53,127 nt of DNA from Pseudanabaena sp. (GTDB lineage: Bacteria; Cyanobacteriota; Cyanobacteriia; Pseudanabaenales; Pseudanabaenaceae), in contig QBMK01000027.1 of the NCBI GenBank assembly GCA_003249035.1, positions 1 to 53,127 of the forward strand, written 5' to 3'. This document shows, one piece after another, positions 1 to 53,127 of the stretch. The notes below the pieces were generated by a model, which was not told the DNA's origin, did not search any database, and worked only from the letters and a program-made list of their open reading frames with translations. Each line of letters opens with the position of its first letter. The first letter of the stretch is position 1. The position numbers and the translations under genes are program-made.

Positions 1-1363
1 AGGTTCCATTTTGATGCGCGACCGCCGCAATATCTAACTTCTTGCGAAAATATAGAGAGACAGGAATAATCCGATCGCCGCAATCGATTGATTTTAATAC
101 TTTGCCCCAGCGAGCCATCAAGCGATCGAAGGCTTCCGTATTGTTTTCGGTATAGCGAAGATGCACGCTTCCATTTTTGTAGGTGACACGATTGTTGGGA
201 TCGGGTAGATCTTCAGCCGTTACAAACCAATCGACAGAATGTTGGGCAATTTGATCTAATGCCATTCCTGGAGCGAATACGGGAGCGTCGAGGGCGATCA
301 TATCCTTATTGACTTTTCCTAGCAGTTGGATCAATCCCATTGGATAATTAAATCCATCTTCTCCCCAATAGTAATCGAGAACCGCGAGGGTTTTCTGGAA
401 CTCACTGAGATTTAGCTTAGGCGTAATGCCAACAATCGCGCCGTGCTGGTGTTTCATGAAGTTCCTGCCCACTTGGTCTGAGCTATTTGCCAAGCCGTTC
501 GGATGCATATCGTTAGCCGATCGCAATAGCAGTGCTGCCGAATTAATCGCGCCGCAGGAAACGACGACAATATCGCTGGAGAAATGAACAATTTGGTCGT
601 CTAATTTCACTTCAACGCTGGTGATTTCTCTGCCAGATGAGCTTGTATGCAGGCGTAGCACCTCCGACTCGGTGAGCAAAGTGATGTTGTCTTTAGCAAT
701 CGCGGGACGCACGCAATTTATATCCGAGTCACCTTTGCCATTCACTAAGCAAGGAAATCCATCACAGGTATTACAGCGAATGCAAGCTCCTAAGCGACGA
801 TTGACTTCATTTAACTTGATTGCCAAAGGCAGATTGATCGGATTCAATCCCAGTTTTTTCAGATCGTCGTGAATTTCTTGGATACGCGGCTCATGGGAAA
901 CGGGTGGGAATGGGAAGGGCGAGTTAGTTGGCGGTTCGGTGGGATCTTGACCGCGTTCGCCATGCACGTCATAGAGCTTTTCAGCTTCAGTGTAGTAGGG
1001 TTCAAAGTCTTGGTATTTCAAGATCCATTCGGGTGAAATTCCACCTTTATGTTCGACGCGATCAAAATCGCGCTCCCGCAACCGTAGCAATGCGCCGCCA
1101 TATACTTTTGTATTGCCACCGACCCAATAACCAGTTCCTGGATGAATTTGACTACCATCGCGATCGTCTATCCAAGTCTCAGCAGTGTGATAGCGGTCTT
1201 TTTTATAGACTTCTACCGTATCCCAGTTCTGTTTCTCTTGAGGTAAGAATGCACCTCTTTCTAGGATCAAAATCTTCTTTCCACTAGAAGCAAGGCGATA
1301 GGCTAAGGTTCCGCCGCCAGCGCCAGTTCCGATAATAATGACATCATAATGTTCGGTAGACAT
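1..1363 (-). CDS. GMC family oxidoreductase, C-terminal part cut by window edge
   Basis: FAD-dependent glucose-methanol-choline family dehydrogenase or oxidase; substrate unknown, probably an alcohol, sugar or polyol. The translation starts with a Rossmann motif (IIIGTGAGGGTLAY) a few residues after the ATG at 1361-1363 and has the family's GGNTKVYGG-type stretch. A cysteine cluster C194-x2-C-x2-C-x4-C lies in CIRCNTCDGFPC. The reading frame is open to base 1, so about 454 residues are visible and the last ~60-70 are missing. It is a close paralogue of the gene at 3403-4983, sharing the same motifs in the same order, and is last in the minus-strand series that starts at 5800. A hairpin at 1391-1427 separates it from the preceding gene. 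No signal peptide is seen. Family assignment is secure; substrate is not. Confidence 0.9.
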   Translation of the reverse strand, partial: MSTEHYDVIIIGTGAGGGTLAYRLASSGKKILILERGAFLPQEKQNWDTVEVYKKDRYHTAETWIDDRDGSQIHPGTGYWVGGNTKVYGGALLRLRERDFDRVEHKGGISPEWILKYQDFEPYYTEAEKLYDVHGERGQDPTEPPTNSPFPFPPVSHEPRIQEIHDDLKKLGLNPINLPLAIKLNEVNRRLGACIRCNTCDGFPCLVNGKGDSDINCVRPAIAKDNITLLTESEVLRLHTSSSGREITSVEVKLDDQIVHFSSDIVVVSCGAINSAALLLRSANDMHPNGLANSSDQVGRNFMKHQHGAIVGITPKLNLSEFQKTLAVLDYYWGEDGFNYPMGLIQLLGKVNKDMIALDAPVFAPGMALDQIAQHSVDWFVTAEDLPDPNNRVTYKNGSVHLRYTENNTEAFDRLMARWGKVLKSIDCGDRIIPVSLYFRKKLDIAAVAHQNGT

Positions 1364-1390
1364 AGATTTTCCTACATAGTTAAAATTATG

Positions 1391-1427
1391 GTAAAGATGG
1401 GCGGCGCTTCGCGCCGCCCATCTTTAC
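1391..1427. repeat. Perfect hairpin, GCGC-TTC-GCGC core family (copy 1)
   Basis: A 37-bp perfect palindrome with 17-bp arms around a TTC triloop, ten bases after the stop of the gene ending at 1438 and before the start of the GMC gene. It belongs to a family of about twelve hairpins in the window with the same centre and different arms. It probably acts as a terminator or 3'-end stabiliser, but no long T tract follows. Confidence 0.85.
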
Positions 1428-1437
1428 GTCATTAGCA

Positions 1438-2268
1438 CTACCTGAGTAGTTCTTTACAACCAGCGATCGCAGATTTTAAAAAGGTGTTAACTTTATCCAT
1501 ACTTGCCTTAGGTTCACCAAATTGAGAAGCAGTAAGAATCGCTCCAACCCAACCTTCTGTGTGCCAAACTCCCTCGCCATCAAGAATCGGTAAATTACTG
1601 CGATCTTCGGGATATGGATAGGGAGTCACATACCAGTAAGGCTCGTTATAGCTTCCATCCCCTGAAGATAGACCGATACCTACTGATTTCTCTTCTCCAT
1701 TTATTTCATCTGGGATAGAAATCAAAGTTGCTATATCGAAATGATGTGGCCAAATGCGAACATCGGATGCCATAGGTTCTTGCTGGACTAAATTTTGGAG
1801 AATGCGATCGGCAATGACGTAGTATTCAGCTAATTCTGAAGTTAGGTTCAGGAGTTGGAAAGTTGCACCACTGGCAAGATCGCTGTCTGGGAAGTCGTTG
1901 GGTGGATAGGAAATTGGGGTAATTAAATCGGAAGCACCGCCCAATCCATTAACGATCGCCTTCATCCAGTCAAACGCTTCAGTCAATGTGCGATCGCCTA
2001 ATGCAAAAGCAGAAATAACTCGATCTTGATCGGTTACAAAATTTAGAGTTAATGCGATCGGATCGAGAGCAAGCCGATATGACTCGAGCGATGTAATTGC
2101 GCGGGTTATAAATCCTAGTCGATCGTCCCAGAATAATCCTTTACTACTTGAATCTGCTAGAGCGTTGGATATGGCTGCCAAGGGCTGAATTGCATAATGG
2201 AGTTGGATTCTCGCTTCAACAAGTTGCTGGAGATCTAATATAAACGATGGTTTATCAGTAATATTCAT
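1438..2268 (-). CDS. Conserved protein of unknown function (DUF5996-like features)
   Basis: A 276-residue soluble protein without signal peptide or membrane segment. The middle and C-terminal parts contain VRIWPHHFDIATLI and later GIGLSSGDGSYNEPYWYVTP, rich in His, Trp and Tyr. They recall DUF5996-type bacterial proteins, whose function is unknown. I rely on memory of motif style, not a search. It starts at an ATG at 2266-2268, 35 bases after the VOC gene's stop, so it is likely cotranscribed with the GMC/SDR genes. The WPHHFD block could bind a metal, but this is a guess. Confidence 0.75.
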   Translation of the reverse strand: MNITDKPSFILDLQQLVEARIQLHYAIQPLAAISNALADSSSKGLFWDDRLGFITRAITSLESYRLALDPIALTLNFVTDQDRVISAFALGDRTLTEAFDWMKAIVNGLGGASDLITPISYPPNDFPDSDLASGATFQLLNLTSELAEYYVIADRILQNLVQQEPMASDVRIWPHHFDIATLISIPDEINGEEKSVGIGLSSGDGSYNEPYWYVTPYPYPEDRSNLPILDGEGVWHTEGWVGAILTASQFGEPKASMDKVNTFLKSAIAGCKELLR

Positions 2269-2303
2269 GATTTTAGGGCTAAAAGTTTTGATTATGCATT
2301 AAC

Positions 2304-3401
2304 TTATTTTTCGATAATCCTCAGGGCATGACCATCGGGATCTCTGACTAAAAATCCGCGCTTAAATCCTAACGAAAGAGAAGGAATCGCGATCGAATCG
2401 GGCGAGATAAAAATTGTGCGGGCAGATCGCAGCTTTTGCGCGATCTCTTTAGCATCTTTGACAACTAAAGTAGTCTGCCAATGCAGCAAATCATTGGTTC
2501 GTGCGTCAGCGGGGTAAGGCTTGCCATCGCTCGGAGACAAATAATCGAGAAACTCAATCCCTAAACCTGATGGCGCTTTTAATCCACTAATGCGTAGCTT
2601 GGCTCCAAACACATTATTGAGATGCTCTTGTTCGGTGCCATAGTTTTCACTTTCGCCTGCCAGTTTGAGTCCTAGAACATCGCGATAAAACTTCAAGCTA
2701 GCATCAGTATTGCTAACAACGATCGCCGTATGGTCAATTCCTAAAAAGACTTGTTGGGAATTCTCTTGCCCCTTATTCTCTTGCCACTTCGGATCGCCTT
2801 TACCTTTAGGGAAATAAATAATTTCTAAATTATGCCCGTCAGGATCTTTGAAGTAGAAAGCGCGAATTCCTGCGGCGGCTTTATTCGTATCAGGAATCCT
2901 TTGTGGGGCTGTCGAAGCATGTTGCACCTTAAATTTGCGAAGGATTTCATAGGCTTTATCCATATCGCTGACTGCGATCGCAATATGTTGAAACCAGCGA
3001 TCGTTACTGCGCGAATCGACAGGAATCGGTCTACCCTTCGGCGTGAGATATTCCGTTAATTCGAGAATCTCTCCGCCTAGGCGCATTTTTACCACTCTCA
3101 AACGCACTCCAAACAAGCCTTGGAGTCGTTCGTATTCAGAGCCTAAGACCTCGACATCAGATACTTTTTGGAAGGATAAAACCTCAGAGTAAAACTGAAT
3201 GGCTTTGTCCATATCTGAAACTGTAATGCCCACAGAGTCAACCGCAGTTACATAAGCTGTCTGAGCTTGGGCGATCGCCAAAGTGACCGCATAGAGCGAT
3301 CCAGCAGATAAAGGCTTTAAGATTGCCGCCTCTTGGGCAAAGACTCCCAATACTAAAGAGAAGGCAATCAGAAAGACTCTTTTTTGGAATTTAATAGCCA
3401 T
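2304..3401 (-). CDS. Exported protein with two VOC (glyoxalase-fold) domains
   Basis: A 365-residue vicinal-oxygen-chelate protein. The ATG at 3399-3401 is chosen because GAGG lies six bases upstream and the product then begins with a basic N-terminus and a long hydrophobic stretch ending AIAQAQ, a plausible Sec signal peptide. Domain 1 (about residues 50-190) and domain 2 (about 220-365) each start with a G(I)-x-V-S-D/N-x-D-x-(A/S)-x-x-F-Y motif and end with a 'DPDGH-x-L-x-I' strand. This is typical of bleomycin-resistance/glyoxalase/dioxygenase-type domains. An exported VOC protein is unusual. The gene starts one base after the stop of the upstream GMC gene, so the two are tightly cotranscribed. 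Catalytic function cannot be assigned. Confidence 0.85.
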   Translation of the reverse strand: MAIKFQKRVFLIAFSLVLGVFAQEAAILKPLSAGSLYAVTLAIAQAQTAYVTAVDSVGITVSDMDKAIQFYSEVLSFQKVSDVEVLGSEYERLQGLFGVRLRVVKMRLGGEILELTEYLTPKGRPIPVDSRSNDRWFQHIAIAVSDMDKAYEILRKFKVQHASTAPQRIPDTNKAAAGIRAFYFKDPDGHNLEIIYFPKGKGDPKWQENKGQENSQQVFLGIDHTAIVVSNTDASLKFYRDVLGLKLAGESENYGTEQEHLNNVFGAKLRISGLKAPSGLGIEFLDYLSPSDGKPYPADARTNDLLHWQTTLVVKDAKEIAQKLRSARTIFISPDSIAIPSLSLGFKRGFLVRDPDGHALRIIEK

Positions 3402-3402
3402 A

Positions 3403-4983
3403 CTATGCCTCAAGTCTTTTGATGAGATGTTCGGCAACCCGCAAAGCATTAGCAATAATTGTTAGAGTCGGATTTACAGCTCCGCTCGAACAGAAAAAAC
3501 TGCCGTCAACAACATAGAGATTATCAATATCGTGGGTTTGGCAATTAAGGTTCAGTACGGAAGTTTGCGGATCTTCGCCAAAGCGACAAGTCCCAACTTG
3601 ATGTCCGACTCCTTGCAAAGGGAGTTTCCCAGTGAAGTAGTTAGTGGAACCTTTTACAAAATAACTGTCATGAGACAGAATGCTCTCACCACAGTCAATT
3701 GATTTAAGAATCTCGATCCACTTTTGTTCCAATCGGGCATAGGGTTCGGCATTATTTTCGGTATAGTCCAAAATAATGCGATCGCCTTCTACACGAACGC
3801 GGTTGTTATGGTCTGGCAAGTCCTCTACAGTCAACCACCAATCTACAGAGTGACTTGCCACTTCTTCAGGCGTGCGGGGAGCGTACGCAGCGGCATTGCC
3901 TTCGATCATTTCCTTATTGACTTTACCAAGGGTTTGGATTTGCCCCATCGGATAGTCGTAGCCATCTTCACCCCAATAGAAATCGTTGATCGATAGAGTC
4001 TTTTGGAACTTGGTGGGATTTGGCTCTTTCGTTACGCCAATAACGGAACCGAGCACGTGTTTCATAAAATTGCGCCCTACCAAATCAGAGCTATTTGCCA
4101 AACCATTCGGGTGTTGGTCATTATGCGATCGCAGCATGATCGTCGATGAGTTAACCGCTCCACAGGAAAGAACGACTATTCCACCCGAAAAGTACTTAAT
4201 CTCATTATTGATGCTTACTTCAACCGTAGTAACCTCCTTACCAGAATCACTGGTATGGAGTTTCAACACCTTAGCTTCGGTCAATAGCGTCAAATTAGGA
4301 TGCTGTATTGCTGGCAGAATCCCAGTCACCTCAGCATCAGATTTAGCATGAACTAGGCAAGGAAATCCATCACAAGTATTACAGCGAATACATTCACTCA
4401 GATGTTGCTGGACTTCATTTAGCCTGATACCCAGAGGCGTATGATATGGATGTAGCCCCTTCTGTTGGAGTGAGTTGCTAACGGATTCCATTCGCGGCTC
4501 GTGGCTGACCGCAGGATAAAAATAATCGTGGCTACGAGGCGGTTCAGTCGGATCGATTCCTTGATTGCCATGAACTTGAAATAGCTTTTCAGCTTCAGTA
4601 TAGTAGGGTTCAAAGTCTCGATATTTTAGGGGCCAAGCTGGAGAGATTCCATCCTTATGCTGATAAGATTCAAAATCTCGTTCGCGCAGACGAAATAAAG
4701 CGGCTCCATAAATCTTAGTATTTCCGCCAACAGAGTAGCTCATACCAGGATGTAATTCGTTGCCATCGCGATCGTACCAAATCTCATCATTATGATAGCG
4801 ATTGCTCTTAAACGCGACTTTAGTATCCCAGTTTTCCTTCTCTCTAGGCATGAAACCGCCGCGCTCTAGCACTAAGATGCTTTTGCCAGTGGAGGCTAGC
4901 TTGTAAGCGAGTGTTCCTCCTGCTGCACCAGTACCGATAATAATGATGTCATAATGCTCTGTAGACAAGTTATCTGTTGACAT
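3403..4983 (-). CDS. GMC family oxidoreductase
   Basis: Full-length 526-residue GMC flavoprotein. The FAD-binding motif IIIIGTGAAGGTLAY is at about residues 13-27 and the family stretch SVGGNTKIYGAALFRLRERD follows. The cysteine cluster C198-x2-C201-x2-C204-x4-C209 lies mid-protein. The C-terminus has VGHQVGTCRFG and VVDGSFFCSSGAVNPTLT, including the usual His/Asn active-site area. I use the ATG at 4981-4983, preceded by AGGA and 10 bases after the SDR stop; a longer form reaching 5028 would overlap the SDR gene. It is a paralogue of the partial gene at 1-1363, so the operon carries two GMC enzymes. Substrate unknown; a sugar or polyol is likely given the SDR neighbour. Confidence 0.92.
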   Translation of the reverse strand: MSTDNLSTEHYDIIIIGTGAAGGTLAYKLASTGKSILVLERGGFMPREKENWDTKVAFKSNRYHNDEIWYDRDGNELHPGMSYSVGGNTKIYGAALFRLRERDFESYQHKDGISPAWPLKYRDFEPYYTEAEKLFQVHGNQGIDPTEPPRSHDYFYPAVSHEPRMESVSNSLQQKGLHPYHTPLGIRLNEVQQHLSECIRCNTCDGFPCLVHAKSDAEVTGILPAIQHPNLTLLTEAKVLKLHTSDSGKEVTTVEVSINNEIKYFSGGIVVLSCGAVNSSTIMLRSHNDQHPNGLANSSDLVGRNFMKHVLGSVIGVTKEPNPTKFQKTLSINDFYWGEDGYDYPMGQIQTLGKVNKEMIEGNAAAYAPRTPEEVASHSVDWWLTVEDLPDHNNRVRVEGDRIILDYTENNAEPYARLEQKWIEILKSIDCGESILSHDSYFVKGSTNYFTGKLPLQGVGHQVGTCRFGEDPQTSVLNLNCQTHDIDNLYVVDGSFFCSSGAVNPTLTIIANALRVAEHLIKRLEA

Positions 4984-4993
4984 TGCTTTTTTC

Positions 4994-5800
4994 CTACTGC
5001 TCTTGATAGTTCCAAAGCAAACCACCATCTACAACAATGGTGGAACCTGTAATGTAGCGAGCCTCGTCAGAAGCTAAAAAAGTCACTACAGAAGCGACAT
5101 CTTCAGGTTGTCCCAAACGACCGAGAGGAATAATTTTTAGCAATGGCTCCAATTTAGAGGGGTCGTTTAGAAGTGCCTTGTTAATTGGAGTTTCGATCGC
5201 ACCAGGAGCGACATTATTGATAGTGATGCCAAGCGCGCCAAGTTCTACCGAAAGGTTCCGCATCATCATCTTCAAAGCGCCTTTGCTGGCACAGTAGGCG
5301 GTAAAGTGGGGAAATGGTAATTCTTCATGAACGGAACTAATGTTAATAATGCGTCCGTCACGCTTGCCTTCGCTAATTTGATGTTTCACGAAAGATTGGG
5401 TCGCAAAGAAAACGCCCTTAAAATTGATATTCATCACCGCTTCAAAATCTTTTTCGGTAACATCCCAAAAATCAGCGTGTTTCTCAATCCCAGCATTATT
5501 AACCAAAATGTCAAGAGTCCCAAAATGCTTGATACTCTCATCGATCAATTTGCGAACGTCATCAACCATTCCCAAATCTGCACCAATACTATAACCGCGA
5601 TCGTTGTCACAGAAGCCTTCAGCCATCATGCAATCTCCACCTGCTGCTTTGATCGCACTTAGAGTATCTTCTGCACCTTGAGGATTAGAGCGATAGTTGA
5701 CCACAACCTTAGCGCCTTCTTTTGCCATGCGAATCGCAATGCCTTGACCGATGCCACCACTGCTTCCTGTAACTAGAGCAACCTTTCCATCCAGCTTCAT
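4994..5800 (-). CDS. SDR family oxidoreductase (glucose 1-dehydrogenase-like)
   Basis: A classical short-chain dehydrogenase of 268 residues. It has the cofactor motif [10 protein letters not shown] (11-20), NNAG, the catalytic Ser in NISSV, a YxxxK in YCASK and the C-terminal GSTIVVDGG. Between GG (54-55) and AD (74-75) it carries about 18 residues where relatives have about six. This is an insertion of roughly 12 residues containing two cysteines, next to the strand that contacts the adenine ring. It is the first gene of the minus-strand operon leading to GMC, VOC, the unknown protein and the second GMC. Substrate is inferred to be a sugar or alcohol. Confidence 0.92.
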
Positions 5801-6007
5801 GTTTTTTTTACCGTGTTAAAATTTGCAATAGTATTGGAATGAAATTCTCGTCAGGGTATGACCATTGAGAAAACATTAAATCATTCTGTTTGAGAAGAGA
5901 CTTAACATTGTTAGAAAAGTATAAAAAAATTCATTAAATTAGCTGATACTTTGAGAAAAATTTTTAAGCGTTCGCTCAGTAAATCATCATTTTTGGATGT
6001 TAAGTAA

Positions 6008-6052
6008 AGATGTAAGAATTGGCAGCGCTTCGCGCCGCCAATTCTTACATCT
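6008..6052. repeat. Hairpin, GCGC-TTC-GCGC core family (copy 2), in a divergent promoter region
   Basis: A 45-bp inverted repeat with 21-bp arms and one A/C mismatch, centred on GCGCTTCGCGC. The gene-free stretch 5801-6137 lies between divergent genes, so this copy is not downstream of either and a terminator role is unlikely here. The rest of the stretch is AT-rich and I see no gene or confident promoter in it. Confidence 0.8.
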
Positions 6053-6137
6053 AAAATCCTTTCCTCTAGGTTATCAATAGAGATATATTAGGGGAGCATT
6101 CCAATTTATTGCTCCATCACAAAAATATAGTCAAGCA

Positions 6138-7166
6138 ATGGCTCAAGAATTTTCTGAAATCCCTAATTCTCAAAATCGGGTTACTGGTTGGTGGTTACTC
6201 TCCATTGCTACCATCATATTTGGCGCTTCTAATGCGATCGCAAGCAAATTGCACGATCTTGGCGATACACATTTGATTGATGGTAGAAATCCCATCTCTT
6301 TTTGCAATAGTCTATTTGTTGGAAATCTCTGCGAACTGGGTGTTTTAATATTCATTTATCATCGAGAGTGGAATATTAAAGAGATTAAAAAGATTAAGTT
6401 GAAAAGTTGGGGTTTTTTAACTATTGTTGCTATTTTAAGTGGCGCATTGGCTCCAGCGTTGATCTTTACAGCTCTGGATAGAACTCAGATCAATAACGTA
6501 ATTTTAGTTAGCAGAATTGAGCCAGCAATTGTTTTAGCTTTATCCATCTTAATCCTCAAAGTTAAAACCAGTTTTTGGGATATTGCAGGAGCAATCGCTA
6601 CTTGTATTGGTGTAGTTTTGGTTACTATACTTCAGCCAATAGCATATTCAAGATTTAATAGTGGAGAAATATTAACTATCATTGCAGCAATAGCTTTAGC
6701 GATCGCCTACACAATCAGTGATGTTCAATTGGTCAACATCCCCCTAGGCTTTTTTAGAGTTTTTAGGACGTTAATAGGCACTTTTGTCTTTGGCTCAATA
6801 GTTATCCTGCTGTTTGGTTTTGAGCATTTTATCGATGTTTTTTCACCCTTCTTATGGCAATGGACTCTAATTTATAGCCTTGTAATTGTTGGGATTGGGC
6901 AGTTCTGCTGGATAAATGCCTTAAAGAAATCTACTTCTATCGATATTACTTTAGCCAGCGCTTTTAGTACAATTGCTGGAATCTTATGTTCCTATTTTAT
7001 TTTGCATCAAGCGCCAAATTTCGCTCAGTATATTGGTGGTGTTTTCATTCTGATTGGCATCATCCTTGGAGACGTGGGAGCATGGATGCAGAATAAAAGA
7101 ATGAAGGGGAAACAACCTCATTCTGCGATCGCTATTGATATGGAGTCAGGCTTCAAGGGCGTATAG
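6138..7166 (+). CDS. EamA/DMT family transporter
   Basis: A 342-residue integral membrane protein with about ten hydrophobic segments, organised as two EamA halves in the drug/metabolite transporter superfamily. The N-terminal half has LIDGRNPIS and GALAPALIFTALD and the second half ends in about 20 soluble residues. It is a paralogue of the gene at 11128-12174 (shared LIDGRNPIS, SRIEP/GRIEP and ALKKST/GLKKST). Both end in the same five residues, GFKGV. No Shine-Dalgarno sequence is evident before the ATG. The substrate is unknown; amino acids, sugars or other metabolites are possible for the family. Confidence 0.88.
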   Translation: MAQEFSEIPNSQNRVTGWWLLSIATIIFGASNAIASKLHDLGDTHLIDGRNPISFCNSLFVGNLCELGVLIFIYHREWNIKEIKKIKLKSWGFLTIVAILSGALAPALIFTALDRTQINNVILVSRIEPAIVLALSILILKVKTSFWDIAGAIATCIGVVLVTILQPIAYSRFNSGEILTIIAAIALAIAYTISDVQLVNIPLGFFRVFRTLIGTFVFGSIVILLFGFEHFIDVFSPFLWQWTLIYSLVIVGIGQFCWINALKKSTSIDITLASAFSTIAGILCSYFILHQAPNFAQYIGGVFILIGIILGDVGAWMQNKRMKGKQPHSAIAIDMESGFKGV

Positions 7167-7188
7167 TCATAGCCTTTGTCACTTTAAA

Positions 7189-7237
7189 AACCCAAAAGAT
7201 AGTTGCAGCGCTTCGCGCCGCAACTATCTTTTGGGTT
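7189..7237. repeat. Hairpin, GCGC-TTC-GCGC core family (copy 3), between convergent genes
   Basis: A 49-bp inverted repeat with 23-bp arms, one A/C mismatch near the centre and AACCC/GGGTT ends. It starts 22 bases after the transporter stop and faces the end of the aquaporin gene, a position that suits a bidirectional terminator. Confidence 0.82.
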
Positions 7238-7294
7238 GTATAAAATCTCATCGATATTCGGCAATCATCTTCTCAAAGTCGAAGTCCAAGATCG

Positions 7295-8077
7295 CTACAG
7301 CTTGCACATCTGACAGCAGACGGGACTAATGCATCGAGTAGAACTATTTGGACAAAGTTTGCAGCATAACTCTGCTCTACTTTTCTTTTTGCCGATCATT
7401 AGCAGATAGAGTTCTGAAGCTAAGATCATTCCTAATGGAGGAGCGACACAATAAATCCAGAACCCAGACCATGCTTGTGCAGGTATAGCAGAACCCAGAG
7501 ATCTAGCAGGATTCATACTCATCCCAGAAATTGGTGCGGCGATCGTAATGTAAATGACCAATAACATTCCAGCAAATAATCCAGTTAACTGAGAAAGCTT
7601 TGGATGATTAGATACATTGAGAATTAAAGTCATCAGTCCTAATGAAAGGATAAATTCAACCAAGAAAGCGATCGATTCACCTGCCGAACTTGGAACTGTA
7701 GCAATATAGTTTACGGCTGGATCGGCGATCGCCATACCAAGTAGAATTCCCGCAAACCAGACACCTATGATTGCACCAAGAACTTGTGCCAAGATGTAAA
7801 AGCATGCATCTATTGTGCGAATTTTTTTAAGTCGCCAAAAGGTCAAAGTTACAGAAGGATTGAGATGTGCGCCCGATCGCTTACCTAAAGGAGAATAAAT
7901 AATTGCGATCGCGGTTAGCCCAATCGCTACACCAATCAAAAATCGTCGTAATAACGGATCTGCGATCGCTTGATGAATGGGAGAGTTAGGAAGTTGAAAA
8001 ATGGCAGTAACCAAGGTAGCCACAACCATAAATACGCCCAAACATAAACCTTCAATCGCATATTCTATGACATTCAT
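7295..8077 (-). CDS. Aquaporin (MIP family) with cysteine-rich C-terminal tail
   Basis: A 260-residue MIP channel with six membrane segments. The first pore loop has NPS at 73-75 (HLNPSVT) instead of NPA; the second has the canonical NPA at 189-191 (MNPARS). The Arg after the second motif is present. After the last helix comes a tail of about 28 residues with seven cysteines in CCKLC, RCI and VCCQMCKL, which could bind metal or be redox-active. Some bacterial aquaporins have a related CAKL...RCI tail. It may pass water, glycerol-like solutes or H2O2. It is last in a minus-strand series behind the flavin/iron-sulfur reductase, from which a short hairpin separates it. Confidence 0.88.
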   Translation of the reverse strand: MNVIEYAIEGLCLGVFMVVATLVTAIFQLPNSPIHQAIADPLLRRFLIGVAIGLTAIAIIYSPLGKRSGAHLNPSVTLTFWRLKKIRTIDACFYILAQVLGAIIGVWFAGILLGMAIADPAVNYIATVPSSAGESIAFLVEFILSLGLMTLILNVSNHPKLSQLTGLFAGMLLVIYITIAAPISGMSMNPARSLGSAIPAQAWSGFWIYCVAPPLGMILASELYLLMIGKKKSRAELCCKLCPNSSTRCISPVCCQMCKL

Positions 8078-8111
8078 TTACTACTCCCGAAAATGCAAAA
8101 GAATTTAGAGT

Positions 8112-8138
8112 GATGTGCGGCGCAAAGTGCCGCACATC
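8112..8138. repeat. Short hairpin of the GCGC-core family (copy 4)
   Basis: A 27-bp hairpin with a GGCGC-AAA-GTGCC centre (one G-T wobble), nine bases downstream of the reductase stop and 34 bases before the aquaporin start. It probably ends or processes the reductase message. Confidence 0.72.
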
Positions 8139-8146
8139 AGGGTCTT

Positions 8147-9499
8147 CTATATATCGAGAACCACCCTTGCGGTCTTGGGTTTAGAAATACAAATCAAAAC
8201 TGAACCGCGATCGACAGAAGCAGTTGGAGTTTCTTCGTAATCAACTTCTCCTTCAGAAATCTTGCACATACAAGTACCGCAAACCCCAACACGACAGCTA
8301 TGATCTGGAAAAATTTCGTTCGCTTCCGCAAACTCTAAAATCGTGCCGTCGGCGGGACTCCAGTTAAGAGTTTTACCAGACTTGCTGAATACTATTTCCA
8401 TAGAATCATGTTCATGAGTTGATTCTTGAGTTGGCACCTCGGCTGGTTCTACCTTTTTGGGCTTAGCTTTAGCAAAAGACTCAAATAGAACCTTATTGTC
8501 AGGAACATTCCATTCTCTTAGCCCATTTCGGAGTGAATCCATAAATGATGGAGAGCCACAGAGAAAATATTGTGCGTCTGTCGAGTCGCATAGGCTCTGC
8601 ATTTCTGGCGCAACTACATTCTTAATCAAATCGACATCAGCATAGCCTTTATGTTGATACTTGCCTTCATCAGTTAAGTTAGGGCGGCTATAGCAATAAG
8701 CAATATGCAAATTAGGATTGCGCTCTGCGATCGCATTGACTTCATCGCGAAATGCATGAAGACTTCCATCTCTTGCCCCATGTAAAAACCAGATATGTCT
8801 TTGTGGATTCAGCAAGCTAGTAGCTTTTGCCATGCTAATCATCGGCGTAATGCCGACGCCATTACTGATTAAGACCGCAGGTTGAGAACTATTCACATCT
8901 AACACGAATTTTCCAGCAGGAGGTTTTGCCAAAATTATCGAGCCTTCATTAATGCGATCATGCATGAAGTTTGAGGCGATCCCAGCAGGAGCGATCGTTT
9001 CAGGAGGAGCAGGTTCGCGCTTAATCGATAGACGATAATAAGTTGAAGATTCGCTGTAATCAGAAAGTGAATAGGTGCGAATTACAGATTTTGGCTGTTC
9101 GGGAATATCTAGCTGAATCGTGAGAAACTGCCCAGGGATGAAATTAGGAATCATCCCGCCATCTAATGGTTTTAGATAAAAAGATGTGATACTGTCGCTC
9201 TCTTTAACTTTGCGATCGACAACAAATTTACGCCAATCTTTCCATTCTGTATTTTTAGCATCATTTTCTGTAGTTTCAGAAGCCGTAGATTTGCTTTTCC
9301 CAGCGGCAAGCCCGCTAACCGTCCCGACAGCAGCACTAGCGATCACTGCATAAACGATTAATTTATGTGTGGATTCATTCTTAGGATTTAACAATAGAAG
9401 CACAGCAGTGGCAGGGATTGTAACAACTGTACTTAAAAAAATTCCAGAAGCTAAGGCCCTAAACAATGGATTTGAGATTCCCCTAATATCTTCTAACAT
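8147..9499 (-). CDS. Membrane-anchored FAD/NAD(P)-binding reductase with C-terminal 2Fe-2S ferredoxin domain
   Basis: A 450-residue electron-transfer protein. Residues about 10-70 hold two hydrophobic helices. A ferredoxin-reductase-type FAD domain follows (RTYSLSD, about 140-146), then an NAD(P) domain (ISNGVGITPMISM). A plant-type 2Fe-2S domain completes the protein with C402, C407, C410 and C437. The layout resembles flavohemoglobin, phthalate dioxygenase and Hcr-type reductases, with a membrane anchor added. It would pass electrons between NAD(P)H, flavin and an iron-sulfur centre at the membrane. The DUF4079 protein with four histidines is directly upstream on the same strand and is a plausible partner. 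The true acceptor is unknown. Confidence 0.9.
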   Translation of the reverse strand: MLEDIRGISNPLFRALASGIFLSTVVTIPATAVLLLLNPKNESTHKLIVYAVIASAAVGTVSGLAAGKSKSTASETTENDAKNTEWKDWRKFVVDRKVKESDSITSFYLKPLDGGMIPNFIPGQFLTIQLDIPEQPKSVIRTYSLSDYSESSTYYRLSIKREPAPPETIAPAGIASNFMHDRINEGSIILAKPPAGKFVLDVNSSQPAVLISNGVGITPMISMAKATSLLNPQRHIWFLHGARDGSLHAFRDEVNAIAERNPNLHIAYCYSRPNLTDEGKYQHKGYADVDLIKNVVAPEMQSLCDSTDAQYFLCGSPSFMDSLRNGLREWNVPDNKVLFESFAKAKPKKVEPAEVPTQESTHEHDSMEIVFSKSGKTLNWSPADGTILEFAEANEIFPDHSCRVGVCGTCMCKISEGEVDYEETPTASVDRGSVLICISKPKTARVVLDI

Positions 9500-9545
9500 G
9501 AGATAGCTCCATCAGTAGTATTGAATTTTATATTTTCGATGGATA

Positions 9546-9596
9546 TCTAGAAGTTAGGATAGTCGGCGCGAAGCGCCGACTATCCTAACTTCTAGA
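9546..9596. repeat. Perfect long hairpin of the GCGC-core family (copy 5)
   Basis: A 51-bp perfect inverted repeat with 24-bp arms around the core GCGC-GAA-GCGC, between the DUF4079 stop (9601) and the reductase start (9499). Such a stable structure between cotranscribed genes should cause partial termination or RNA processing. Confidence 0.85.
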
Positions 9597-9600
9597 ATCT

Positions 9601-10308
9601 TTATTTGACTACCTGTGGACAGGTCTTATTTTTAAAATCGCATTTAGATATGTAAGATGCTTGCCAACTGTAAGGGATCGACAACAAGTCTCTTGCACCA
9701 GTCATGCTCTGCCCTAGAAACAGTAAAGTCGCAAAGATGTTAAGTAGAATATGCACAGTTCGCCAGCGATTTTTACGATCTTGGTAAATGTCCTGCACGA
9801 TTGCTACTGAGAAGATCATCAGTAAAGCTGCGGCTATTCCATAATAGTAGTGGGAAAATAGCCACTCGTTATCGCGACGATAAATCTCTGGTTGAGAACC
9901 CAACAAAATCAATCCCATCCCAGTCAAGGTCGCAAAAATTCCGCGCCATACTTTGCTTGTAGCTCGATAGAGAAATACCATTGAAGCCACAGAAGCAGCA
10001 AACAAAATTGCAACAAAGATAACCCGAAATGGCTCTTTTGTGAAAGTATCGTGATCTAGCATCTTAGAAAAGATCGGAAATGCCATTCCTAATAGTGCTA
10101 CACCCACCACCGATCCGCTTAGCCAGTAACCGATCGCTAAATGCTCGGAACCAACACTTGGAGAAATCTTACTCTTCTCTCCATTTGCGGCTTGCAGACG
10201 ACGTTGACGAGTTAGCCAAGAGCGATTGATGACGATACCAATCAATGGGAATACAAATGCGATCGCGATCGCTGGATGTAGTAAAGCTAGAGTGTCTTTT
10301 AGATCCAT
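9601..10308 (-). CDS. DUF4079 family membrane protein with four helix-end histidines
   Basis: A 235-residue membrane protein when begun at the ATG at 10306-10308; longer forms would use TTG at 10407 or ATG at 10332, and none has a clear Shine-Dalgarno. I recognise a DUF4079-type cyanobacterial/plastid protein. Five or so hydrophobic helices carry H11 (LLHP), H56 (SEHLAIG), H153 (SHYYYG) and H186 (VHILLN) near helix starts. This is the pattern expected of a b-type di-heme four-helix bundle, as in cytochrome b561 or ferric reductase domains. Heme binding is inferred. The neighbouring membrane flavin/2Fe-2S reductase would be a natural electron donor. The C-terminal tail has two cysteines (KCDFKNKTC). 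Confidence 0.8.
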   Translation of the reverse strand: MDLKDTLALLHPAIAIAFVFPLIGIVINRSWLTRQRRLQAANGEKSKISPSVGSEHLAIGYWLSGSVVGVALLGMAFPIFSKMLDHDTFTKEPFRVIFVAILFAASVASMVFLYRATSKVWRGIFATLTGMGLILLGSQPEIYRRDNEWLFSHYYYGIAAALLMIFSVAIVQDIYQDRKNRWRTVHILLNIFATLLFLGQSMTGARDLLSIPYSWQASYISKCDFKNKTCPQVVK

Positions 10309-10415
10309 ATGATTGGTAAGTACAAACAACATTAATGGGATAGAGTCAATTTGCCCCCACTCAATATCAAAGTAGGGGCAGAGAGAAAGTTTATCTTTCA
10401 CCCTCAAAATATCAT

Positions 10416-10802
10416 CTATTTGACTTCGCTGGCAGGGAATGCAGTAATACGTCCCTTTTTAACTGCTACTACGACATCATAGGTAGCACAGTAAGAGAAT
10501 GTAACATCATTAGCTTTATTGTAGAGACTCACTACCATGCCAGCTCCACCTGGCTGCACACCCAAAGGCAAAAGATCGCCAAAGAAAAAGCGACGCAACT
10601 GATCGCCACTTCCAATTTGTCCTTTGTTTTTGGTAATGGTAGCAATGTTTTTTTCTGCTTCGGTTTTTCCAGAAGGCATTGTCTGAGCGATCGCGGAGGG
10701 TTGAAATTGAGGAGTGAATGAGCGCACTGCTACATCGCCAACTCCTATAAAACCTGCTAAAGCGACACTTGTTAGTAAAGGGCTGAGGGACTTGATATTC
10801 AT
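10416..10802 (-). CDS. Small exported protein of unknown function
   Basis: A 128-residue protein. Residues 1-40 look like a signal peptide or anchor ending at AIAQT, and the mature part is about 88 residues with a single cysteine. I recognise no family. It is the first gene of the minus-strand set leading to DUF4079, the reductase and the aquaporin, with a 107-base gap before DUF4079. Residues around LRRFFFGDLLPLGVQPGGAG could form a buried core. It may be the periplasmic or lumenal partner of that predicted redox chain, which is inference from position only. Confidence 0.7.
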   Translation of the reverse strand: MNIKSLSPLLTSVALAGFIGVGDVAVRSFTPQFQPSAIAQTMPSGKTEAEKNIATITKNKGQIGSGDQLRRFFFGDLLPLGVQPGGAGMVVSLYNKANDVTFSYCATYDVVVAVKKGRITAFPASEVK

Positions 10803-10963
10803 TTGAAAATACTCCTAAATTGACTAGCTCAAACTTCGATAACCGGAGACATTTGCCAAATCAGCTAATCTCCACTTCTTAATAGTCGCTTACTGCCCTG
10901 AAACGAAACTGAAACAAACTTACGGGTTATCTAAGTTTATCATTAAAGATAATCAGGCTAAAA

Positions 10964-10979
10964 CTCAGCTTATACTCAG
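10964..10979. promoter_or_regulatory. Phased direct repeat CTGAG-N6-CTGAG (reverse orientation), putative OmpR-type site
   Basis: CTCAG occurs at 10964-10968 and 10975-10979, exactly 11 bp apart. Read on the minus strand this is CTGAG-TATAAG-CTGAG. Spacing of 11 bp is the normal phasing of half-sites for OmpR/PhoB regulators. A matching site is at 13942-13957. The gene-free stretch 10803-11127 separates the redox gene set from the second EamA transporter, so either could be controlled. The stretch also holds an outer CGGGTTA/TAACCCG pair at 10923 and 10981. Confidence 0.5.
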
Positions 10980-11127
10980 TTAACCCGCAAATAGAGTTTG
11001 GTAAGCCTTCTAGAGGGAGATTGCTAATTTATAGTTCCTTTTTAAAGCTACTAAATCCCTTATCCTTTCTAGATCTATATATTATTTAGAAATATCCTCT
11101 ATTTCAGTGCTTCGCGCTGTTCAACCG

Positions 11128-12174
11128 ATGAAAAAGGTTACGAATTTACAGAAATTTTTAGATCGCATTCCTAGCTCAGTTTATCTAGCGATCGCTGTTT
11201 TAATTTTTGCCGCATCAAATTCCGTTACACGGATAGTCACTGACATTGGGGCGCGTAATTTGATTGATGGGAGAAATCCGATCTCACTTTGCAACGTCCT
11301 GTTTATCGGCAATATTTGCGCTTTGGGATTAATGATTCCACTTTTTTATCGAGACTGGAACCCCAATACACTAAAAGCGATAACTCGAAAAGATTGGATT
11401 GGTTTAACGATTACTAGCATTTTAACGGGAGCGATCGCCCCTGCCTTAACGTTTACTGCCCTTGGCAATACTAATGTTGCAAATATCGTGTTAATTGGGC
11501 GTATTGAGCCAATCTTAACTCTGGTATTAAGTGTTTTGCTGTTAGGATTGCGGGTTGATGGTTGGACAGTTGCAGGTTCTTTAGTTTCCTTTGCTGGGGT
11601 AATTGTGGCTGTGCTTTTAGGGGGAGCAGGTAAGATGATGACAATGGCAGGATTCCAAATTGGTACTGGAGAAATTTTTGTAGCGATCGCCGCCGTAATC
11701 GCTTCTATTTCAAATATCAATGCCAAATTCCAATTACAAGCTATTCCGTTAGGGATTTTTACAATCTATCGCAATCTTATCGGAACTGTGATCTTTTTTC
11801 TCTTAGCTACCATTCTTTATGGAGTAGAACATTTTGCGGATGTATTGTCTCCCTTACTTTGGCGATGGATGATCCTCTATGCCTTGGTGATTGCTGTTAT
11901 AGGTAGACTTTGCTGGCTATTAGGCTTAAAAAAATCCACACCAACGGAACTCAATTTAGCGACTTTATTGAACCCCATTCTCACGATATTTATGGCTTAT
12001 TTGATTTTAGGTCAAATCCCAACTCTAGCCCAATATTGGGGATTAGGATTATTAATCATTGGGGCAATTCTCAGTTTTGTTGGCAATCTATATCAGGAAA
12101 AAATCAATCGCCAAGCACCCAAACTAACTGCTATGGAGAAAATGGATATAATTCCAGGCTTTAAAGGGGTTTGA
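11128..12174 (+). CDS. EamA/DMT family transporter (paralogue)
   Basis: A 348-residue membrane protein with about ten hydrophobic segments in two EamA repeats. I use the ATG at 11128; a GTG 21 bases upstream lies in a sequence resembling the window's GC hairpin core. It shares LIDGRNPIS, an APALTFTALG stretch, a GRIEP motif and the C-terminal GFKGV with the gene at 6138-7166. The pair are therefore duplicates on the same strand about 4-5 kb apart. Substrate unknown. A putative response-regulator site lies about 150 bp upstream. Confidence 0.88.
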   Translation: MKKVTNLQKFLDRIPSSVYLAIAVLIFAASNSVTRIVTDIGARNLIDGRNPISLCNVLFIGNICALGLMIPLFYRDWNPNTLKAITRKDWIGLTITSILTGAIAPALTFTALGNTNVANIVLIGRIEPILTLVLSVLLLGLRVDGWTVAGSLVSFAGVIVAVLLGGAGKMMTMAGFQIGTGEIFVAIAAVIASISNINAKFQLQAIPLGIFTIYRNLIGTVIFFLLATILYGVEHFADVLSPLLWRWMILYALVIAVIGRLCWLLGLKKSTPTELNLATLLNPILTIFMAYLILGQIPTLAQYWGLGLLIIGAILSFVGNLYQEKINRQAPKLTAMEKMDIIPGFKGV

Positions 12175-12241
12175 CATCTCCCCACAACAAAGCGATCGCT
12201 ACGCGGGCGATTTCTCCTTCTGAATTGCTTATTTGAATTGC

Positions 12242-12922
12242 TTAATTGCTGCGCCGCATGACGTAACCGATGCCACGCACAGTTTGAATTAGGCGGCTAG
12301 CATTATCAACCTCCAACTTCTGTCGCAAAGTGCGAACATAAACTTCAATAACATTAGAATCACCGCCAAAGTCATAGCCCCACACTTTCTCTAAAATTTG
12401 ATCGCGGGTCATTACTTGTTGACGGTGAACCATCAAATATTCTAATAACTCATACTCACGCACTGTTAACTCGATCGCTCTTCCAGATCGCAATATTTCA
12501 CGGGTACGGCGATTTAAACTCAAATCCTCAAATTCGAGCATATCGCTATCCTCATCTTTAGTACGGCGTAAATTAGAGCGAATTCTGGCAAGCAACTCCT
12601 CAATACTAAAAGGCTTAATCACATAATCATCCGCACCAGCATCTAAACCCGCCACGCGATCGCTAATCTCATCCCTTGCTGTGACTAAGATAATTGGAAC
12701 TTTACTGCCTGTTGAGCGCAACCGCCGACAAATTTCCACACCAGTCAATCCTGGCATCATCCAGTCCAAAATCACTAAGTCGGGTGGCTCTTGCCGAGCT
12801 TGAGTTAAACCATCCAATCCATTGTGAGCCATGCTCACCTGATATCCCTCGCAAGTTAACTCCATCTCAATAAATTGAGCTAGTTTGATATCGTCTTCGA
12901 TTAAGAGGATTTTGGTTGACAT
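12242..12922 (-). CDS. OmpR/PhoB-type response regulator
   Basis: A 226-residue two-domain regulator. The receiver domain has the acidic pair D10/D11, phosphoacceptor D53 (VILDWMMPG), T81 and K103 (VIKPFS). The winged-helix domain begins near residue 130 and ends with QTVRGIGYVMRR. It should bind DNA as a dimer on direct repeats. It is downstream of, and on the same strand as, the kinase at 12984-13745, 61 bases away, which is probably its partner. I do not recognise a specific named cyanobacterial regulator. The CTGAG-N6-CTGAG sites at 10964 and 13942 are candidate targets. Confidence 0.93.
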   Translation of the reverse strand: MSTKILLIEDDIKLAQFIEMELTCEGYQVSMAHNGLDGLTQARQEPPDLVILDWMMPGLTGVEICRRLRSTGSKVPIILVTARDEISDRVAGLDAGADDYVIKPFSIEELLARIRSNLRRTKDEDSDMLEFEDLSLNRRTREILRSGRAIELTVREYELLEYLMVHRQQVMTRDQILEKVWGYDFGGDSNVIEVYVRTLRQKLEVDNASRLIQTVRGIGYVMRRSN

Positions 12923-12983
12923 AAATTTATAAATATATTTAACAAAGAATTAGTGATTGATAAGCAGCCATAGGAGAAGCACC

Positions 12984-13745
12984 TCAATCACAACGTTCAG
13001 AAGAATTGAGAATAATTTTAAAAATACTACCTTCGCCTAATTGAGAATATACATTTAGAGTCCCCCCCATGCCCTCTACCAAAACCCTCGCAATCGCCAA
13101 ACCCAATCCCACTCCACCCGTGTTGCGATTGCGAGAACGATCGACACGATAAAAAGGGTCGAAAATATTGGGTTGCTCCTGAAGATCAATACCACAACCA
13201 CGATCGCAAATACTGATCGCCACAAAATCCTCCAACTTTTCCAATCTAATCGTAATCGCAGCATCCGAATACTTCACAGCATTATCAATCAACCTTAATA
13301 AAACTTGTTGGAGGCGATCGGCATCGGCAAGCACTGAAATATTTGATTGCTGAGATTCAACGACAATTTCACGCTCTTTAGCCTTCATAAAAATAGCGAT
13401 CGCCTCAGATACGCAACCATCTAATGGCACTGGTTCGCGACGCAAACAAATAGCGTGAGACTCCAACCTAGCTAGATCTAAGGTTTCTTGTAATAATTGA
13501 ATCGTATGCTTCATTTCAAACATGGCGATCTCCAGGGCATTCTTTTGGAGATCGGTAAGGTTTTCGTTGCGGCGTTGTATGCTTTGCATATAACCATAAA
13601 CCAGCGTTAATGGCGTTCGCAACTCATGGGAGAAGTTTCTAATTAGTTGTATTTGTTGAGTTTGAACTTCATCAAGACTGACCATCAGATGGTTTGGAGA
13701 TGTCTTTAGCGAAGTGGTCAAAGTAAAGTCACACATATCAATCAC
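12984..13745 (-). CDS. Sensor-less histidine kinase (HisKA plus HATPase)
   Basis: A 253-residue kinase reduced to its catalytic core. The dimerisation/phosphoacceptor domain has H40 in FSHELRTPL, followed by the N box (RLIDNAVKYSD), D box (DRGCGID) and G box (GGVGLGLAIA). There is no input domain, transmembrane segment or HAMP in the ~20 residues before the coiled region. The stretch upstream (13746-13966) holds no recognisable lost N-terminus. It presumably works with the regulator downstream and takes its signal from a separate protein, perhaps the divergent GAF-PAS kinase. Start ATG at 13745; M21 is an alternative. Confidence 0.9.
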   Translation of the reverse strand: MIDMCDFTLTTSLKTSPNHLMVSLDEVQTQQIQLIRNFSHELRTPLTLVYGYMQSIQRRNENLTDLQKNALEIAMFEMKHTIQLLQETLDLARLESHAICLRREPVPLDGCVSEAIAIFMKAKEREIVVESQQSNISVLADADRLQQVLLRLIDNAVKYSDAAITIRLEKLEDFVAISICDRGCGIDLQEQPNIFDPFYRVDRSRNRNTGGVGLGLAIARVLVEGMGGTLNVYSQLGEGSIFKIILNSSERCD

Positions 13746-13941
13746 AGTATTACAAAAAAATTAGCGATCGCTAATATTCGCCATCTCTCCACAATCGTTA
13801 GCTGAAACCTGTAAATTATGGAAAGATCCAAGATTGTGAGCAAAAAATAGAAATTGCTAATATTTTAAATTTATATAAATAATTATTACTCCCCTAAATC
13901 GTTTCAATATGATTTACCTTTAAGTAATTAATTAGTCGATG

Positions 13942-13957
13942 CTGAGTTTTAGCTGAG
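13942..13957. promoter_or_regulatory. Phased direct repeat CTGAG-N6-CTGAG, putative OmpR-type site
   Basis: CTGAG at 13942-13946 and 13953-13957, 11 bp apart with spacer TTTTAG, ends nine bases before the start of the GAF-PAS kinase. It lies in the divergent region shared with the sensor-less kinase/regulator operon. It matches the site at 10964-10979 in reverse orientation. At this position it could repress the plus-strand kinase or autoregulate the minus-strand pair. Confidence 0.5.
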
Positions 13958-13966
13958 TATATTTTT

Positions 13967-15679
13967 ATGAAATACCTTAACCGCCTTTACCTTTCGATAC
14001 TGAAGGTTGTAAAAGTATTTCTAAAAAGCATTAAACTCAATAGTTCCGCTTTGCTGCCAAAGTATCAGGAACGCACAAAAAAACAACAACGAACCTTAGA
14101 AGTATTATCTTCGCTCAGTTATCGTACAGGCGAATTGAAAGGATATCTCCAACTAGTAGCAAATAGCGTTAGTGAATTGCTAGACTTGGATTGGGCAGTT
14201 GTAACCCTTTGTCGTGAAGGATTTGAACGTATTTTAGCTAGCTCAATTGACATGGGTTATGACGAAAACTATCAAGCTGACTTGCATGGTACGCTCACTG
14301 AAACCGTAATTAGTAATGGCAGGTGTCTATATGTAGAAGATGCGTCTATTGATAAAAGCTACGGCGAACCGCCAGATGGCTATTTTGCCTATTTAGGAGC
14401 GCCATTGAGACTGCCCACTGGTGAAATCATTGGCACAATTTGTTCGTTTCATCGGCAGTCCCGTAAATTCACCCATGACGAAATGATATTGGTGGAAATC
14501 TTTGCGGAACGAGCTGCTACAGCTATCGACAACTATAATCTCTACCAAAAGCAACAAGAAATTAATCTAGCATTACAAACTGAGATCATTGAACGTCAAG
14601 AAGTAGAACAAGAGTTAAGAAAAAGTGAAGAGCAATTACGCTTTATCGCCGAAAATTTGGAGCCATTAGTATGGCTGTATTCCCATGATCGCAAGCCAAT
14701 TTATATGAGTCCCATGTTTGAGAAAGTATGGGGCATTCCAGTCGAACAATGGTATGCGGATGGCTCAGTTTGCTTAAATGCTGTTATTCCTGAAGATCGA
14801 GAGATGGTATCAATAGCATTCAAGAACTTGTTTCTAGATGGTAGTAGTTACGATCTGGAATATCGGATTATTCTACCAGATGGAAGCCTCAGGATTATTC
14901 GCGATCGAGCATTTCCGATTATTGATAAAAATGGGCAAACCTATCGAGTTGCGGGAATTGCTGAAGATATTACCAATCGACAACAAGAGCAACAGCGCAC
15001 AATTAAAGCAATGGAAAGACTCTCCGAGATTGGTGAATTTGCCACCACAATTATCCATGAAGTCCGAAACCCATTAACCACAGTGCTAATGGGTTTAAAC
15101 TACTTTTATCGAATGGAACTACCTGAAAATGCAAGAAAGAGATTGACTCTCGCCTTAGATGAAGCAGAACGTCTTAAGCGACTTTTAAATGAGATTCTTC
15201 TCTATGCAAAACATGAGGTTATTCAGCCCGTTCCAGTTGATATGAACAAACTAGCTATGGAGCTTATAGAAAATATTTCTAGTACGCCAGTTGCTATTGG
15301 TAAGCAAATAGTTTTTGAAGCAAGCCCTGAATCCCTAATTGTCTTGGGCGATAAAGATAAATTCACTCAGGTTTTGATCAACATATTGCAAAATGCCTGC
15401 GAAGCAGTACCAGAAGGAGAAAAAATTTCTGTAAGTTTTTCCTCTTTGACCAGTTCTCGCCAAATTTGCTTGCAAGTCCAAAATAGAGGCACACTTATTC
15501 CTGCTGAGCTTTTACCCAATTTAACCAAACCATTTATGACAACTAAACCCGATGGTAATGGATTAGGTTTAGCGATCGTCAAAAAAATTGTAGAAGCTCA
15601 CGGCGGCACAATAGAAATTGAATCTTCAGCGATCGCAGGCACAATAGTTAGTATTTTATTGCCGACGGCTACAAATTAA
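13967..15679 (+). CDS. GAF-PAS sensor histidine kinase
   Basis: A 570-residue cytoplasmic kinase. An N-terminal basic segment is followed by a GAF domain (about 52-190), a coiled linker (about 195-225), a PAS domain with PAC (about 220-345) and a HisKA/HATPase core. The phosphoacceptor is H364 in IIHEVRNPLTTV; the N box reads LINILQNACEAV and the G box GNGLGLAIVKKIV. It resembles NtrB/AtoS-type kinases in the core. No phytochrome-type bilin cysteine was identified with confidence. It is divergent from the sensor-less kinase and may feed into the same regulator, since no regulator follows it. Signal unknown. Confidence 0.92.
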   Translation: MKYLNRLYLSILKVVKVFLKSIKLNSSALLPKYQERTKKQQRTLEVLSSLSYRTGELKGYLQLVANSVSELLDLDWAVVTLCREGFERILASSIDMGYDENYQADLHGTLTETVISNGRCLYVEDASIDKSYGEPPDGYFAYLGAPLRLPTGEIIGTICSFHRQSRKFTHDEMILVEIFAERAATAIDNYNLYQKQQEINLALQTEIIERQEVEQELRKSEEQLRFIAENLEPLVWLYSHDRKPIYMSPMFEKVWGIPVEQWYADGSVCLNAVIPEDREMVSIAFKNLFLDGSSYDLEYRIILPDGSLRIIRDRAFPIIDKNGQTYRVAGIAEDITNRQQEQQRTIKAMERLSEIGEFATTIIHEVRNPLTTVLMGLNYFYRMELPENARKRLTLALDEAERLKRLLNEILLYAKHEVIQPVPVDMNKLAMELIENISSTPVAIGKQIVFEASPESLIVLGDKDKFTQVLINILQNACEAVPEGEKISVSFSSLTSSRQICLQVQNRGTLIPAELLPNLTKPFMTTKPDGNGLGLAIVKKIVEAHGGTIEIESSAIAGTIVSILLPTATN

Positions 15680-15822
15680 AATTGGCGAGAGTCGCATCCT
15701 GTTGTCATATCTCTTGATAGATTGCCATATAAATTCATCCAATAGCGATCGCTTTTCGTACTATCTATAACAAACCCATAAAGTTAAAGTTTCTACAGTT
15801 TAGATAGTTTTACGGAGAGTCT

Positions 15823-16536
15823 ATGAATATTTTTCAGCGAAATTTGTATATTTTGGGTGGCATTGTTGGTAGCTTTGCGATCGCATCTTTGTTTCTGAAC
15901 TCCCTTGTTCCCGCAAAGGCGATTAACACTGAGTTGCTGAATACTGAACCCAAGGCAACTCAAACTTCTACTGCGGCTATCCCTAATATCAATCAGAAGG
16001 GAACGATGACAGCCGTATTCGCGGGTGGGTGCTTTTGGGGAACAGAGGCAGTATTTGAGCATCTAAAAGGAGTTTCCAATGTTGTTTCTGGGTATTCTGG
16101 AGGAAGTGCTGCAACTGCTAATTATGAAACTGTCGGCTCTGGGCGTACGGGACATGCTGAATCCATCAGAATCACCTACGATCCTTCTCAAATATCCTAC
16201 GAGAAGCTTCTTGAAATATATTTTTATGTAGCACATGACCCAACCCAACTAAATCGACAAGGGCCCGATCGCGGCACTCAATATCGATCGGCTATATTTT
16301 TCGCTAATGGTGAGCAGCAGAAGATCGCAGCAGCCTATATTGAGAGACTCAATCAGACTAAAAGTTTTTCTAAACCTGTTGTGACTCAGTTAGTTCCTTT
16401 AGAGCATTTTTATGTAGCAGAAGATTACCATCAAGACTTTATTGTTCGTAATCCCACATACCCCTATGTTGTCGCTCACGACCTACCGAAACTTGCTCAG
16501 TTAAAAAAGCAGTTTCCTGAAATCTACAAAGAGTAA
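15823..16536 (+). CDS. msrA: Peptide-methionine (S)-S-oxide reductase, exported, single-cysteine type
   Basis: MsrA repairs methionine-S-sulfoxide in proteins. The catalytic motif GGCFWGTE places the nucleophile at C70. Other family blocks are present (GYSGG, THAESIR-like TGHAESIRITYDP, EDYHQDF, Asp/Glu at the active site). Residues 1-33 form a signal peptide or anchor ending PAKA, so the enzyme should act in the periplasm or thylakoid lumen. No other cysteine exists in the protein, so the usual resolving cysteine is absent and regeneration must use an outside thiol. It is a single gene; a GC-core hairpin follows about 70 bases downstream. Confidence 0.95.
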   Translation: MNIFQRNLYILGGIVGSFAIASLFLNSLVPAKAINTELLNTEPKATQTSTAAIPNINQKGTMTAVFAGGCFWGTEAVFEHLKGVSNVVSGYSGGSAATANYETVGSGRTGHAESIRITYDPSQISYEKLLEIYFYVAHDPTQLNRQGPDRGTQYRSAIFFANGEQQKIAAAYIERLNQTKSFSKPVVTQLVPLEHFYVAEDYHQDFIVRNPTYPYVVAHDLPKLAQLKKQFPEIYKE

Positions 16537-16607
16537 AGTTCATATCTCTAGATATTGCTTTCGCCAGTCTTGTTATAGCTGTAGCTCAAGACGTTAGGAC
16601 AAAAAAC

Positions 16608-16650
16608 AAAACCCAAAATAGAGTTGCGGCGCTTTGCGCCGCAACTCTAT
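16608..16650. repeat. Perfect hairpin, GCGC-TTT-GCGC core family (copy 6)
   Basis: A 43-bp perfect palindrome with 20-bp arms bounded by AAAACCC/GGGTTTT, downstream of msrA. It ends in a T run on both strands, so it can serve as an intrinsic terminator. The gene-free region 16537-17141 contains this hairpin and the MITE-like element at 16690-16864; the last ~260 bases show nothing further. Confidence 0.85.
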
Positions 16651-16689
16651 TTTGGGTTTTATGTCTATAGCTATCCTCCCTTCCGAGTC

Positions 16690-16864
16690 CTACCGTGTAC
16701 ACACAAGTCTAAGTTTCTACGTTTCGGTTTATCTAAGCCCCCTAAATCCCCCAATTCTGGGGGACTTTGAAAGAATTTTATTCTCTTGTTCCCCCAGAAT
16801 TGGGGGCTAGGGGGCGATTAATTGTTGACTTAGCTGGGTTTTATGACTTGTGTGTACACGGTAG
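16690..16864. mobile_element. MITE-like element with 20-bp perfect terminal inverted repeats
   Basis: Terminal repeats 16690-16709 (CTACCGTGTACACACAAGTC) and 16845-16864 are exact reverse complements. The 10-bp direct repeat CTTCCGAGTC flanks both ends (16680-16689 and 16865-16874), a clean target-site duplication. The 175-bp element has no coding capacity. Its interior has two further inverted stretches rich in CCCCC/GGGGG around 16739-16770 and 16794-16816, so the whole element can fold into a long hairpin. It must be moved by a transposase encoded elsewhere that recognises these ends. Confidence 0.88.
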
Positions 16865-17141
16865 CTTCCGAGTCAGGGAACAGTGCCATACTTCACTAGA
16901 CGGGGAAACGCCATAGCTATAACGAAATCTGATGGTTTCGGGTAAATCCAAATTGTTAATGACAACTTTGGGTTGATTGATCATTAAGCTTTAGGTAGAT
17001 TGTCCCCGTTGCCTTTTTTTATTAAATTTGTCTAAACCCAATTTTTATAAAGAATGGGAGACAATCAATAAATTAGGACTATGCGGCTTTTTGTGCTATT
17101 GGACTTAATATTAAAAACACACTTCAAAATTATATATACCT

Positions 17142-17522
17142 GTGAACTACTACTTTCCTTCTGATCCTCCATATTTTTTGTTTGCAATTTCCCTTTTAGC
17201 TGGACTCGCCTGTGGGCGATCGTTTGAAGTAACCTTACGTAATCTTGTTGGTGTCTGGTCAAGAAGTAAGTCTTCTCGCACCATGCTAGAGCTACAAAGT
17301 GCCAGTATCAAAGTCCCTTATCTTGGAATGACCGTCAGTATCGCTATCTTTATGTCAACAGGACTAGAGGTGTTTGGGTTACCCACTTTATTTGGTTACA
17401 TTATTGCGATTCCTCTCACCGTCGGTATTGCAGTCCTCGTTTGGCGGCAACTAGGACAAATGTTGGTTGAACTAGAACGGGGCGGATCCGCAGCATTAGA
17501 TCTTGATTCATTTGAAGGTTAA
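17142..17522 (+). CDS. Small membrane protein of unknown function
   Basis: A 126-residue protein starting at GTG (17142). It has a hydrophobic helix near residues 10-27, two more around 58-98 and an acidic C-terminus (LDLDSFEG). I do not recognise a named family, though the style fits small conserved cyanobacterial membrane proteins. It stands alone between the MITE and the pentapeptide-repeat gene and is followed by a terminator-like hairpin. Start choice is uncertain, since no ATG suits the hydrophobic N-terminus. Confidence 0.65.
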   Translation: MNYYFPSDPPYFLFAISLLAGLACGRSFEVTLRNLVGVWSRSKSSRTMLELQSASIKVPYLGMTVSIAIFMSTGLEVFGLPTLFGYIIAIPLTVGIAVLVWRQLGQMLVELERGGSAALDLDSFEG

Positions 17523-17529
17523 TTTACAT

Positions 17530-17570
17530 AAATTTTTAAGAGCCTTACTCAGTAGGGCTTTTAAAAATTT
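17530..17570 (+). terminator. Intrinsic terminator-like hairpin
   Basis: Inverted arms AAATTTTTAAGAGCC and GGGCTTTTAAAAATTT around a ten-base loop, eight bases after the stop at 17522. The GC-rich top and A/T-rich base with T run fit a rho-independent terminator. Confidence 0.7.
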
Positions 17571-17615
17571 GTTTGAACAATAACTAAATAGGCTTTTGCC
17601 TGGACTAATCAGAGT

Positions 17616-17999
17616 ATGGATGCTAAAGAATTTTTGCAAATATATCGAACAGGGCGCAAAGTATTCTCTAACATTGTTCTAGTGGGGGTGGATTTACAAG
17701 CGACCGATCTCCATAAGATTGACTTTAGCCATGCAATTATGAGCAAAGCTAACTTGGCAAACGCTAAACTTTGTCGTGCTAATCTCACCGGCATAGATCT
17801 GAGCTATGCCAATTTGAATAATGCCGATCTACATCGGGCAAATTTGCGACATGCTAATCTCAAAGGAGCAGATTTAAGAGGAGCAGATTTAAGGGGAGCA
17901 GATTTAAGAGGGGCTAATTTGAGTTGGGCAAATATACAAGAGACTCTTTTTGAAGGCGCTAAAATGGCAAATGCTAACTTGGAAAATGCAAAAACATAG
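17616..17999 (+). CDS. Pentapeptide repeat protein
   Basis: A 127-residue protein. From about residue 25 to the C-terminus it consists of A(D/N)LXX repeats: DLHKIDFSH, ANLANAKLCRANLTG, then three consecutive ADLRG units. This predicts a right-handed quadrilateral beta-helix. The family is very abundant in cyanobacteria and functions vary or are unknown; there is no signal peptide, so it should be cytoplasmic. The central GGAGCAGATTTA-type repeat also occurs at DNA level (17864-17915), suggesting recent slippage expansion. It stands alone, with convergent TldE/PmbA downstream. Confidence 0.9.
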   Translation: MDAKEFLQIYRTGRKVFSNIVLVGVDLQATDLHKIDFSHAIMSKANLANAKLCRANLTGIDLSYANLNNADLHRANLRHANLKGADLRGADLRGADLRGANLSWANIQETLFEGAKMANANLENAKT

Positions 18000-18025
18000 A
18001 AAGGGAGCGAATTTCTCCCCCTTTT
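18000..18025. terminator. Bidirectional terminator-like hairpin
   Basis: AAAGGGAG and CTCCCCCTTT arms around CGAATTT, one base after the pentapeptide gene's stop and just before the convergent TldE/PmbA stop at 18030. A T run follows the stem on the plus strand. Confidence 0.65.
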
Positions 18026-18029
18026 CTCA

Positions 18030-19391
18030 TTAAGCTTCGCCAGTAATCGATAGTCCTTCCACCCAAATCTGTGGCGCAACACCTGAAGGGGTAACTTTAG
18101 TCTCAGGTTCGACATAGACGATCGCTTTCAACAATTCCAAGATATCACCGGCTACAGTTGCCGACTCAATACTGGTGCGATCGCCTTTATTGACTATCCA
18201 TCCATCAAAAGGCAAAGAAAATGAACCCTGTGATGCTTGCACCCCTGCGTGGAGTGCTTGCAAATCATCAATTAAAATTACATTCTCAGCCGTTGCCAAA
18301 TCGTAAACTTTCTCGTTAGATGCATTTGCAGTACTACGTTCAATGTGGAAAAAATTGGGGCTAACAGAGACCTTTGAGCCAACACTTCCATTACCTGTAG
18401 GCTTCGCATTAAGTCGTTTCGCGGTAACAGAACTATGCAAGAAGTTGGTTAATACTCCATTAGAAATCAAAGGAGTGCGGCGGGTGGGAGTTCCTTCGCC
18501 ATCAAATGTTGATGCTCCCACATTACCGACATGCAGCTCATCATCACTCACATTTAAAAGTGGCGAAGCAATTTGTGTACCGATAGATTCAGGAGTTGAG
18601 AGACTGTTTTTGTCGAGAATGCTCTGAGCATTGAAGAGACTAGAAAAAGCACTGATTAAGCTTAAGAAAGCCTCGGGAGAGAAGACAACTAAATATTTGC
18701 CAGATTTGATTTTGTCGTAGTTCAAATGACTAATCGTTTTCTCGGCTGTTTCCTCAACGCAGCCCTTGACATCTAAGCCCTCAAAACTACGATTCACGCG
18801 ATAAGCACCACCACTTCGAGGTTTTCTACCATCCTCTTCAGTTTTCGTATAAAGATAGATAGAACTAAAAGAACTACTCTCATTTCTCATTGCGCCAGCG
18901 CTATTTAAATAGAAGCGACTGACATCACGCTGAGACAAGCCGTTGTATGGAACACCTGCGATCGCAGCATGTTTTGCTAGTAATTCTTTTTCTGCGCCTA
19001 AGAGAGTTTCGACTAATTGCTCGATTGCAGTTTGGGGCGAAGTCTGCGATTCTCTGGTGGGGATATCGGCGATCGATTCGGGGCTAAAATCAGGAATATT
19101 TTCTTTGGCACCAAAGAAACTTGCTTCGTGGGCACTTTGCAGTGCGAGTTCTAGACCAATGCGATCGATATTGGTGGTAGAAGTAACGCCAACTGTCCCC
19201 TCATCATTCCAAACTCGCACAGTAATGCTAGCGCGGTTAGAGGCTGACACTTGCTTAGGTGCGCCACTATCGACTTCAGCACTGGTTTCATCGACAATCG
19301 CGCCATAAATATCAAATTTGTTAATCTTTAGCTTATTCGCTGTCTCTTTAGCATCGGAAACTAACTTTTCTACACTGAGCGCTGGTGACAT
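18030..19391 (-). CDS. pmbA: TldD/PmbA family protein, TldE (PmbA)-like subunit
   Basis: A 453-residue protein of the TldD/TldE metalloprotease pair, which in other bacteria matures small modified peptides. No HExxxH zinc motif is visible, which marks the TldE/PmbA half rather than catalytic TldD. Family features include the N-terminal ASNRASITVRVWNDEGTVGV strand region, the FSPEAFLSLISAFSS segment, GVLTNFLHSS and the C-terminal VEGLSITG. Its partner TldD is not in the window. It has no signal peptide and ends convergently with the pentapeptide gene. Confidence 0.87.
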   Translation of the reverse strand: MSPALSVEKLVSDAKETANKLKINKFDIYGAIVDETSAEVDSGAPKQVSASNRASITVRVWNDEGTVGVTSTTNIDRIGLELALQSAHEASFFGAKENIPDFSPESIADIPTRESQTSPQTAIEQLVETLLGAEKELLAKHAAIAGVPYNGLSQRDVSRFYLNSAGAMRNESSSFSSIYLYTKTEEDGRKPRSGGAYRVNRSFEGLDVKGCVEETAEKTISHLNYDKIKSGKYLVVFSPEAFLSLISAFSSLFNAQSILDKNSLSTPESIGTQIASPLLNVSDDELHVGNVGASTFDGEGTPTRRTPLISNGVLTNFLHSSVTAKRLNAKPTGNGSVGSKVSVSPNFFHIERSTANASNEKVYDLATAENVILIDDLQALHAGVQASQGSFSLPFDGWIVNKGDRTSIESATVAGDILELLKAIVYVEPETKVTPSGVAPQIWVEGLSITGEA

Positions 19392-19416
19392 AACCTTTTA
19401 ATCTTTTTATTCAATT

Positions 19417-19480
19417 ATTTTATTCTATAGCGGTTTTCAAATGAGCATGTAATCATTTGAAAACCAATATAGAATAAAAT
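19417..19480. repeat. Long imperfect hairpin upstream of TldE/PmbA
   Basis: Arms of 28 bp (19417-19444 and 19453-19480) with two mismatches around an eight-base loop, lying 26 bases upstream of the TldE/PmbA start. It is AT-rich and unlike the GC-core family. It is the first of three hairpin elements in the 660-base gene-free stretch 19392-20052. Confidence 0.75.
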
Positions 19481-19592
19481 CTCTGTATCTCTAGCTACTA
19501 AACGGTTGTAGAAAAGTTCGTTTTTTACACAGCAATCTCCGTAATACTATTCATGCATATTGATATAGCGATGAAAGTTTTGCTTTGGACAT

Positions 19593-19647
19593 AAAACCCA
19601 AATAAATGAAGGCGGCGCGAAGCGCCGCCTTCATTTATTTGGGTTTT
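19593..19647. repeat. Perfect long hairpin, GCGC-GAA-GCGC core family (copy 7)
   Basis: A 55-bp perfect palindrome (26-bp arms) ending AAAACCC/GGGTTTT, in a divergent intergenic region, so it is not simply the 3' end of a gene. Its ends match copies 6 and 11 while the middle of the arms differs. Confidence 0.85.
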
Positions 19648-19728
19648 GATTTGTCCTAGCTATCTCTTTCATTGCTATAGTCCTAAAAAGCGAAGGATAA
19701 GCGCCAATCTAAAGAAGAATTAAAATAG

Positions 19729-19832
19729 TATACAAGCACAAAATGGCTACACCATTTTGTGCTTGTATAACCCTTACTGGGTTTGGTTTGTAATTCACAA
19801 AACTGTAACGACACTTTTGTGAATTGGTATTA
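19729..19832 (-). repeat. Three-hairpin repeat element, copy A (inverted relative to copy B)
   Basis: Contains hairpin 19729-19769 (18-bp arms, loop CTACA), small hairpin AACCC-TTACT-GGGTT at 19769-19783 and hairpin 19792-19825 (AATTCACAAAA arms). The reverse complement aligns with 23761-23867 in order and spacing. Stem sequences differ between the copies but remain paired. No gene is seen in it. Confidence 0.78.
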
Positions 19833-19859
19833 TGTGTAGCCCTAAAAATCAAAGGAAGT

Positions 19860-19997
19860 TTAGGGCATTATTTCAAGAAAATATAAAAAGAGAATGAAAT
19901 AGAGCGTAATCAAAATATTAAATACAAATGCTAAGTAGAGCTTAAAATCACCATCTACCTCAAGAGCAATACTAATTTTAGGTTTTAAATCACACAA
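19860..19997 (-). other. Possible short membrane ORF or gene remnant
   Basis: A TTG-initiated frame of 45 codons with a charged N-terminus (CDLKPKISIALEVDGDFK) and a hydrophobic C-terminal half ending FLEIMP. No Shine-Dalgarno is evident and the sequence is AT-rich, which by itself yields Phe/Leu/Ile-rich translations. It could be a chance frame; recorded because it fills otherwise empty sequence upstream of hisD. Confidence 0.2.
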
Positions 19998-20052
19998 GTC
20001 ATGGGATTACAGGTTAAGCTAGGATTAATCATCGCTTCTTACGTCACAATCT

Positions 20053-21351
20053 ATGCTACGAATTGTCACCCAGGGAACTGAAGCAGAATCTGAGATCAAA
20101 CGGATTTGCGATCGCATATATGACGATCAGATGATCCATAAAGAAGCCACCGTCACCGAAATCATACAGACGGTTAGGCGGAAGGGAGACACGGCTCTAC
20201 TGCATTACACCTCTGAATTTGATAACCAAGATTTTACAGCTTCGGAGTTGCGCGTAAGTGGCTCCGAGCTTGACGCTGCTTATCAGCAAGTCAAAGGCGA
20301 TCTGCTTAAAGCAATCGAACTTGCGCATCAGCGTATCGAAGAATTTCACAAAATGCGTGTCCCCAAAAGCTGGGTTCATTTCGGCAATAAAGACGTGGTG
20401 CTAGGCAAGCGCTATACTCCAGTCGATGCTGCGGGTATTTATATTCCAGGGGGGAAAGCCGCTTATCCGAGTACCGTATTGATGAATGCAGTCCCCGCCA
20501 GAGTCGCAGGAGTCAAACGCATTGTCATGGTCACGCCTCCTGGTCAAGAGCGAACGATTAATCCTGCAATTTTGGTGGCGGCTCAGGTCGCTGGGGTAGA
20601 AGAAATTTATCGTGTGGGCGGGGCACAAGCGATCGCGGCTTTAGCCTATGGCACTGAGACTATCCCAAAGGTCGATATGATTACTGGCCCGGGGAATATA
20701 TATGTCACTCTTGCTAAAAAGCAAGTATTTGGACGTGTGGGTATCGACTCGATCGCTGGCCCGTCTGAAGTTTTAATTATTGCTGATGCTAGTGCTAATC
20801 CCACGTATGTTGCGGCAGATATGCTCGCTCAGGCTGAGCATGACCAGATGGCAGCTTCAATATTGCTCACCAATGATTCACGGCTTGCAAATCGTGTCTG
20901 CGAAGAAGTTAATCGGATGCTGGAAAATCACCCCCGCCGACTCATGACAGAAAAAGCGATCGCCCATTATGGCTTGATCGTCGTCGTCGATAGCCTCGCG
21001 ACAGCGGCAGAGCTATCCAACCAGTTTGCACCTGAACATCTGGAATTAGAAGTTGAAGAGCCTTGGCAATTAATCGATCAGATTCGACATGCGGGAGCAA
21101 TTTTTATCGGCCATGCAACGCCAGAAGCTGTAGGAGATTATCTCGCGGGACCAAATCACACCTTGCCTACCTGTGGGGGAGCGAGGTATTCCTCAGCGCT
21201 CGGAGTCGAGACATTCTTGAAGCATTCAAGTTTGATTCAGTATAGTCCTGAAGCATTAAAAGAAGTCTCTGGTGCGATCGCCTTACTCACTGAGGCTGAA
21301 GGCTTACCATCTCACGGGGATTCTGTTAAAGTACGACTACAAAATCCATAA
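20053..21351 (+). CDS. hisD: Histidinol dehydrogenase
   Basis: Catalyses the last two steps of histidine biosynthesis, L-histidinol to L-histidine with two NAD+. The 432-residue length is normal. The family signature region [29 protein letters not shown] (about residues 236-264) is present. The family's Gly-rich stretches ([13 protein letters not shown] and [14 protein letters not shown]) and the late [14 protein letters not shown] are intact, with the expected catalytic Glu/His and zinc ligands. It is a single gene, not in a his operon. A truncated Uma2-like frame follows immediately. Confidence 0.97.
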
Positions 21352-21362
21352 AAGCTATAGCT

Positions 21363-21641
21363 ATGGTTATTGCCAATTCACCAGAGATATTAACTATTCT
21401 TGAAAATGGCGATCGGCTAAATCGTAATGAATTTGAACGTCGTTATACGGCTTCAAAGATCAAAAAAGCAGAACTCATTGAAGGAATTGTGTACGTGGCT
21501 TCTCCCTTACGTTTTACACCCCATGCTGAGCCTCATGGTCGCATCATTGGATGGCTGATTGCATATCAAGCAATGACAACTGGTCTGAAGGTTGGTATCG
21601 AGCCGACAGTTCGACTTGATAATGAAAAGCTTGCAAGATAA
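21363..21641 (+). pseudogene. Uma2-family nuclease, truncated
   Basis: Ninety-two residues matching the N-terminal half of Uma2 (DUF820) restriction-like nucleases: 'AELIEGIVYVASPLRFTPHAE' then a 'PTVRLDN' segment, ending at a stop after LDNEKLAR. Family members are about 190 residues and carry the catalytic Asp/Glu-x-Lys residues later, which are absent here. The remaining 20 bases before the next gene's stop show no continuation. Uma2 genes are numerous and often decayed in cyanobacteria. Confidence 0.75.
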
Positions 21642-21663
21642 CTTCACTAAATAAATTCTGAAA

Positions 21664-23517
21664 TTATTTTGTGGAGTTCAGTTTTTTGAGATTGTCATCG
21701 GCTGGTCGGTTCAAGAAATTAACCTTAATTTCTTCGAGCAAGTAGCTCAGTAGTGATTCAATCTCCTCAAGCGTATGCTCTTGCTTTAGCTCTGTTTGCA
21801 ATTTGCTACTAAAGCTTTTTACTAATCGTTTTTGCAGCTCTTCTCCAACTACATCTGGAACGCCGTTATGACTTGCTTCATAAGACTTTTTCGGACTCTC
21901 GGTAATCGCAGTGACAATTTGGTTGACAAGATTATCTTTGATTTTATTGGGCAAGCGGCGTAACAAGGGGATCCGTTCTAACTTTTTGTAAAGCGAAGAC
22001 TTGTGCATTGCTTGTTCTACTTGATATTGCAGCCATGCTTCCAGATCGTCGTGGATTTCAGGTAGAACTTTGCAAGCGATGATTTCAATCAACTGATTGC
22101 CGATCGCTTTTATCTCGTTCGTATCGTTAAGATCAACATAATCAGGTTTCGGGATATCATCTTGTTTAATAATCGCCCTTTTCAAACCTCCCCCTCCTAA
22201 ATATGATTGCAGGAAATCGATTCCCTGCCCAATCACTACCTGAACTAATTCTTTCGCAAAACTAGAGACAAACCCAAGTCGCAACCGTAAATTCAATTTG
22301 TCTAGATTTATCAGTCTGGCGTCTTCGAGCCTGATGATCGCGGTAATTATCCGCAATGGAGCAAGAACGGGCAGTAACAAAAAAAGATCGTACCAACGCT
22401 TTTCCACTGCTTTGAAAAAAGAATAGCGATCGCGACGATGCATGATTACAATTCTTATCAGCAACTCTAACCCAAACAGAAAATTCCAAGGTAGATCGAG
22501 CAGCCAAAAGCGATCGATGGGTTTATTGTTGGCACTGATGTGACGATAGTAATTTGAACGTAGTAAAAAAGCGATCCGATCGTCAAAAAAATTGAGTTCC
22601 GTCTGCCAGCCTAAATCCCTAAAATTGCGTTCGCTCCAAAATTCTTGAAAAGCATCCTTGGTGGATAAATCCGCCCATAATAGTTCTGGGGCAAGAAACT
22701 CTAAAACTCCCAATGAATCTAATAGTTTTAGCGATGGTGATAACTCTCTATACTTATCTGGATCGCGCTTAAACACATGTCGCTTCATCCGATGTTTAAT
22801 CTCTGCCAAATTACCAACTTCATTCGATTGTCCAAAATAATTACTGTCAACCAGTTTGTTACTGAGACCGCGCAACTCTGCTAGCAGAATTGCTATCGAT
22901 TTCGATTGCATGCCTTGGAATTCCAAATAAGTGCGTAGCTCAGCCACTTTCTTTAAATAGTTTTCAGTCTCAACATAAGGCTCAATCCCCTTGATGATGT
23001 CGTAGCCGAGTATTGGTTCATATAGAGTGACTAGAAATCGAACTTTTGTATTAAAAAATGTCAACTGTGATTGCCACCCCCGTTCAGCGAAATAATCACG
23101 ACTCCAAAAAATCTCTAATGCCTTCTTGAGATCGGTGGTACGAAGTTGTTGGCGAAATTGTCGCTGAATCTCCGCTAAGTTTCCAGTCGCTCGGTCGTTG
23201 CGAAAAGGAGGAGCTTCCGCAAATAATTGAATGCTTAGCTGACGAAGTGTTGCGAGCAGTAGTTCTACTTTGGGAGAATCCAAACTTTCTTGTTGTAATA
23301 CTTTTTGCAACTCATCCACAATTTCTAAATACTGCTTTTGAGAATCTGGCTGAAGTTGTTGTAGCTTTATGTCCGTCCAGAGATAGAACTTTCGACCTTC
23401 TATATAACTAAGATCGAATATCACAAAGACAAAATTTGTAAAAATGAGTATCGCCATGAAACGCTCCCATAAGAGGTTTACTTGCGATCGCTTTGGCCAA
23501 AGATGAGTTGGGAGCAT
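21664..23517 (-). CDS. Large membrane protein with an internal duplication and possible voltage-sensor-like helices
   Basis: A 617-residue protein I cannot name. One hydrophobic helix is near residues 16-37. Two soluble repeats follow (about 45-185 and 190-330), each with a NLAEI(Q/K)-R segment and an FWS(R/E)..F...GWQ(S/T)(Q/E)L.FF block. A membrane part (about 340-420) contains WNFLFGLELLIRIVIM, RWYDLFLLLPVLAPLRI and an Arg-spaced ITAIIRLEDARLINL. The last ~200 residues are soluble and charged. The E..IRI, W.D and spaced-Arg features recall S2, S3 and S4 of voltage-sensor domains, with the first helix as S1, but no pore is seen. This is inference. It is convergent with the Uma2 remnant. Confidence 0.75.
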   Translation of the reverse strand: MLPTHLWPKRSQVNLLWERFMAILIFTNFVFVIFDLSYIEGRKFYLWTDIKLQQLQPDSQKQYLEIVDELQKVLQQESLDSPKVELLLATLRQLSIQLFAEAPPFRNDRATGNLAEIQRQFRQQLRTTDLKKALEIFWSRDYFAERGWQSQLTFFNTKVRFLVTLYEPILGYDIIKGIEPYVETENYLKKVAELRTYLEFQGMQSKSIAILLAELRGLSNKLVDSNYFGQSNEVGNLAEIKHRMKRHVFKRDPDKYRELSPSLKLLDSLGVLEFLAPELLWADLSTKDAFQEFWSERNFRDLGWQTELNFFDDRIAFLLRSNYYRHISANNKPIDRFWLLDLPWNFLFGLELLIRIVIMHRRDRYSFFKAVEKRWYDLFLLLPVLAPLRIITAIIRLEDARLINLDKLNLRLRLGFVSSFAKELVQVVIGQGIDFLQSYLGGGGLKRAIIKQDDIPKPDYVDLNDTNEIKAIGNQLIEIIACKVLPEIHDDLEAWLQYQVEQAMHKSSLYKKLERIPLLRRLPNKIKDNLVNQIVTAITESPKKSYEASHNGVPDVVGEELQKRLVKSFSSKLQTELKQEHTLEEIESLLSYLLEEIKVNFLNRPADDNLKKLNSTK

Positions 23518-23583
23518 TATTCTATGGCGTGAATTACGGCTGGCGGATCAACTTTACCCTAATTTTAGCAACGCAACTAATTG

Positions 23584-23626
23584 AGCTGCATACGATCGCA
23601 ACCTCAACTAGCGATCGTATGCAGCT
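23584..23626. repeat. Perfect HIP1-containing hairpin
   Basis: Arms of 16 bp (AGCTGCATACGATCGC and its complement) around an 11-base loop, upstream of the 617-residue gene. A second small stem GGGTTC/GAACCC follows at about 23633-23652. The gene-free region 23518-23927 contains this and the three-hairpin element copy B. Confidence 0.75.
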
Positions 23627-23760
23627 AACTTCGGGTTCCTTCGAGAGCGAACCCATAGTGGGTTTCATTTGACTGATTGGATCATATATCTTACTATTGC
23701 TTGCACAATTGAGGATATGCGTCTTATCCACGCAGTTCTGCCAGCTGCCTCAAGTCAGAA

Positions 23761-23867
23761 TAATACCAATTCACGAAAATGTGATAACACTTTCGTGAAT
23801 TAAAAACAAAACCCAGTAAGGGTTTTTAAAACTAAAAATGGCTACGCCATTTTTAGTTTTGGTATAA
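23761..23867 (+). repeat. Three-hairpin repeat element, copy B
   Basis: In order: hairpin 23768-23801 (AATTCACGAAA arms), AACCC-AGTAA-GGGTT at 23810-23824, and hairpin 23828-23860 (14-bp arms, loop CTACG). It is inverted relative to copy A at 19729-19832. Most base changes between the copies preserve pairing. It ends 60 bases before the DUF1345 start. Confidence 0.78.
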
Positions 23868-23927
23868 CAGATGCAAAAAATTACGATATCCTTATCCAAC
23901 TTCTCTAAAGAACCAGCAGGACATGAT

Positions 23928-24626
23928 ATGAACAATGTTATGAACAATCCCATTTATCAATTTTTTTGGTCTCAGAATACCAAGCAAATGGCTATCCGTT
24001 GCTCGATTTTAGGGCTGTTCGTTTGGCTGCCAATTTATCATTGGTATTCTTGGCAAATCGCAATGGTTTGCACCTGGATTGCTTCGCTAGGCACCTATTT
24101 ATTCGCTCAGGGAATTTTAATTTTCTCCGCTAATGGAGTTCGCACCCAGCAGAGAGCTTCGCAATATAAACCAAAAGGTTGGGTTCCGTTGACAATTGCG
24201 ATTGTGGCATCTCTGCTGGGCAATGTTTTTCTGGGGGGACTGCTGACTGAGGTTGGCAACCGAAATTCCGCGGAAGCGCGAATGGTGATTGCCCTAAGTG
24301 TTATTGCGGCGCTCTTATCTTGGATCATGCTGAATGTAGCCTTTGGTAAGCATTATTCCCGTTTTTATTACAGCAGTTTGGATGATGATGACAAACCATT
24401 GCCAGAAGGTAAAATCCGTAAAGGTTTTCACTTTCCTGGTACCGAGCAACCAAGTTATCTCGACTTTATGTATGTAGCAAACACCATTGCACTTACCTAT
24501 TCAATTAGTGATGTCAACACCACATCAGCAAGGATTCGAGGAATGATTTTGGCACATAGCTTGATTTCTTTTGCTTTCTACTCGATTGTGGGTGCTGGTG
24601 TCCTAAATGCGATCGTCACCTCTTGA
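23928..24626 (+). CDS. DUF1345 family membrane protein
   Basis: A 232-residue integral membrane protein with about six hydrophobic segments. The C-terminal part SYLDFMYVANTIALTYSISDVNTTSARIRG is typical of DUF1345. Function unknown. The ATG at 23928 is preferred over one at 23871 because AGGA lies six bases upstream and the length then matches the paralogue at 47142-47843 (233 residues), which has the equivalent YWDFLYFSFVIGMTSQVSDV stretch. The loop KPLPEGKIRKGFHFPGTEQPSYL precedes that conserved block. It stands alone beside the three-hairpin repeat. Confidence 0.87.
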   Translation: MNNVMNNPIYQFFWSQNTKQMAIRCSILGLFVWLPIYHWYSWQIAMVCTWIASLGTYLFAQGILIFSANGVRTQQRASQYKPKGWVPLTIAIVASLLGNVFLGGLLTEVGNRNSAEARMVIALSVIAALLSWIMLNVAFGKHYSRFYYSSLDDDDKPLPEGKIRKGFHFPGTEQPSYLDFMYVANTIALTYSISDVNTTSARIRGMILAHSLISFAFYSIVGAGVLNAIVTS

Positions 24627-24734
24627 AGTATTTACAATTCGATCTTGAATTTTCTCTTTAGTGGCAGAAGCGAAGACAATTGTGAGAATCATAGATTTAT
24701 AGTTTGACAATCCATTGTGCGTACTAAACTCGAA

Positions 24735-25199
24735 TTACTGGAATCCGATGTGGGCGATCGCACCTAGATATTCGTAGTAGGTGATCTGTCCATCACCATC
24801 GCGATCTACTTGTTTCATAATGATTTTAATTTGCTCGATATTGAGGTGTAAGAAGAGGTAATCGGCAATGTTAATCGCTTCCTCCAGCGAAAGCAGTCCG
24901 TTCTGGTCGATGTCTAGTTCGCGGAACTTTTTTAGAATATTGAAGTTTGGTTCAATTGCGACTACAAATTCTTCAAAATCAACGCATCCGTCATTGTCAG
25001 TATCTAAAGCTTCAAACTTCTTAGTCAGACGACTCTTCTCCTCTGCTTGGGCAAAGTTAAGATATTCATCGATCTCGATTTTGCCGTCTTGGTTCGAGTC
25101 AAGTTGAGTAAATGTCTTAACAATCGATGTCAACTTTTCTTCTGAGATTAGTGCTTTAACATCTTCTGATATTTCAAACTTTAAGTTGTCGTCATTCAT
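24735..25199 (-). CDS. Four-EF-hand calcium-binding protein (calmodulin-like layout)
   Basis: A 154-residue soluble protein with four complete 12-residue EF-hand loops: 34-45 (DSNQDGKIEIDE), 66-77 (DTDNDGCVDFEE), 96-107 (DIDQNGLLSLEE) and 132-143 (DRDGDGQITYYE). Each has Asp at position 1, Gly at 6 and Glu at 12. The spacing resembles calmodulin, with a longer link before the fourth hand. No signal peptide, so it is probably a cytoplasmic calcium sensor or buffer. Single-gene unit; the targets are unknown. Confidence 0.92.
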   Translation of the reverse strand: MNDDNLKFEISEDVKALISEEKLTSIVKTFTQLDSNQDGKIEIDEYLNFAQAEEKSRLTKKFEALDTDNDGCVDFEEFVVAIEPNFNILKKFRELDIDQNGLLSLEEAINIADYLFLHLNIEQIKIIMKQVDRDGDGQITYYEYLGAIAHIGFQ

Positions 25200-25476
25200 A
25201 CAGCTAATCGCTCAATCTAGTTTGTTTGGATAACAGTCTATTACTTTTTGCAATCTCAAGTCTTGAGGGCAGAGTCATTCAATTGATATTTCACCTTGAA
25301 TGCTTTAATCCCAATTATTCTACACGAGTTACCACTTCCTATTACGCTGAAATAGACACAGAGTTATATCAAATGATTGGTTGGATGCAAGATATAGCAA
25401 CACCTAAATGGACACAATTGGAGATATAGCCTATGCCCCAGTTAGGTTATATGGCTACAATCTCTAATTCTGGATT

Positions 25477-25818
25477 TTAATCTTCATCTCGATCCTCATC
25501 TGATTCGTCTAGTAGCCCTAGTCTCAATAGCTTTTTGGCGAGAGAATATACATCCTGTTTACTGCCATCTTTCCGAATTCCCAAAGCTACAATCATCACA
25601 GTAACTTGAGCTTGCTCGATCGCGTAAATGATGCGATATCTTTGTCCGACAGCACGCACACTGTAATAACCATCTAGTTCACCTAGTAGTGGTTTGCCCT
25701 GCATTTCGGGAGATTCTTGGAGCTTGTCAATGAGATCGCTGATTTTTTGACGGATACGGCGATCGCTGATTTCTTTCAATAATCTCAAAGCCTTAGGCTG
25801 AATGACAATGCGATACAT
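25477..25818 (-). CDS. RelE/ParE-superfamily toxin
   Basis: A 113-residue type II toxin of the RelE/ParE fold. It has the N-terminal YRIVIQPKALRLLKEI, a central basic helix, GYYSVRAVGQRYRIIYAIE and the MIVALGIRKDG strand. RelE-type members cut mRNA on the ribosome and ParE-type members poison gyrase; the sequence does not decide which. The ATG at 25816-25818 overlaps the antitoxin stop (ATGA), which fixes the start. The acidic extension ESDEDRDED at the C-terminus is longer than usual. Confidence 0.88.
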   Translation of the reverse strand: MYRIVIQPKALRLLKEISDRRIRQKISDLIDKLQESPEMQGKPLLGELDGYYSVRAVGQRYRIIYAIEQAQVTVMIVALGIRKDGSKQDVYSLAKKLLRLGLLDESDEDRDED

Positions 25819-26087
25819 CACAGGTCTAATTCTCGTTTAGCTGATTCCCAATCTATTCCTTGTGTTGATTTTGCCTCGGTAATACCTTGACGCAAGTTAG
25901 CCATGAGGTTCGCATCACCAAGTATTTCTATGGTTTCGAGTATTGCTTCGTAATGTTGCCATGTCATCACGGCTAGGACGGGCTTGCCTCTGCGGGTAAT
26001 TGCAAGTGTGCCGCCTTGCTGGGTGAGCTTTTCAGGCAATGAGGTTAACTCGTGTCTTGCTTCTGTAATCGGAATATTGGACAGCAT
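25818..26087 (-). CDS. Phd/YefM-family antitoxin
   Basis: An 89-residue antitoxin starting at the internal ATG (26085-26087), MLSNIPITEAR. The N-terminal Phd fold includes the ITRRGKPVLAVM strand. The C-terminal part should wrap the toxin encoded immediately downstream. An alternative ATG at 26100-26102 leaves only one base to the operator and no room for a ribosome-binding site. A TGTACA double site directly upstream supports autoregulation of the pair. Confidence 0.9.
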   Translation of the reverse strand: MLSNIPITEARHELTSLPEKLTQQGGTLAITRRGKPVLAVMTWQHYEAILETIEILGDANLMANLRQGITEAKSTQGIDWESAKRELDL

Positions 26088-26103
26088 TATTTTTGAACCC
26101 ATC

Positions 26104-26121
26104 TGTACATTTAATTGTACA
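26104..26121. promoter_or_regulatory. Putative antitoxin operator TGTACA-N6-TGTACA
   Basis: Two TGTACA hexamers, each self-palindromic, separated by TTTAAT immediately upstream of the Phd/YefM antitoxin. The E. coli YefM antitoxin is known to recognise palindromes with a TGTACA core, so this is a convincing autoregulatory site. Confidence 0.72.
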
Positions 26122-26156
26122 TCTAAATACTAAAAAGCGATCTCCCCATAAACCAC

Positions 26157-26252
26157 TATTCACCGCAATAGCGATCGCCTTCTGCAAGACTTTAGAAAAT
26201 ATATCGTTAAAGCGATCGCCCAGAAATGATGACTCTCAGTAATAGCGTTCGC
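26157..26252. repeat. Dispersed HIP1-bearing repeat, copy R1
   Basis: Contains ATAGCGATCGCCTTCTGCAA, then ATATCGTTAAAGCGATCGCC and the motif AAATSATGACTCWCAGTAATAGCG. Shared pieces recur in the same order at 27141, 28557, 33110, 33845, 36798 and 37545. It lies between the toxin-antitoxin pair and the SDR gene; the gene-free stretch 26122-26411 holds nothing else recognisable. Confidence 0.75.
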
Positions 26253-26411
26253 TAACAGTAAACCCTTTAGTAGGTAGAGAGTTGAGTCAATTTGTCGAAC
26301 TTGACTTAAAGTAAAATTCTGTGGTATCTAGCCATCAGTAGAATAATTAAACCATAATTGCGTTAGAAATTTGAGCTAGATCTCAGAAACTACATACTTT
26401 AAGAGTTAGAT

Positions 26412-27101
26412 ATGGAATCTGAAAAAAGAAAAATTGTTGTGGTTGGAGCTAGTCGTGGGATTGGTGCGGCTGTAGCGAAACACTTTACCCAAAAAGGTGA
26501 TTCCGTGTTCTCGATTTCTAGAGGTCAGCCTATTGCGGGAAAATGGATTCAAGCGGATATTTCTACTCCAGAAGGAATCAAATCAATTGTCATTAGCATT
26601 GGTGAATCAACTGTAGATGCCCTTTTGTTTATGGGGGGAGTTTGGGAAAACGGATCATTTACTGATCAATATGACTTTATGACAAGCTCTGATCAAGAAA
26701 CTCGCTTTGTTATGGCTGTAAATACGATTGCACCGATTGAACTGACTAAGCAGCTTGCTAAGAATCTTGCTAAATCTATCAATCCAAGAGCTATATTTAT
26801 TGGCGCACTATCAGGATTGGATAGCTCTCCAACAATCGAGGTAGCTAATACAGCGTCTAAGTTTGGGTTAAGGGGAGCAGCCCAAGCATTGAGACTAGCT
26901 CTCCGCGATTACAAAATTGGTATTACGGTTATTAACCCAGGCAATATCGCTACAGATGAAGTAATGGCAGATATTGAAGAGGGTAGATTTACAGCACAAG
27001 TTCCAATTTCGCTTACGGATATAATCTCTTCGATTGAATGGATTTTAACACTTTCAAATGCCGTGGATATTAGCGAGATAAATATGTATCAGAAAGGTTG
27101 A
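26412..27101 (+). CDS. SDR family protein lacking the catalytic tyrosine
   Basis: A 229-residue short-chain dehydrogenase-like protein. It has the cofactor motif GASRGIGAAV, NTIAP, IGALSG with the catalytic Ser and a VINPGNI strand. The usual Y-x-x-x-K reads N-T-A-S-K (VANTASKFGLRG), so the catalytic Tyr is Asn. Either another residue does the chemistry or the protein is a non-reducing SDR with binding or regulatory function. It is a single gene between two copies of the dispersed repeat. No Shine-Dalgarno sequence is obvious. Confidence 0.82.
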   Translation: MESEKRKIVVVGASRGIGAAVAKHFTQKGDSVFSISRGQPIAGKWIQADISTPEGIKSIVISIGESTVDALLFMGGVWENGSFTDQYDFMTSSDQETRFVMAVNTIAPIELTKQLAKNLAKSINPRAIFIGALSGLDSSPTIEVANTASKFGLRGAAQALRLALRDYKIGITVINPGNIATDEVMADIEEGRFTAQVPISLTDIISSIEWILTLSNAVDISEINMYQKG

Positions 27102-27140
27102 TCAAGAAATATTTCAAGCAGCTATAGGTTACAAATGTTG

Positions 27141-27235
27141 CCTAGAAATCACGACTCACGGTAACAGCGATCGCCTTTTGGAGATTGATTGTTGAAGCGA
27201 TCGCCTTCCGACCGTATATTGTTGACCCGATCGCA
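27141..27235. repeat. Dispersed HIP1-bearing repeat, copy R2
   Basis: Contains CTAGAAATCACGACTCACGG, AGCGATCGCCTTTTGGAGAT, TTGTTGAAGCGATCGCC and a further CGATCGC unit. The following CTTGACTTAAAGTA also occurs after R1 at about 26301. Located between the SDR and ATP-grasp genes. Confidence 0.75.
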
Positions 27236-27289
27236 CTTGACTTAAAGTAGGATTTTAAGTACCGCATTTTGATAAATAGGTAAGGTCTT

Positions 27290-28081
27290 ATGAGATTTCT
27301 TTTTCCTAGCGATTATTTCAACCCCAAGAAAGTAGATGAAGCATATTCAGCGCAATTTGATTGTTTGCGAAACATAGGATTTGAGACATCAGTTATCTCT
27401 TTAGAAGCTTTGGCTTTAGGCTCTTCCAAAATTTACCCTTATCCAGATGCAGGATCAAAGTTGGTTTATCGGGGCTGGATGATCACTGCTGATGATTATT
27501 CTCTATTAGTCAATGTTGTAAGAGACTCTGGTGCAGAAGTTTTAATTTCTCGTGAAGAGTATTTAGCAACACATTACTTACCTAATTGGTATCCATTAAT
27601 TCGCGAATTAACCCCAGAAACGCTCTTTTTTTCTGTTGATGATAACCTAGAGGATGAGTTAATTAGGACAGGATGGAGCAGCTTTTTCATCAAAGATTAT
27701 GTTAAATCTCTTAAAACATCAATTGGTTCGATAATTGATAATCCTTCTGCAATTAGAACAGTTGTAGATGAAATGCAAAAATTTAGAGGATTTATCGAGG
27801 GAGGTCTTTGTGTACGGAGGGTTGAAGACTTTATTTCTGATACAGAGAGGCGTTATTTCGTGTTAAATGGTAAGCCCTTTGCTCCATCAGAAAATGAGGA
27901 AATACCACAAATTGTTGAGGATTGTGCTAAACGGATTAATAGTAAATTCTTTTCAGTTGATGTTGTAGAGCACAGGGATGGTTGTAAAAGGGTTGTAGAG
28001 ATTGGTGATGGACAGGTATCAGACTTAGTTGGATGGACATCTGAGCGTTTTGCTTCATTGTGGGCAGATTACTACCAGTAA
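27290..28081 (+). CDS. ATP-grasp domain protein (DUF4343-like)
   Basis: A 263-residue protein resembling the small ATP-grasp family annotated as DUF4343. It has an N-terminal pre-ATP domain (MRFLFPSDYFNPKKVDEAY), FFIKDYVKSLKTS with the phosphate-contact Lys, 'FRGFIEGGLCVRRVEDF' and a C-terminal acidic metal site 'FFSVDVVEHRDG...VVEIGDGQVSDL'. Such enzymes activate carboxylates with ATP to make amide or ester bonds; the substrate here is unknown. The next gene (28122) begins 40 bases downstream on the same strand and may be part of the same unit. Confidence 0.78.
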   Translation: MRFLFPSDYFNPKKVDEAYSAQFDCLRNIGFETSVISLEALALGSSKIYPYPDAGSKLVYRGWMITADDYSLLVNVVRDSGAEVLISREEYLATHYLPNWYPLIRELTPETLFFSVDDNLEDELIRTGWSSFFIKDYVKSLKTSIGSIIDNPSAIRTVVDEMQKFRGFIEGGLCVRRVEDFISDTERRYFVLNGKPFAPSENEEIPQIVEDCAKRINSKFFSVDVVEHRDGCKRVVEIGDGQVSDLVGWTSERFASLWADYYQ

Positions 28082-28121
28082 TTTACTTTCATAATTCTAA
28101 TCCATTTAGTCGAATCACCAA

Positions 28122-28520
28122 ATGAATACTTCTGAGTACATCGGGAAACAATTGATCTTCGTTGAGGCCGGTAAAATGTGCCTTGCAACGCTTATTCAAG
28201 CTCAATATGGAACTGATGGATTTAGAGCAATTTTTAGCGCATCCAAATTCCCATCGCTTTCATGCAATTTGCGAAAATTTCGATACGCTAATGAGGATGC
28301 TGTGAACTGTTGGTCTGAATTGTCATTTTTGGGCGAGCATTGGAAAGTTTTTGTGAAACCTAGTGAGTTTTATTATGCACAAGATTATTGGCAAGCTAGC
28401 TTTCTATGGGGAGGTGGATTCCGAGTCTTTCTCGATCAAAAATTTGTCGAACGTTTCATCGCTCATGATGTCTCTTGGCTTGAGGAATTCTTTAACCAAG
28501 ATGAAGATTCTGATGAGTAA
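28122..28520 (+). CDS. Protein of unknown function downstream of ATP-grasp gene
   Basis: A 132-residue soluble protein without recognised motifs. It has three cysteines in the first half, an aromatic middle (YYAQDYWQASFLWGGGF) and a strongly acidic C-terminus (NQDEDSDE). No signal peptide or membrane helix. It starts 40 bases after the ATP-grasp stop. Position suggests a partner or substrate-handling role, but this is speculative. A copy of the long dispersed repeat begins 36 bases after the stop. Confidence 0.6.
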   Translation: MNTSEYIGKQLIFVEAGKMCLATLIQAQYGTDGFRAIFSASKFPSLSCNLRKFRYANEDAVNCWSELSFLGEHWKVFVKPSEFYYAQDYWQASFLWGGGFRVFLDQKFVERFIAHDVSWLEEFFNQDEDSDE

Positions 28521-28556
28521 GAAGAGATTTGCATCTTGGTTTCGGCAAATTTATAG

Positions 28557-28768
28557 ATCGCCTAGAAATCATGACTCATAGTAATAGCGATCGCCTTTAA
28601 AAAATGGATTGTTGATGCGATCCCGATAACTTGGCTATAGTGAACAAAAACTCTAGGTAAATATAAATTCTCTCAACAAGTTATTTAATTTCAGTGTCAT
28701 TCATTTAATTACATTTTATATCGTATTCAATCAATTCATGCACGAAATCATGCGATCGCCTGTTACAT
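28557..28768. repeat. Dispersed repeat, long form, copy R3
   Basis: About 212 bp homologous along its whole length to 37545-37755. It runs from CCTAGAAATCATGACTCATA through the HIP1-like units, GGTAAATATAAATTCTCTCA and TATCGTATTCAATCAATTCA to GCGATCGCCTG. This shows the complete repeat unit is at least 200 bp; other copies are partial. It fills most of the gene-free stretch 28521-28888. Confidence 0.82.
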
Positions 28769-28888
28769 TGGTATAGATTGCGATTTGTAGATGTGGAAGT
28801 TATTCAACTCGGTAAAGACAGAAAATGAACGCCATACTCAAAACAACAAATTGAATAAGCAATTAAGTTTGTTTGGAGAATCAAAAAC

Positions 28889-30508
28889 ATGGCTATAGCA
28901 GAATTATCAGGTTGGCGAAATTGGCAAAGTTGGCGACCTTTTGAACATTTTAAGGGCGACTTAACGGGAGGATTGACCGCAGCAGTAGTCGCTTTACCTC
29001 TGGCTCTTGCCTTTGCCGTAGCTAGTGGAGTGGAGCCGAAGGCAGGATTATATACAGCGATCGTGGCAGGAACATTAGCATCGCTTTTTGGTGGCTCCTC
29101 AGTCCAAATTACAGGACCCACTGGAGCAATGGCAGTCGTCTTGGTGGGAATTGTCGCTAAGTATGGAATTGAAAAAGTCTGGATTGCAGGCGTAATGGCG
29201 GGGATTATTCAAATTGCCTTGGGTGTTGCCAAAATGGGGCAGTTAGTCAAATTCATTCCCTATCCTGTTACCGCAGGCTTTACGAATGGAATTGCGGTAA
29301 TTATTTTTTGTGGACAACTGAACAATTTTCTCGGCTTAAAGTTAGGACGGAGCGAGCATTTTCTCCCCGCTTTATGGGATACCTTAACTCATATTGGTGC
29401 ATTAAATTGGGAAGCGATCGCGATCGCTTCGGTAGTGATTGGCACTAAGATTTTATTGCCAAAAATTACAACTGCAATTCCAGGCTCCTTAGTAGGATTG
29501 ATTTTAGCTACGGCGATCGCCTCTTATTTTCAGCTTGATTTACCGACAATTGGCGAAATCCCCCGTGCTTTACCTTTACCGCATGGCATTCCCCATTGGA
29601 ACGATCCCCGTCTGTTACGAGAATTAATCAATCCCGCCTTAGCCTTAGCCGCTTTAGGTAGTATTGAATCTCTTCTCTCGGCTGTAGTCGCTGATGGCAT
29701 GACGGTTAGCGAAAAACATGATAGTAATCAAGAATTGATTGGACAGGGAATTGCTAATTTGGTAGTGCCATTTTTTGGGGGAATTCCCGCTACGGGCGCG
29801 ATCGCTCGAACTGCTGTGAATGTACGATCGGGAGGTAAAACGAAGCTATCGGGAATCATTCACGGCGTAGCTTTGGCTGTGATAATTATGAGTTTGGCTC
29901 CTTTGGCGGCAAAAATCCCCCTAGCGGCTTTGGCTGGTATTTTAATGGTGGTGAGTTTGCGGATGATCGAATGGGAAGCGATCGGGCTGTTGATGCGATC
30001 AACCTACGCCGATCTCAGCGTGATGTTGCTCACTTGGGGAGTAACGATTTGTTTTGACTTGGTATTGGCTGTCGAAATTGGACTGATTGCGGCAGGAGCA
30101 TTGTTTATCAAACGGATGAGTGACCTTAATCTTGCGCGTATCCCCGATATCGAAGCTTTTCCAGCAGGCGTGCCTTTAGAATTGGGTAAAGAAATCGCCG
30201 TTTATCGAGTTGATGGGCCTGTATTTTTTGGCGCGGCGGAACGTTTTGCCACTTTCTTAAGAGATGAACCAGAGGTAAAGCATTTGATTTTACGGATGCG
30301 CTTTGTGCCGATCATGGATACTACGGGTTTAGTCGCTCTTGAGGATATTTATCGAGATTTGAAGCGACATAGTTGCCATTTGATTTTGACAGGCTTACAA
30401 CCAGAAGTGGAGCAGTTGCTCGATCGCACTGGCTTATTGGACGAAATTGGGCGAGAAAATTGTTACCTCACAACGGATTTAGCCGTTGCTGCTTTGCTTC
30501 CAAGTTAA
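28889..30508 (+). CDS. SulP family inorganic anion transporter with STAS domain
   Basis: A 539-residue transporter for sulfate, bicarbonate or a related anion. The membrane part (about residues 20-420) has the family start ALPLALAFAVASGVEP, ITGPTGAMAVVL and PYPVTAGFTNGIAVI. A cytoplasmic STAS domain follows from about residue 425, with 'VDGPVFFGAAERF' and 'DTTGLVALEDI'. It does not match the BicA N-terminus I know, so I do not call it a bicarbonate transporter. It is convergent with the ArsR gene and precedes a rhodanese gene set, which makes sulfate or another sulfur oxyanion plausible. Confidence 0.92.
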   Translation: MAIAELSGWRNWQSWRPFEHFKGDLTGGLTAAVVALPLALAFAVASGVEPKAGLYTAIVAGTLASLFGGSSVQITGPTGAMAVVLVGIVAKYGIEKVWIAGVMAGIIQIALGVAKMGQLVKFIPYPVTAGFTNGIAVIIFCGQLNNFLGLKLGRSEHFLPALWDTLTHIGALNWEAIAIASVVIGTKILLPKITTAIPGSLVGLILATAIASYFQLDLPTIGEIPRALPLPHGIPHWNDPRLLRELINPALALAALGSIESLLSAVVADGMTVSEKHDSNQELIGQGIANLVVPFFGGIPATGAIARTAVNVRSGGKTKLSGIIHGVALAVIIMSLAPLAAKIPLAALAGILMVVSLRMIEWEAIGLLMRSTYADLSVMLLTWGVTICFDLVLAVEIGLIAAGALFIKRMSDLNLARIPDIEAFPAGVPLELGKEIAVYRVDGPVFFGAAERFATFLRDEPEVKHLILRMRFVPIMDTTGLVALEDIYRDLKRHSCHLILTGLQPEVEQLLDRTGLLDEIGRENCYLTTDLAVAALLPS

Positions 30509-30521
30509 TCGATAGGCGATC

Positions 30522-30791
30522 TCAGGCTAGTTCACACAACTCAAATATGATTGGATCGGCGATTTCATAATACACACTTACCCCTGAAGGTTTGCGAGAT
30601 AAGATTCCTGCTTGCGTCAATATTTTTAAATGCTTGGATACATTTGCTTGCCCCAGCCCAGTTGCTGCCATGATATCACTTACATTTTTAGAACCAGATT
30701 TTAAGGAACATAACACTTGCAGTCGGCTAACCTCGGACAACACTTTGAAATAATCGGCAACTTGCGCCAAAGCATCAGGAGAAATTTGCAT
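30522..30791 (-). CDS. ArsR-family repressor, possibly thiol- or sulfide-responsive
   Basis: An 89-residue winged-helix repressor. The DNA-recognition helix region reads GLGQANVSKHLKIL. C28 (LQVLCSLKSG) aligns with the first redox cysteine of the BigR/SqrR/YgaV sulfide sensors. A second cysteine, C86 (FELCELA), is near the C-terminus but about eight residues earlier than in BigR. The classical ArsR ELCVCDL metal motif is absent. It is divergent from a rhodanese-DUF2892 gene, the E. coli ygaVP theme in divergent arrangement, with an 18-bp palindrome between. A persulfide-sensing role is inferred. Confidence 0.85.
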   Translation of the reverse strand: MQISPDALAQVADYFKVLSEVSRLQVLCSLKSGSKNVSDIMAATGLGQANVSKHLKILTQAGILSRKPSGVSVYYEIADPIIFELCELA

Positions 30792-30830
30792 GATTGAAAA
30801 GTACTTTAAAATATTTTAATAATTGTTGTT

Positions 30831-30848
30831 ACTATATAGCTATATAGT
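30831..30848. promoter_or_regulatory. 18-bp perfect palindrome, putative ArsR operator
   Basis: ACTATATAGCTATATAGT is its own reverse complement and lies in the 101-base divergent region between the ArsR gene (start 30791) and the rhodanese gene (start 30893). A partial further half-site GATATAGTC follows. Position and symmetry fit a repressor site controlling both directions. Confidence 0.65.
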
Positions 30849-30892
30849 GATATAGTCAAACAAAGATCGCCAATCGTCAACTATAAAAATAC

Positions 30893-31438
30893 ATGATTAA
30901 CTTATCCAACACCTCACAACTAACCGAGATTGAGGCTATATCGCTCAAAGAGAAGCTCGATTTACAACAGGTTATCTTAGTCGATGTCCGTGAGTCAGGC
31001 GAATATGCAACTGAGCATATCGTAGGTTCTGTGTCTATCCCTCTATCAACTTTTGATCAAAATCTGATTGAGAACACTGGTGAGAAACCTCTAGTAATCT
31101 GCTGTCAATCGGGAATGCGTTCAAGTCGAGCCTCTCAGAAGTTACTGGAAAATGGATATGAGCATGTGATGCAGCTTAAAGGCGGTCTATCAAGCTGGAA
31201 AGCCGCAGGACTGAAAACACAGGTCGATCGCCATGTCCCCATAAGTCTATTTCGTCAAGTGCAAATTGTCGCTGGCTCCCTTGTGGCGATAGGAACTGGA
31301 TTGGGTATTGTCGTATCCCCTTGGTTCTTGCTATTGAGTGGGTTTGTGGGCTGTGGCTTGGTATTTGCGGGTGTTACCAATACCTGCGCGATGGGGATAC
31401 TTTTGATGAAACTTCCTTACAATCAAAGAACTTTATAA
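30893..31438 (+). CDS. Rhodanese-like sulfurtransferase with C-terminal membrane domain (YgaP-like)
   Basis: A 181-residue protein. The rhodanese domain (about 10-110) has VDVRESGEYATEHI and the active loop C71-Q-S-G-M-R, which would carry a persulfide. The C-terminal 60 residues form two hydrophobic helices of the DUF2892 type, as in E. coli YgaP. It would handle sulfane sulfur at the membrane. The next gene starts two bases after its stop, and the divergent ArsR repressor probably controls both. Confidence 0.9.
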   Translation: MINLSNTSQLTEIEAISLKEKLDLQQVILVDVRESGEYATEHIVGSVSIPLSTFDQNLIENTGEKPLVICCQSGMRSSRASQKLLENGYEHVMQLKGGLSSWKAAGLKTQVDRHVPISLFRQVQIVAGSLVAIGTGLGIVVSPWFLLLSGFVGCGLVFAGVTNTCAMGILLMKLPYNQRTL

Positions 31439-31440
31439 TC

Positions 31441-32115
31441 ATGAAACCAATTCGTATTTTCTATTTCTCAGATGTTTTGTGTATTTGGGCTTACATTGCA
31501 CAAATTCGTTTAGAAGAACTAAAGACCGCTTTCCCCGAAAATGTCGTCATTGATTATCACTTTGTTCCTGTGTTTGGCAATGCGCGTGAGAAGTTAGAGA
31601 ATGGATGGCGCGATCGCGGTGGATTGACGGGTTATCAAAATCATGTCAAGGCGATCGCTAGTAAATTTGAGCATATTTCTGTGCATCCTGATGTTTGGTC
31701 ACGAGTTCCCGCTTCTTCCACATCAGCCCATTTATTTCTGAATGCTATTCAGATGTTAGAGATAAAAGGTTTAGTCTCAGAATCCGATAAGGTTTTAGAA
31801 AAAACCGCTTGGGCATTTCGAGAAGCGTTTTTTACGAAACTTGCTGATATTAGCGATCGCAAAGTGCAGTTTGAAATTGCCGAAAGTTTGGGGCTAGATG
31901 TCACTCTAATTCAAGAGCAGATCGATAGTGGTGAGGCTTATGCTCTGCTGTCTAAGGATTTTGATTTAATCAAAGAACATACGGTTACAGTCAGTCCGAC
32001 TTTGATCTTTAATGAAGGTAGACAGCGACTAAATGGCAACGTGGGCTATCGAGTTATTGAAGCTAATATTCGAGAGCTGTTGAATAATCCACCCGATGAA
32101 CAATCTTGGTGTTAG
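31441..32115 (+). CDS. DsbA/FrnE-like thioredoxin-fold protein with CxxA site
   Basis: A 224-residue DsbA-family protein, cytoplasmic type related to FrnE and 2-hydroxychromene-2-carboxylate isomerase. The N-terminal strand FYFSDVLCIWAY carries C-I-W-A in place of C-x-x-C, leaving a single active-site cysteine. The cis-Pro region reads TVSPTLIFNEG. Such single-Cys forms favour glutathione or persulfide chemistry rather than disulfide formation. The ATG at 31441 is two bases after the rhodanese stop, so the two are translationally linked; a longer frame would overlap that gene. Confidence 0.87.
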   Translation: MKPIRIFYFSDVLCIWAYIAQIRLEELKTAFPENVVIDYHFVPVFGNAREKLENGWRDRGGLTGYQNHVKAIASKFEHISVHPDVWSRVPASSTSAHLFLNAIQMLEIKGLVSESDKVLEKTAWAFREAFFTKLADISDRKVQFEIAESLGLDVTLIQEQIDSGEAYALLSKDFDLIKEHTVTVSPTLIFNEGRQRLNGNVGYRVIEANIRELLNNPPDEQSWC

Positions 32116-32177
32116 AGATGTAAAGATATGAACAGATAAATTGTTCACCCGCCAAAATATTTATTAAGGGCATTCCA

Positions 32178-33083
32178 ATGATTCACCACGAACACAACCA
32201 TGCGCCTAAAACCCATAATCGTGCTTTTTTGATTGGAACAGGTCTAAATATTAGCTTTGTTTTAGTTGAGGTTTGGTTTGGGCTGCTCACCAATTCTCTC
32301 GCACTATTAGCAGATGCAGGACATAATCTTAGTGATGTTTTAGGATTACTTTTAGCATGGGGAGCCAGTTATCTTGTGCAGCGTCCTACCAATCACAAGT
32401 ATACCTACGGACTCCGCCGCTCCTCGATTTTGGCTGCTTTAATTAATGCAATTTTGTTACTGCTAACGATGGGAGGTATTACTTGGGAAGCCATTCGCCG
32501 CTTGCAAGAGCCTACGCCGATCGCTGGTGGCACAGTGATTTTAGTAGCAGGAATTGGGGTGGTGATTAATACAGTGACAGCGCTCTTGTTTCTGTCAGGC
32601 CGAGATGAAGACATGAATATTCGTGGTGCATTTTTGCATATGGCAGCCGATGCGCTAGTGTCTGTGGGCGTGGTACTGGCGGGAATTGCCATTTTGCTGA
32701 CAGGTTGGCTCTGGTTCGATCCCGTGATAAGTCTGGTGATTGTTACTGTAATTGTAGTTGGTACTTGGCAGTTATTTAAAGATGCCTTGCAATTAATACT
32801 TGATGGAGTTCCCCAACAAATAGAACTGATTGCTGTACGGACTTTTTTACATGAATTGCAAGGCGTGACTCAAGTTCACGATCTGCATATTTGGGCAATG
32901 AGTACGACTGAAATTGCTCTTACCGCGCATTTAGTTATACCAGAAGGATATACAGGCGATCGCTTTCTTACCGATACTTGCGAGGCACTGCATAATAATT
33001 TTGGTATTGATCACTCAACTTTACAGATAGAATCTGGGGATGCCGACTATCCATGTCATCTAGAGTCAGCTAGTAATGTGTAG
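32178..33083 (+). CDS. Cation diffusion facilitator (zinc-type CDF transporter)
   Basis: A 301-residue CDF exporter of the CzcD/ZitB type. It starts with a His-rich segment (MIHHEHNHAPKTHN), has six membrane helices, and carries the metal site H-x3-D in AGHNLSDVLG and a second H-x3-D in HMAADALVSVG. These residues are typical of Zn(II)/Cd(II) antiporters. The C-terminal cytoplasmic domain includes HDLHIWAMSTTEIALTAH. It is 62 bases after the DsbA-like gene on the same strand and may belong to the ArsR-controlled unit, tying metal efflux to thiol chemistry. Confidence 0.92.
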   Translation: MIHHEHNHAPKTHNRAFLIGTGLNISFVLVEVWFGLLTNSLALLADAGHNLSDVLGLLLAWGASYLVQRPTNHKYTYGLRRSSILAALINAILLLLTMGGITWEAIRRLQEPTPIAGGTVILVAGIGVVINTVTALLFLSGRDEDMNIRGAFLHMAADALVSVGVVLAGIAILLTGWLWFDPVISLVIVTVIVVGTWQLFKDALQLILDGVPQQIELIAVRTFLHELQGVTQVHDLHIWAMSTTEIALTAHLVIPEGYTGDRFLTDTCEALHNNFGIDHSTLQIESGDADYPCHLESASNV

Positions 33084-33109
33084 AGATATCGCCGATTCCA
33101 TCGGGTTTC

Positions 33110-33238
33110 AATTACGTTATATATCGTATTCAATCAATTCATACACGAAAGTAAGCGATCGCCTTCTGCAAACCTATAGAAAACATATCGTTAAAGAGAA
33201 CGCATAAAAATCAAGACTCACAGCACTAGCGATCGCAT
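33110..33238. repeat. Dispersed repeat, copy R4 (rearranged order)
   Basis: Has ATATCGTATTCAATCAATTC first, then GCGATCGCCTTCTGCAAACC, ACATATCGTTAAAGAGAACG and AAATCAAGACTCACAGCACT. The pieces match R3/R7 ends joined to R1/R5 middles, as if one repeat unit ends and the next begins. Located between the CDF gene and the MazF-type pair. Confidence 0.72.
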
Positions 33239-33242
33239 TATT

Positions 33243-33572
33243 TCAGAACTGGGGTTTGATGTGAGTGTTCCATACTTCACGCAAGTTATCAGCATCTTCT
33301 TGAGATACCTGTCCTAATTTGGTAATTAGTAAAGATTTCTCTAAGCAATCAAGTCGTGATAAACGCACAGTTGAGGCAACTCGTAAACCACTGGTTGACC
33401 AGTCTCTTAGTAAAACATCGGTTTGTGTTCTCGGCTGCGCGGATGTCACTGCTGCTAATACAACATCATCTCCATCTAGCCAAAGAATTAATACGGGTCT
33501 CTTTTTTGAAGATATGCCATTTGTAAAAGGAATTGTTGCAACCCAGATTTCTCCCGCCTTAATAGTCGTCAT
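33243..33572 (-). CDS. PemK/MazF-family toxin
   Basis: A 109-residue endoribonuclease-type toxin starting at MTTIKAGEIWVATIPF (ATG at 33570-33572), with the family's KKRPVLIL strand, a VTSAQ segment and a late Thr/Ser-Arg-Leu catalytic stretch (STVRLSRLD). It overlaps the antitoxin by 14 bases, so the pair is co-translated. These toxins cut mRNA at short specific sequences. A slightly longer start at 33584 is possible. Confidence 0.87.
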   Translation of the reverse strand: MTTIKAGEIWVATIPFTNGISSKKRPVLILWLDGDDVVLAAVTSAQPRTQTDVLLRDWSTSGLRVASTVRLSRLDCLEKSLLITKLGQVSQEDADNLREVWNTHIKPQF

Positions 33573-33765
33573 ATAATCCTTCATCTTCTGGCGAATAACT
33601 TTTTAAAAAGGCATCATGGGTGCGATCGCCTGTTTCCGATTTTGGCTGAATAGTAATGAGCCATTTACCTTTGCCGATTCCTTCTATTATGGAGCTAGGT
33701 ATTGTAAATTTTTCTCCATCTTGAAGCTCTATTTCAAAAGCTAATTGTAATAACTGGCTTTTCAT
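33559..33765 (-). CDS. Antitoxin of the PemK/MazF pair
   Basis: A 68-residue acidic protein directly upstream of the MazF-type toxin. The N-terminal half contains ELQDGEKFTIPSSIIEGIGK, and the C-terminal half is unstructured and acidic (SYSPEDEGLYDDY). No named antitoxin fold was recognised with certainty; assignment is by position and overlap with the toxin. The dispersed repeat R5 lies 80 bases upstream. Confidence 0.75.
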   Translation of the reverse strand: MKSQLLQLAFEIELQDGEKFTIPSSIIEGIGKGKWLITIQPKSETGDRTHDAFLKSYSPEDEGLYDDY

Positions 33766-33844
33766 ATTGTGTAGATACTAAAAATATTTAAAATCCTAAC
33801 ATAGAGTTCGGTTTGGGTTTTAGAGCGATCGCCCCCAAACATCC

Positions 33845-33948
33845 CGATCGCCTAAAAATCATAACTCACAGTAGCGATCGCATTCTGGAAACCTATAGAA
33901 AATATATCGTTAAAGCGATCGCCTAAAAATTACGACTCACAGTAATAT
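33845..33948. repeat. Dispersed repeat, copy R5
   Basis: CCTAAAAATCATAACTCACA, AGCGATCGCATTCTGGAAAC, ATATATCGTTAAAGCGATCG, then a second CCTAAAAATTACGACTCACA. It shows the motif twice, about 72 bases apart, consistent with tandem arrangement of a shorter period inside the repeat. Confidence 0.75.
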
Positions 33949-34015
33949 GTTAGTTAAAACTTTATGTTAGACTGCCGTTTCTTGCCAACCTTTTTATTTA
34001 AAATGATAGGTATTA

Positions 34016-34465
34016 ATGAGACAAAGAAAAGGCTATTTATGGCTAGTAGGTGCTTCGTTATGTTTTTTGTGTACAGGCTTGCTTTTAGCAACAGTTTTTA
34101 ATACCCGAAATATCAAAGTATCATCTATTCAAAATGCCTGCTACATATTGTTCCCAGCATTGTTCCCAGTAGTTGCAGCATCACTAGGACTTCGTACTGG
34201 CGCTGTTGCTATCTCTCTAGCGGGATTGACTATTGTTATTGCTCTTGTTGTTATCGAGGGAATTAAAGTTCTACCGTTTGCGTTACCTATAACGATTCCA
34301 TTAATTGCCGCGACATCTGAATTGTTGGCTATTTATGAACTGTCTCAATCCATTGACATAAAAAAAACATTTGCTATCGTAGCGACTGTATGTTGTGTTT
34401 CCATGGCATTAGGATTATTCTCAAGTTATGCTCTCGGTTTAAGATTCCCGTGGGGTAATCCATGA
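34016..34465 (+). CDS. Small membrane protein of unknown function
   Basis: A 149-residue protein with four or five hydrophobic segments (about 8-28, 42-60, 63-85, 88-105 and 118-140) and short basic ends. No family recognised. It lies alone in the accessory region, 177 bases before the GRDP-like gene. Amino-acid makeup fits a genuine membrane protein rather than a random frame. Confidence 0.65.
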   Translation: MRQRKGYLWLVGASLCFLCTGLLLATVFNTRNIKVSSIQNACYILFPALFPVVAASLGLRTGAVAISLAGLTIVIALVVIEGIKVLPFALPITIPLIAATSELLAIYELSQSIDIKKTFAIVATVCCVSMALGLFSSYALGLRFPWGNP

Positions 34466-34642
34466 GACTTCGCCCCAAGTCAATGATTAAATACAACGCC
34501 TAGAGAGCTTTGCATAAAGGGACTCATAAGTAGCTTCTAGTTAGGTATAATGCCAAATAAGCCAATGCGCTAGGAAAATTCAGTGCGATCGCCGATTTTT
34601 GGGAGACTCAACTTCATCGTTAGATTTGGAGACGAAAGAAAG

Positions 34643-35905
34643 ATGAAATCAGTAACTCTCTTTACATCCCATAATTTTCTCGGGCTTAACCGAGTTGTAC
34701 GTCGTTTAGTCACTGAATACGGATTGAAAGACTCCAAAATAGCATTTCAAGCTATCTCCGAATATGAATGTTTCTTCTCTGCTATTTCGAGTGACCCGCA
34801 AAAGTCTTACAAGCCTTCATACCTAGCAGATCTGGTCTGGCAGCTTCATATGTTAGACACAAAGGCATATACCAAAGATTGTTTTCAACGGGCTGGACAG
34901 TATATTCATCGTTGCAACGGGGTATATTTTCCACAATCTGCCGAATTGTCAGGTATAGCTAGAGAACTGTTAGGGAATTACGCAGAACCAATTCACTCAC
35001 ATACACCATTTATTCAAAAGGAATTCAACAGTATTAGCATTTTAGACCAAGAAGATTTTTCTGCACTTCTTCAAAGAGTACGCCATTCTCTGGAACACAA
35101 AGCTGTAGTCTTGGCATGGGTTACAGAGTCTCTATATCTTATCAATTCAGAGCCAGAAACTGCTATAAGAGAATACAAAAGATTTATCGAACTCATGCTT
35201 CTGGGAGAACGTTCTTTAACACCATGCAAACTAGTAGATGAGATATGGCATCAACATATTTTAGATAGCAAAAGTTATTTTCTTTTCTGCTATCGAGTAG
35301 CAGGACGATATCTCCATCATGCTCCTCATTACGAAAAACCTCATAGATTCCATAAGTCAAGATTTCAGAAAACACAAGTCATCTACAAAAAATACTTCGA
35401 TTCAAAACCCAATAAAATATGGATACAAATGGGTTGTTGTTGTGGTAGTGAGCCTGACCCACTTTTTATAATTGATTCTCCTGTTTGTATGAAGGCAAGA
35501 CTAAAAATCAATAACATAAACAGACAGCACTATGAGTTGATTCATCCTGTTCTTAAATCAAAAGGAGTTTCAGAAGATCTATGGAAGAGTTTTCTTAATG
35601 CATTTAACTCTGTGCCTTATGCGGTTAATTCTGTTCATTTAACTATTCCCTTCTGGAATTCATCCTTCCTGAGAACTATGATAATGTTATTCTTGTTTGT
35701 GTTTTGTGGTTTTGCGTTTAGTATTCCTGGTTATGGAATTCTTGTAATTATGGTAGCATTAATATTGTTTATTGAAGAAGTGATAAAGCCAGATTCTAGA
35801 GAAATACAAGAAATCATTCACTTATATTCTCTGCGATTCAATGAACTTGATGTAGCCATAACTTTCGAAAAACCTGACTCTATTGTAGTTTGCGCAGAAA
35901 TTTGA
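34643..35905 (+). CDS. GRDP-like (glycine-rich-domain-containing-protein-like) membrane-associated protein
   Basis: A 420-residue protein. Two segments match the motif of the GRDP-like family: DLVWQLHMLDTKAY...YIHRCNG (about residues 62-95) and DEIWHQHILDSKSY...YLHHAPH (about 194-225). Each has W-x-x-H and a later His pair. A Cys-rich GCCCG follows, then a hydrophobic segment near 345-390. The ATG at 34643 is preferred over a GTG in a HIP1 site at 34583. GRDP proteins are best known from plants and some bacteria; the biochemical role is unclear. A strong terminator follows. Confidence 0.7.
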   Translation: MKSVTLFTSHNFLGLNRVVRRLVTEYGLKDSKIAFQAISEYECFFSAISSDPQKSYKPSYLADLVWQLHMLDTKAYTKDCFQRAGQYIHRCNGVYFPQSAELSGIARELLGNYAEPIHSHTPFIQKEFNSISILDQEDFSALLQRVRHSLEHKAVVLAWVTESLYLINSEPETAIREYKRFIELMLLGERSLTPCKLVDEIWHQHILDSKSYFLFCYRVAGRYLHHAPHYEKPHRFHKSRFQKTQVIYKKYFDSKPNKIWIQMGCCCGSEPDPLFIIDSPVCMKARLKINNINRQHYELIHPVLKSKGVSEDLWKSFLNAFNSVPYAVNSVHLTIPFWNSSFLRTMIMLFLFVFCGFAFSIPGYGILVIMVALILFIEEVIKPDSREIQEIIHLYSLRFNELDVAITFEKPDSIVVCAEI

Positions 35906-35931
35906 TGCAATCTAAAGATTAAGTGTTTTCA

Positions 35932-35975
35932 CGGCAAAAAAGTCAGACAAGCAGGTTCAGACTTTTTTTTAGCCG
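35932..35975 (+). terminator. Intrinsic terminator
   Basis: CGGC-AAAAAAGTC and GACTTTTTTTT-AGCCG arms with a 15-base loop, 27 bases after the GRDP-like gene's stop, ending in a run of T. Good rho-independent terminator geometry on the plus strand. Confidence 0.75.
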
Positions 35976-36099
35976 ATCTTGTAGGGTGCATTAATGAAGT
36001 ACAACGCACCTTATTTTTGTTTGTATTGTCACTGACATCAACACAGTTACAATTTTTTAGCTAGACTACTGAGTAATAACTTTCAATTTTGGAGCAGCC

Positions 36100-36312
36100 A
36101 TGCTAGACACAGCAACACTTGAGCAACGCTTGATAACCCTTGAGCAAGTAGTTTTTGATCTTCAACATAAATTTGAAAGTAAGCCTAGCTCCGACAACTG
36201 GCTCGATAAACTCATAGGTTCAATATCTGATGACTCAGCTTTTCTTGAAGCCCTAGAATATGGACGCGCTTTTCGGCAGTCTGACAAACCTATTGATGAA
36301 GCTGACAAATAA
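36100..36312 (+). CDS. Putative antitoxin of a PIN-domain toxin pair
   Basis: A 70-residue protein with an N-terminal coiled-coil (LEQRLITLEQVVFDLQHKFE) and an acidic C-terminus. GGAG precedes the ATG by five bases. The PIN toxin GTG begins two bases after its stop. Short proteins of this shape before PIN genes are common in cyanobacteria, so an antitoxin role is likely, though it is not a recognised VapB fold. Confidence 0.72.
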   Translation: MLDTATLEQRLITLEQVVFDLQHKFESKPSSDNWLDKLIGSISDDSAFLEALEYGRAFRQSDKPIDEADK

Positions 36313-36314
36313 TC

Positions 36315-36743
36315 GTGAAATATTTGCTCGATACCGACCACATCAGTTTTCTACAGCGTCGTTCCTGTTCAGAGTTTATTCGATTAACTTTGCGGATGTC
36401 ACAACATTCGCTCTCTGACTTTGCTTTATCAGTTATTAGTTTTCATGAGCAAGTAATTGGCGCTCACAGCTTTATCAATCGCGCCCAAACAAATACAGAT
36501 ATGGCTCGTGGATATACACTGTTGTTAGAAACTCTCAACAGTTTTGCAAAGGCTCCAGTTTTACCATTTGATGCTAAGGCGATCGCAATATTTGATGAGA
36601 TGAGAAGTCAGAAAGTTCGTGTATCTACAATGGACTTGAGAATTGCAGCGATCGCAATTTCTAACAACTTGGTATTACTTACCCGAAATACTGGAGACTT
36701 CAGTAAAGTTCCGAGTTTAATAACCGAAGATTGGACAGTGTAG
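36315..36743 (+). CDS. PIN-domain (VapC-like) toxin
   Basis: A 142-residue PIN-domain ribonuclease starting at GTG: MKYLLDTDHISFL with the first catalytic Asp, VISFHEQVIG with the conserved Glu, STMDLRIAAIAI with the next Asp and LLTRNTGDFSKVP with the last Asp. Such toxins cut tRNA or rRNA. Translationally linked to the 70-residue gene upstream. Length and motifs are complete. Confidence 0.9.
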   Translation: MKYLLDTDHISFLQRRSCSEFIRLTLRMSQHSLSDFALSVISFHEQVIGAHSFINRAQTNTDMARGYTLLLETLNSFAKAPVLPFDAKAIAIFDEMRSQKVRVSTMDLRIAAIAISNNLVLLTRNTGDFSKVPSLITEDWTV

Positions 36744-36797
36744 CGCCGAAGAGATTCCTTTCAGGATTCGTCCCGCCGCAAAGACCAAAATTATTAA

Positions 36798-36870
36798 GCG
36801 ATCGCCTAGAAATCACGACTCAAAGTAGTAGCGATCGCCTTTATGAAGATAGATTGTTGATGCGATCGCC
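36798..36870. repeat. Dispersed repeat, copy R6
   Basis: CTAGAAATCACGACTCAAAG, TAGCGATCGCCTTTATGAAG and TTGTTGATGCGATCGCCAGA, closest to R3 and R7. Located between the PIN pair and the next gene. TATAAT follows at 36885-36890, upstream of the gene at 36923. Confidence 0.75.
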
Positions 36871-36922
36871 AGATTGCTTAAAGCTATAATACTAGACAGT
36901 AAGAGATCTTTGGGTTAGGAAA

Positions 36923-37276
36923 ATGACTACAATATCAATCTTGCCAATATCTAGTATTAGCGGCGAAAAATCTTATCGAGCGATCGCAGGCGATAAGCAG
37001 TGGACTGGGAAAACTGCGGGACAAGCTCTAGATGGTTTAACTACTCAGTTAGCTGAATCAGAATTTAGTGCGCTACTTGTTATTCAAAGCTTTAATCCCG
37101 ACCTGTTTTTCAGTGCCAATCAGCAAAAGCGACTCTCGGAATTGATGAGTTTATGGCGAGTAGCCCGCGATCGCGGAGAAACATTGCTACTGGATCAACA
37201 AGCAGAGCTAGACGCTTTAGTTGATGCTGAATTACAGGCGGCAACTGCACGAACAAACTCATTGATGCAATATTAA
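36923..37276 (+). CDS. Conserved-looking protein of unknown function next to HNH remnant
   Basis: A 117-residue soluble protein. The N-terminal third is a beta-type segment (SGEKSYRAIAGDKQWTGKTAGQALD) and the remainder is helical (QQKRLSELMSLWRVARDRGETLLLDQQAELDALVDAEL). No family recognised. It ends four bases before the start of an HNH endonuclease remnant, and such a pairing suggests a two-gene unit whose second gene has decayed. TATAAT at 36885-36890 is a plausible -10 box. Confidence 0.65.
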   Translation: MTTISILPISSISGEKSYRAIAGDKQWTGKTAGQALDGLTTQLAESEFSALLVIQSFNPDLFFSANQQKRLSELMSLWRVARDRGETLLLDQQAELDALVDAELQAATARTNSLMQY

Positions 37277-37280
37277 ATCA

Positions 37281-37545
37281 ATGAACCCATACTACAGTGC
37301 GATCGCAGAACGTGCTAATCATTGGAACTTGTGTCAGCGCTATTGATTCTGCTTCAAGTGATGAAGTTCAATTTTTTCACCCAAGACAAAATTTGTGGAG
37401 AGAACATTTTCAAATTAATATGGAAGCTGGTATGGTTACGGGAATTACTGCGGTTGGAAAGATCACGGTGGAAAAGTTAAAGATGAACAGTGCTGCTCAA
37501 GTAGCTGCCCGAAAACTATGGGTTCGTTTGGGTTTGTTCCCGTAA
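37281..37545 (+). pseudogene. HNH endonuclease, internally deleted and frame-shifted
   Basis: The ATG at 37281 begins MNPYYSAIAERANH, the normal start of a small HNH nuclease family, but the frame soon stops. The C-terminal part continues from about 37330 in another frame: QFFHPRQNLWREHF ... GMVTGITAVGKITVEKLKMN ... ARKLWVRLG, the usual tail. The zinc-binding Cys pairs and the H-N-H core, about 50 residues, are missing. The gene is therefore dead. Confidence 0.72.
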
Positions 37546-37755
37546 TCGCCTAAAAATCATGACTCACAATAATAGCGATTGGCTTCAGAAGATAGATTTT
37601 TGATGCGATCGCGATAATTTGGCTAAGGGGGACAGAAATTCTTGGTAAATATAGATTCTCTAAACGAATTATTTAATTTTAGTGCTATTCATTCAGTTAC
37701 ATTTTGTAGCGTATTCAATCAACTCACTCACGAAATCAAACGATCGCCTGCCATA
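37545..37755. repeat. Dispersed repeat, long form, copy R7
   Basis: About 210 bp colinear with 28557-28768, including GGTAAATATAGATTCTCTAA, AGTTACATTTTGTAGCGTAT and CACGAAATCAAACGATCGCC. It begins at the stop of the HNH remnant and ends 26 bases before the DUF3122 gene. Confidence 0.82.
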
Positions 37756-37780
37756 GTTAAGACTTTGCATAAAGAAAACT

Positions 37781-38302
37781 ATGATATCCAGAAAGATAAT
37801 TCAGAGAATATTACTGGGATTAACTATATGTTTTTGTCTCTTAATTGGTATTGGGCAAAGCCAAAGTCTAGCCGCCATTAGACAAATAGAAGAAGCGCCA
37901 GGACGGATGGTCTATCAATCTCGACAAAACCTTAAGGATCAGAATGTAAATAACTGGCAAGCGATCGCATTTAAACGCATCAGAGATGATGGGAAGACCA
38001 GCTTTTTTCTTCGCTTGGTAGGATTTCCAAACGTAGCTGAGATCGATCGTAGTCAACCGCTAACTCTTACTAATTCTCTAGGGAAGAGCTTCACGGCTAC
38101 CGACTCTTCAAATGATATTTTTACAGATTCATTCGAGCCTCAGCCTAATGTCGGACAGTATAATCTCCAACCTGTTTTATCGCAGTTACAAGCCGAGATC
38201 CCCTTAAAATTATCGTTGCCAATTATTGGAAACGAAGCTATTAGCTTATCTGTGCCACCCTCTTTTGTTGAAGAATGGCAAACCATTGCTAACTATAAAT
38301 AA
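37781..38302 (+). CDS. DUF3122 family exported protein
   Basis: A 173-residue protein with a signal peptide (hydrophobic 9-25, ending SLAA). The body matches DUF3122-type cyanobacterial proteins, with EEAPGRMVYQSRQNLKD and FFLRLVGFPN near the start and VEEWQTIANY at the end. Function unknown; probably periplasmic or lumenal. First of a run of plus-strand envelope-type genes up to the debranching-type enzyme at 40464. Confidence 0.85.
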   Translation: MISRKIIQRILLGLTICFCLLIGIGQSQSLAAIRQIEEAPGRMVYQSRQNLKDQNVNNWQAIAFKRIRDDGKTSFFLRLVGFPNVAEIDRSQPLTLTNSLGKSFTATDSSNDIFTDSFEPQPNVGQYNLQPVLSQLQAEIPLKLSLPIIGNEAISLSVPPSFVEEWQTIANYK

Positions 38303-38329
38303 ATCAAATCAAATTCTAGATTGAGAACA

Positions 38330-39304
38330 ATGAAACCTATAGTGATTAAGAACAAAATGATATCCATCACATGGCAATTTGTAGTCCTCATACTAGCTGG
38401 ATTTAGCATAAGCTTAGGTCTGTTTATGAGCTATTCGTTGAAATTACCACCAATATTTATTGGTATCGTCTTGATTGTTGCTTTGTTGGTAATCGTTATG
38501 ATGTACGGGAGCGATCGCTGGCGTTCTGAGACTGATAAATTACGAGTCAAAATGACAAATGGACAGCAACCAATTCAGCCTAAGACCTACGATCCAAAAG
38601 AGATTGCAGGCTTACCAGAGCCTGTGCAACGTTTTTTCAAGGCTGTGCTTCAGGATGGACAAGCGATCGTAGAAAAGGTTGAACTCTCTCAGCATGGACA
38701 GTTTCATATGAATGAAACAGAGGAGAAATGGCATAAGTTTACTGCTACGCAACTTGTGATTGCCCAAAGGCTAGGCTTTGACTGGGATGCAAAAATCCAG
38801 ATGTTTCCATTCATAAATGTATTTGTCCATGATACCTATCTGCTAGGAGAAGGCGATCTGCAAGCATCGATACTTGGTCTTTTCACAGTTGCGAAAATGC
38901 ACAATACTCCTCAATTAAACCAAGGCGAATTATTACGGTTCTTTGCGGAAGGAGTTTGGTATCCGACAGCGTTGTTACCCAGTCAGGGAGTGATCTGGGA
39001 AGCGATCGATCAACATTCTAGCCGAGCCACTTTGACCGATGGCAAAACAACTGCCTCGGTTGTGTTCCAGTTTGATGCAGAAGGTTTAATTACCAGTATG
39101 CGTGCCGAGGCTCGTTGTCAAAGCGTAGTTGGTGACAAATTGATGTTTATGCCTTGGGTAGGTAATTTTAGAGAGTATTCTGTGCGTAATGGAATGCGAA
39201 TTCCATTAGAAGGCGAAGTTGGCTGGGAGCATCCAGAAGGGCTTCGACTATATTTCAAAGGAAAAATCACCAAGATTAGCTATGAGTTTGCAACGCAAAC
39301 ATAA
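38330..39304 (+). CDS. DUF6920/DUF6544-type protein with N-terminal membrane helices
   Basis: A 324-residue protein. Two hydrophobic helices lie in the first ~60 residues. The main domain starts with LPEPVQRFFKAVL and contains FDWDAKIQMFP, LLRFFAEGVWYPTALLPS and MPWVGNFREY, the pattern of the DUF6920 (DUF6544) family of unknown role. Start is the ATG at 38330, not the TTG at 38321. It follows DUF3122 by 27 bases and precedes another membrane protein by 28, indicating one operon. Confidence 0.82.
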   Translation: MKPIVIKNKMISITWQFVVLILAGFSISLGLFMSYSLKLPPIFIGIVLIVALLVIVMMYGSDRWRSETDKLRVKMTNGQQPIQPKTYDPKEIAGLPEPVQRFFKAVLQDGQAIVEKVELSQHGQFHMNETEEKWHKFTATQLVIAQRLGFDWDAKIQMFPFINVFVHDTYLLGEGDLQASILGLFTVAKMHNTPQLNQGELLRFFAEGVWYPTALLPSQGVIWEAIDQHSSRATLTDGKTTASVVFQFDAEGLITSMRAEARCQSVVGDKLMFMPWVGNFREYSVRNGMRIPLEGEVGWEHPEGLRLYFKGKITKISYEFATQT

Positions 39305-39332
39305 TTAAAAGATTCTAATTAGGTTACATTCT

Positions 39333-39821
39333 ATGAAAAAAACACCTTTTTTCAAGCACCGTTTATTTCTATTAGGAGTATCTTTATTGCTATATACGAT
39401 GGGACTGATTTTCCCAGCCCTTGCCTTTGAGATCGTGAACTACAGAACATTACACTCAGGTGTCATTGTCGATATGAGAGGAATTGAAGTTACCGCTTGG
39501 GGAGTACTGGGATTATTATTTCTCCAAATACCCGCGATCGGCTGGTTAGCAAATCCACTTTATTGGCTTTCCTGTGTATTTTTTGTAAAGAAGAAATATC
39601 AGTTTTCTATAGCTTCTACCCTTACCGCAATTATTGTCGGTTTTCTAGGAACAATATCTGCATATTGGTTTGCTTTGCCAAATGGGAGTAGTCCTGATAG
39701 TCAAATTCTATTAACCAAATTATTACTTGGCTTTTGGTTATGGCTTGCTGCGCCTACATTTCTGATGATTGTTGATTTTCTCTATTTGCAATATAGGAGT
39801 CACCTCAATGCACATCAATAA
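39333..39821 (+). CDS. Membrane protein of unknown function
   Basis: A 162-residue protein with four hydrophobic segments (about 12-32, 48-70, 88-112 and 128-152) and a polar region around 33-45. I do not recognise the family. It sits in the DUF3122-DUF6920 operon and overlaps the next gene by 14 bases, so it is cotranscribed. Confidence 0.7.
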   Translation: MKKTPFFKHRLFLLGVSLLLYTMGLIFPALAFEIVNYRTLHSGVIVDMRGIEVTAWGVLGLLFLQIPAIGWLANPLYWLSCVFFVKKKYQFSIASTLTAIIVGFLGTISAYWFALPNGSSPDSQILLTKLLLGFWLWLAAPTFLMIVDFLYLQYRSHLNAHQ

Positions 39822-40425
39822 AAAAAGTGGAAGCATAAAACTACATTTGGATAAACTGCCAATTTTGTTAGTAGCAATTATTTTCTCTTTACTGAGTTTT
39901 GAAGATAAGGCGATCGCCCAAGCCGCAGATGTGCCAAATCCCAATATGAATGGCGAGTTTCGGAGGGCATTTCAACAAGGCAATCGTGGTTATTACAAGA
40001 TCGAAAAATGGTTGGTTGTACAGCCAATGACATCGGGAGATTATGACTTAAATTGTCGATATACACCCAATGGACAGGTCAGATCGCGAATTTCACGCGG
40101 GGCAATTTTGACTGCTGTATTTCATGATACAGGAAACAATCGGAGCGCAAATCTACCTGATCCCGCCACCGAAGCGATCGCTTTCGATACTGATGGTTTA
40201 TCTTGGTTGCGGGTAAAAGGATTGCGAGATGAATTAGCCTATCCCGTTAGACCGTTAACGTTCGATGATTTAGGAGAATGCTATGTGAGAGCGAATTTGA
40301 AATATATTGCTCCCATCAATCCTGATGCGATCGGTTCTTACTATCAAAAAATATCTCTCTTTCACTTTGCAGGTAAGTATTTCGATTACTTACCTGTTAT
40401 CTCTCAATGGCTATCACTAAGATAG
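39808..40425 (+). CDS. Exported protein of unknown function
   Basis: A 205-residue protein. The ATG at 39808 has AGGAG nine bases upstream and gives an N-terminus with basic residues and a hydrophobic core ending SFEDKAIAQA, a signal peptide. The body has SGDYDLNCRYTPNGQVRSRI, SWLRVKGL and GECYVRANLKYIAPI, possibly an SH3-like fold exposed outside the membrane. It overlaps the upstream gene by 14 bases. No family name is offered. Confidence 0.72.
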   Translation: MHINKKSGSIKLHLDKLPILLVAIIFSLLSFEDKAIAQAADVPNPNMNGEFRRAFQQGNRGYYKIEKWLVVQPMTSGDYDLNCRYTPNGQVRSRISRGAILTAVFHDTGNNRSANLPDPATEAIAFDTDGLSWLRVKGLRDELAYPVRPLTFDDLGECYVRANLKYIAPINPDAIGSYYQKISLFHFAGKYFDYLPVISQWLSLR

Positions 40426-40463
40426 TTTTTTCATCATCCCCAATTAACAATACCAAGAATAAA

Positions 40464-42740
40464 ATGCCCGACCTAACTCAACCAGTCCGAATTGAACCAT
40501 CAACAATTGAAGTCGATGGCAGAACATATATTCCTGTCGATCCTACAGCGATCGCGCCTTGGATTTGTGTGATTGGTGAACATCCTATTTCTACCCTGAC
40601 TCTCAAAGATGATGATTTATTTTTGATTACCGATACATTAGGAAATATCTCAGACCTTAGCTGTCGGTTGGGAGGAATTGAGGACAGCATGGGTTTGTTC
40701 TGTCGAGATACTAGATTTCTCAGTCGGCTAGAGTTGCAAATTGATGGGCGATCGCCTATCGCTTTCAGTAGTACGGCGCGGAAAGGATTTGCGATGACAG
40801 TTTTATGCTCCAATCCAGATATTAACAACGCCGATGGTAGTCAAATTAAAACAGAAACCATTGATATCCATCGTGAAATTGTGATCAAAGGTGGATTCTT
40901 TGAAGAGACTCAAGTAACTAACTACAACACCCATCCCGTCAGTTTTACCCTGAGCCTGAGTTTTGATGCTGATTTTCTGGATTTATTTGAAGTGCGCGGC
41001 AGTAAGCGGGAAAAGAGAGGAACTTTTCTGCGTTATCTCCCTAATCTAGAGCAGAAGTCTTCGGAAGGATTATTATCCAAAGAAATAGTCCTTGCCTATG
41101 AAGGATTAGATGGCTCCTTGATGGAATCTCGGATTCAATTTAATTCCTTTCAACCTCAAGAAATTCAGGGATATACAGCAGTCTGGCGCTTAGATTTGGC
41201 AGCCCACGAATCAAGGACTATAGGATATCGGATTCATTTGTTTACGAACAATCGTCCTACCTCAATTGTCAGTGTTCCTAATACCTTTGCCCAAGCAAAA
41301 GATGAGGAATTATTAGAAGAAAAAATTTGGACAGAGCAAATCACCAAGATTCAAACCGATAATAAATCGCTGAATCTTATCATCGATCGCGCTGTACAGG
41401 ATATTTACTTACTCAGACAAACATCGGAAAAAAATAATTTCCTTTCGGCGGGAGTACCTTGGTTTTCGACGTTATTTGGCAGAGATTCCATAATTTCTGC
41501 TTCCCAAACCTTGGTTTTAGATCCCACGATCGCTCGCGATACCCTCTCAATTTTGGCTTACTTTCAAGGCAAGGTCGATGATGAATGGCGCGATGAACAA
41601 AAAGGCAAAATCCTCCATGAAATTAGGCTCGGTGAGATGGCGCGTTGTCACGAAGTTCCCCATACGCCCTATTATGGAACCGTGGATGCGACTCCCCTGT
41701 GGTTGATGCTCTATGCTGAATACTACGCTTGGACTGCCGACCAAACCACTTTGGATAAGCTATGGTCAAATGCGATTTCGGCAATGGCTTGGATCGATCT
41801 CCGCTGTCAGGAAACTGGCTATCTCGTATACCACCGTCAATCGAAAAAAGGGTTGCTCAATCAAGGTTGGAAGGATTCCGAGAATTGTATTGTCAATGGC
41901 AAAGGTGAACTTGCTGAAGGAGCGATCGCTTTATGCGAAGTGCAAGGCTATGTCTACGCAGCTAAAATCCGCATGAGTGAATTGGCGGAAAAGAGACATT
42001 TATTTGATCTCGCTGAATTGTGGCGATCGCAGGCAAAAGATTTAAAATTGCGGTTCAATCAAGATTTTTGGATGCCTGAACAAGATTATTGTGCCTTAGC
42101 TCTGGATGGAAAAGGAAAGCAAGTTGACAGTATTACTTCTAATGCAGGGCATTGTTTAAATTTGGGAATTTTTGATCATGAAAAAGCTCTCAGCGTAGCA
42201 GCGCGTTTAAATGCACCTGACATGTTTAATGGTTGGGGCGTTCGCACCCTCAGCAGTCTCTCTCCAGCTTACAATCCGATGGGATATCACATTGGTTCAG
42301 TTTGGCCCCATGATAATAGTCTGATTGCCTTGGGAATGCGATCGCATAGTCTCGTCAAACAATCATTGAGAATTGCTCAAGGCTTAATCGATATGACCAT
42401 TGTTCAGCCCTATCATCGTCCTCCTGAATTGTTATGTGGCTTCGAGCATGATGGCTTTAGTCAGCCAGTGCAGTATCCTGTCGCCTGTTCTCCGCAAGCT
42501 TGGGCAACGGGAAGCATCTTCCAATTAATTTTAGTGATGGTCAATCTCGTACCTGATGCGCCCAATAATCAACTGCACATCATCGATCCCAGTTTGTTGA
42601 GTACGATTAATCGCCTATCAATTCAAAATTTACGGATCGGACAAACATTACTAGATTTGGAATTCGAGCGATCGGGAGATACTACGGCTTGTCGAGTCAA
42701 TAAAAAACGCGGCAATGCCCGTGTCATCATTGAAGCATAG
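40464..42740 (+). CDS. Amylo-alpha-1,6-glucosidase-type (glycogen debranching) protein
   Basis: A 758-residue protein of the family with an N-terminal beta domain (about 20-290) and an alpha/alpha-barrel glycosidase domain (about 310-690). The N-terminal domain has a SMGLFCRDTRFLSRLEL stretch typical of the group. The barrel has WFSTLFGRDSIISA, a characteristic catalytic-region motif, and QGWKDSENCI and SVWPHDNSLIALG. It probably hydrolyses alpha-1,6 or other glucosidic links in glycogen-like or extracellular glucans. The start at 40464 avoids overlap; an ATG at 40407 is possible. It is the last gene of the operon and ends in a hairpin shared with the convergent gene. Confidence 0.9.
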   Translation: MPDLTQPVRIEPSTIEVDGRTYIPVDPTAIAPWICVIGEHPISTLTLKDDDLFLITDTLGNISDLSCRLGGIEDSMGLFCRDTRFLSRLELQIDGRSPIAFSSTARKGFAMTVLCSNPDINNADGSQIKTETIDIHREIVIKGGFFEETQVTNYNTHPVSFTLSLSFDADFLDLFEVRGSKREKRGTFLRYLPNLEQKSSEGLLSKEIVLAYEGLDGSLMESRIQFNSFQPQEIQGYTAVWRLDLAAHESRTIGYRIHLFTNNRPTSIVSVPNTFAQAKDEELLEEKIWTEQITKIQTDNKSLNLIIDRAVQDIYLLRQTSEKNNFLSAGVPWFSTLFGRDSIISASQTLVLDPTIARDTLSILAYFQGKVDDEWRDEQKGKILHEIRLGEMARCHEVPHTPYYGTVDATPLWLMLYAEYYAWTADQTTLDKLWSNAISAMAWIDLRCQETGYLVYHRQSKKGLLNQGWKDSENCIVNGKGELAEGAIALCEVQGYVYAAKIRMSELAEKRHLFDLAELWRSQAKDLKLRFNQDFWMPEQDYCALALDGKGKQVDSITSNAGHCLNLGIFDHEKALSVAARLNAPDMFNGWGVRTLSSLSPAYNPMGYHIGSVWPHDNSLIALGMRSHSLVKQSLRIAQGLIDMTIVQPYHRPPELLCGFEHDGFSQPVQYPVACSPQAWATGSIFQLILVMVNLVPDAPNNQLHIIDPSLLSTINRLSIQNLRIGQTLLDLEFERSGDTTACRVNKKRGNARVIIEA

Positions 42741-42743
42741 AAA

Positions 42744-42776
42744 AAAGAATTGCTGCGCAGAGCGTGGCAATTCTTT
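42744..42776. terminator. Bidirectional terminator-like hairpin (distant member of the GC-core family)
   Basis: AAAGAATTGC and GCAATTCTTT arms around TGCGCAGAGCGTG, three bases after the plus-strand stop at 42740 and overlapping the stop of the minus-strand gene ending at 42775. The centre is a degenerate GCGC-AGA-GCG. It can end both transcripts. Confidence 0.75.
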
Positions 42777-43482
42777 ACTTCTGGAGAATTACTTCTGGTT
42801 GATTAAATTCATGGGATTGATGAAAGATAGCGTTCATTCTTAATGCACCTGCAAGAGTAGCTAAACTATAAATTGCAATGCTTACAGGAATGCTATAGAA
42901 AGAAGCCTCAATCCCGATCGCATAGCTAAGAGCCACTAACAAAAATGTTTTTTGGATAGAGCGAACTAGTTTTCGATTTAGGGTCTCATCGATTAAGCGA
43001 TTTTTGCGAGTTATATACTCCCAATCAAAGTATTGAATTAATCCTGTAACGAAAAGGTTAATACCATAAAAGGTAGTAGCTGAGGGATGAGAAAGGTTTT
43101 CGCCTAATAATGATGCTGAAAAAGGAATCAAGGAAATAGACATCAAAAATAGCAGGTTCAGCCAAATATGCGTGCGATCGGAGCGGGCAACATAATGAGA
43201 TACCATTTGATGCTCAAACCACAGTAGTCCTAAAATTGCAAAACTCAGAAAGTAAGTAAAAAACTTAGGGAGCAATGTAATAAGTTTCTGAGTTAGTTCG
43301 GCATCTGACTCCACATGAAATGTCTTAATGTCAAGTACTAATAGCGTTAAGGCGATCGCAAAAAAAGCATCAACTAACGCATCAATACGATGATTGCTAA
43401 TATCAGTATTTTCAGTTTCTGGAGAGCTCCTATTTCTTTCGCCTCGGAATAAATTAACAAAGCGGAATGGAGGAAAACGCAT
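42775..43482 (-). CDS. TMEM175/DUF1211-family membrane protein
   Basis: A 235-residue protein with six hydrophobic segments. The first helix begins with RIDALVDAFFAIALTLLVLDIK. This is the start of the DUF1211/TMEM175 potassium-channel family, where the usual motif is R...A(F)SD; here FSD is LVD, so selectivity or even channel function may differ. Start ATG at 43480-43482; a GTG nine bases upstream is the alternative. A GC-core hairpin lies upstream. It begins the minus-strand set of small membrane and stress-type genes, though it is transcribed last. Confidence 0.85.
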   Translation of the reverse strand: MRFPPFRFVNLFRGERNRSSPETENTDISNHRIDALVDAFFAIALTLLVLDIKTFHVESDAELTQKLITLLPKFFTYFLSFAILGLLWFEHQMVSHYVARSDRTHIWLNLLFLMSISLIPFSASLLGENLSHPSATTFYGINLFVTGLIQYFDWEYITRKNRLIDETLNRKLVRSIQKTFLLVALSYAIGIEASFYSIPVSIAIYSLATLAGALRMNAIFHQSHEFNQPEVILQK

Positions 43483-43522
43483 TTCTATCACATGGAGATT
43501 TGGGATGTATATAGTGACTTAA

Positions 43523-43581
43523 AACCCAGACAAATGAGTGAAACTGCCACTTCGCGGCAGTTTCACTCATTTGTCTGGGTT
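43523..43581. repeat. Long hairpin of the GC-core family (copy 8)
   Basis: A 59-bp inverted repeat with about 25-bp arms ending AACCCAGAC/GTCTGGGTT and a shortened core CTGCC-ACTTCGC-GGCAG. It lies between the lmo0937-like gene and TMEM175-like gene on the same strand, 24 bases after the former's stop. Confidence 0.8.
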
Positions 43582-43604
43582 GCATAAAAAATTTACTGAA
43601 CTAA

Positions 43605-43757
43605 CTATATGCGTCGTCCCACAAATATATTGTAGACAATGCCAATTACAGCTAGAACCAAAAGTAGATGGATTAAGCCACCACCAATATTAACGGAGAA
43701 GCCTAGTAACCATAGGATAATCAGTACCCCAACACCAGTCCAGATTATATTTAGCAT
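43605..43757 (-). CDS. lmo0937-like small membrane protein
   Basis: Fifty residues (ATG at 43755-43757): MLNIIWTGVGVLIILWLLGF, a GGGLIHLLLVLAVIGIVYNI segment and a basic end GRRI. Two hydrophobic helices with central GGxxHLLLV is the pattern of the lmo0937 family, common in stress-associated loci. A longer frame to 43832 overlaps the upstream gene and lacks the family pattern. Function unknown. Confidence 0.78.
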   Translation of the reverse strand: MLNIIWTGVGVLIILWLLGFSVNIGGGLIHLLLVLAVIGIVYNIFVGRRI

Positions 43758-43806
43758 ATACTTATTTGTTGATTTATTTGATTTATTGAGAATGCAAAAT
43801 GTTTGT

Positions 43807-44223
43807 TTAGCGATCGCTAATTTGTAGCTCAACTTGCTGTGAAATTTTTGCCGAGATCTGGCGCTCCGTCATTTGATCGACAGTTTCAAAACCAACAATG
43901 CGATCGCCTAATCTATTCATTTCAAGGCGATACTTCAGTTCATCCTTTGCAGTATTTGAACCAAATATGAAGATAGAGCTTGCATCACAAATATTTGCAA
44001 TGACTTCATCATAATAAATGTTGATTTGCTTCTCAAAGATTCTCTGGGGAATATGATTTACTGGTACATGAAGTGGACTATCACCACTCTTAAGAGTTGA
44101 ATCAATAGAATATTGATAGCATCGCTCAGATATTGGAACCACTTTCTTGATCTCTTCCCATTTCTCCATCACAGAAACAATGATTGTTTTTCTATAATCA
44201 ATCCATAGTCCTACTTTAACCAT
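43807..44223 (-). CDS. eRF1-like (BaeRF-type) conserved protein
   Basis: A 138-residue soluble protein. It starts MVKVGLWIDYRKTIIVSVME and has YYDEVIANICDASSIFIFG, ELKYRLE and a C-terminal VGFETVDQMTERQISAKI. These parts resemble bacterial proteins described as eRF1-domain-like, often found beside stress genes. The glycine-rich GPGEAK loop of relatives reads GSNTAKDE here. Role in translation is only a family guess. It sits between the lmo0937-like and CsbD-like genes. Confidence 0.7.
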   Translation of the reverse strand: MVKVGLWIDYRKTIIVSVMEKWEEIKKVVPISERCYQYSIDSTLKSGDSPLHVPVNHIPQRIFEKQINIYYDEVIANICDASSIFIFGSNTAKDELKYRLEMNRLGDRIVGFETVDQMTERQISAKISQQVELQISDR

Positions 44224-44320
44224 TGATTACTTCCCTTATTCATTATTGGTTTTATCGCATAGATTTCCTTCGAGGCATCCTTGCATAAACAAAAAAATTC
44301 ACAAACGATTTGTGGGTGAT

Positions 44321-44366
44321 ACAGCACAATTTTTAGGCTGTTTTTACAGCCTAAAAATTGTGCTGT
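44321..44366. repeat. 20-bp perfect hairpin downstream of CsbD-like gene
   Basis: Arms 44321-44340 and 44347-44366 are perfect complements with a six-base T-rich loop, six bases past the stop at 44372. On the plus strand a T-rich tract follows; on the minus strand no T tract follows, so termination of the CsbD-like message is possible but not certain. It differs from the GC-core family. Confidence 0.75.
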
Positions 44367-44371
44367 TTTCT

Positions 44372-44767
44372 TTACTTAAAGGTGTCACTGATTTGATTTT
44401 CTACATCTTCCGTTGCTTCACGGGCAAGATTTTCTGTTGGATCAGTCTCACCACTAGGTTTATAGTTAGGATTAACAAAACTATTATTCATCCCTTCCAA
44501 AGTTTTAGCTTTAAATTGCTTTTCTTTCCCAGCAGATTCTGTTTGCTGATTACGTGTCAGTTTACCAAGAGCTTCTTGAGCTTTGCCCTCAATATTTTTG
44601 GCTGCATTATCTTGACTTGCGGTTGCAATATACTGTGTTTGGCTGAAAACTGGAGTGAATGCGATCGCATTCATTCCAAATCCATTTCCTACAACCATAA
44701 TAGTTGAAAGAAATACTACTAAACTAATGCTGACAAAAAGACTGCGAATTTGTTTTAGTGAACTCAT
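44372..44767 (-). CDS. CsbD-like protein with N-terminal membrane segment or signal peptide
   Basis: A 131-residue protein. Residues 8-37 are hydrophobic. A CsbD-like stretch follows at about 53-80 (AAKNIEGKAQEALGKLTRNQ), and then an acidic, disordered region to the end (EDVENQISDTFK). CsbD proteins are small general-stress proteins without known biochemical function. A 60-residue CsbD-like protein is encoded 111 bases upstream on the same strand. Export or membrane anchoring of a CsbD domain is uncommon. Confidence 0.82.
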   Translation of the reverse strand: MSSLKQIRSLFVSISLVVFLSTIMVVGNGFGMNAIAFTPVFSQTQYIATASQDNAAKNIEGKAQEALGKLTRNQQTESAGKEKQFKAKTLEGMNNSFVNPNYKPSGETDPTENLAREATEDVENQISDTFK

Positions 44768-44878
44768 GTTTTTGCTCCTATTTTTGATCCTAAGTTAATT
44801 GCAAAAAGTAAATTTGATAAATTCCTGAGACTCCGCTATAGAGGCAATTCATAAATTACCTCTATAAATCCAAAACTA

Positions 44879-45061
44879 CTATTCAAGAGCCTTTTTGACT
44901 TCATCCTTAACATCTTCAGCCGCGTGACGCACTTTCGCTTCAGCTTGTTTTGCCTTGCCTTTCACTTGAGCGCTAGTATCGCCAGTTAAATCGCCTACTG
45001 ATTCTTGAATTTTGCCTTCGACGTTTTTCGCGGTTGCCTTAGCTCTATTTTCTAAACTCAT
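44879..45061 (-). CDS. CsbD family stress protein
   Basis: A 60-residue highly charged helical protein: AKNVEGKIQESVGDLTGDTSAQVKGKAKQAEAK matches the CsbD core, without membrane segment. It starts at ATG 45059-45061 with GGAG close upstream (GGAGAACACATT). Expected to be strongly induced by stress. It shares its core with the larger CsbD-like gene at 44372-44767. Confidence 0.9.
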   Translation of the reverse strand: MSLENRAKATAKNVEGKIQESVGDLTGDTSAQVKGKAKQAEAKVRHAAEDVKDEVKKALE

Positions 45062-45203
45062 AATGTGTTCTCCTGATTATAGTTGAGGAATATTTGTCAA
45101 AGCCAAGTCAGCAACTCTGGACTTCTGTGGTTACTATGACAAGCGAATATTTGATTTCTTGAATGAATTGATTAAATTGATTGAATACGACACAAATTGT
45201 AAT

Positions 45204-45260
45204 AAAAAACAAAGAAGCTGATTTGCCTGCTTTGCGGGCAAATCAGCTTCTTTGTTTTTT
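45204..45260. repeat. Long hairpin of the GC-core family (copy 10)
   Basis: A 57-bp inverted repeat with A6/T6 ends and centre CCTGC-TTT-GCGGG (one wobble). It overlaps the last codons and stop (45243) of the fatty acid hydroxylase-type gene and gives a T run after the stem on both strands, a good bidirectional terminator. Confidence 0.85.
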
Positions 45261-46007
45261 GGGCTCATTCAATTTCTTCGTAAAATTTGGATCTTCAGTA
45301 CTGAGAAATTTATCCCAAAACGTAAAATAAAGACCGTAATGCCGATTGTACTTAAGATGATGAACAGAATGATGATCGGGCCCAATAAACCACTTACCCA
45401 GCCAATGATGAGGGAAGGACAGTGGAAGCCGATCAATTCCTAAATGATTTAATACTGCCCAAACTGTCATTGTAGTTAGCACCGCTATCACAGTGATGAA
45501 ATGCAATGGCAGAATAAAAACTATACTAATGAGAAAGAGAGAACTCACGATCGCTTCTAGCGGATCAAAGGCAAAAGAAGTCCAAGGTGTGGGATGGTGA
45601 GATCGGTGGTGTCCTTGATGTGCCCAACGAAAAAGTGATGGGTGATGAAATAAACGATGGGTAAAGTAAAAATAAGTATCCTGAAGAATCAAAACTAGGA
45701 GATAGCTTAGCCCTAAATACCAAAGCCCATACTGATACGGATCGCTGTATAGCCACGTCATCCCAAAACTATACCCTGATAAAATTAAAGCTGAGGCGAT
45801 CGCAAATACTGCTGCTGAGAGAACTGAGAGTTTAATATCGCTTTGAATTAGTTTCCTGTCAGGATTCTGTCTTAGATTGGATTCTAAAAATGATTTACGA
45901 AATGGCGCATAAAATAATAGGTACATTCCTCCCGCCACTAGAAAATATCTTCCAAGAATAATTCCAAAGAAGGCAACACCATAGAAAGCAAAAGAGTGAT
46001 CTAGCAA
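45243..46007 (-). CDS. Sterol desaturase/fatty acid hydroxylase family protein
   Basis: A 254-residue membrane di-iron enzyme. Histidine motifs: HRLFHH, HQGHHRSHH and HHSVHH, with intervening membrane helices and Y-F-T-H context. These bind two irons and use O2 to hydroxylate or desaturate lipids, carotenoids or sterol-like substrates. Substrate cannot be predicted; lipid or carotenoid modification is likely in a cyanobacterium. The stop codon lies inside the copy-10 hairpin. Downstream of YggT and the coiled-coil gene on the same strand. Confidence 0.92.
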   Translation of the reverse strand: MLDHSFAFYGVAFFGIILGRYFLVAGGMYLLFYAPFRKSFLESNLRQNPDRKLIQSDIKLSVLSAAVFAIASALILSGYSFGMTWLYSDPYQYGLWYLGLSYLLVLILQDTYFYFTHRLFHHPSLFRWAHQGHHRSHHPTPWTSFAFDPLEAIVSSLFLISIVFILPLHFITVIAVLTTMTVWAVLNHLGIDRLPLSFPHHWLGKWFIGPDHHSVHHLKYNRHYGLYFTFWDKFLSTEDPNFTKKLNEPKKQRS

Positions 46008-46038
46008 TTTAGTATCCTTGTTATGCTGCGGTACTTAC

Positions 46039-46527
46039 TTATACTTTGTTGTAAAAAATGAACCTTACTAAAGACACAACAAGATAACTCAAGAGTGCAT
46101 AGACAGTGATTGCAATTAAAATATTCACATCAAAGATATTTGCCCCTCCATCTGAAGTGGGACTAATGAATAAAGTGGAAAATGGTGCAATAAAAGGTGC
46201 AGATAAGTTATTGATCATCCGAGCAAATTCATTTTGTGGATTAGCTCCAAAAAAGCGTAGTGCAAATCTTAGCCCTAGCAAGATTTCTAGCATTCCTACT
46301 ACCCAGTAAATACTATTAACTACCCAAATATAGGTGTTACTACGTCTAGCATTTCCTAAACGATTCTCTTCTTGGCGAAGGCGAAAAGCTTCTTCGTCCT
46401 GCAACATGTCTTGCTGAAACTCCCAATTAGTCCTATGACCTTTATTTAGTGAAGTTAGGCGAGAAGCTCGTAAAAGCAAATCTTGTCGATGTCTTAGATT
46501 GGTTTCATCACTCTGATTGTTATTCAT
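46039..46527 (-). CDS. YggT family membrane protein
   Basis: A 162-residue protein. The first ~85 residues are charged (RLRQEENR), with helices at about 86-106 and 130-158. The linking segment LRFALRFFGANPQNEFARMINNLSAPFIAPF is the YggT signature. YggT proteins are linked to osmotic response, division or membrane organisation in various bacteria and plastids, without firm biochemistry. It lies 31 bases before the hydroxylase gene. Confidence 0.88.
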   Translation of the reverse strand: MNNNQSDETNLRHRQDLLLRASRLTSLNKGHRTNWEFQQDMLQDEEAFRLRQEENRLGNARRSNTYIWVVNSIYWVVGMLEILLGLRFALRFFGANPQNEFARMINNLSAPFIAPFSTLFISPTSDGGANIFDVNILIAITVYALLSYLVVSLVRFIFYNKV

Positions 46528-46582
46528 TTTTAGAACCTTGAATTTTTGGTAGTTTTAAATATGGCAGAATTATTTAAGATAG

Positions 46583-46999
46583 TTATGATTCACGAGCAGC
46601 ATCTGCATCACGTCTTCTAGAAGTTGCGGCTAAGGCTGCTTCTTCAGCTTCTTCAATTGTTGCGATCGCCAAAAAGATTGCGGTAGAGGCATATCTTTCA
46701 GCTCGATCTGCCCGATTTTCAAGCTTTTGAAATTTGTGACTTGTTTCGCATTCCTCAATATTTGGCTTCAACTCAGATTCTTGTTCTGCAAAATGCTTTA
46801 GCAATTTTGTGCGATATTTCTCAAATTCATGCTTTACCGCATTTAAATTTGTCCTTATTTCTGAAAGAGAAAATTGGATTTCTAATTGCGTCTTTTGGGT
46901 TGATGCTTGAATATTCTCCTGCAACAATTTGGCACGATCTTCAAGCACTTGTAAATTGTCGAAAAATTCTTTGCTAAAATTATTGGTTATATTATTCAC
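46583..46999 (-). CDS. Coiled-coil protein of unknown function
   Basis: A 138-residue, almost wholly helical and charged protein. A predicted coiled coil runs from about residue 10 to 105 (LEDRAKLLQENIQ, EIRTNLNAVKHEFEKYRTK, QKLENRADRAERYA). The C-terminus has an Ala/Glu-rich segment ending RRRDADAARES. No membrane part. No family recognised. It is 55 bases upstream of YggT and probably cotranscribed. Confidence 0.75.
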   Translation of the reverse strand: MNNITNNFSKEFFDNLQVLEDRAKLLQENIQASTQKTQLEIQFSLSEIRTNLNAVKHEFEKYRTKLLKHFAEQESELKPNIEECETSHKFQKLENRADRAERYASTAIFLAIATIEEAEEAALAATSRRRDADAARES

Positions 47000-47141
47000 T
47001 ATAGAATTACTCAGTTTTGTAATTATTTGCTAACTAAAACCAAGCCTAACTTTCTATAGTGTGAAATCATGTTTGCGTACTGTATAAACTGCTTGATTTG
47101 TATTACAAAAATACAAATCATTACAATAAGCTCTCAATGAG

Positions 47142-47843
47142 TTACTGAATTAACCCAGCAATAATATTAATACTCATTGCTACAATAGCAGTGTTAAAGA
47201 AAAAAGAAAGAATGCTATGAAATAAAGACAGTCGCCTTAGCGATCGCGAAGTGATCTGCACATCAGAGACTTGGCTGGTCATTCCAATTACAAATGAGAA
47301 ATATAGAAAATCCCAATAGTCTGGCTCAATATCGTCAGGGAAATCTAGACCGCCTGCTTTAGTATCACAATTTATTTGATGATCTTGATAATATTTATGG
47401 GCATAGTGCATCGCAAAAATTGTATGCACAAGTAACCATGAACCTATAATCGTAATCACCGCAAGAATAACATGAGGAATTACGATATTTATATCTTGCC
47501 CCTTTGCTTCTCTCAAAATAAAAGCGATCGCTAATATACTAAAACAAGCTGCTCCCGTAATTAAGCTCAAAATCACCAAACGTCCTTCATCTTGACTTTG
47601 GGCATTACGACGCATTGTTTTTGGTTTTGCTTGGATCATTAATGTCCAAGTGGCTAATAAAAAGCTAGTCATTCCTGCATTCCATATACAGAGAATGCGC
47701 GTGGATAGACTAAACCAATGAGGTAGTAAAATTGCAACAAATACAGCAACTAGGGCTGATAAGATCAAACGCGATCGCACTCTCCACTGATGAGAAAGTT
47801 TGTTTTTGGTCAAAACTTTTTGAGGTTTATTAGGTAATGTCAT
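47142..47843 (-). CDS. DUF1345 family membrane protein (paralogue)
   Basis: A 233-residue membrane protein with about six hydrophobic helices. The C-terminal DUF1345 stretch reads YWDFLYFSFVIGMTSQVSDV, equivalent to YLDFMYVANTIALTYSISDV in the gene at 23928-24626. A basic, soluble N-terminus of 28 residues precedes the first helix. Function unknown. The two copies are about 23 kb apart on opposite strands. Confidence 0.88.
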   Translation of the reverse strand: MTLPNKPQKVLTKNKLSHQWRVRSRLILSALVAVFVAILLPHWFSLSTRILCIWNAGMTSFLLATWTLMIQAKPKTMRRNAQSQDEGRLVILSLITGAACFSILAIAFILREAKGQDINIVIPHVILAVITIIGSWLLVHTIFAMHYAHKYYQDHQINCDTKAGGLDFPDDIEPDYWDFLYFSFVIGMTSQVSDVQITSRSLRRLSLFHSILSFFFNTAIVAMSINIIAGLIQ

Positions 47844-47958
47844 TGTCAGTCCAATTTACGATGCTAATGATAATGCGCTTTATCTAATTTTCTTTACAAA
47901 GCGAGACAAATTATCTTTTCTTTAAGACTACATAATTTATCCAATATCTAGGTGTATT

Positions 47959-49263
47959 TTGATCGTCGAAGCCTATGCTGAAGAAGAAACAGAACTGAAA
48001 GTATCCGTTCGTACTAGCCTCCGTGCATCAAGTATTGATGGCAGTCTATCGACAGTTTTTAGTAATATTACAGGCGGCGTTCTACTCAGCAGCTTTTTGA
48101 TCGATTTAGGTGCAAGTCCCTTTGAGATTGGGATGGTATCTTCTCTACCCATGTTAGCAAACCTATTGCAGCCTTTAGGAGCTTTATTATCTAATCGTTC
48201 TTATAGTCGTCATGACTATGGAATCTGGACATTTTTGTCAGCAAGACTGCTTTGGCTAGTTCTACTTGTCGGTATTATTTTGAGAGGTACAAATACTGAT
48301 TTGTCTAAGGAACTAGTCTATTTGACATTAACTTTGGTTGCCACTTCCAATATATTAGCGGCGATGGGTAGCGCTTCTTGGATGAGTTGGCTCGCAGCAT
48401 TAGTTCCTAAAAAATTACGAGGTCGATACTATAGTGTGCGTAGCATCGTTAGTAATGTTACAGGATTACTCTGTTTACCGATCGCTAGTTTTATAGTCGC
48501 TAATTGGCAAGGTGGAAGCATAACAGGATATGGTCTGGTGCTGAGTGTTGGTATTTTAGCAGGTGTGGTGAGTTTGACCTGTCAACATTTTATGATCGAT
48601 ATTAATCCTCAAAAATATCAAGCTGAACAGAAGCAAGAACAAGAAAACAATCAAATAAGTCTATTTAATAATCTCATCGCTCCGTTTCAAGATCGTAATC
48701 TAATTTGTTTTCTAATCTATGTTGCTTTTTGGGGATTTGCAGTTAATCTCAGTACTCCATTTTTTAATCTCTATATGTTAGAGAATTTAGGAGTCGATAT
48801 CACTTGGGTAACTCTACTTACTAGTTTATCCAGTGGCGCAAATATGCTGATGTTATTGGTGTGGGGAAGATTAAGCGATCGCTTTGGTAATCGTCCTTTA
48901 TTAATATTTGTGGGTATAGCGATCGCATTTACACCTTTATTCTGGTTGCTGACTGGGCTATCCCAAGTGCAAGAACAGTTGTGGCTATATCTGATTATTT
49001 TCCATCTCTTTTTAGGCGGGACTTGGGCAGCAATTGATTTGGGTGGTAATAATATCCAGATTGGTATTGCACCTATGGAACATCATGCAACTTTTTTTGC
49101 GATCGTCTCAGCGATCGCAGGTGTTAGCAGTGCATTAGGTACAAGCTTAGGTGGCGCTTTAGCGCAATATGCCCATTATGAAGGAATTTTTGGAGTGTTT
49201 TTTCTCTCAGCAATTCTCCGTTTAGTTGCTATTATTCCGTTGCTATTTGTCCATGAGAATTAG
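47959..49263 (+). CDS. Major facilitator superfamily (MFS) transporter
   Basis: A 434-residue carrier with about twelve membrane segments. The start is TTG (47959), supported by AGGTG about five bases upstream; the product begins with a 20-residue acidic stretch. Features include LRASSIDGSLSTVFSNITGG, RGRYYSVRSIVS and, in the second half, GRLSDRFGNRPLL (the A-like motif between helices). The substrate is unknown; relatives are annotated only as MFS. It ends convergently with the diguanylate cyclase, with a GC-core hairpin between. Confidence 0.9.
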   Translation: MIVEAYAEEETELKVSVRTSLRASSIDGSLSTVFSNITGGVLLSSFLIDLGASPFEIGMVSSLPMLANLLQPLGALLSNRSYSRHDYGIWTFLSARLLWLVLLVGIILRGTNTDLSKELVYLTLTLVATSNILAAMGSASWMSWLAALVPKKLRGRYYSVRSIVSNVTGLLCLPIASFIVANWQGGSITGYGLVLSVGILAGVVSLTCQHFMIDINPQKYQAEQKQEQENNQISLFNNLIAPFQDRNLICFLIYVAFWGFAVNLSTPFFNLYMLENLGVDITWVTLLTSLSSGANMLMLLVWGRLSDRFGNRPLLIFVGIAIAFTPLFWLLTGLSQVQEQLWLYLIIFHLFLGGTWAAIDLGGNNIQIGIAPMEHHATFFAIVSAIAGVSSALGTSLGGALAQYAHYEGIFGVFFLSAILRLVAIIPLLFVHEN

Positions 49264-49272
49264 GACAAATTA

Positions 49273-49325
49273 AAACCCAAATAATATGAGGCGGCGCTTC
49301 GCGCCGCCTCATATTATTTGGGTTT
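49273..49325. repeat. Long perfect hairpin, GCGC-TTC-GCGC core family (copy 11)
   Basis: A 53-bp inverted repeat (25-bp arms) with AAACCCAAAT/ATTTGGGTTT ends, between convergent genes. The cyclase stop codon (49324) is in its last bases. Suits a shared terminator. Confidence 0.87.
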
Positions 49326-50160
49326 AAGGCTCCAAAATAGCTTCACTAAACAGCGTCACTCTCTGGTGCGTTCCTTTAGATCTATACATAGCCAGATCGA
49401 CCTTTTTGAAGAGGACTTCAGCCGTCTCCCCATCCATAGGACATATGGCAATCCCAATCGTGGCGCTTATAGAAACTATAGTTCCATCAAAATTACATTC
49501 CTGAGAAATCTGCTCAATCATCTTGTTAGCTAAACTAATCACGTCAGATTCGTGCTTGATATTCAGCAAAACACATATAAACTCATCACCGCCCCATCGA
49601 CTGACCATATCTTCTCCGCGCACACAAGCTTGCAAACGTTTAGCTACAGCGATCAATAACTTATCGCCAATATCATGACCATAGGAATCATTAATGTTCT
49701 TAAATTTATCTAGATCAATGAATAGAACCGCCAGTTTCCAACCATGCCTTCTAGCTTGGGTTAACCCATGATCGAGACGCTGCTCTAGTAGTAAACGATT
49801 GGGAAGTCCTGTTAGTGAGTCATGCAGTGCAATATGCAGTGCATCTTTCGCTTTCTCTTGGGATTTTGATAAATCAGCACGTATCTTATATAAATCTCTC
49901 TTGGCTTGCTTTAGTTCTAATTCAATATCAATTCTTTCAGCGATCTGCTTAGCAAGTTCAGCATTTACCATCTGCAAATCTTCTATAGCCTTTGTTACTC
50001 TTTGCTCGGCTTCATCATTTAGCGCGATCGCTTCTTCTATAGTCAGGTATTGCTGACTAGATTTTCTTTTTTGTTTAGCAACAGTGTCTATCGCACTGAT
50101 CTGCTCAACTTTAGCTTTCTTCTCTTTGCTGAAAGACAAGTTTAGGATAAATTTCTTCAT
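49324..50160 (-). CDS. GGDEF diguanylate cyclase with coiled-coil N-terminus
   Basis: A 278-residue cyclase that would make c-di-GMP. The GGDEF motif is at 190-194 (SRWGGDEFICVLL), and an RxxD inhibitory site (R181-G-E-D184) lies five residues before it, so product feedback is likely. Residues about 20-105 form a charged coiled coil (KRKSSQQYLTIEEAIALNDE...), typical of a dimerising input region, but there is no recognised sensory domain. Start at the ATG at 50160, which has AGGA closely upstream; a longer form begins at 50184. Confidence 0.94.
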   Translation of the reverse strand: MKKFILNLSFSKEKKAKVEQISAIDTVAKQKRKSSQQYLTIEEAIALNDEAEQRVTKAIEDLQMVNAELAKQIAERIDIELELKQAKRDLYKIRADLSKSQEKAKDALHIALHDSLTGLPNRLLLEQRLDHGLTQARRHGWKLAVLFIDLDKFKNINDSYGHDIGDKLLIAVAKRLQACVRGEDMVSRWGGDEFICVLLNIKHESDVISLANKMIEQISQECNFDGTIVSISATIGIAICPMDGETAEVLFKKVDLAMYRSKGTHQRVTLFSEAILEP

Positions 50161-50304
50161 TGCGTCCTGACTTATCCAAAGCATCTGTATTTGCCTATAT
50201 AGCGCTCACAATATCAGCATAAAATTCTATTGTTTGAAGTCATGTTGAAGCAACGTATAAGATCTATAGATTGTATAAGAACCCAACAAATCTTTATAGT
50301 AAAG

Positions 50305-50577
50305 TCACTGCACTTTCCCCAAAATTAAAATAATCATTACCAAAAGACCCGATACTCTCCGAAAATAATTAACCCCTTGGAATAATTCCTCCCAAGCCCA
50401 TGTGAATATAGCTCCAAAGGATAGGAATTCTAAACCAACATTAATTTTACCCGTTGTAAAAATTAGCTGCAATATACTTGCAAGAAGCCAAGTTATGAGA
50501 GGTAAATTCGGCATCTGTGCCAAAACAATTTTGCCTTCACTATCTCGAAATATTTGGTCAAAAGCTGTGATCGCCAT
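50305..50577 (-). CDS. Small membrane protein of unknown function
   Basis: A 90-residue protein with two or three hydrophobic segments (about 25-42, 45-62 and 72-88). The start MAITAFDQIFRDSEGKIVLAQMPNLPL is a soluble 25-residue segment resembling other small cyanobacterial proteins I have seen, without function. Single gene between the diguanylate cyclase and the 54-residue protein. Tentative. Confidence 0.65.
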   Translation of the reverse strand: MAITAFDQIFRDSEGKIVLAQMPNLPLITWLLASILQLIFTTGKINVGLEFLSFGAIFTWAWEELFQGVNYFRRVSGLLVMIILILGKVQ

Positions 50578-50648
50578 TAATTTTTTCTAGTTGAATTTAT
50601 ATCAAAACACTCTATGTTATTTTCGTAAATATATTGCAAAGATCACCT

Positions 50649-50813
50649 TTATTTGCTTGTTTTATTAATAGCTACATCCCTAGGAGATCCGATATTATCA
50701 ATTAAGTAAAACAATCCAAATTGTTGTAAGGCTATAAATGCAAATGAACCAATAATTGCACCGATCCCAAACTCTAGTAGGGGATTATTCTTTCTCAATC
50801 CATGTCTAGACAT
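50649..50813 (-). CDS. Small membrane protein (54 residues)
   Basis: A short frame starting at ATG 50811-50813, with GAGGA at a good distance upstream. The product has a basic start (MSRHGLRKNN), one hydrophobic helix at about 13-38 and a soluble end (RDVAINKTSK). The Shine-Dalgarno, the transmembrane pattern and the lack of any other gene in the region make it credible. Function unknown. Between it and the exported protein at 51009 are two hairpins. Confidence 0.62.
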   Translation of the reverse strand: MSRHGLRKNNPLLEFGIGAIIGSFAFIALQQFGLFYLIDNIGSPRDVAINKTSK

Positions 50814-50830
50814 ATATTTCCTCAAAATTT

Positions 50831-50871
50831 ATAAAGACATTGAGAAGGTTATTGTTTCTCAATGTCTTTAT
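50831..50871. repeat. 16-bp perfect hairpin upstream of the 54-residue gene
   Basis: Arms 50831-50846 and 50856-50871 (ATAAAGACATTGAGAA and complement) around nine bases, 17 bases upstream of the small gene. It could be a 5' leader structure of that gene or a terminator for transcripts coming from 51009; the sequence alone does not decide. Confidence 0.7.
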
Positions 50872-50969
50872 CTTGGGATTACACCGTATATTTTCATGAG
50901 TGATTTGATTAACTTGATTGACTACATAACAAGGTTTTACAAAAACTACTGATACTCTCTTCTCACCCA

Positions 50970-51010
50970 AGACATAGTGGTGCGGCGCAAAGCGCCGCAC
51001 CACTATGTCT
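50970..51010. repeat. Perfect hairpin, GCGC-AAA-GCGC core family (copy 12)
   Basis: A 41-bp palindrome with 19-bp arms; the minus-strand gene's stop at 51009 lies in its last bases. Suits 3'-end termination or protection of the exported-protein message. Confidence 0.85.
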
Positions 51011-51473
51011 AAATACAGCCGTCAACCGAAACTGTGTAGGTATTACCGATCGCATTGAGTCCGCCGGTAAACACATTCACTTGAAAAGGATCGTATTTCG
51101 CTCGCGGTACACCAACGAGGCGCAGTGGTTGACCCACCTTAACCGCCACATTGTCTTTTCTATAGGCTCCACCAGAGCTATTATCGCTATATTTGAGATT
51201 GAGTTCTACATCATAGTTGGCATTGTTTTCAGGTAAAATCGTTGCCACATAGCGATTGTAAGAGCGATCGCTTGGAACTGCAAAATCTGTATTCCAGTTA
51301 TTTTTAGTTACTAAAGTACTAAAGGGAGAAACAGTCTTTTTGACACTAATTCCATTAGCTCCTATGACATTGAGCGGTTCACAGGTTTCTGCATGGGTTG
51401 GGGAAGCAAAATTTAAACTGAGACATAAACCGACAATTCCTAAAAAGCTTAGTCGAATTGGATTAAATAACAT
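51009..51473 (-). CDS. Small exported protein of unknown function
   Basis: A 154-residue protein starting at ATG 51471-51473, preceded by AAGGAG at good spacing. Residues 1-28 are a signal peptide ending SPTHA. The mature part has four cysteine-poor beta-like strands, SYNRYVATILPENNANYDVELNLKYSD among them. Cysteines occur only near each end (ETCEP and DGCI), likely paired in a disulfide. No family recognised. Probably a periplasmic or surface protein. Confidence 0.75.
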   Translation of the reverse strand: MLFNPIRLSFLGIVGLCLSLNFASPTHAETCEPLNVIGANGISVKKTVSPFSTLVTKNNWNTDFAVPSDRSYNRYVATILPENNANYDVELNLKYSDNSSGGAYRKDNVAVKVGQPLRLVGVPRAKYDPFQVNVFTGGLNAIGNTYTVSVDGCI

Positions 51474-51600
51474 ATACAACTCCTTAAGTGATTAATGGTT
51501 TCTAAGACACCCTATTTTCTTGTTCTTCTCTTCTGAGGAAGAGAGGTTTTGTAGACTGCTGCGAATAAGCTTGTGATTCATAAAAACTATGAAGTCTAAT

Positions 51601-51630
51601 TTAAAGTGTAAGTCTAGTTTTACACTTTAA
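51601..51630. promoter_or_regulatory. 11-bp inverted repeat in divergent intergenic region
   Basis: TTAAAGTGTAA and TTACACTTTAA flank eight bases between the divergent exported-protein gene and the glycine-zipper gene. It might be a regulator site or a cruciform. The 323-base stretch 51474-51796 shows nothing else clear. Confidence 0.4.
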
Positions 51631-51796
51631 CGGTAGAGATAATGTATAGCCAAGATGACTGAATTGAGTGAGTTGTATAAAATGTTGTAAAACGATTTAA
51701 ATCATTACAAGAAATTAGATTAATTATTAGGATTATCTAAATAACAAGCTTAAGATATGGGGAAATCGAATTTGAATAATACCAAAAGAGAACATC

Positions 51797-52351
51797 ATGA
51801 GTTTAAACAATCGAACTAGTTCAACTGATAATGACACTAGTAATATAGTGACTAGCAGTAATGTTCATAATCAAAATAATCCCAACCGCGATCCCCTCTC
51901 TGGAGAATTAGGCGCACATCCTTTAGGTGCAGGCGTGGGAGCAGCAGGTACTGGATCTTTAGCGACAGTTGTCGGTGGGGTAGTTGCTGGCCCAATCGGA
52001 GCAGTAGTCGGAGCAGTAATTGGCTCTGTAGCTGGTGGCTTAGCTGGAAAGGATGTTGCTGAACAACTTAATCCTACTTTAGAAGATATTTTTTGGCGAG
52101 AGAACTACAGTTCGACTCCTTATTTTGAAAAGGGAACGACCTATGCTGACTATCAAACTGCTTACCGTGCTGGCTACGAAGGGTTCGATCGCTATGGACA
52201 TTCTGGTCATTCTTATAGTGATATCGAAGAAAATTTACAACGTGATTATGAAAAGGATCAAACTGGAAGTCTCCCTTGGGAAAAAGCTAAACATGCGGTA
52301 AGGGATGCATGGAATAGAGCCGCATCATCATTTCAGCAAGGTCCTTTATAA
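51797..52351 (+). CDS. Glycine-zipper protein of unknown function
   Basis: A 184-residue protein. Polar N-terminus to about 45, then a Gly/Ala-rich hydrophobic segment (about 45-87: GAGVGAAGTGSLATVV, GPIGAVVGAVIGSVAG) with GxxxG spacing, as in glycine-zipper membrane proteins. The C-terminal half has FEKGTTYADYQTAYRAGYEG and ends in helical WEKAKHAVRDAW. No signal peptide. Similar proteins occur in stress- and biofilm-related contexts, but I cannot name a role. Position next to the next gene suggests a short two-gene unit. Confidence 0.78.
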   Translation: MSLNNRTSSTDNDTSNIVTSSNVHNQNNPNRDPLSGELGAHPLGAGVGAAGTGSLATVVGGVVAGPIGAVVGAVIGSVAGGLAGKDVAEQLNPTLEDIFWRENYSSTPYFEKGTTYADYQTAYRAGYEGFDRYGHSGHSYSDIEENLQRDYEKDQTGSLPWEKAKHAVRDAWNRAASSFQQGPL

Positions 52352-52445
52352 AAAGCAATAGTTTTCGTGACGAGGCTTGGACTTGTCACAAAAATTGCTT
52401 CTTCATTTAATTGTAGAAATATTACACCTAAAAAATAATACTTAA

Positions 52446-52991
52446 ATGTCAGAAAAACTGGAAGATGTAAAAAGGGCAGCGATCGCTGCCAAATTAGCGG
52501 ATATGAGAGCGATTCAGCATCTACTAATTGATAATGATAAAGCTTTAATTATCGATTGTCCGGATCGTGGTATTTCCAATCGTTTAGAAGTTTTATTACA
52601 AGACGATCAAATGAATTTAGAGATTATTGATACAGTCATCACTCAGTATGGCATCAAGGCTGAACCAAGGTTCGCAGTAGTCATAATGATCGAACATGCC
52701 AGAAAACTTATGACGAGTTCCTTGTGCAGTTTTTTTGAGAAGGTTGCTGAGCATGAACTAATCAAACATAGTCAAGCTATTGCTGGAGTTTTGATTTATA
52801 AGGCAGCACAAATAGTTGGAACGGATGTTGCGATCGCGATCGCGCCTTTAAATAAAGTCAATTTTGATAATCGCAATCACCAAGAGCAACTAAAACGGAT
52901 CATGGAGATATTGAGTACTGTGGAAATCACTGGACAAGCAGCAGATCAAAGCCTGTGGGCAAAGGTACAAGATGCGATCGGATTATTATGA
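52446..52991 (+). CDS. Helical protein of unknown function, possibly ferritin-like in shape
   Basis: A 181-residue soluble, helix-rich protein. Segments include RAIQHLLIDNDKALII, DTVITQYGIKAEPR and HARKLMTSSLCSFFEKVAEHELIKHSQAIAG. The His and Glu spacing in helix 3 and 4 (EHARKL and EHELIKH) recalls four-helix proteins of the ferritin or DUF892 type, but a clear di-iron E-x2-H pair set is not certain. Start ATG at 52446, without strong Shine-Dalgarno. It follows the glycine-zipper gene on the same strand by 94 bases. Confidence 0.65.
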   Translation: MSEKLEDVKRAAIAAKLADMRAIQHLLIDNDKALIIDCPDRGISNRLEVLLQDDQMNLEIIDTVITQYGIKAEPRFAVVIMIEHARKLMTSSLCSFFEKVAEHELIKHSQAIAGVLIYKAAQIVGTDVAIAIAPLNKVNFDNRNHQEQLKRIMEILSTVEITGQAADQSLWAKVQDAIGLL

Positions 52992-53072
52992 GGTATTGAT
53001 AGAGATTGTAAATTAGATAGTGTCAGAGAGAAAAGCAGAAAAAAACTCGAACAATCCACACAAGAAAAGGCC

Positions 53073-53127
53073 ATGACTATCCGTACCGAACTACTAGACG
53101 AACTGCTAAAAGAATCCAAGAAACCTG
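53073..53127 (+). mobile_element. Start of an IS256-type transposase gene, cut by window edge
   Basis: Eighteen codons (MTIRTELLDELLKESKKP) match the usual first residues of IS256-family transposases as I remember them. The left end of the element should lie upstream, roughly 53000-53070, but I could not identify its inverted repeat without the right end. Only 55 bases are visible. Confidence 0.6.

Follow-up and report, generated by a model that had tools for sequence, protein, structure and literature searches.

A small exported protein, a DUF4079 membrane protein and a membrane-anchored FAD/NAD(P)/2Fe-2S reductase encoded side by side in Pseudanabaena sp. would, on a balance that tips slightly in favour, make up a modular transmembrane electron-transfer chain. 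The gene content of the locus, invariant histidines in DUF4079, cofactor motifs in the reductase, a remote relationship to cytochrome b561 and a recurrent gene order are the observations on which the proposal is built. In the proposed chain, electrons from cytosolic NAD(P)H would enter the reductase at FAD and pass to its 2Fe-2S cluster, with an N-terminal hairpin holding the protein at the inner membrane. The cluster would reduce a cytosol-side heme b at H56/H186 of DUF4079, which in turn would reduce a periplasm-side heme b at H11/H153. This heme would donate electrons to the single-Cys exported protein (replaced in other lineages by DM13), and that protein may in turn supply targets in the periplasm with reducing power, most likely in repair or stress defence. 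What we infer is heme binding and pairing, sidedness, direction, physical contact of the proteins, the identity of the acceptor and the role of the chain.

Locus layout and recurrence of the gene order

The four genes claimed by the first-pass annotation were confirmed in position and strand at 7295–10802 on the minus strand of the window (the whole stretch of 53,127 nucleotides that was analysed). They encode the exported protein (10416–10802; 128 aa, signal peptide by eye), a long form of DUF4079 (9601–10308; PF13301), the reductase (8147–9499; 450 aa) and an aquaporin of the MIP family with a Cys-rich C-terminal tail (7295–8077; PF00230). The mechanical DUF4079 ORF begins with TTG at 10407; the ATG at 10308, from which residues are numbered here, gives a protein of 235 aa. 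A perfect 24-bp hairpin (9548–9594) separates the DUF4079 and reductase genes, so that their co-transcription is not assured. Similar hairpins are present in the relatives L129 and L131 and a weak stem in L173, and none was found at the DUF4079-reductase gap of L153, L146, L132 and L159. As the hairpin belongs to a palindrome family and has no counterpart at this place in close relatives, it was rejected as a conserved part of the system. A promoter scan of 6000–14000 was uninformative, with 15 sites against 21 expected. A response-regulator-like gene, assigned by eye and BLAST, and a histidine kinase, assigned by Pfam, lie at 12242–13745 on the minus strand and are a possible regulator of the system. 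Several Pseudanabaena loci have kinase and response-regulator genes ahead of the gene for the exported protein.

Recurrence of the gene order was evaluated in 80 named loci, the best 80 of 532 relatives and hence a sample that favours the kin of the window; four of these end downstream and two upstream of DUF4079. The order exported protein, DUF4079, reductase was observed in 9/80, and these loci fall into three separate parts of the tree of DUF4079, a quick tree with SH-aLRT support only from which L153 was left out. Synechocystis relatives have a linked set in which AhpC stands between the exported protein and DUF4079 (L165). Within the family of the window, 9 of the 11 reductase copies adjoin DUF4079, a count that is not independent of the named loci since the two share strains. 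The linkage of DUF4079 and reductase expected by the first-pass annotation is thus found in other genomes. In the phylum sample, the reductase (E ≤ 1e-60) was detected in 6 of 72 DUF4079-bearing genomes, the other 66 being without it, and 2/7 reductase copies adjoin DUF4079 with 5/7 located elsewhere. It is on this account that the chain is described as modular. A long DUF4079 was nevertheless present in all six reductase genomes, compared to 66/238 of the others (Fisher p 6e-4, with no correction for kinship). Excluded from the Fisher tests were the exported-protein match of G211, a weak one at E 0.004, and the six genomes whose aquaporin match was weaker than E 1e-50.

The aquaporin exceeds the MIP cut-off (119.8 bits vs 25) and falls below the AqpZ equivalog cut-off (75.7/256). 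Its Cys tail, pointed out in the first-pass annotation, is real and conserved in 13/13 sequences by eye. The aquaporin as a conserved part of the system was not supported, as it is present at 5/9 reductase-linked loci and 8/10 other aquaporin loci lie beside SDR, GMC, glycosidase or glyoxalase genes. Export of H2O2 was not supported either. It is probably a neighbour and not an obligate part of the chain.

Probable distant relationship of DUF4079 to cytochrome b561

DUF4079 of the window scores well over the Pfam gathering cut-off for PF13301 (142.5 bits vs 31.4), a domain present in 50/116 genomes of the phylum sample. Out of its histidines (11, 56, 86, 153 and 186), H11, H56, H153 and H186 are invariant in alignments of 35/35 long forms, of 65/65 sequences and of 15/15 sequences including short forms, while H86 is outside the set of invariant columns. 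The structure model (mean pLDDT 87.3, pTM 0.81) has six predicted transmembrane helices and, together with the alignments, places the four invariant histidines in four separate helices. Two cysteines, C223 and C230, each at least 90% conserved in 65 sequences, are found in the predicted periplasmic C-terminal tail. As to sidedness, the three loops on one side carry 13 lysines and arginines in total against 5 in the three short segments opposite, though the C-tail holds 5 more. The conserved histidines that the first-pass annotation described as placed like those of b-type heme proteins are upheld, as is a relationship to such proteins; the heme itself stays a prediction from sequence.

Two short homologues above the Cytochrom_B561 cut-off, and a b561 protein as the best profile match in the PDB, point to a probable, distant kinship of DUF4079 with cytochrome b561. 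The two homologues reach 33.4 bits (L239) and 31.1 bits (L240) against PF03188 (cut-off 23) in colinear alignments spanning almost the full model, and both sites were also found independently as PF03188 matches in a genome scan, in which three further matches (G005, G090 and G073) span just part of the model. In total, 2/6 scanned DUF4079 proteins were above the cut-off. The window protein scores 11 bits against the same cut-off of 23 and is therefore filed as a distant relative and not as a member of the family. A DUF4079 profile (A6) searched against 177,635 PDB sequences returned b561 4o6y at the top (E 0.0067, the next at 0.42), a match whose best single stretch has an i-Evalue of 1.6 with high bias and aligns only the last two histidines. 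Pairwise alignment with 4o6y brought three of the four histidines into register. No b561 was retrieved from the PDB by phmmer with either the window protein or L239. Foldseek with the DUF4079 model gave no match at E ≤ 0.001, b561 standing at rank 50 (E 3.7), and in a second fold comparison (VIA) 4o6y reached Z 8.3 (rmsd 4.0, 146 residues aligned) with rhodopsins higher at Z about 10. Identity to the eukaryotic b561 proteins 4o6y and Dcytb (5zle) in the VIA alignment is 17–18%. DUF4079 resembles cytochrome b561 in having one conserved histidine in each of four core helices, with an HP motif at the first, and differs from it in the two additional helices and the Cys-pair tail of the long form. 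Cytochrome b561 receives electrons from ascorbate, unlike DUF4079 for which an NAD(P)H reductase is the proposed donor. Pfam may group the two in one clan.

The reductase and the exported partner

The reductase has intact FAD_binding_6, NAD_binding_1 and C-terminal Fer2 domains, as do reductases of the PaaE/Hcr type. The motifs RTYS and GVGITP and the [2Fe-2S] cysteines C402, C407, C410 and C437 are kept in 10/10 aligned sequences, and two N-terminal hydrophobic stretches were recognized by eye. This agrees with the earlier claim of a flavin/NAD(P)/2Fe-2S reductase with a membrane anchor of its own. The reductase module is closest to flavohemoglobin (1cqx, E 6.7e-52, residues 73–343), in which this module reduces a b heme; compared to flavohemoglobin, the window protein has a membrane hairpin in place of the globin and an extra C-terminal 2Fe-2S domain. 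Its scores fall below the NCBIfam equivalog cut-offs for PaaE (122.1/420.8 bits), Hcr (90.3/383) and flavohemoprotein (PRK13289; 256.5/432).

The exported protein has no Pfam match at E ≤ 0.1 and no NCBIfam match. Its Cys105 is invariant in 26/26 sequences and the cysteine of the motif in 27/27. In the structure model (mean pLDDT 73.4, with residues 51–120 in blocks of 84–91) the predicted mature protein is composed of two helices and a four-stranded sheet. No structural match was obtained with Foldseek at E ≤ 0.001, the best VIA match (Z 5.0) was to an unrelated protein and no relative was found among PDB sequences (3eoe, E 1.1). Linkage to DUF4079 is tight: 22/23 exported-protein genomes have a long DUF4079, compared to 50/221 without the exported protein, and the two lie within 5 kb in 14/23 genomes. 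The homologues at L117 have no signal peptide by eye and are surrounded by SDR genes in a genome without a long DUF4079. At 10/80 loci the upstream place of the exported protein is taken by DM13 (PF10517), which carries the Pfam label 'Electron transfer' and, in each case, has one body cysteine. The exported protein thus resembles DOMON/DM13 electron-transfer proteins in its place beside DUF4079 and its single body cysteine and differs from DM13 in lacking profile similarity to it; as a DM13 homologue it was rejected (hhalign probability 11.9 over 16 columns, no PF10517 match).

Two known systems resemble the proposed chain. MsrPQ with its flavin reductase comprises a cytosolic flavin reductase, a heme b membrane protein and periplasmic reductive repair, the layout proposed here from cytosolic reductase to periplasmic repair, the differences being that no MsrP counterpart was identified near DUF4079 and that DUF4079 is not a ferric reductase domain (FRD) protein. 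In FRE/NOX enzymes electrons run from NAD(P)H over FAD and two b hemes to the outside, as they would in the DUF4079 chain, and FRD proteins have two histidines in each of TM3 and TM5, 13–14 residues apart, according to the available part of PMC3591440. This 2+2 arrangement differs from the 1+1+1+1 arrangement of DUF4079, the window encodes its reductase in a gene of its own and with an added 2Fe-2S domain, and no Ferric_reduct (PF01794) match was obtained for the window DUF4079 at E ≤ 1.

Acceptors and alternative readings

The same wire may have a different end, with Fe(III) or O2 as acceptor on the periplasmic side, as in ferric reductases or NADPH oxidases, and with the exported protein as an accessory; we consider this rather unlikely. 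The b561 ferrireductase matched by the DUF4079 profile and the similar operation of b561 and FRE/NOX enzymes (for FRE/NOX, PMC3591440 in the part available) speak for such an ending, as does the search for a cyanobacterial inner-membrane ferric reductase, for which the accessible part of PMC7676907 names ARTO as one candidate. It is opposed by the neighbourhood, where no iron-uptake gene is among those neighbours to which an identity was assigned, by the histidine pattern, which is not that of TM3 and TM5 in FRD, and by the linkage of the exported protein, which it leaves unexplained. Electrons could also flow into the cell or into the quinone pool, in which case DUF4079 would oxidise the exported protein and the reductase would act elsewhere. 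The lack of the reductase in most DUF4079 genomes and a Microcoleus DUF4079 (L160) that is followed by a Proton_antipo_M protein fit this reading, which becomes distinctly unlikely in view of the reductase directly after DUF4079 at three places of the tree.

A same-strand histidine kinase follows DUF4079 and overlaps its ORF in 8/80 loci, and at 6 of these DM13 lies upstream. Along with the kinase and regulator genes before the exported protein in Pseudanabaena, this would suit a role of DUF4079 and its exported partner in signalling the periplasmic redox state to the kinase. As 72/80 loci have no such following kinase and sensing would need no dedicated NAD(P)H reductase, we regard this as the least probable reading. 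Reductase copies without DUF4079 occur beside SDR, GMC, glyoxalase or DM13 (L085–L087), and one on G000:C46 (L069) has the aquaporin alone. These copies would be expected if the genes merely shared regulation in a stress and sugar-oxidation region and the reductase served another enzyme; the conserved order and adjacency and the kinship-uncorrected association of reductase with long DUF4079 in the phylum sample render this very unlikely.

Within the favoured chain of exported protein, DUF4079 and reductase, a rather unlikely variant is that the di-heme DUF4079 would deliver electrons, perhaps via C223/C230, to single-Cys exported proteins, be it the one described here or DM13. Such a heme-to-thiol outlet would supply periplasmic reducing power apart from transmembrane thiol-disulfide exchange, and a possible target is the exported single-cysteine methionine sulfoxide reductase encoded at 15823–16536.

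In the literature searched, DUF4079 was found in one paper only, as a label in a transcript table, and PF13301 was not found. The route by which electrons exit cyanobacteria for photocurrent is largely unknown according to the available part of PMC9243294, and candidates for iron reduction in the corresponding part of PMC7676907 are ARTO and superoxide. If the proposed chain is true, it would provide a function and a mechanism for a domain of unknown function in 50/116 genomes of the phylum sample, and a defined gene set for the study of electron export from the cyanobacterial cytosol.

Histidines, fold and kinship of DUF4079

The four minus-strand genes that the first-pass annotation had joined into a redox chain were recovered at its coordinates by ORF positions and Pfam, namely an exported protein (10416-10802), DUF4079 (PF13301; 9601-10308), a membrane reductase (8147-9499) and an aquaporin (7295-8077). 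Read from the ATG at 10308, DUF4079 carries histidines 11, 56, 86, 153 and 186. The annotation's choice of four was borne out by alignment, as H11, H56, H153 and H186 are invariant in 35/35 long forms (33 genomes and the window) and in 65/65 proteins from named genomes, H86 being the sole histidine outside the invariant set. The window's genome encodes two further DUF4079 proteins, both shorter. Short forms correspond to a four-helix core; when aligned with long forms they share ten invariant columns, all four histidines included, and in the long form extra sequence is inserted after the second histidine and before the third. Helices in the long-form model span residues 3-41, 52-85, 93-115, 119-137, 153-169 and 181-220. 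Lysine and arginine number 13 in loops 28-56, 115-122 and 171-186, 5 in segments 1-9, 78-93 and 138-152, and 5 in the C-tail. Because of the positive-inside rule, these counts from one sequence would place H56 and H186 on the cytosolic side; H11 and H153 would be periplasmic, as would the C-tail, which contains C223 and C230.

Cytochrom_B561 (PF03188) matches were found in 6 of 146 genomes scanned, 5 above the cut-off, and the places in genomes G002 and G063 are the same ORFs that PF13301 detects. A third place, the short protein L239, is also DUF4079 (PF13301 103.5 bits, PF03188 33.4 bits). L239 and a second short protein, L240, were the only two of six DUF4079 proteins scanned to exceed the PF03188 cut-off, and the window protein fell below it at 11 bits. 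A profile of 15 DUF4079 proteins compared with the PDB placed b561 4o6y at the top (E 0.0067; next 0.42), the best single stretch being weak (i-Evalue 1.6, bias 15.5) and aligning only the last two histidines. Pairwise, L239 scored 89.5 against 4o6y, compared with 40.5 ± 7.7 (maximum 69.5) in 500 shuffles, which do not preserve transmembrane segments; the first, third and fourth histidines were aligned, the second was not. The aligned 4o6y residues are heme ligands. Fold comparison of the DUF4079 model gave Z of 7.8-8.3 for b561, Dcytb, NOX5, SpNOX and STEAP2, with rhodopsins higher, up to 10.5, and so does not single out b561. We conclude that DUF4079 is best regarded as distant kin of cytochrome b561 and not a member.

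Linkage to the exported protein and the reductase

In a phylum sample of 244 genomes (thresholds E≤1e-60 for the reductase, E≤1e-20 for the aquaporin), long DUF4079 was found in 72, the exported protein in 24 (23 after one weak match was dropped), the reductase in 6 (7 copies) and the aquaporin in 18. Of the 23 exported-protein genomes, 22 also have long DUF4079 (p 3e-12), as does every one of the 6 with the reductase (p 6e-4), both values uncorrected for kinship; the exported protein lay within 5 kb of DUF4079 in 14/23. Two of the 7 reductase copies, both from the window's genus, adjoin DUF4079, 4 neighbour SDR, GMC, glyoxalase, DM13 or EamA genes, and the remaining one neighbours an aquaporin (G000:C46). 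Of 38 genomes in the window's family, 32 have DUF4079 and 10 have the reductase (11 copies); DUF4079 is the immediate neighbour of 9 of these copies, spread over 9 genomes. Of 532 named relatives the best 80 were compared; in nine of these the reductase directly follows DUF4079 and the exported protein immediately precedes it. Six of the nine are Pseudanabaena-like and the others are Drouetiella (L159), an Oscillatoriophycideae MAG (L173) and Calothrix NIES-4101 (L183). The family and relative counts uphold the first-pass expectation of linkage in other genomes. These nine loci occupy three places of a quick DUF4079 tree, on which well-supported branches force at least four changes; the set may have been assembled more than once, or it may be old and have been lost many times. 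Counted against the chain were the lack of the reductase in most DUF4079 genomes, a strong hairpin between DUF4079 and the reductase in the window, and the exported-protein homologues of L117, which show no evident signal peptide, lie among SDR genes and come from a genome with no long DUF4079.

The reductase contains FAD_binding_6, NAD_binding_1 and Fer2 (Pfam), with all motifs intact in 10/10 aligned proteins. Its nearest solved relatives, over residues 73-343, are flavohemoglobins, but a hydrophobic hairpin takes the place of their globin. The exported protein has a single cysteine, invariant in 26/26; the motif around it is found in 27/27, 25 of which have no other cysteine. In the model its mature part consists of two helices and four strands (pLDDT 84-91 in blocks within 51-120), and fold searches returned no recognised fold. 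Two homologues without an evident signal peptide (L117 8227-8574 and 13345-13629) lie among SDR genes.

The window is contig C19 (53,127 bases) of a 4.55 Mb assembly in 60 contigs, and its closest named relatives among the best 80 of 532 are Pseudanabaena. Its DUF4079 is 96% identical to that of L153, the nearest relative of the cluster, which lies on a P. biceps O153 record titled plasmid unnamed3. A palindrome tip, GGCGCTTCGCGCC, occurs nine times in the window with at most 2 mismatches, against 0.57 expected (1403, 6024, 7207, 8119, 9565, 16628, 19614, 49293 and 50984), and folding of three intergenic stretches, near 7191-7235, 8119-8131 and 9548-9594, gave long hairpins whose arms differ.

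Other partners and settings

The first-pass inclusion of the aquaporin in the chain was not sustained. It is near in 5/9 reductase-linked loci, and 8/10 aquaporin loci without the reductase have SDR, GMC, glycosidase (identified from one representative) or glyoxalase neighbours, a kind of gene also found at window 2-5800. Both gene sets stand side by side in L183, and a second reductase and aquaporin pair of the window's genome (contig C46; L069 3172-5298) is without DUF4079. The aquaporin is regarded as belonging to the neighbouring module. A cytosolic Cys/His tail, CxK[LMI]...[RT]CI..C, is conserved in 13/13 aquaporins, among them those of window 7295-8077, L117, L119-L127 and L183, and is possibly a metal site.

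Among the best 80 of 532 loci, the immediate same-strand upstream neighbour of DUF4079 was the exported protein in 15, DM13 in 10 and AhpC/TSA in 8, in the last case with the exported protein one gene beyond. DM13, described in Pfam as 'Electron transfer', keeps one body cysteine in 19/19 proteins and had no similarity to the exported protein in profile comparison. Chiefly because two unrelated exported single-Cys proteins share one place beside DUF4079, we infer that both would be redox partners of the cytochrome. In six of the 80 loci, all Nostocales (L168, L176, L182, L190, L194, L201), a lipoprotein-like DM13, DUF4079 and a histidine kinase form overlapping ORFs, possibly a redox-sensing triad. 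A second conserved setting of DUF4079 with the exported protein (L133-L149, L165), seen in Microcoleus-type loci, has LysR diverging from exported protein, (AhpC/TSA), DUF4079, (cupin) and EamA. A 576-aa Proton_antipo_M protein follows DUF4079 in L160 (9045-10775), and ORFs matched to it by equal length do so in several other Microcoleaceae loci.

Proposed electron transfer and role

The analysis shows which genes are present, the invariance of the ligand candidates, the cofactor motifs, a remote kinship to b561 and the gene order. Electrons would pass from NAD(P)H through FAD and 2Fe-2S of the reductase to two b hemes in DUF4079 and on to the periplasmic single-Cys partner as acceptor; the hemes, direction, contacts, acceptor and role are inferred. 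The chain would work like FRE/NOX or MsrPQ; its parts are a cytochrome related to b561, a 2Fe-2S reductase encoded by its own gene and an exported protein of no known family. In the parts of the literature searched, DUF4079 appeared only as an entry in a Nodularia table of highly read transcription starts, and PF13301 was not found.

Some neighbouring genes suggest a role in stress or repair, namely AhpC/TSA, glyoxalase and an MsrA that appears to be exported (15823-16536; PMSR 5.2e-60). This MsrA begins with a hydrophobic stretch at its N-terminus and has one cysteine, in GCFWG. L129 and L130 likewise carry MsrA close to the locus, but it was not found in the flanking DNA examined for the seven remaining reductase-linked loci. 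A single-Cys exported MsrA would require an outside reductant in the periplasm.
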